IMG/VR virus record: IMGVR_UViG_3300049259_000021
Location: 1-20,180 of that record
DNA from: a virus
DNA: 20,180 bases
Reading direction: 5' to 3' (one strand)
The position numbers and the translations under genes are program-made. A model generated the notes under the pieces. That model was not told where the DNA came from. It did not search any database and worked only from the letters and a program-made list of their open reading frames with translations. Positions 1 to 20,180 of the stretch are shown piece after piece. Within the stretch, counting starts at the first letter, position 1; each line of letters starts with the position of its first letter.

Positions 1-2
1 AA

Positions 3-380
3 GATCTCAATGAAGAGACAGCGGGGCAACTCCGCGGCACGCCGGATATTTCCCTGATCCTGCAGAAGGTCGCAAATTTCTATCGGCAGTCGGTGGAAGA
101 ACTCTGCTCGCATAGGCGCACCATCGCTATCGCGGAGGCGCGTCATGTGGCGATGTATCTCGCGCGGACTATGACCCAACATCCGTTGACGGTGATCGGC
201 GCACGGATGGGAGCGCGTGATCACACCACGGTCCATCACTCTATTCGGAAGATCGAGCGGCTGGTCACTGCGAAGGCGAATGTGAAGGCTGAGATCGAGA
301 CGATCGCAAGCCAAGTCCGCGCCGCGCTGCGGCCGAAGGCTCAACCGACAGCAAGCATGTCAGACGGCACCGGGCGCTAA
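3..380 (+). CDS. DnaA domain IV (C-terminal DNA-binding) protein, 5' end outside window
   Basis: The frame is open from the first bases, so the real start lies upstream of the window; GTG at 93 is only an internal candidate. The visible part ends in a DnaA domain IV: 'SHRRTIAIAEARHVAMYLAR' followed by a region ending RDHTTVHHSIRKI, matching the DnaA signature helix (R/K-D-H-T/S-T-V) that reads DnaA boxes in the major groove. The preceding stretch 'VANFYRQSVEELCS' also fits the first helix of domain IV. An AAA+ ATPase part cannot be judged because the start is missing. Stand-alone DnaA-C proteins occur in alphaproteobacterial prophages, where they may act as transcription or replication regulators. 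It ends 2 bp before the next gene. Family assignment is firm; role is inference. Confidence 0.85.
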   Translation, partial: DLNEETAGQLRGTPDISLILQKVANFYRQSVEELCSHRRTIAIAEARHVAMYLARTMTQHPLTVIGARMGARDHTTVHHSIRKIERLVTAKANVKAEIETIASQVRAALRPKAQPTASMSDGTGR

Positions 381-382
381 AG

Positions 383-1027
383 ATGAAATTCGAGCGGCAC
401 CAAATCGCAACTCCAAAAGGAACGAGGTCCGTGATGGTCGGGCGGAAACGAAAGACCAATGCCTTGCGAAATGCTTCGGGCGTTTCGATCGATTATAAGC
501 GCGCGCAACGGCTCGATTACGAGACGCGGCTCGCGCGCCGGGCGCGCGATCTGGTCGCGGACGGCGTCAACCCCGCGAATGCGCCCGATCGTTTGTCCGG
601 CTTTACGCTCGGACGTCTGCTGCTGCGCTGGCGCGCCTGCAAAAGCGATCCGAGCGGTCTGTCGCAGAAGCAGTATGACGCCGGGCAGCGGCTCGCAGGT
701 ATCATCTGCCGCCATGCCGCGCTCCATGGCTACAGCCTCAATGTCCGGTCGCCGGCCTTCGTCGTCCTCGGCGGGCAGGATTGTTCTCCGCCGCCTGATG
801 AGGAGCGCATCGCGCAGATCCGGGCCGAGTTCACGATCTGTTACGATGCGATCATGCGGGTGTGCCGCGAGCATGATCTTCGCGCCCGCGATCTGGCCTA
901 TGGTGTATGCGTCCAGAACTGGCCGGTAGGGATGATCGACGGCCAGTTCGGCCTGCTGCGATTGGTGTTGAACGAGGTCGGCGGCGCGTTGCGCGCCATG
1001 GACAAGGAACGGGGCAGGGGCGGGTGA
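383..1027 (+). CDS. Phage protein of unknown function, 214 aa
   Basis: ATG start 2 bp after the upstream stop, so it is cotranscribed with the DnaA-C gene. The N-terminal half is strongly basic (KRK near residue 22, then many Arg in residues 35-60). The middle carries LSQKQYDAGQRLAGI (about residues 93-107), a pattern seen in small alphaproteobacterial prophage proteins that sit just before the structural genes. The C-terminal half is helical, with four Cys and no membrane segment. I do not recognise a catalytic motif. A DNA-binding or late-gene regulatory role is possible from the position and basic charge but is not shown. The long reading frame on the opposite strand (377-1138) is its shadow. 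Confidence 0.75.
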   Translation: MKFERHQIATPKGTRSVMVGRKRKTNALRNASGVSIDYKRAQRLDYETRLARRARDLVADGVNPANAPDRLSGFTLGRLLLRWRACKSDPSGLSQKQYDAGQRLAGIICRHAALHGYSLNVRSPAFVVLGGQDCSPPPDEERIAQIRAEFTICYDAIMRVCREHDLRARDLAYGVCVQNWPVGMIDGQFGLLRLVLNEVGGALRAMDKERGRGG

Positions 1028-1278
1028 GCGCGTCCCAGTTATGGTTGTGAGCGTATCGTTGTTATCGTCTGCGCTTCCCAAAAAAGCATAACGATCGAGC
1101 GCGCTTGGTCCGGATTCGAGCCCGTCGCGTCGCCACATCTAATGTGGTTTCCATCTACCTCTGATGGTGTGGGCGCGCAGAGCAGGTTCCACATTTGAGC
1201 TTGTGATGAAATTCCGGTCGCCAAAATTTTGCCTCATCCGCGGCCACGATCACCTAATTCAATACGTGGGGACATGGC
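1028..1278. other. Gene-free stretch with nested inverted repeats
   Basis: No convincing gene is seen. At 1133-1147 there is a perfect hairpin CCACAT-CTA-ATGTGG. The ATGTGG arm is also complementary to a second CCACATT at 1189-1195, and a CCATC/GATGG pair (1151-1155 and 1163-1167) lies inside that larger loop. No T-tract follows, so this is not a usual intrinsic terminator; an operator or alternative RNA fold is possible. Confidence 0.4.
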
Positions 1279-1584
1279 GTGTTCGACCGATCCAGTGCAA
1301 CGCGAGAAAACCGACCAGGTCCGAGGGACGTGCCCCATCTGCTGGAATGGCATTCGTCGCATTGCGTCGGGCTTGCCGATGCCTGCGAGAACGCGCACGC
1401 GAAGAAGATCCTACGTCTTCTTGCCGCCGATCTTGCGATCGAAGCTGAGACGCTCCGCCGACAGTGGCAGGAACGCGATATGGCCGAGCTGATGCCTGAC
1501 GGCGAACGGCTGAATTTCTTGAGAACTGATATGCGCGGCGATCGACCGGCGTCGCGGTTGCGGTTTGCGGCTGACCGCACCTAG
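1279..1584 (+). CDS. Small hypothetical protein, about 100 aa
   Basis: GTG start; the frame opens only at 1258, so no earlier start is possible. I prefer this frame to the two overlapping plus-strand frames because its codons are ordinary for the window (GCC GAT, CTG, GAG, CGC) and its middle looks like a real helix (ACENAHAKKILRLLAADLAI, then a Glu/Arg-rich stretch). No strong ribosome binding site is seen. A nearby ATG at 1274 in another frame reads a plausible N-terminus (MACSTDPVQREK), so a frameshift joining the two is conceivable. No family recognised. Confidence 0.45.
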   Translation: MFDRSSATRENRPGPRDVPHLLEWHSSHCVGLADACENAHAKKILRLLAADLAIEAETLRRQWQERDMAELMPDGERLNFLRTDMRGDRPASRLRFAADRT

Positions 1585-1646
1585 CAAGCGTTAGCGAGCC
1601 ATCCCGACAGTGCGCTTCCTATTTTGAGACTGGCGCATCGGGGCAG

Positions 1647-1760
1647 TGTTGACAGACCTTGCAAACAGCCGCCTCGATTTGACTCCCTGTCCTCGCTGCG
1701 CGATGTATCAATGCAGCATGAGGTTTTGTGCCCCGGTCCAAGCGGCCGGGGTTTTGTTTT
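1647..1760 (+). repeat. Dispersed repeat R1: TTGAC boxes, conserved leader and terminator
   Basis: The 114-bp unit begins TGTTGACAGACCTTGCAA, has a second TTTGAC box about 30 bp on, then TATCAATGCAGCATG, then the GC hairpin and T-tract. The same order and spacing occur at 1887-2000 and, decayed, at 8140-8252. An ATG at 1711 opens a 36-codon frame (MQHEVLCPGPSGRGF...), which may be accidental. Promoter-like character is inferred from the TTGAC boxes; the distance from the second box to the AT-rich GATGTATCAA segment is longer than the usual 17 bp. Confidence 0.8.
1731..1760 (+). terminator. Intrinsic terminator of R1
   Basis: 8-bp stem CCCCGGTC/GGCCGGGG (one G-T pair), 5-base loop, followed by TTTTGTTTT. 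Confidence 0.85.
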
Positions 1761-1886
1761 CGGCAGACGGCGGATGCTTGTGTGGCGCCGGCGCTGCCAG
1801 CCCGCTCGTGAATTCGAGTGAATCGAAAACAACATCGCGCCACAGTCCTAGCGACCGATGCCGCGACGGGAAGAAAAAATGCGCAA

Positions 1887-2000
1887 TGTTGACAGACCTT
1901 GCAAATGTGCCTCGGCCGTTTGACATCCAGCGCCCGATGCACGATTGATAAATGCAGCATGCGGTTTTGCGCCCCGGCCCAGCGGCCGGGGTTTTGTTTT
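1887..2000 (+). repeat. Dispersed repeat R2: TTGAC boxes, conserved leader and terminator
   Basis: Second 114-bp copy. It starts with the same 18 bases as R1, has TTTGACA at 1919-1925, TGATAAATGCAGCATG at 1946-1961, then the hairpin. Conservation is strongest in the outer boxes, the ATGCAGCATG segment and the terminator; the spacers differ, as expected if the boxes and hairpin are the functional parts. R2 lies upstream of the 2099 gene. Confidence 0.82.
1972..2000 (+). terminator. Intrinsic terminator of R2
   Basis: Perfect 8-bp stem CCCCGGCC/GGCCGGGG with a 4-base loop, then TTTTGTTTT. Confidence 0.9.
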
Positions 2001-2098
2001 GCCCGCCGCAAATTGCCGCTGGGCTTCTGCCAATCGCAGCACGCCACAACACGAAACAGCAATACGAAAACCGCTCTCTAAGGAACGGGTGACACACC

Positions 2099-3016
2099 AT
2101 GGGAATGTGGGATTGGATTGAAGAGCAATATCCGGCGCCCGGTTCGCGTGCTGGAGCGAACGGCTTTCCGCCGCTGTCGGCGTCCGATGCGACTTTGCTG
2201 AGGCTTATCGAGCAGGGCGTGGCTGCAGGAGCTCGGGAGGAGGACGACGATCCAAGTGCGGCACAAGCTGCGCGGCAGACAGGCGCCGCGGCGCTCGCGC
2301 GAGCGGTGAAGCCGCCTTATGGTCGCGACAAGGGTTGGCTGACGCAAACCCCGGAAGATTGGGTGCAGCAAATTTCGCCTCTGCTGAAACCCGGATACCC
2401 GGTATGGCCATCTCCATCCAATCGGGTTTCGCCGATGTCCGCGCCGGCGTCACCTATGCCTTTTGGTGAGTCCGCTGAGATTGACGAACCGAGTGCATCG
2501 CAAGCCGCACGGGACGCCGCCGCCGGGACCCTCGCCAGAGCGGCAAGGCACCCGTACGGCCGGGTCTTTAGACCTGTTACGGCGCCCAGCGCGCCGGCAG
2601 TGACCGAGAATATGCAGCAGTCTGAGGAAGCACGCCAAGCCGCAGCGTCGCGGCTCGCGAATGCCGTGCGCCGGCCGATCGGACCGCTGCCGCCGCCCTC
2701 AATCCCACCTTCGACTGTGGCTCCGGTGGAAACCGAGGAAATGCGTCAAAGGCAAGCGGCAAGCGAGGCTGCAGCGCGGACAATCGCAAATGCGGTACGG
2801 CCCCCAGAGGGCCGTAAGCCATCTAACTTGGAAGAATCCTCGGCCCCCTATCGAACGCAATTCAATGACTATTTAGAGCGTCAATTTGGGAAAGAGGACC
2901 GAGTAGAGATTCACTCTCCTGAAAACCCCAAAGATTGGAAGGAGATGTGGGACTTGGCAAGAAAATATGGGCCCTGGGTGTGGGAGATATTCAAGAAACG
3001 TCCTAGGCGGCGTTGA
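2099..3016 (+). CDS. Repeat-containing protein of unknown function, 305 aa
   Basis: Starts at ATG 2099; the nearest purine-rich stretch (AAGGAA, about 2080) is rather far for a ribosome binding site. The protein holds four copies of an Ala-rich motif of about 25 residues, at roughly residues 52-76, 131-155, 174-196 and 216-239, with consensus QAAR-x2-AA-x2-LA-x-AV-x2-P-x-GR. Pro/Ser-rich linkers separate the copies. The C-terminus (about 250-305) is different: aromatic and acidic, ending in a basic KKRPRRR tail. No signal peptide or membrane helix. It lies where a terminase or head protein might be expected, between R2 and the portal gene, and is closed by its own terminator. It could be an internal virion or DNA-binding protein; I do not recognise a family. 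Confidence 0.75.
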   Translation: MGMWDWIEEQYPAPGSRAGANGFPPLSASDATLLRLIEQGVAAGAREEDDDPSAAQAARQTGAAALARAVKPPYGRDKGWLTQTPEDWVQQISPLLKPGYPVWPSPSNRVSPMSAPASPMPFGESAEIDEPSASQAARDAAAGTLARAARHPYGRVFRPVTAPSAPAVTENMQQSEEARQAAASRLANAVRRPIGPLPPPSIPPSTVAPVETEEMRQRQAASEAAARTIANAVRPPEGRKPSNLEESSAPYRTQFNDYLERQFGKEDRVEIHSPENPKDWKEMWDLARKYGPWVWEIFKKRPRRR

Positions 3017-3030
3017 CCACGCTTTTTGCG

Positions 3031-3060
3031 CCCGGCCTAACGAGCCGGGGTTTTGCTTTT
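3031..3060 (+). terminator. Intrinsic terminator after the repeat-containing protein gene
   Basis: Stem CCCGGC/GCCGGG with a 7-base loop, then GTTTTGCTTTT. The flanking TTTTTGCGCCCGGCC resembles the 3' part of R1 and R2, so it may be a truncated member of that family. Confidence 0.82.
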
Positions 3061-3133
3061 CGGCCTGCGCCTTTTCGCCGTCTGAATCAGAAATGCACCC
3101 GCTTCCTGCTCATCAACAGGTTGACCACCACCC

Positions 3134-5296
3134 ATGCCTAAAATGACCGAGCTTGAACTCAAGGCGTTGCTCGACGCCGAGAAAGCCGCGGCGCTGTCGG
3201 CGCCACAGGCGTCGCGGCTCAGCTCCGACCGCGAGCAGGCGCAGCGTTACTACCTCGGCGATATGAGCCGCGACATGCCTTCGCTCGAAGGCCGATCGTC
3301 GGCGGTCTCGACCGACGTCGCTGACACCATCGAAGGCCTGATGCCGACTTTGATGGACATCTTCTGCGGCGGTGACGAGGTGGTGCGCTTCGATCCAGTG
3401 GGTCCGGAGGACGTCAAGGCCGCTGAGCAGGAGACCGATTTCGTCAATCACGTCTTCATGCAAAAGAACCCAGGCTTCCTGGTCCTCTACACGTTCATCA
3501 AGGATGCGCTTCTCTCCAAGACCGGCATCGTCAAAATCTGGACGGAGGAGGAGCTCAACGAGACGCGCGAGACCTATTACGATCAGCCCGAGGACATGGC
3601 GGCGTTGATCGTCGCCAATCCCGAGCTGGAGGTGGTCGCGCACACCGAGCATAACGGCCTACATGACATCACGGTCGTCCAGCGCAAAACCGTCAAGCAT
3701 CACAGAGTTGCGGCGGTGCCGCCCGAAGAGTTTGGCATTTCGCGCAACGCGCGAAGCATCCGGGACGCCGGCTATGTGTTTCACGAGGTCGAGCGAACCG
3801 AGGCCGATCTCATTGCCGACGGTTACGATGCCGAGCAGGTGAAAGACCTGCCGAGCTACACCGCGATCGCGACCGGCGAGCGCTGGGCGCGCGACACTGT
3901 AGAGGAGGGCGAGCTCCAACGCGGTGACGATGGCCTCAACCGTGCCAACCGCATCATCCGGGTCACCGAGCACTATGTGCGGATGGACTATGAGGGAAGG
4001 GGACACGCCAAGCTTTATCGCGTGACGACGGCCGGCGAGGGCGGCGACATCCTGGTGAAGCAGGGCGAGCCGCAGGTGATCGAGATCAACCGCATCCCGA
4101 TGGCGGCCATGACGCCGATCATCGTCACGCATCGGTTTTTCGGCCGCTCGGTCGCGGACCTGGTGATGGACATCCAGCGCATCAAGACCGCGCTGATCCG
4201 GGGGATGCTCGACAGCTCGTATCTGTCGGTGAACCCTCGGGTCGAAATCGCAGAGTCGCACGCCACCGAGACCACGCTCGACGACATCCTTACCATGCGG
4301 CCGGGCATGCCGATCCGCACCAAGCAGCCGGGCGGCTTGATCTGGCAGCAGGTGCCGTTTGTCGGCGCCGATATGCTGCCGATCATCCAGTTCATGGACA
4401 CGACGCGGGAATGGCGCACCGGCGTCAGCCGGCAGGGGCAGGGCCTCGATCCGGGCGCCTTGCAGAACCAGGTGGCGACCATCGCCAACCAGATGTTCAG
4501 CGCGGCCCAGGCGAAGGTGAAACTGATTGCGCGAATCTTTGCCGAGACCGGCATGCGTGATCTGTTCTCGCTGCTGCATGCCGAAATTCGAGAGAACGGC
4601 GATGCAGCACAGACGATCCGCTTGCGCAATCAGTGGGTGACGGTCGATCCGACCGACTGGCGAGAGCGCAACGATCTCACCATCAATGTCGGGCTCGGCA
4701 ACGGCTCGAAGGCCGAGCAGCTCGCGCACTTGCAGTTGATCATCGGCGCGCAGAAGGAAGCCATTGCAGCTGGGATGGTCAGCCCGAAGAACCTTTACGA
4801 ATCGGCCAAGCAACTGGTGCGGCTCGCCGGCTACAAGGACCCGGATGCCTATTTCACGGCGCCGGGCCGGCCGCCCGATCCGAACGACCCGACAAGTGCG
4901 CCGGTTTCGCCGCCGGCCAATCACCAAGTCCAAGAAGTCCAGCTCAAGGCGCAGCTCGACCAGAAGGCTGCCGAGCACCGGGCCGAGATCGAGAAGGTCC
5001 AGGCGCAGGCCGATATCGTAACGCAGGACCGCAAGACGCAGGCCGAACTGGCGCTGATGGAGAAGAAGTTCGCGCTCGAGAGCCAGATCGCGCTGGTTGA
5101 GGCGCAGCTCAAACGCGAGGAGCATCAATTCAAGATGCAGGCTCGGCAGCGGGTGCATGATGCGGAGATGTCGCGCGTTCACAACCAGCACGGATCTGCG
5201 ATGGCGCAAATGAACCGCTCCGCGAATGACGCAAAGGATGACCAAGTGAACGATCGCATGAACGACCAGGCACATCACAACATGGGGCAGCCATAA
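3134..5296 (+). CDS. Portal protein, P22-type long portal, 720 aa
   Basis: Forms the dodecameric ring at one capsid vertex through which DNA enters and leaves and to which the tail connector docks. The N-terminal region has the family pattern of long podovirus portals: a YYLGD motif (about residue 40), then LEGRSSAVSTDVADTIEGL and MPTLMDIF (residues about 51-76), then an acidic 'FDPVGPEDVKAAEQET' block. The length is close to the 725 aa of the P22 portal. After about residue 600 the protein becomes a long Gln/Glu/Lys coiled coil ending Asn/His-rich, matching the helical barrel of P22-like portals. Met 3134 is chosen because the N-terminal helix starts right after it; no strong ribosome binding site is seen. 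Its stop overlaps the next start by one base. Long antisense frames here are shadows. Confidence 0.9.
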   Translation: MPKMTELELKALLDAEKAAALSAPQASRLSSDREQAQRYYLGDMSRDMPSLEGRSSAVSTDVADTIEGLMPTLMDIFCGGDEVVRFDPVGPEDVKAAEQETDFVNHVFMQKNPGFLVLYTFIKDALLSKTGIVKIWTEEELNETRETYYDQPEDMAALIVANPELEVVAHTEHNGLHDITVVQRKTVKHHRVAAVPPEEFGISRNARSIRDAGYVFHEVERTEADLIADGYDAEQVKDLPSYTAIATGERWARDTVEEGELQRGDDGLNRANRIIRVTEHYVRMDYEGRGHAKLYRVTTAGEGGDILVKQGEPQVIEINRIPMAAMTPIIVTHRFFGRSVADLVMDIQRIKTALIRGMLDSSYLSVNPRVEIAESHATETTLDDILTMRPGMPIRTKQPGGLIWQQVPFVGADMLPIIQFMDTTREWRTGVSRQGQGLDPGALQNQVATIANQMFSAAQAKVKLIARIFAETGMRDLFSLLHAEIRENGDAAQTIRLRNQWVTVDPTDWRERNDLTINVGLGNGSKAEQLAHLQLIIGAQKEAIAAGMVSPKNLYESAKQLVRLAGYKDPDAYFTAPGRPPDPNDPTSAPVSPPANHQVQEVQLKAQLDQKAAEHRAEIEKVQAQADIVTQDRKTQAELALMEKKFALESQIALVEAQLKREEHQFKMQARQRVHDAEMSRVHNQHGSAMAQMNRSANDAKDDQVNDRMNDQAHHNMGQP

Positions 5297-5577
5297 TGTA
5301 CTACTTCGGAACCGGCCGGCTCGGCACGCATCAAAGTGCGGCCTACACCGCCACCGCAGGGACGATCACCAACGCCATGGGTTCGCAGACCTACAAGGTC
5401 CGTATCGTTTGCACGACAGACGCCTTCGTGAAGGTCGGCGACGCGCCGACCGCCACCACCTCTGATCCGCTGTTTCCGGCCAATTCAGTGGCATACGTCA
5501 CCATCACGCCAGGACAGAAAGTATCGGCGGTGCAATCGAGTGCCGGCGGGACACTCCACGTCACTGAGGTGGTCTGA
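5296..5577 (+). CDS. Small beta-rich virion-type protein, 93 aa
   Basis: ATG overlaps the portal stop by one base (TAATG), implying coupled translation. The protein is Thr/Ala/Val-rich with alternating strand-like segments (YKVRIVCTTDAFVKVG, VAYVTITPGQKVSAVQ) and no charged helices, as in small phage beta-sandwich proteins. Similar small proteins occur in head modules near the portal gene. No catalytic residues. A decoration or head-completion role is inference from fold type and position. Confidence 0.75.
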   Translation: MYYFGTGRLGTHQSAAYTATAGTITNAMGSQTYKVRIVCTTDAFVKVGDAPTATTSDPLFPANSVAYVTITPGQKVSAVQSSAGGTLHVTEVV

Positions 5578-5636
5578 TCTCTGCTCCAGGCGGCGCCTGC
5601 GGCAACGATCCTGGCGGCCAGACGCAGGCAAGATTC

Positions 5637-5717
5637 ATGACCGAGCAAGCTCAGCAGACGCTGGTGCGCCGCGCGCACAGGGTCTGCAAAGGATTAATTG
5701 GAGGGAGGAGCGTTTGA
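5637..5717 (+). CDS. Possible 26-aa leader ORF overlapping the FkbM start
   Basis: ATG at 5637 opens a short basic peptide (MTEQAQQTLVRRAHR... ending GGRSV). Its TGA stop at 5715-5717 shares bases with the TTG proposed as the start of the methyltransferase (TTGA). That geometry would couple the two, but it could also be the true N-terminus of the methyltransferase separated by a frameshift. No clear ribosome binding site of its own. Confidence 0.35.
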   Translation: MTEQAQQTLVRRAHRVCKGLIGGRSV

Positions 5718-6502
5718 TCGCCTTTGTCCTTGCCCAGTCGCACTGCGGCTCGCTGATCGTCAATCGATTCGATTACAATCATGCGTTCAATGGCCACCGG
5801 TATGGTGTCGGTTCGCAGATTCTCGACACCGGCTCTTATGATGCGGATGAAGTCGAGACGCTGCAATCGCTGCTCATGCTGCTGCGAAAGTATCGTGGGG
5901 ACGGCGTCGTGGCGCTGGATTGTGGTGCCAATATCGGCGTTCATACGATCAATTGGGCGGCGCTGATGAAGGGGTGGGGGAGCGTCATCGCCATTGAGGC
6001 GCAAGAGCGGATTTTCTACGCCCTCGCGGGCAATATCACGCTGCACAACGCCTTCAATGCCCGTGCGGTTTGGGCTGCAGTGGGCAGAGAAGATGGTCTC
6101 ATCGAAATTCCAGAGCCGGATTATCGGAGGCCGGGCAGCTTCGGCAGCTTCGAATTGAAAGAGCGGCTCGGCAACGAGAACATTGGCCAGCCGATCGATT
6201 ATAGCAGCCCAAAATCCCGGGTCCGAACGATGACGATCGACGGATCTGCGCTCGACCGCGTGGATCTGATCAAGCTGGATGTCGAAGGCATGGAGCTTGA
6301 GGCGCTTTCAGGCGCCATGACAACCATCAAGACGTATAGGCCGGTGCTGTTCATCGAGACGATCAAGATCGACAAGAAAAAATTTGAACAGGTGCTTGGA
6401 GAGGTGGGCTACCGATTCTACGCCCATGGCATGAACGTGCTTTGTGTCCATGCCGATGACCCGATTGTAGGTCACGTCCGGTCGGAGAGAAAGTCGAGAT
6501 GA
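5714..6502 (+). CDS. FkbM-family SAM-dependent methyltransferase, about 262 aa
   Basis: Expected to move a methyl group from S-adenosylmethionine to a hydroxyl, usually on a sugar or glycan. From TTG 5714, the SAM-binding loop is LDCGANIGVHT (about residues 68-78), the acidic end of strand 2 is in IAIEAQER (about 92-99), and the FkbM block IKLDVEGMELEAL is at about 186-198. Frame signal before 5714 is poor: the open stretch from 5540 overlaps the previous gene and reads as Arg/Ser-rich nonsense. A purine-rich GGAGGGAGGAG (5700-5710) sits just before TTG. The stop overlaps the next gene by ATGA. Lying between portal and scaffold genes, it is cargo that probably modifies virion or cell-surface glycans; the substrate is unknown. 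Confidence 0.85.
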   Translation: MIAFVLAQSHCGSLIVNRFDYNHAFNGHRYGVGSQILDTGSYDADEVETLQSLLMLLRKYRGDGVVALDCGANIGVHTINWAALMKGWGSVIAIEAQERIFYALAGNITLHNAFNARAVWAAVGREDGLIEIPEPDYRRPGSFGSFELKERLGNENIGQPIDYSSPKSRVRTMTIDGSALDRVDLIKLDVEGMELEALSGAMTTIKTYRPVLFIETIKIDKKKFEQVLGEVGYRFYAHGMNVLCVHADDPIVGHVRSERKSR

Positions 6503-7905
6503 ACGACACGGTGGCGCGGTATAAATCACTCGCCGCTGCATTGCTTCGTGAACCGGACAACCCAGAGCATTTAGTCGATCAGTTCGCCCTTTTATCCGGC
6601 AATGGCGATCGGGCTAATGGCAAGCATTACCTCTATCTTGCGCGGCGCGCCTACAATGCGGCACCGGACAGTGTCAATGCAGCGTTCAACTATGGTTCGG
6701 CATTGCAGCGGGCCGGGAGATTTGCCGATGCTAAAGAAATGTACCGCTGGTGTGTCGATCATGCCTCCGCTGATTGGCTGACGCGGTGCCTCCATCATCT
6801 TGGGATCGCGTACCGAGCGCTCGGTCAGAACGAGCGCGCCATCGAATACTACGACCAGGCGATATCGCGAGATCCTGATCCTCAATTTCGAAAGGACCGC
6901 GCACTGGCTAAAATGGCGAATGGCTGGCTGCGCGAAGGGCTTGAGGAGTTTGAATGCCGGCGCGAACTCGCCGAGCAGCGGCTTGCGGCCAACAATGGAG
7001 AATTGATCGCGCAGCGGCGGTTGCCAGCCGGCGTGAGACATTGGCAAGGCGAAGACCTCGCGGGTAAGACGCTCGTCGTCTACCAAGAGGAAGGCGCCGG
7101 CGATTTCATCCAATTCTGCCGATTTATCCCGCGACTGCGTGACACAGGGGTGGGGAAGATTGTGTTGACCGGCCCGGCACCGGATCTTCTGGAAATGGTG
7201 TCCGACCACATCGCAGCGGACGATATTGCGCCGCTGTCGGAGCCTCTCGAATGCGATTATGTCACGGGTTCGATGTCGTTCCCGTGGAGGCTCGGCGTGG
7301 ATTACAAGGATGTGTCTGGCAAGCCTTACATGAAGACAGAGCCCGCCAGGTTTCCACGGCGTGGGCGCTTGAATGTCGGTCTGGTGTGGCGCGGCAACCC
7401 GGCCTACGGCATGGACGTTCATCGGTCCATGCTGTTTCGTGAACTGTGCCCGCTGTTCGATTTAAATGGCGCGGCGTTCTACTCGCTGCAGCTCGGGCCC
7501 GCCGCGGCAGAGATAGGCCACCTTGGATTTGATGGTTTTGTCGCCGACCTCACGTCCTTTGCGAGGAGCTGGCGAGCGACGGCGCGGCTGATCAAGAGGC
7601 TCGATGTCGTCGTGACCGTTGATACCGCGGTGGCGCACCTCTCCGGCGCACTCGGTGTCCCGGTTCTGACGATGGTCACCAATGCCTGCGACTGGCGTTG
7701 GGACCGCAGCAACGAAAAGACGGTCTGGTACGACTCGATGCGGGTGTACCGGCAGAACGATCAGGACGATTGGACGCCCTGCATACAGCGCGTGCGAAAT
7801 CGATTGATGGAGATGCTCGATGAGTCAGAACGGAACGCAAGAAACGACGCAAGACAGGGTTCATGCGACGATAAACCGAGGGCTTCGAGCGGCGCAGTTG
7901 CTTGA
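6499..7905 (+). CDS. TPR protein with glycosyltransferase (GT9/heptosyltransferase-like) domain, 468 aa
   Basis: Begins at the ATGA overlap with the methyltransferase, so the two are translated together. Residues about 56-155 contain tetratricopeptide repeats (AFNYGSALQRAGRFADAKEM; HHLGIAYRALGQNERAIEYY). The C-terminal half has the TPR-linked glycosyltransferase pattern: VVYQEEGAGDFIQFCRFIPRL (193-213), LNVGLVWRGNP (291-301) and VDTAVAHLSGALGVPV (374-389), followed by DWRWDR. This domain resembles ADP-heptose:LPS heptosyltransferases; TPRs often bring it to protein acceptors. It probably adds sugar to a virion or surface target that FkbM then methylates (inference). The last 28 residues or so are low-complexity and lie in the overlap with the next gene. 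No signal peptide; cytoplasmic. Confidence 0.82.
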   Translation: MNDTVARYKSLAAALLREPDNPEHLVDQFALLSGNGDRANGKHYLYLARRAYNAAPDSVNAAFNYGSALQRAGRFADAKEMYRWCVDHASADWLTRCLHHLGIAYRALGQNERAIEYYDQAISRDPDPQFRKDRALAKMANGWLREGLEEFECRRELAEQRLAANNGELIAQRRLPAGVRHWQGEDLAGKTLVVYQEEGAGDFIQFCRFIPRLRDTGVGKIVLTGPAPDLLEMVSDHIAADDIAPLSEPLECDYVTGSMSFPWRLGVDYKDVSGKPYMKTEPARFPRRGRLNVGLVWRGNPAYGMDVHRSMLFRELCPLFDLNGAAFYSLQLGPAAAEIGHLGFDGFVADLTSFARSWRATARLIKRLDVVVTVDTAVAHLSGALGVPVLTMVTNACDWRWDRSNEKTVWYDSMRVYRQNDQDDWTPCIQRVRNRLMEMLDESERNARNDARQGSCDDKPRASSGAVA

Positions 7906-8128
7906 GCACGAAGCCTTCAAGGACGCCACCAGTGCGCTCGCCGAGCAATTGATGGATCGCTGGCGCGTCTCGAGCGATCCGACCGAACGTGAACGTATCT
8001 GGCTGTCGGTGAACCTGCTCGATCAGATCAAAGCCAAGCTCGCCATCGTCGCCAACAACGGCAGGCTTGCCAAGAAAGAGCTCGATGAGCTCACCGCGAG
8101 CCGGCGCTCTCGATTCGGGCTTGCTTGA
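7820..8128 (+). CDS. Small helical phage protein, 102 aa
   Basis: ATG 7820 has GGAG about 8 bases upstream (in GATGGAGATGCTCG) and overlaps the glycosyltransferase gene by 86 bp in another frame. The sequence is all-helical and charged (LLEHEAFKDATSALAEQLMD; ERIWLSVNLLDQIKAKLAIV). Proteins of this size and type are frequent between portal and scaffold genes in phages of this kind, so I take it as real and attribute the overlap to an extended tail of the upstream protein. No enzymatic motif. Function unknown. Confidence 0.72.
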   Translation: MSQNGTQETTQDRVHATINRGLRAAQLLEHEAFKDATSALAEQLMDRWRVSSDPTERERIWLSVNLLDQIKAKLAIVANNGRLAKKELDELTASRRSRFGLA

Positions 8129-8139
8129 GGCGCCGACGA

Positions 8140-8252
8140 TGTTGACGGACGTTGCAAGAAGCTTGTCAACGTTTGACACATCCCGCCAGATCGGTCAGTG
8201 ATAAATGCAGCATGAGGCTTTGCACCTCGGCCCAACCGGCCAGGCTTTCTCT
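8140..8252 (+). repeat. Dispersed repeat R3, decayed copy at the start of the scaffold gene
   Basis: Third copy of the R1/R2 unit: TGTTGACGGACGTTGCAA, TTTGACA 33 bp on, TGATAAATGCAGCATG with the same 75-base spacing as R2, then a damaged hairpin (CCTCGGCC/GGCCAGGC, with a C-A mismatch) and TTTCTCT instead of the T-tract. The terminator function is therefore probably lost, while the upstream boxes are kept. The scaffold reading frame enters at the ATG (8205) within the repeat. Confidence 0.75.
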
Positions 8253-9266
8253 GCAAGAACCGACAATATTTCGCAGGACATGCGCGCCCCGGCGGCGCCG
8301 TCTGCAAGAGATTCGGAGCCGCAAGGCGAAGACGCCACCCTTCTGCAGGAGATCGCATCTCCACCGGAAGCCCCTGGCGAGACGCACGAGGCAGACCCGG
8401 CCGCACGGCCGCCCATCGCGCCTCCGAGGTCTTGGACGAAGGACGCAAGAGCGCATTGGCACACCTTGCCCCGCGAGACGCAAGCATATGTTGCGGCCCG
8501 CGAACAGGAACGCGAGCGTGAATTGCGCCGGAGCCAAAATGAGGCCGCTGCAAAGCTCAAGAGCTTAAAAAGCAAAGAGCAAGCAGCCGAACAGGCAAGG
8601 CAGAAATACGAGATCGCATTGTCGACCCTCCTGCAAGCGCTGCAGGGTCTCCACGCGGCCACGTTCGCTGATATTACTTCGGTAGAAGATGCGAACAGGC
8701 TCGCAGTGGTCGATCCGCCGCGGTTCAAGCTATGGCAGGCCCATCGCCAACAGATGGGCATGCTGGAGCAAGAACTGCGGCGGGCGCGCCAGCATCGGGT
8801 GCAAGACAGTCAGGCCAGGTGGTCCGCGTTCGCAAGCGAACAGGACCGGCTTTTCCTGCTAAGAGCACCGAAGCTGTCAGATCCCACGTGTGCGCAAAGG
8901 GCAACGGGTGCCGCTACTCGCATTCTTGAGGATATCGGATTCAACCAAGACGAACTGAAACAGGCGTGGACAGGGGAGCGATTTTTCTCCCTTCGCGACC
9001 ACCGCCTTCAGTGGTTGATGTTTGAGAACATTCGATACCGCGAGCAATGCGATATTGTGGACGTCGCAAGAGGCAATGCAATCGACCTTCTGCCTTCCCT
9101 TCGGCGGCTCGCAACCGCCTCCGCTCGCAACGCTCTCGCGTCAAGTTCGGACGCGGCGGCGTTCATCCAAACCCTCGAACAGAAACTCGAAACCACAAGC
9201 GGGCTTGCCGCACTGAAGCTCGGTGCAATGCTCACCGCGCTGAAGCAGCATTCTGCCGCTCGTTAG
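8205..9266 (+). CDS. Capsid scaffolding-like protein, 353 aa
   Basis: Lies directly upstream of the major capsid gene, where scaffolds are encoded. Residues about 74-110 read PPRSWTKDARAHWHTLPRET then YVAAREQERERELR, a pattern typical of phage scaffold proteins of alphaproteobacterial phages. A long Glu/Lys/Arg coiled coil follows (about 100-140) and the C-terminal half is helical. The first 70 residues are Pro/Glu-rich and disordered-looking. Two starts are possible: ATG 8205, which lies inside repeat R3 and has no ribosome binding site, and ATG 8280, preceded closely by AGGA. The second would remove 25 residues derived from the repeat. Scaffold role is inferred from position and composition; no protease domain is seen. 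Confidence 0.72.
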   Translation: MQHEALHLGPTGQAFSARTDNISQDMRAPAAPSARDSEPQGEDATLLQEIASPPEAPGETHEADPAARPPIAPPRSWTKDARAHWHTLPRETQAYVAAREQERERELRRSQNEAAAKLKSLKSKEQAAEQARQKYEIALSTLLQALQGLHAATFADITSVEDANRLAVVDPPRFKLWQAHRQQMGMLEQELRRARQHRVQDSQARWSAFASEQDRLFLLRAPKLSDPTCAQRATGAATRILEDIGFNQDELKQAWTGERFFSLRDHRLQWLMFENIRYREQCDIVDVARGNAIDLLPSLRRLATASARNALASSSDAAAFIQTLEQKLETTSGLAALKLGAMLTALKQHSAAR

Positions 9267-9279
9267 AAAGGCTCAAAAC

Positions 9280-10236
9280 ATGGCACTCGCCACTTCCGCC
9301 TTCACGACCTACGCCGCTCTTGGCAATCGTGAAGATCTTTCCGATACCATCTGGAGAATCGATCCGACGGACACGCCATTCTACTCCAGTCTCGAACGTG
9401 AGAAGGCGGTCGCCGTCAATCACGAATGGCAGACCCAGGCGCTCGCGCCCGCCGCCGCCAACGCGCAGCTCGAAGGCGACGACAACGTGACGCCCAACGC
9501 GGCCACGCCGACGGCTCGGCTCGGCAACATCACGCAGATTCAGACCAAGATTGCTCGCGTCACAGGCACGCAGATCGCGGTCGAGCACGCCGGTCGTGAC
9601 GATGAAATGGATTATCAGGTCATGCTGAAGGGTCTCGAGCTCAAGCGTGATGCGGAGTTTGCGTTCGTGGGCTCCAACCAAGCCAAATCCGCGGGTAATG
9701 CCACATCGGCCCGCACGCTTGCTTCTGTGTTGGCCTGGATCAGGACCAACACCGACAAGGGCGCAAGCGGCGTGGATCCGGTGCCGGTCGACGGCAGCGG
9801 TGCGCGCACCGACGGCACTCAACGGGCTTTCACCGAGGCGCAGCTCAAGGCTGTGATCCAGAAATGCTGGACCGCTGGTGGCAAGCCCGAAACCATCATG
9901 CTGGGTGCGTTCAACAAGCAGGCTTTCTCGACCTTTGTCGGCCGGGGCACTCCCATGCAGGACCAGGGCCAGAAGAAGATCACCGCAGCGGCTGATGTGT
10001 ATGAATCCGATTTCGGTCGCCTCAAGACTGTCCCCAATCGTTTTATGCGCGCTCGCGACTGCCTGGTATTGCAAATGGACCTGTGGGCTTCGGCCGCGAT
10101 CCCGGGGCGTAGCTTTGTGACGTTTCCGTTGTCGAAAACCGGCGATACCGAGCGCAAGCAGATCCTGGTTGAGCACACCCTGGTATCGCGTCAGGAAGCG
10201 GGTTCCGGCGGTGTCTTCGATCTGACCACGTCGTAA
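9280..10236 (+). CDS. Major capsid protein, SU10-type (DUF5309 family), 318 aa
   Basis: Forms the icosahedral or prolate shell. The N-terminal region carries the family pattern: DLSDTIWRIDPTDTPFYSSL (about residues 19-38), then HEWQTQALAPAA and an EGDDN block (about 65-69). The rest reads as a typical HK97-fold shell protein. The start is ATG 9280, with AAAGG 9 bases upstream and 13 bp after the scaffold stop. The strong ribosome binding site and the terminator immediately after the gene fit very high expression. The N-terminus shows no obvious processing site. SU10-type capsids occur in short-tailed phages, some with elongated heads. Confidence 0.9.
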   Translation: MALATSAFTTYAALGNREDLSDTIWRIDPTDTPFYSSLEREKAVAVNHEWQTQALAPAAANAQLEGDDNVTPNAATPTARLGNITQIQTKIARVTGTQIAVEHAGRDDEMDYQVMLKGLELKRDAEFAFVGSNQAKSAGNATSARTLASVLAWIRTNTDKGASGVDPVPVDGSGARTDGTQRAFTEAQLKAVIQKCWTAGGKPETIMLGAFNKQAFSTFVGRGTPMQDQGQKKITAAADVYESDFGRLKTVPNRFMRARDCLVLQMDLWASAAIPGRSFVTFPLSKTGDTERKQILVEHTLVSRQEAGSGGVFDLTTS

Positions 10237-10261
10237 CGGGTACTGTCATCTGATTGGTCTT

Positions 10262-10292
10262 GAGGCCGCCCTTGGGCGGCCTCTTTCTTTCT
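10262..10292 (+). terminator. Intrinsic terminator/attenuator after the capsid gene
   Basis: Perfect 9-bp stem GAGGCCGCC/GGCGGCCTC with loop CTTG, followed by TTTCTTTCTT. It lies 12 bp before the next ATG, with that gene's TAGGAG ribosome binding site directly after it, so it probably attenuates rather than ends the operon. Confidence 0.88.
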
Positions 10293-10304
10293 TAGGAGAA
10301 TGCA

Positions 10305-10670
10305 ATGGCTCTTCCCGTTACCCACCGCTTTGACGAGCGTGTTCTTCAGACCACCGCGGCGAGCGTCGCGACCGGCCTCGCCGGTGTCGCCCGTGCGCCG
10401 TGCCGTGGTCAGATCACCGAGGTCGGTACTGTGATCGGCTCGGTGGTTTCAACTGCAGACGCGACCTGTACGACCAGCATCGCCGGCACCAACATCACCG
10501 GCGGTTCGTTTGTGATCACCCAAGCCGGTTCCGCAATCGGTGATTTGGACAATGCGCTGCCGACCGCCGCAAACGTCTGCAATGAGGGCGATGCCATCAA
10601 GTTCGCCTTCAGTGGCACCGGTACGGCCGGTGGCCACGTTTACTGCTACGCCGTTTTGCGACCGATCTGA
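10305..10670 (+). CDS. Head decoration-like protein, 121 aa
   Basis: ATG 10305 has AGGAG 7-8 bases upstream (TAGGAGAATGCA). The protein is Gly/Ala/Thr-rich and beta-like throughout (ITEVGTVIGSVVSTADATCT; FSGTGTAGGHVYCYAVL), with a short N-terminal arm and four Cys. Being alone between two strong hairpins directly after the capsid gene fits a protein made in large amounts that coats the capsid. No enzymatic motif. Head fibre or decoration is inference. Confidence 0.7.
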   Translation: MALPVTHRFDERVLQTTAASVATGLAGVARAPCRGQITEVGTVIGSVVSTADATCTTSIAGTNITGGSFVITQAGSAIGDLDNALPTAANVCNEGDAIKFAFSGTGTAGGHVYCYAVLRPI

Positions 10671-10677
10671 TTCTGGT

Positions 10678-10707
10678 GGCCGGTCCGCGAGGGCCGGCCG
10701 ATTTCTT
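10678..10707 (+). terminator. Intrinsic terminator/attenuator after the decoration-like gene
   Basis: 9-bp stem GGCCGGTCC/GGGCCGGCC with one T-G pair and loop GCGA, followed by a short GATTTCTT. The T-tract is weak, so read-through is likely. Confidence 0.7.
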
Positions 10708-10729
10708 CGACTTGCCATTCGGATATTAA

Positions 10730-11026
10730 ATGAGCGACGTCATCACTGTTCCAAATATCGATCATTCCGAGAAGCTGATCCACTTTGCGCGATGGCAAAA
10801 CGTCGAGGACATCATCGAGAACAACAAGCGACTACAGACGGTGCCCCAGAAGTCCGACTGGGGCCGGCACGTTGCCTCGATCCCCAATGTTATTCTCGAG
10901 CAGTGGCTCAATGAAGAGTACCGGCGCGGCAACGTCAGTCTCCGGCCGTATACCAAGGAGTTCGACGCCATTATCGAGAAGAAGCTTCAAGATCCAGACT
11001 GGCGCTGGTTGAGAACCGACAAATGA
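10730..11026 (+). CDS. Conserved-type phage structural-region protein, 98 aa
   Basis: ATG 10730 follows the hairpin. The stop overlaps the adaptor start by ATGA (11023-11026). The helical protein has a C-terminal block IPNVILEQWLNEEYRRGNVS, then SLRPYTKEF and DPDWRWLRT, which I associate with small proteins found after the capsid gene in phages of this kind. No catalytic residues or membrane helix. Coupling to the adaptor gene suggests a head-completion or connector role; the exact role is unknown. Confidence 0.72.
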   Translation: MSDVITVPNIDHSEKLIHFARWQNVEDIIENNKRLQTVPQKSDWGRHVASIPNVILEQWLNEEYRRGNVSLRPYTKEFDAIIEKKLQDPDWRWLRTDK

Positions 11027-11622
11027 GCATCAGCACCTACAACGAGCTAAAAACCGCAATTGCGAGCTGGCTTGCGCGCGATGACCTGAGCGCGTTCATC
11101 CCGGATTTCATCACGCTGTTCGAGGCGTCGGCGTGCCGTGAGTTGCGTGTGCGTCCGGCCGAAGCCACAGCGATGATCACGCCATCGTCCGGCGCGGCGG
11201 CATTGCCGGCGGACTTCCTGGCCACGCGGCGGCTGACCTGGACTGGATCGCTAAACCGCGATCTCGAATATGTGCATCCGGTCTGGTTTGCGCAGAATTA
11301 TCCCACTTCGGCCGCCGGTACGCCTGCCGTCTACACCATCGAGGGCGGTACCCTAAAGGTGCGGCCCGTGAGTGACGTGCCGCTCGAACTCCTCTATCGC
11401 GCCAAGACTCCCGCGGTGAGCGGCGCGCTGAATTGGCTCTTCACCAATCATCCCGACGTCTATCTCTTTGGATCGCTCGCCGAGGCTTCCATGTTCAATA
11501 AGGATCCCGAGAACGCAGCGCTGTGGGAAGGTCGCCGCGATAAAGTCTACCAGAGCATCAAGGGCGCCGACTTCCATTATCGCGAAGTCGGCGCGCCACG
11601 AATTGCAGGATACACCCCGTGA
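11023..11622 (+). CDS. Head-tail adaptor protein, SU10-adaptor-like, 199 aa
   Basis: Connects the portal ring to the tail nozzle. The N-terminus (STYNELKTAIASWLARDDLS, then IPDFITLFEASACRELR) and the middle (LPADFLATRRLTWTG; PAVYTIEGGTLKVRP; LLYRAKTPA) fit the helical-plus-insert pattern of the SU10/P22 gp4-like adaptor group. The C-terminal helix (NHPDVYLFGSLAEASMFNKD) is also typical. Overlaps by ATGA with the gene before and by TGATG with the nozzle-like gene after, giving one coupled connector block. Confidence 0.82.
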   Translation: MSISTYNELKTAIASWLARDDLSAFIPDFITLFEASACRELRVRPAEATAMITPSSGAAALPADFLATRRLTWTGSLNRDLEYVHPVWFAQNYPTSAAGTPAVYTIEGGTLKVRPVSDVPLELLYRAKTPAVSGALNWLFTNHPDVYLFGSLAEASMFNKDPENAALWEGRRDKVYQSIKGADFHYREVGAPRIAGYTP

Positions 11623-13091
11623 TGCCGATCTTAAGCTTTGGCGAATACCGGCCCGATGTATCAGACTATCAGGGCCAGCATAGCCGCACGATTTTGAACG
11701 TCGTGCCGCGAGGTGACGGATATGGACCATTCCTCGATTTCGTGACTTTCACCTCGGCTCTGCCTGCCACTTGCCGGAGCTATTTTTATGCTCGCAAGAA
11801 TGACGGATCGGTCTCGGTCTTCGCCGGCACAGCGACCAAGCTGTACAATTTAAACAACACTGACGGCAGTTGGGGCGACGTCAGCAAATCCGGCAGCGCT
11901 TATTCGGCGCTATCCGGCAATGCGCAATGGCAGTTTGCGCAATTCAATAACTTTGTGCTCGCAGTGCAAGCCAATGCGCCGGTGCAGGTGTTCGACCTCA
12001 CGACGTCAAGCGCTTTCGCCGATCTGGCGGGCTCACCTCCGGCGGCGGCTTACGTTACGGTGGTCAATCGTTTCCTGGTGTTGTCCGGAATGGCATCGCC
12101 GAATGTCTATCGCGTGCAATGGTCCGGTCTGAACGACACGACACAATGGACGCCTGGCGTCAATCAATCCGATTTTCAGGATCTCGCCGACGGCGGGATG
12201 GTGCGTGGCGTGGCTGGCGGCGAGTACGGCGTAATTTTCCAGGACGGCTCAATCCGTCGCATGACCTTTTCACCCGGCTCTCCTTACGTATTCGGCATTC
12301 AGCGGATCTCGCAGGACGACGGCCTGTTCGCACCCTATTCATTGGTGAGTGCGGGCGACAGGATCTTTTTCTGCTCTCCTCAAGGCTTCAAGATGCTGTT
12401 GCCGGGCGCAAACCCGGTGCCAATCGGCAAGGAGCGGGTTGATGCGAGTTTCTTTTCTGAGTTCGACGCGTCGAATGTGCAGCTCTTCGTTGGCGCTAAT
12501 GATCCGCGCAGTACACGGGTCTACTGGGCCTATAAGTCGAGCAATGGCGCGACGGGGCGCTTTGACAAGATTCTGATCTATGACTGGGCGCTCGAGCGCT
12601 GGTCGAAGGTTTCGATTGCGGGCGAATACATCGCCTCGCTGTCGCAACCCGGCGTGACGCTCGAGGGGGTCGACACGGCCTACGGATTCAATATCGACAC
12701 GTTGCCGCTGTCTTCGCTGGACGACATCTCAAACGCCGCGCTGTCCAAGATTTCTGCAATCGGGACGGCGCACAATATGGGCTTTTTCACTGGAGTGGCA
12801 CTGGAAGCGACACTCGACACGGCAGAGCAGGGTGGCGACGGGCGTCGCGTGTTTGTGCGTGGCTTTCGTCCGGTTACCGATGCGGCGACGGTGTATGGTT
12901 CGATCCTGTCGCGCGAAACCGCGCAGGCGCAGTCAGTGACCAGTGCCGAGTCGATGGTCAATGCCATTGGCTCGTGTCCACAGCGCGTCTCGACGCGCTA
13001 TGCGCGCGGCCGGGTCAGGATTCCTGCCGGCACGACCTGGAGCTTCGCCGCGGGGGTCGAGCCGGATATAGCCCAGGAGGGCGGCCGATGA
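11619..13091 (+). CDS. Tail nozzle/hub protein, P22 gp10-like, 490 aa
   Basis: Proteins at this place form the tail tube below the adaptor and close the channel against DNA leakage. The sequence is beta-rich throughout with repeated strand-turn segments (FYARKNDGSVSVFAGTATKL; QFNNFVLAVQANAPVQVFD; VNRFLVLSG; GGEYGVIFQDGSIRRM; DRIFFCSPQGFKML), as in a beta-propeller of this family. The frame starts at GTG 11619, but ATG 11622, which shares a base with the adaptor stop (TGATG), is the likelier start and gives 489 aa. No tape-measure or tube gene follows, which supports a short tail. Distinguishing nozzle from packaged-DNA stabiliser is not possible here. Confidence 0.78.
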   Translation: MMPILSFGEYRPDVSDYQGQHSRTILNVVPRGDGYGPFLDFVTFTSALPATCRSYFYARKNDGSVSVFAGTATKLYNLNNTDGSWGDVSKSGSAYSALSGNAQWQFAQFNNFVLAVQANAPVQVFDLTTSSAFADLAGSPPAAAYVTVVNRFLVLSGMASPNVYRVQWSGLNDTTQWTPGVNQSDFQDLADGGMVRGVAGGEYGVIFQDGSIRRMTFSPGSPYVFGIQRISQDDGLFAPYSLVSAGDRIFFCSPQGFKMLLPGANPVPIGKERVDASFFSEFDASNVQLFVGANDPRSTRVYWAYKSSNGATGRFDKILIYDWALERWSKVSIAGEYIASLSQPGVTLEGVDTAYGFNIDTLPLSSLDDISNAALSKISAIGTAHNMGFFTGVALEATLDTAEQGGDGRRVFVRGFRPVTDAATVYGSILSRETAQAQSVTSAESMVNAIGSCPQRVSTRYARGRVRIPAGTTWSFAAGVEPDIAQEGGR

Positions 13092-13107
13092 CAAAGAAGA
13101 GCGTCCG

Positions 13108-13425
13108 ATGACTGTAGGGGCCGGACTTTCATTGTCTGACGACGAAACTGAGCAGCGGCCGCAGAACTTCGTGATCCGTCAGCTCATCGAAGGCCGCTCG
13201 AATGCGGTCGGCCAATGCACGCTCACAGCCAACGCAACCAGCACCACAGTTGCAGCGATCAATTGTGGAGCCAACTCGGCGGTGTTTCTCTTTCCCAAGA
13301 CCGCACACGCCGCTGCCATCTCGGCGTCAACCTACGTGTCAGGCGTATCGGCGCGACAGTTCGTGGTGACGCATCCGAACAACGCCAATATCGACAAGGA
13401 CTTCTACTTTGTCTGTCTTGGCTGA
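13108..13425 (+). CDS. Small phage protein, 105 aa, beta-rich
   Basis: ATG 13108, 16 bp after the nozzle-like gene. An N-terminal acidic stretch (LSLSDDETEQRPQNFVIRQL) precedes a beta-rich domain (TATNA-like repeats, SAVFLFPKTAHAAAISASTY, RQFVVTHPNNANIDKDFYFV). It looks like a small virion component such as a fibre-associated or decoration protein. No motif identifies a function. The last 17 bp overlap the next gene. Confidence 0.7.
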   Translation: MTVGAGLSLSDDETEQRPQNFVIRQLIEGRSNAVGQCTLTANATSTTVAAINCGANSAVFLFPKTAHAAAISASTYVSGVSARQFVVTHPNNANIDKDFYFVCLG

Positions 13426-13819
13426 AGCAGTGTGCGTCGATCCAAAAGAGGTCACCTGCATTTGGGAGTGCGTCAGGCATTGGATCAGGCGGGCCATGGA
13501 GCGCGGCGATCTCGGTACTTTTGACGAGGTCGAAGACGCCGTTACGAGTGGGCAAGCTCTGCTTTGGCTCGTTTGGAAAGAGCCGGAGATCCTGGGGGCC
13601 GCCGTGACTCAGGTCGTTGCGACCCAGAAGAGCAGAATCTGCATCATCGTTGCGTGCGGCGGCGAGAACCTAAGACTCTGGCTGCCGCTTGTAACGAAAA
13701 TCGAGAGCTACGCACGAGAAGAGGGCTGCGATGCAGTCCGAATTCTCGGGCGCAAAGGCTGGATGCGCGTCTTGAAAGGCTACAGCGCGCCGGCGGTCAT
13801 CCTGGAGAGGCGACTTTAA
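13409..13819 (+). CDS. Small internal virion protein, T7 gp13-like/GNAT-fold type, 136 aa
   Basis: The proposed start is TTG 13409, preceded by AAGGA (13396-13400) at 8-base spacing; GTG 13430 is an alternative. The C-terminal half, LWLPLVTKIESYAREEGCDA then VRILGRKGWMRVLKGY and VILERRL, matches the tail of acyltransferase-fold phage proteins related to T7 internal virion protein A. Such proteins often lack the acetyl-CoA loop and are not known to be active enzymes. Position between nozzle-like and internal or tail-tip genes fits. Its stop is followed at once by the next ATG (TAAATG). Family assignment is moderate. Confidence 0.65.
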   Translation: MSVLAEAVCVDPKEVTCIWECVRHWIRRAMERGDLGTFDEVEDAVTSGQALLWLVWKEPEILGAAVTQVVATQKSRICIIVACGGENLRLWLPLVTKIESYAREEGCDAVRILGRKGWMRVLKGYSAPAVILERRL

Positions 13820-14731
13820 ATGGGCGGTACATCGAAGACCACACAGCAGACGCAGCAATCGTCGACCACCAATCCTTGGGAGCCGACACAAGGCATCCTC
13901 AAGGACATCTTGAGCGGTATTCAAGGGCAGGTCGGCAACTATCAGCCGACTTCGGCGGAGACAGCAGCAATCCACCAACTCGAGGCCAATGCGCAAAACC
14001 TGCCGAATTACACGCCGCAGGCTACGAGCCTGGCGAACGATTACCTGACCGGCGGCCCGGACCGCTCCGGCATCGTTGGCGACGCCTACAATGCGTCGAA
14101 GTCAGCACTTAATCCCTACCTCAATCCGGACTGGCTTGACCCAACCAAAGTGCCTGGGATCGCTGCGGCGCTCGACACAGTTCGCAATGATGTGAAGAAC
14201 TCGGTCGACGGCACGTTCGCCGGCGCCGGCCGTGATCTCTCCGGCTTGCATATGCAGTCGCTGGCACGCGGCATCGCGCAGGGTGAGGCGCCCGTGCTGC
14301 TCGATGCGTACTACAAGAACGCCGGCTTGCAACAGAACGCGGCGACCGCGCTGCCGGGAATCGCCAATTCGGCGGCCACCACCCAATCTGGTCTCGACCA
14401 AACGAGCCTCGCCAATCGGGCGCAGGGCTTGAATGTCGGCCTCAACACAGTGCCGCAGGCGGCGAATGCCAGTGCTACCGGCGTTCTCAATGCGGAAAAT
14501 CTGCTGCGCGCGTTGCCGCTTCAGAACCTTGGACTGCTGTCCAATTTGACGGTCCCAATCGCCGGCCTCGGCGGGCAGACTTATGGCACCAGCAATACGG
14601 TTGGCACGCAGACCATGTCGCCAGTTCAGCAGTTCGCGACGATCATGAGCGGGTTGAACAGCGGCTTCGGCGGAACAGGCGGGGGCGGCGCCACGGGCCT
14701 GCTCAAATTTCTTCAGTCCTTCCCGGGATAA
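13820..14731 (+). CDS. Gln/Ser/Gly-rich virion protein of unknown function, 303 aa
   Basis: ATG directly follows the upstream stop. The N-terminus (MGGTSKTTQQTQQSSTTNPW) is polar and disordered. The body is Asn/Ala/Leu-rich and helical (LARGIAQGEAPVLLDAYYKN; ANRAQGLNVGLNTVPQAANA), and the C-terminus is a Gly-rich linker (GFGGTGGGGATG) plus a short hydrophobic helix. This composition occurs in ejection-type or internal proteins of short-tailed phages, located just before the fibre gene. No lytic transglycosylase motif is visible. The role is inference from order and composition. Confidence 0.68.
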   Translation: MGGTSKTTQQTQQSSTTNPWEPTQGILKDILSGIQGQVGNYQPTSAETAAIHQLEANAQNLPNYTPQATSLANDYLTGGPDRSGIVGDAYNASKSALNPYLNPDWLDPTKVPGIAAALDTVRNDVKNSVDGTFAGAGRDLSGLHMQSLARGIAQGEAPVLLDAYYKNAGLQQNAATALPGIANSAATTQSGLDQTSLANRAQGLNVGLNTVPQAANASATGVLNAENLLRALPLQNLGLLSNLTVPIAGLGGQTYGTSNTVGTQTMSPVQQFATIMSGLNSGFGGTGGGGATGLLKFLQSFPG

Positions 14732-14771
14732 ACGACAACATCGTCTTGAATCCGAATCGACCACCGTCCAC

Positions 14772-14799
14772 CCCCGGCTATGCCGGGGTTCGCTTTTTT
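14772..14799 (+). terminator. Intrinsic terminator/attenuator before the tail fibre gene
   Basis: 7-bp stem CCCCGGC/GCCGGGG, loop TAT, then TTCGCTTTTTT. The ribosome binding site GAGGAG follows directly at about 14800. Confidence 0.85.
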
Positions 14800-14813
14800 G
14801 AGGAGCTCCCTTC

Positions 14814-16361
14814 ATGGCCACCGCTGGCGTCCCACTCTGGTCAACCACCCCTGCAAACAACGCGACAGCCGATCCTGCTGTGAACTGGGCCGAAGGCATG
14901 GCGCCATCTGCGGTGAACGACTCGGCACGCGCGATGATGGCGTCGGTGGCGAAGTGGCGCAACGATCTGTCCGGCGTCGCGACTGGCGGGTCGTCGACGG
15001 CCTACACCGTGGCGACCGGCGCTACCTTTGCTTCGGCGTCCGACATGTCCGGGATGGTCTTCTCCATCATCCCGCATGTTACTTCGGGTGCATCGCCCAC
15101 GCTCTCTGTGGATGGTCTGACCGCGCGCGCCATCAACGACTCGACAGGTGTGGCGGTGACCACCGGCGCTGTGATTGCCGGCACGCCTTATCTTGTGAAG
15201 TATGTCCATGCTTCGACTGAGTTCATTCTGCTCGGCCGCTCCAGTGTCTTCACCACGCTGAAGGCAACCAGCGCCATCATTGCCGCGCCTGGAACGACGG
15301 CAGGGCGCCCGAGCGCGATCCAGGGAGGCTTTCGGTTTAATACCGACACGGGTCTTCCCGAGTTCAGCGATGGCGCCAACTGGCTCTCGCTCATCACGAC
15401 GCTGGGCGGCGCTCAAATGCCTTATGGCGCGGTCGTCAACGGCACAATCGCCGAGAGCCATACCGGCAATGCTGTCACCTTCGCCCTTAAGACGCTAGCC
15501 GGAAATGATCCATCGGCGAGCGATCCGGTGCTGCTGGCCTTCCGCAATCCGACCTTGGCAACGGGCAATTACATCTACCGCACGGTGACGGCGGCACTGA
15601 GTCTCGCGCTGTCGTCCGGTTCCAAGATTGGCGCTGTTGATGGTGTCGCATTCAAAGTCTGGTTGGTGCTTTTCGATGATGGCGGCACGATCAAGCTCGG
15701 CGCGATCAACTGTGTCTCGGGTAGTAGTGTTTACGCGCTGGGACAGGCTCCGATTGCCAGCTCGACCGCAGACGACAACTTGGGTGGCTCCGACCTAGCC
15801 CAAGTTTTCTACACTAAAAATGGCATCACCGCTGTTTCATCCAAAGCCTATGTCATTCTTGGATACGCGGCGTATGAATCCGGCCTCTCGACAGCGGGGA
15901 ATTGGAGCGTCTCGCCAACAAGCATTCAGCTCTACGGCACCGGGGTGCCTCTTCCTGGGAGTTGCGTCCAGTCTGTCTACAATTCGACAACGACGACGAC
16001 CGTGTCATCAGGTGGGGCAACAATACAAACGTCTTTGACGGCAAGCATCACGCCAACATCAAAGTGCAATCTCATCAAGGTCCAAGCCTTCGGCAGTATC
16101 ACCGGTGCCATTTCGAGCGGGGTAAGTTACAGCGTTCAACTTTCTCGTGGGACATCTCCTACGCTCATTGGCAACGTTTCTGGCTTGTTAGGTGGCGGTG
16201 GCAACGGCGGAAGTGGCACTGCAAACGTAGCGATAGATAAGCCTCAGACTACATCTCTTCAGGCTTATTACGTGTACCTCAGCCAATCTACTACGGGTGG
16301 TCAGATTACGTTTCTGAATCAAGGCGCTGGTATAATGCAGCTAGAAGAAATCGCGGCGTAG
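14814..16361 (+). CDS. Tail fibre/receptor-binding protein, 515 aa
   Basis: ATG 14814 has GAGGAG about 8 bases upstream. The N-terminal region has the phage fibre attachment pattern NWAEGMAPSAVNDSARAMMA (residues about 24-43). It is followed by a Gly/Ser/Thr-rich beta-repeat body (YTVATGATFASASDMSGMVF; GGFRFNTDTGLPEFSDGANW), a short beta-helix-like motif common in fibres. The C-terminal region (about 390-515) is more divergent, Thr/Ser-rich, and ends GIMQLEEIAA. Such a protein should bind the host surface; the receptor cannot be predicted. It is the last gene of the rightward structural run, next to a minus-strand island. Confidence 0.82.
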   Translation: MATAGVPLWSTTPANNATADPAVNWAEGMAPSAVNDSARAMMASVAKWRNDLSGVATGGSSTAYTVATGATFASASDMSGMVFSIIPHVTSGASPTLSVDGLTARAINDSTGVAVTTGAVIAGTPYLVKYVHASTEFILLGRSSVFTTLKATSAIIAAPGTTAGRPSAIQGGFRFNTDTGLPEFSDGANWLSLITTLGGAQMPYGAVVNGTIAESHTGNAVTFALKTLAGNDPSASDPVLLAFRNPTLATGNYIYRTVTAALSLALSSGSKIGAVDGVAFKVWLVLFDDGGTIKLGAINCVSGSSVYALGQAPIASSTADDNLGGSDLAQVFYTKNGITAVSSKAYVILGYAAYESGLSTAGNWSVSPTSIQLYGTGVPLPGSCVQSVYNSTTTTTVSSGGATIQTSLTASITPTSKCNLIKVQAFGSITGAISSGVSYSVQLSRGTSPTLIGNVSGLLGGGGNGGSGTANVAIDKPQTTSLQAYYVYLSQSTTGGQITFLNQGAGIMQLEEIAA

Positions 16362-16377
16362 CCATTAAATTTGAAGA

Positions 16378-16405
16378 CTCTCGTCGGCCCGAATCCGCGC
16401 GAGAG
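16378..16405. terminator. Possible hairpin between convergent genes
   Basis: CTCTCG/CGAGAG (6-bp stem) with a 16-base loop between the fibre gene and the convergent dioxygenase gene. No T-tract on the plus strand, so it is only a candidate. Confidence 0.3.
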
Positions 16406-16486
16406 CTCCAATCTCACCACCATCTTCGTCTTCGCTCCGGCAGCTAGGCGTCTACAACAATTTTCTTGGTGAAGTAATGATCTGAT

Positions 16487-17290
16487 CTACAGAATCGAGA
16501 ATTGCGGCATCTGCATTGGCGGACGCCCAGGCTGCCGTACTTTTTCGATCTCGCCCGTCTCAGTCAGATAATCTATCCATTTCCGCGTCGTTTTGTTGTC
16601 TCTGCCGATTGTATAGAAGAGAGCAACCTTGCCGCCTGGCATTGCTTCGCCCTGAATCGTCTTTGGTGATGCGCGGTGAATGATCCCCATATCCCAGAAC
16701 ATGGCATCGCCGATTTTGGTGGGGACGTCGATTTGATTTGGAAGGTCGTCGGCGTCAGGGTCCTTCCAGGTAAATAGCCGATTTCCGGAGACGTGTTTAA
16801 TGAAGCTCTTTATCCGAGACTTTGTAACATCATTTCGGTAGTCGCGCTTGTCTGCCAGCTTCTTGACGAATCTGTCTGGCAGACGATGCGTACCAGGGAC
16901 AAGACGTAACCCCCCGCCATGCGGCCCGTTGTCCTGCAGATAAATGCCGAGCACGACAGCGCGAAAGTCAGGATCTTTGTGGAAGGTACGGCCGGTCATC
17001 TCCATAGCGCTCAGATCGGTATGGAATTGGCCGAAACGATTGTGGTCTACAGAGGTAGGCGGCAGGACAATGAAATGAGACCCGAGCACTTCAGTTAACG
17101 CTGCGATCAGCTTCGGCGCCGTTAGGAATTGGCGCATTGGTTCGTATTCAATGGCGCTGTCCGTGAGCAGCGAGACGTTCTTACGCGCCAGCTCCGAGAG
17201 GATGAACTTCCGGAAAGTTAGCAGCTCTTGCGGGTCAAGAGCGTCCTTGATGTGAACGTATCCATCCCGGTCGAACTGCTGAGCGTACAT
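16487..17290 (-). CDS. Phytanoyl-CoA dioxygenase (PhyH) family Fe(II)/2-oxoglutarate oxygenase, 267 aa
   Basis: Expected to hydroxylate a small molecule or lipid using O2, Fe(II) and 2-oxoglutarate. The iron triad is visible: H90 and D92 in FGQFHTDLSAMEM and H205 in WDMGIIHRASPK. GGGLRLVPGTH (about residues 125-135) is the family's double-psi core strand. The Arg or Lys for 2-oxoglutarate is probably in KVALFYTIGRDNK (221-233). It is the only clear minus-strand gene in the window, and lies 8 bp downstream of a broken gene in the same direction (AGGGGT as ribosome binding site). It is cargo, perhaps lysogenic conversion; the substrate is unknown. The C-terminus is intact. Confidence 0.87.
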   Translation of the reverse strand: MYAQQFDRDGYVHIKDALDPQELLTFRKFILSELARKNVSLLTDSAIEYEPMRQFLTAPKLIAALTEVLGSHFIVLPPTSVDHNRFGQFHTDLSAMEMTGRTFHKDPDFRAVVLGIYLQDNGPHGGGLRLVPGTHRLPDRFVKKLADKRDYRNDVTKSRIKSFIKHVSGNRLFTWKDPDADDLPNQIDVPTKIGDAMFWDMGIIHRASPKTIQGEAMPGGKVALFYTIGRDNKTTRKWIDYLTETGEIEKVRQPGRPPMQMPQFSIL

Positions 17291-17298
17291 AGCGACCC

Positions 17299-17620
17299 CT
17301 AAGCGACTAGATCGAAGTTGGTGGTTTTTAGTCTGTATTTGTGTTCGATCGATATCCCCGTTGCCGCTTTAGGAATGCGACGTTGGTCGGCGATCGACAA
17401 TCCTTTGGAAGGGTGTATCGCAAAAGTGTTTCGGAAGCTCATCTGAACCGGCTTGGATCCAGTGTTGGCCGGCCTCCAGAATAATGAGTTTTCCGCCACG
17501 AGGCTTCGCATCGGCTGGCCTGTGAGCAAAAAGCTTATTCAGGCCGTGTCGCTCCATGTTCCAGCGCGCCAATCGAAGAGCTGTACTGCCGTAAGTCTTA
17601 CGCTTGATCATGTCCCACAT
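17299..17620 (-). pseudogene. Broken gene upstream of the dioxygenase (two frames)
   Basis: Two overlapping minus-strand frames seem to be parts of one gene. The 5' part (17369-17620) reads MWDMIKRKTYGSTALRLARW, and later GGKLIILEAGQHWIQAGS. The 3' part (17299-17529) reads SFRNTFAIHPSKGLSIADQR and ends YRLKTTNFDLVA, with codon use like the rest. Switching frames near 17450-17460 would give about 107 residues. The end lies 8 bp before the dioxygenase ATG, as in an operon. A third short minus-strand frame (17598-17696) with an N-terminus-like look (MTSTAARPYMTEML) lies further upstream and may be another fragment. The family is not recognised; a divergent methyltransferase remnant is possible but unproven. 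Confidence 0.4.
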
Positions 17621-17811
17621 GGGCGCGAACCCTAACGGGAGTTCCGCTGCTCCGCAACATCTCCGTCATATACGGCCGTGCCGCTGTGCTGGTCATCCCT
17701 GCCGATCTTCATCGGCTGCACGGTCCTAAGGTCTGTCCAGTTCCAAAATCTGCGGAAGTGGTCGTGAAGGACTAAGGCAGGGCTGCGAATTATCAAACCA
17801 CAGGAGAAAAC

Positions 17812-17961
17812 ATGAATTTCTGGATTGGACTGGCGTGCTTTGCGGGCGGCTTCGCCGCCTCGATTTTCATTTGGCCGAGGGTCAAGGAATGGCTCAACGG
17901 CGCAGAAGCCGAAATTACAGCTCTCAAAGCGAAGATCGAAGACCTGAAGGGGAAGCTCTGA
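17812..17961 (+). CDS. 49-aa membrane microprotein upstream of the endolysin
   Basis: ATG 17812 is preceded by CAGGAGAAAAC, a good ribosome binding site. One N-terminal transmembrane segment (FWIGLACFAGGFAASIFIW, residues 3-21) is followed by a charged heptad-like helix (VKEWLNGAEAEITALKAKIE) to the C-terminus. The stop TGA shares its last base with the endolysin ATG (17961), so the two are translated together. Topology and position suggest a lysis role, such as a spanin-like or holin-regulating protein; no family is recognised. It is too short to be found by common length cut-offs. Confidence 0.72.
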   Translation: MNFWIGLACFAGGFAASIFIWPRVKEWLNGAEAEITALKAKIEDLKGKL

Positions 17962-18716
17962 TGCAGGCGAATTTCGATGAAGCGCTTCGCCGCGTTCTGG
18001 CTCACGAGGGCGGTTATACGAACCATCCGTCGGATCCAGGAGGCCCGACCAACTGGGGCATCACGATCCATGACGCGCGCGCTTATTGGAAGCGTGATGC
18101 CGACGCCGATGATGTTCGTGCCATGCCAAAGGAGGTCGCGAAGCGCATCTACAAATCCAAATATTGGGACGCTATGCGTTGTGATGAGCTGGCATCCGGC
18201 GTGGACTATGCGGTCATGGACTTCGGCGTCAACTCCGGCGTTTCGCGCTCGCTCAAGTTTCTCGAGGCGATTGCCGGTGTTCCAACGGACGGCAAGCCCG
18301 ACGACACGCTGATCCGCACCATCGCGAACATGCCGGCAAAGCCGATGATTTCCGAGCTTTGCAACAAGCGTCTGGTCTTTCTCAGGGGCCTCGGCACGTG
18401 GCCCGTGTTCGGCAATGGCTGGGCCAGGCGCGTTGCGGAGGTGAAAAACGCAGCGCTGAAGATGGCCGACAATGTCCGGGTGCCGACGCCGTCGCCGCTG
18501 GAAGCGCCGAAGGGCAAGAGCGAAAAGCCCAATACGACGACCAAAGCCGCAGTCCGGTCGACGACGATCTGGGCACAGATCGCAACCGTGTTGACGGCGC
18601 TCGGCGGCGCGCTGACCGACTGGCGCGCGCTCGCGGTCGTCGTCGTGGCGGCGCTCGCCGGCTATGTGATCTGGGAGCGGATGAAGCGGCCCGATATCGG
18701 CGGGGTGTTCCAATGA
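17961..18716 (+). CDS. Endolysin, glycoside hydrolase 108 type with C-terminal membrane helix, 251 aa
   Basis: Cleaves peptidoglycan glycan strands at the end of infection. The catalytic Glu is E16 in VLAHEGGY, followed by HPSDPGGPTNWGIT (residues 22-35), the hallmark of this family. The region about 85-165 (VDYAVMDFGVNSG; AKPMISELCNKRLVFLRGL; GNGWARRVAEVK) matches the C-terminal peptidoglycan-binding-3 part. After a Pro/Lys linker (180-200) there is a hydrophobic helix at about 222-241 (ALAVVVVAALAGYVIWERM), so the protein may be tail-anchored. The start is ATG 17961, not the upstream frame from 17835, which is a shadow of the 49-aa gene. It overlaps the holin-like gene by ATGA. Confidence 0.9.
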   Translation: MQANFDEALRRVLAHEGGYTNHPSDPGGPTNWGITIHDARAYWKRDADADDVRAMPKEVAKRIYKSKYWDAMRCDELASGVDYAVMDFGVNSGVSRSLKFLEAIAGVPTDGKPDDTLIRTIANMPAKPMISELCNKRLVFLRGLGTWPVFGNGWARRVAEVKNAALKMADNVRVPTPSPLEAPKGKSEKPNTTTKAAVRSTTIWAQIATVLTALGGALTDWRALAVVVVAALAGYVIWERMKRPDIGGVFQ

Positions 18717-19057
18717 TGTGGCTGTCGCTTATCGCGCCGATCCTCAACGGTGTGGTCACGGCTTACAACAAGTCGAAGGACGTGACCATCGCCACGGTGC
18801 AGGCCTCGGTCGGCATCGCCAGCGCACAGGCGCAATACATGACGGCGGTGCTCGGCCATCCGCTGTCGCCGGCGAGCATCTGTTGCTATGCGCTGGCGAT
18901 CTGGTTCTTCAAGGCTGTGGCCTGCGACAAGGTGATCGGCCCTGCGCTCGGCTATCAATGGACGACGGACGCGCTGACCGGCGGCACCAAGGAAATGGCG
19001 ATGATCGTCGCCTCCGGCATGTTCTTCAGCGGCATCGCCAACATCCTGAAGCGTTGA
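18713..19057 (+). CDS. Holin-like membrane protein, about 114 aa
   Basis: ATG 18713 overlaps the endolysin stop (ATGA); ATG 18716 is an alternative. The N-terminus is hydrophobic (MWLSLIAPILNGVV, then SVGIASAQAQ). A transmembrane segment is at about residues 55-70 (SICCYALAIWFFKAVA), and another near the C-terminus (MAMIVASGMFFSGIANIL). Two to three membrane segments, small size and position directly after the endolysin fit a holin, which forms membrane lesions to release the endolysin. It resembles three-helix holins of alphaproteobacterial phages and gene transfer agents, but I cannot confirm the exact family. Confidence 0.72.
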   Translation: MMWLSLIAPILNGVVTAYNKSKDVTIATVQASVGIASAQAQYMTAVLGHPLSPASICCYALAIWFFKAVACDKVIGPALGYQWTTDALTGGTKEMAMIVASGMFFSGIANILKR

Positions 19058-19061
19058 CGCG

Positions 19062-19283
19062 ATGGGCCCAGACATCGGCGAGCGCGTCGCCGTGCTCGAG
19101 ACCAGCATCAGGTATCTCACCGAGCAGCTCGAGGACACGCACCGCAAGGTCGAGGAGATGCATGCGGTGCTGCTGCAGGCCAAGGGCGCGAGGTGGGTCA
19201 TCGTCGGCACTGCGGGGATCATCGGCTTTCTGGCCGCGCTGACGACGAAGCTTCTGCCGTTGAACGGCATCCTGCCGAAATGA
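19062..19283 (+). CDS. Coiled-coil membrane protein of the lysis cassette, 73 aa
   Basis: ATG 19062 is 4 bp after the holin-like stop. The first 40 residues form a charged coiled coil (ERVAVLETSIRYLTEQLEDT; KVEEMHAVLLQ), followed by a transmembrane helix (WVIVGTAGIIGFLAALTTKL, about residues 45-64). This layout matches XhlA-type hemolysin or holin partners near endolysin genes. It probably helps the holin, or is a second lysis membrane protein. No catalytic motif. Confidence 0.7.
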   Translation: MGPDIGERVAVLETSIRYLTEQLEDTHRKVEEMHAVLLQAKGARWVIVGTAGIIGFLAALTTKLLPLNGILPK

Positions 19284-19328
19284 GGTGCTGAGCCGGCGGC
19301 TGCACGCTGCCAATATGGAGAGTGGACG

Positions 19329-19499
19329 ATGCTTCGCGCCAGGTATCGACGAGAGAGAGTCAGAGCAAAGTGGATGGCGCCGCGCGCGAAGCTCTTCGCC
19401 ATCGTCAGGCGCTTCGACTACGACGATGAAGACTGGGATCCGGACATCGGTCAGCCGAACGATCGTGTTGAGGCGGTGCAAGGCCGGTCTCAGGGCTGA
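19329..19499 (+). CDS. Small bipolar protein, 56 aa
   Basis: ATG 19329 has GGAG about 8-10 bases upstream. The first half is very basic (MLRARYRRERVRAKWMAPRA) and the second acidic (RRFDYDDEDWDPDIGQ), giving strong charge polarity. The codon use is more natural than in the overlapping frame (19285-19521), which reads Arg/Ser-rich nonsense. Position just after the lysis cassette suggests cotranscription. No family recognised. Confidence 0.5.
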   Translation: MLRARYRRERVRAKWMAPRAKLFAIVRRFDYDDEDWDPDIGQPNDRVEAVQGRSQG

Positions 19500-19726
19500 G
19501 CACGAGCGCGGCCCGGTTTAAGCCGAGCCTCTCGGCGCAACTCCCGCCATCGCATCCAAGCTCGATCCGGGCCGCCATGCTGGCTATGCCGCTGTCTGTC
19601 CGCGGCTGCAGCTTTTTCAATCCAGCCATCCTCGTATCCGCTTTGGCTGCGGCTGCAGCGCGTCCAGCCGCGCGCGTCTGTGTCCGTCTTCATTGAAAAC
19701 CATCCGTCAAACAAAGGAGCAGCCAC
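19500..19726. other. Short intergenic region
   Basis: Nothing well supported. GC-rich with several CGGCTGCAGC-like repeats at about 19605-19660; frames on the minus strand (19490-19726, 19405-19629) are Arg/Ala-rich and lack ribosome binding sites. Confidence 0.5.
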
Positions 19727-20180
19727 ATGGCGAGCCCCAACTCATGGACCTTGCCCGGCAACGGCATTCTCGGCGGCGTGAACCTTGGACCGTCAAGCCT
19801 CGACGATCCCAACTCTGAGCCTGAAAATCCTTGGGCGAAAGCCCTGCAAGAGGCGATAGAGCGGCAGCCGCCTAGTGAAGCCTTGCGCTTGGGTACGGTG
19901 GACGAACAGATCCGCGCAAGTGCGAATTCAGGCAATCCGCTGGCGCGTCCGACGCAGGCTTTGATCGACTGGTGGCGGCGGCCGCCGGCGCCGCCGCAGA
20001 TGCCGCAGAAGCGGACGATCGGGCCTGCGCCATATTACGCGCTGGATTTCGACGACATGTATCCGAGCGCCAGAATCGGTCGTGCGTTCATCAACCACTA
20101 CGCCGATTACTTCGATCCGTGGACCTATGACGAGCAGGGGCGCCGCGTGGCCGACACGCCCGCAGCCTATACGCCGAACG
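19727..20180 (+). CDS. Unknown protein, 3' end outside window (first 151 aa visible)
   Basis: ATG 19727 has a strong AAAGGAG ribosome binding site (19713-19719) at 7-base spacing, and the frame stays open to the window edge. The N-terminus (MASPNSWTLPGNGILGGVNL) is Gly/Pro-rich and not a signal peptide. Then come a helical acidic part (PWAKALQEAIERQPPSEALR), a Pro/Arg hinge (WWRRPPAPPQMPQK) and a Tyr/Asp/Phe-rich part (YYALDFDDMYPSARIGRAFI; NHYADYFDPWTYDEQGR). Its Pro-linked layout loosely recalls the 2099-3016 protein but no shared repeat is visible. Family not recognised; being after the lysis genes it may be a late virion protein or cargo. Confidence 0.72.
   Translation, partial: MASPNSWTLPGNGILGGVNLGPSSLDDPNSEPENPWAKALQEAIERQPPSEALRLGTVDEQIRASANSGNPLARPTQALIDWWRRPPAPPQMPQKRTIGPAPYYALDFDDMYPSARIGRAFINHYADYFDPWTYDEQGRRVADTPAAYTPN

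Follow-up and report, generated by a model that had tools for sequence, protein, structure and literature searches.

Repeated promoter-like and terminator-like modules before the late genes of a soil podovirus, with a possible role as terminator-gated late promoters

Late genes and repeat units in the window

The window, which is the whole stretch of DNA analysed here (a virus record of 20,180 bases), contains the late region of a podovirus, a soil phage. Portal, head scaffold, major head protein, two more virion structural proteins and endolysin were encoded in it, and the closest named relative of the portal protein was found in Bradyrhizobium phage ppBeUSDA76-2 (51% identity). Repeat units were located among these genes, of which R3 and a lone terminator half had been missed in the preliminary description. 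The features are as follows.

1647..1760, plus strand: unit R1, 114 nt, with upstream box TGTTGACAGACCTTGCAA (1647-1664), TTTGAC (1678-1683), ATGCAGCATG (1711-1720), hairpin and T-rich tail (1730-1760)
1887..2000, plus strand: unit R2, 114 nt, with upstream box (1887-1904), TTTGAC (1919-1924), ATGCAGCATG (1952-1961), hairpin and tail (1970-2000)
2099..3016, plus strand: cargo-like ORF of 305 aa with no assigned function, between R2 and the lone terminator
3024..3064, plus strand: lone terminator half of the unit, after ORF 2099-3016 and before the portal gene
3134..5296, plus strand: portal protein gene (phrog_1216, E 8e-163), 3' of R1, R2 and the lone terminator
8140..8253, plus strand: unit R3, at the start of the scaffold gene, with upstream box (8140-8157), TTTGAC (8172-8177) and ATGCAGCATG (8205-8214)
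8205..9266, plus strand: head scaffolding protein gene, ORF of 353 aa (phrog_3927, E 6e-8), overlapping R3 and extending 3' of it
9280..10236, plus strand: major head protein gene

Two related contigs, L145 and L146, were compared with the window. A homologue of ORF 2099-3016 was present in L145, and none was found in L146. A truncated ORF (93-380) encoded the helix-turn-helix of DnaA domain IV (PF08299), of which a 239-aa version was encoded by L146 (1-720). An FkbM-type methyltransferase and a TPR/glycosyltransferase-9-like protein were encoded between portal and scaffold (5540-7905), in both relatives too, with an extra GDSL lipase-like ORF in L146 (6405-7550); the genes of this interval look like cargo inserted in the head gene block. 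In addition, a phytanoyl-CoA dioxygenase-like gene (PF05721, 16487-17290), a possible auxiliary metabolic gene, lay on the minus strand, opposite to the late genes.

R1 and R2 were real units of 114 nt with a shared start, TTTGAC, ATGCAGCATG and a hairpin, as first noticed, and the pattern was larger than stated then. Both began with the same 18 nt (TGTTGACAGACCTTGCAA); TTGCAA was followed after 13 or 14 nt by TTTGAC and then after exactly 27 nt by ATGCAGCATG, and the end was a GC-rich hairpin with terminal GGCCGGGGTTTTGTTTT. The equal spacing ascribed to them held to within one base: the units differ by a 1-nt indel in the interval separating the boxes, which is offset by a second 1-nt indel in the loop of the hairpin. 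When up to three mismatches were allowed, the start motif had three matches in the window vs 0.10 expected, a number reached by none of 100 shuffles. The hairpins of R1 and R2 ranked among the strongest terminator-like sites in the first 10.4 kb of the window. For R3, ATGCAGCATG also supplied the scaffold ORF (353 aa) with its first ATG, and the hairpin was degenerate in the window and intact at the corresponding place in both relatives.

R1-R3 gave no match to a strict sigma-70 promoter. TTGAC was present in the units, which did not fit the consensus of TTGACA, 16-18 nt and a TATAAT-like -10. Only GANGTA or ANGTAT stood at the normal spacing (17-18) from TTGAC, and a TATAAA-like string lay 20-21 nt from it, so the early concern over the placement of the -10 was right. 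A sigma-54 promoter, which needs GG at -24 spaced ten bases from GC at -12, was rejected, with TTGCAA present and no GG at the required distance in a reading of the alignment. The upstream box was TTGA-N8-GCAA in 10 of 11 copies, and its half-sites fit the FixK2 box of Bradyrhizobium, TTG(A/C)-N6-(T/G)CAA (PMC5582078); the spacing was N8, not N6, and therefore a FixK2 (CRP/FNR) box was rejected. The minus-strand reading was also rejected, with the hairpin having no T-run on that side.

Conservation in close relatives and the same layout in distant ones

The window-type unit was found in four copies each in L145 (portal 86% identical) and L146/L147 (93%), which refuted the possibility that R1 and R2 were a random pair found nowhere else. 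Exact-pattern scans of IMG/VR gave no contigs beyond these two relatives, and no named phage matched. One match was obtained from the genome collection with the exact pattern, a Bacteroidales MAG, which looks like chance, and the matches of a loose-pattern scan were mostly chance. The places of the units corresponded between the contigs, with a tandem of two or three preceding the portal block and a single one at the scaffold start. R1 had orthologues in L146 (about 1949) and L145, and R2 had one in L146 (about 2188). Between the window and L146, R1 was 85% and R2 92% identical, vs 66% for the DNA before, 72% between and 49% after them. The selection on a small functional unit which had been suggested was supported by these values and by the recurrence of the units at matching gene positions in the two relatives.

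In L146 the portal gene was preceded, at 85 nt, by a complete unit (about 3772-3889), at the place where the window and L145 keep the terminator only. Near this portal start the only promoter-like site seen was inside the module, and the hairpin separated it from the gene. The difference between the contigs at this place, and the bracketing of variable cargo genes by modules in several relatives, would agree with non-transcribed repeats which were spread by recombination, delimit cargo cassettes (morons) and resemble each other through recent duplication. Against this, orthologous units were more conserved than the DNA between them, and the same geometry was met by unrelated sequences (described below), which duplication cannot explain. 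Such an origin is improbable.

The alignment of 11 copies contained 46 invariant columns, which were arranged in blocks, from 5' to 3' TGTTGA..GA..TTG.AA, TTTGAC, AATGCAGCATG and the hairpin. These blocks might encode a short peptide (ATG/GTG TTG ... TTT GAC ... TGA) 5' of a gene starting at ATGCAGCAT, as a leader-peptide or coupled-translation device, and the frame RTG TTG .. GAC .. was indeed open in most copies, often with TGA or TAA just before ATGCAGCATG. Third codon positions were fixed, however, while first positions varied (CTT/ATT/GTT GCA, in which GCA keeps its third base), and 1-nt indels occurred between copies, by which coding was rejected as the main cause; two copies were frameshifted by the 13-nt spacing. 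No ribosome-binding site was evident before either start, and the variable sites at the scaffold N-terminus showed no third-position excess. A peptide is thus a highly improbable explanation.

The relatives with 50-64% portal identity were without the window-type sequence. When their intergenic DNA was searched blindly for repeats, others with the same anatomy were revealed, namely TTGAC, a -10-like box and a GC-rich hairpin with a T-rich tail. Examples were TTGACG-N16-CTAGGAGAAAATCCACAGTTGGAATTGCGCCCG-hairpin (L175, L182, L183, L179 and L170), TTGACG-N17-CTAGA..TTTGCGCCCGG-hairpin (L222, L223 and L226), TTGACACGTCGGGCAAATCACCGGCATA..hairpin (L254, L280, L241, L259, L286 and others) and a fourth one in L167. 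At least five module types of unrelated sequence shared the layout, mostly with 48-57 nt from box to hairpin and with up to four copies per contig. They preceded terminase, portal, scaffold, capsid or cargo genes, and the box was always before the hairpin and oriented toward the late genes. In other relatives one of the types, type 4, sat a few hundred bp 5' of the major head protein gene, and in Microcystis phage Mae-JY02 TTGACA lay about 48 nt before a hairpin, 5' of the terminase gene. The original idea of a promoter with an immediate terminator was strongly, if indirectly, supported because distant relatives carry sequence-unrelated modules of that layout, with good -35 and -10 elements and a similar box-to-hairpin distance; the window units themselves were without a consensus -10, and the first interpretation was partly supported overall.

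The distance was also counted in 110 non-redundant related podovirus contigs (1.30 Mb), with TTGAC required 46-58 nt 5' of a hairpin-plus-T-tail. On the late strand TTGAC occurred 38 times, the first among all 60 pentamer permutations (next 26, median 6), and its distance to the hairpin peaked at 40-69 nt; the opposite-strand count was 21, third of 60. There was no excess in 139 unrelated viral contigs (count 9, thirteenth of 60, median 6). As related copies are included in these counts, it is safer to rely on how many independent lineages there are, at least five.

Several side observations were made on the contigs. The TTGACACGTCGGGCAAATCACCGGCATA block, of 22-29 bp, was almost invariant across many soil podovirus contigs (L286 862-952 and 2128-2218; L280 3598 and 5570; L254 9601; L297 4257; others), each followed by a hairpin of mostly kept structure, and no earlier description of it was found. 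Another repeated promoter-like element (CGCTTGACTCGCGTAACGAGAATCTTCCAGAAAAGCGTATTCACC; TTGACTTTGTAACCCGAATCTTCTATAG) was present in L155, L212, L215, L156 and L157, about 200-500 bp 5' of the portal gene and elsewhere, with no obvious terminator at 50 nt. A tandem duplication of 151 bp (97% identical, 174 bp apart) with TTGACATTGAAAC lay 5' of the portal gene in L165 (4440-4764). Copies of a palindromic, REP-like repeat, CCCTCATCCTGAGGAGC..GCGTCTCGAAGG, were seen in a phage contig, L155/L237 (3030-3130, 8849-8940, 10052-10140 and 11316-11410). In L302 (G008, reversed) the portal gene was seemingly split into reading frames with non-phage-like ORFs between them (4473-18272), which suggests a decayed or heavily cargo-laden prophage.

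Possible gating of late promoters by terminators

In 14 divergent copies of type 4, the -35 and spacer reached 1.9-2.0 bits per column and the start of the -10 was almost invariant, and the DNA upstream of the module was unrelated between copies (about 0.2 bits per column). The first bases of the predicted transcript, CATCGcAAGA, were conserved (1.3 bits per column). The hairpin varied in sequence (0.45 bits) and its fold persisted, with z between -1.8 and -5.3 in most copies, the weak-folding ones being those of L276 and L279. The -35/-10 spacer had 1.91 bits per column in type 4 vs 0.98 in the window type, in which the upstream box and the first stretch of the predicted transcript were conserved, not the spacer. 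For a plain promoter a conserved spacer is unusual. In type 4 it may be comparable to the lambdoid Q binding element, where 21Q binds between -35 and -10 and lets polymerase pass a downstream terminator (PMC6606751); AlpA binds between -10 and -35 with the same outcome (PMC7969949, PMC9371919), and the invariant type-4 spacer is the trace expected of a protein bound in this place. Since the spacer was not conserved in it, the window type shares the layout and may be recognised differently from type 4.

The preferred reading, with a probability of about 0.5, is that the units could be control modules for podovirus late genes, in which late promoters would be gated by a terminator and opened by an antiterminator. 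It is built on the units, their conservation and multiplicity, their place before late genes, and the recurrence of the layout in relatives whose modules are unrelated in sequence; its predicted parts are that the units act as promoters, that transcripts end at the hairpin, and that an antiterminator exists and allows readthrough. If TTGAC is taken as the -35 and the spacer as 17, transcription would start about 36 nt after TTGAC, and the transcript would run into the intrinsic terminator hairpin, with onset about 16 nt after the probable start. Because the hairpin is so near the start, the default product would be a short RNA of about 45-50 nt. A phage factor would bind at or near the promoter and make RNA polymerase terminator-resistant (antitermination); in the window lineage its target might be the upstream box, the conserved stretch transcribed first, or both, and in other lineages the -35/-10 spacer. 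The resistant polymerase would then read through to portal, scaffold, capsid and cargo genes, and with several modules per genome late transcription would restart at each block.

Some observations speak against gating: the window units have no consensus -10, the R3 hairpin is degenerate, the window-type spacer is not conserved, some module types have weak T-tails (CTTTGCGTTT), and TTGAC ranked third on the opposite strand. A hairpin so close to the RNA 5' end (about 16 nt), with the U-tract short or interrupted in several types, might instead be a 5'-end stem-loop which guards late mRNAs from decay, behind an ordinary (perhaps activated) late promoter with little termination. This is quite unlikely, as many copies had a clean terminator tail (GCTTTTT; GGGGTTTTGTTTT), the window hairpins were among the strongest terminator-like sites of their region, and the lone half at 3024-3064 followed ORF 2099-3016 like an ordinary gene-end terminator.

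The modules might also encode short non-coding RNAs, of about 45-50 nt, which act in trans and consist of a conserved single-stranded 5' stretch and the terminator hairpin, the late-gene neighbourhood being incidental. For the window type, as for type 2, conservation was highest in the initially transcribed stretch (AATGCAGCATGNGGTTTTGCG; GAGAAAATCCACAGTTGGAATTGCG), and copies in tandem with no intervening gene existed; both points fit such RNAs. The promoter spacer of type 4, however, was more conserved than its transcribed part, and the modules stood repeatedly right before portal, scaffold, terminase or capsid genes. No Rfam match above the gathering score was obtained in the window, by which a known structured RNA was rejected as well. 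RNA genes of this kind are therefore doubtful.

The antiterminator which terminator gating would need was searched for, and no candidate was identified in the records, which are mostly fragments. The Q families PF06530 and PF03589 had no match in the records of 24 relatives, mostly fragments, and PF06323 had none in the relatives in a search made without positive control. ORF 383-1027 sits 5' of R1, the place of Q in lambda; it was set aside with no Pfam or PHROG match, and its AF2 model had a pLDDT of 47, too poor for a fold search. ORF 1279-1584, with no family match, was set aside too. Among four type-4 contigs inspected, no clear candidate for a common regulator gene was seen.

Relation to known antitermination and significance

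Late-gene antitermination is known from single lambdoid phage promoters and from AlpA in Pseudomonas, and at lambdoid Q-type late promoters a sigma-dependent pause occurs where the initially transcribed region has a -10-like sequence. The modules are like lambdoid PR'-tR' with Q (lambda, 21 and 82) in sequence layout, with a promoter-like site and then an intrinsic terminator 5' of late genes, and in the short leader RNA predicted as the default product. They differ from it in having several modules per genome vs one and a hairpin which begins about 16 nt past the probable start; a Q homologue was not found, and in the window type the spacer varies and an upstream box is conserved instead. The units would work like a terminator-gated late promoter, and membership of the lambdoid Q system is not claimed.

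By analogy, the proposed passage of a promoter-proximal terminator with an antiterminator is also like AlpA at PalpB-tB of Pseudomonas aeruginosa (and PA0807), and AlpA does this in more than one operon (PMC7969949, PMC9371919). Here no AlpA-like protein was identified, there were more modules with unrelated sequences, and they belong to a podovirus family. In phage morons a cargo gene comes with a promoter and a terminator of its own; the modules resemble morons in bracketing variable cargo genes (window 2099-3016; L182; L280), unlike them in a promoter-terminator gap of about 50 nt with no gene inside.

A broader proposal, made tentatively and with less confidence than the gating itself, is that the late genes of this soil podovirus family may be run by many scattered promoter-plus-terminator modules and an antiterminator, several module sequences having arisen or diverged beyond recognition with the layout kept. 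Because the modules are many and scattered with a kept layout, antitermination would act block by block and not once per genome. If this is true, a multi-copy, distributed form of antitermination in these podoviruses, relatives of a Bradyrhizobium prophage, would mean new sites and a new regulator, and the modules would offer an explanation for how cargo genes could be inserted among late genes without breaking late transcription.
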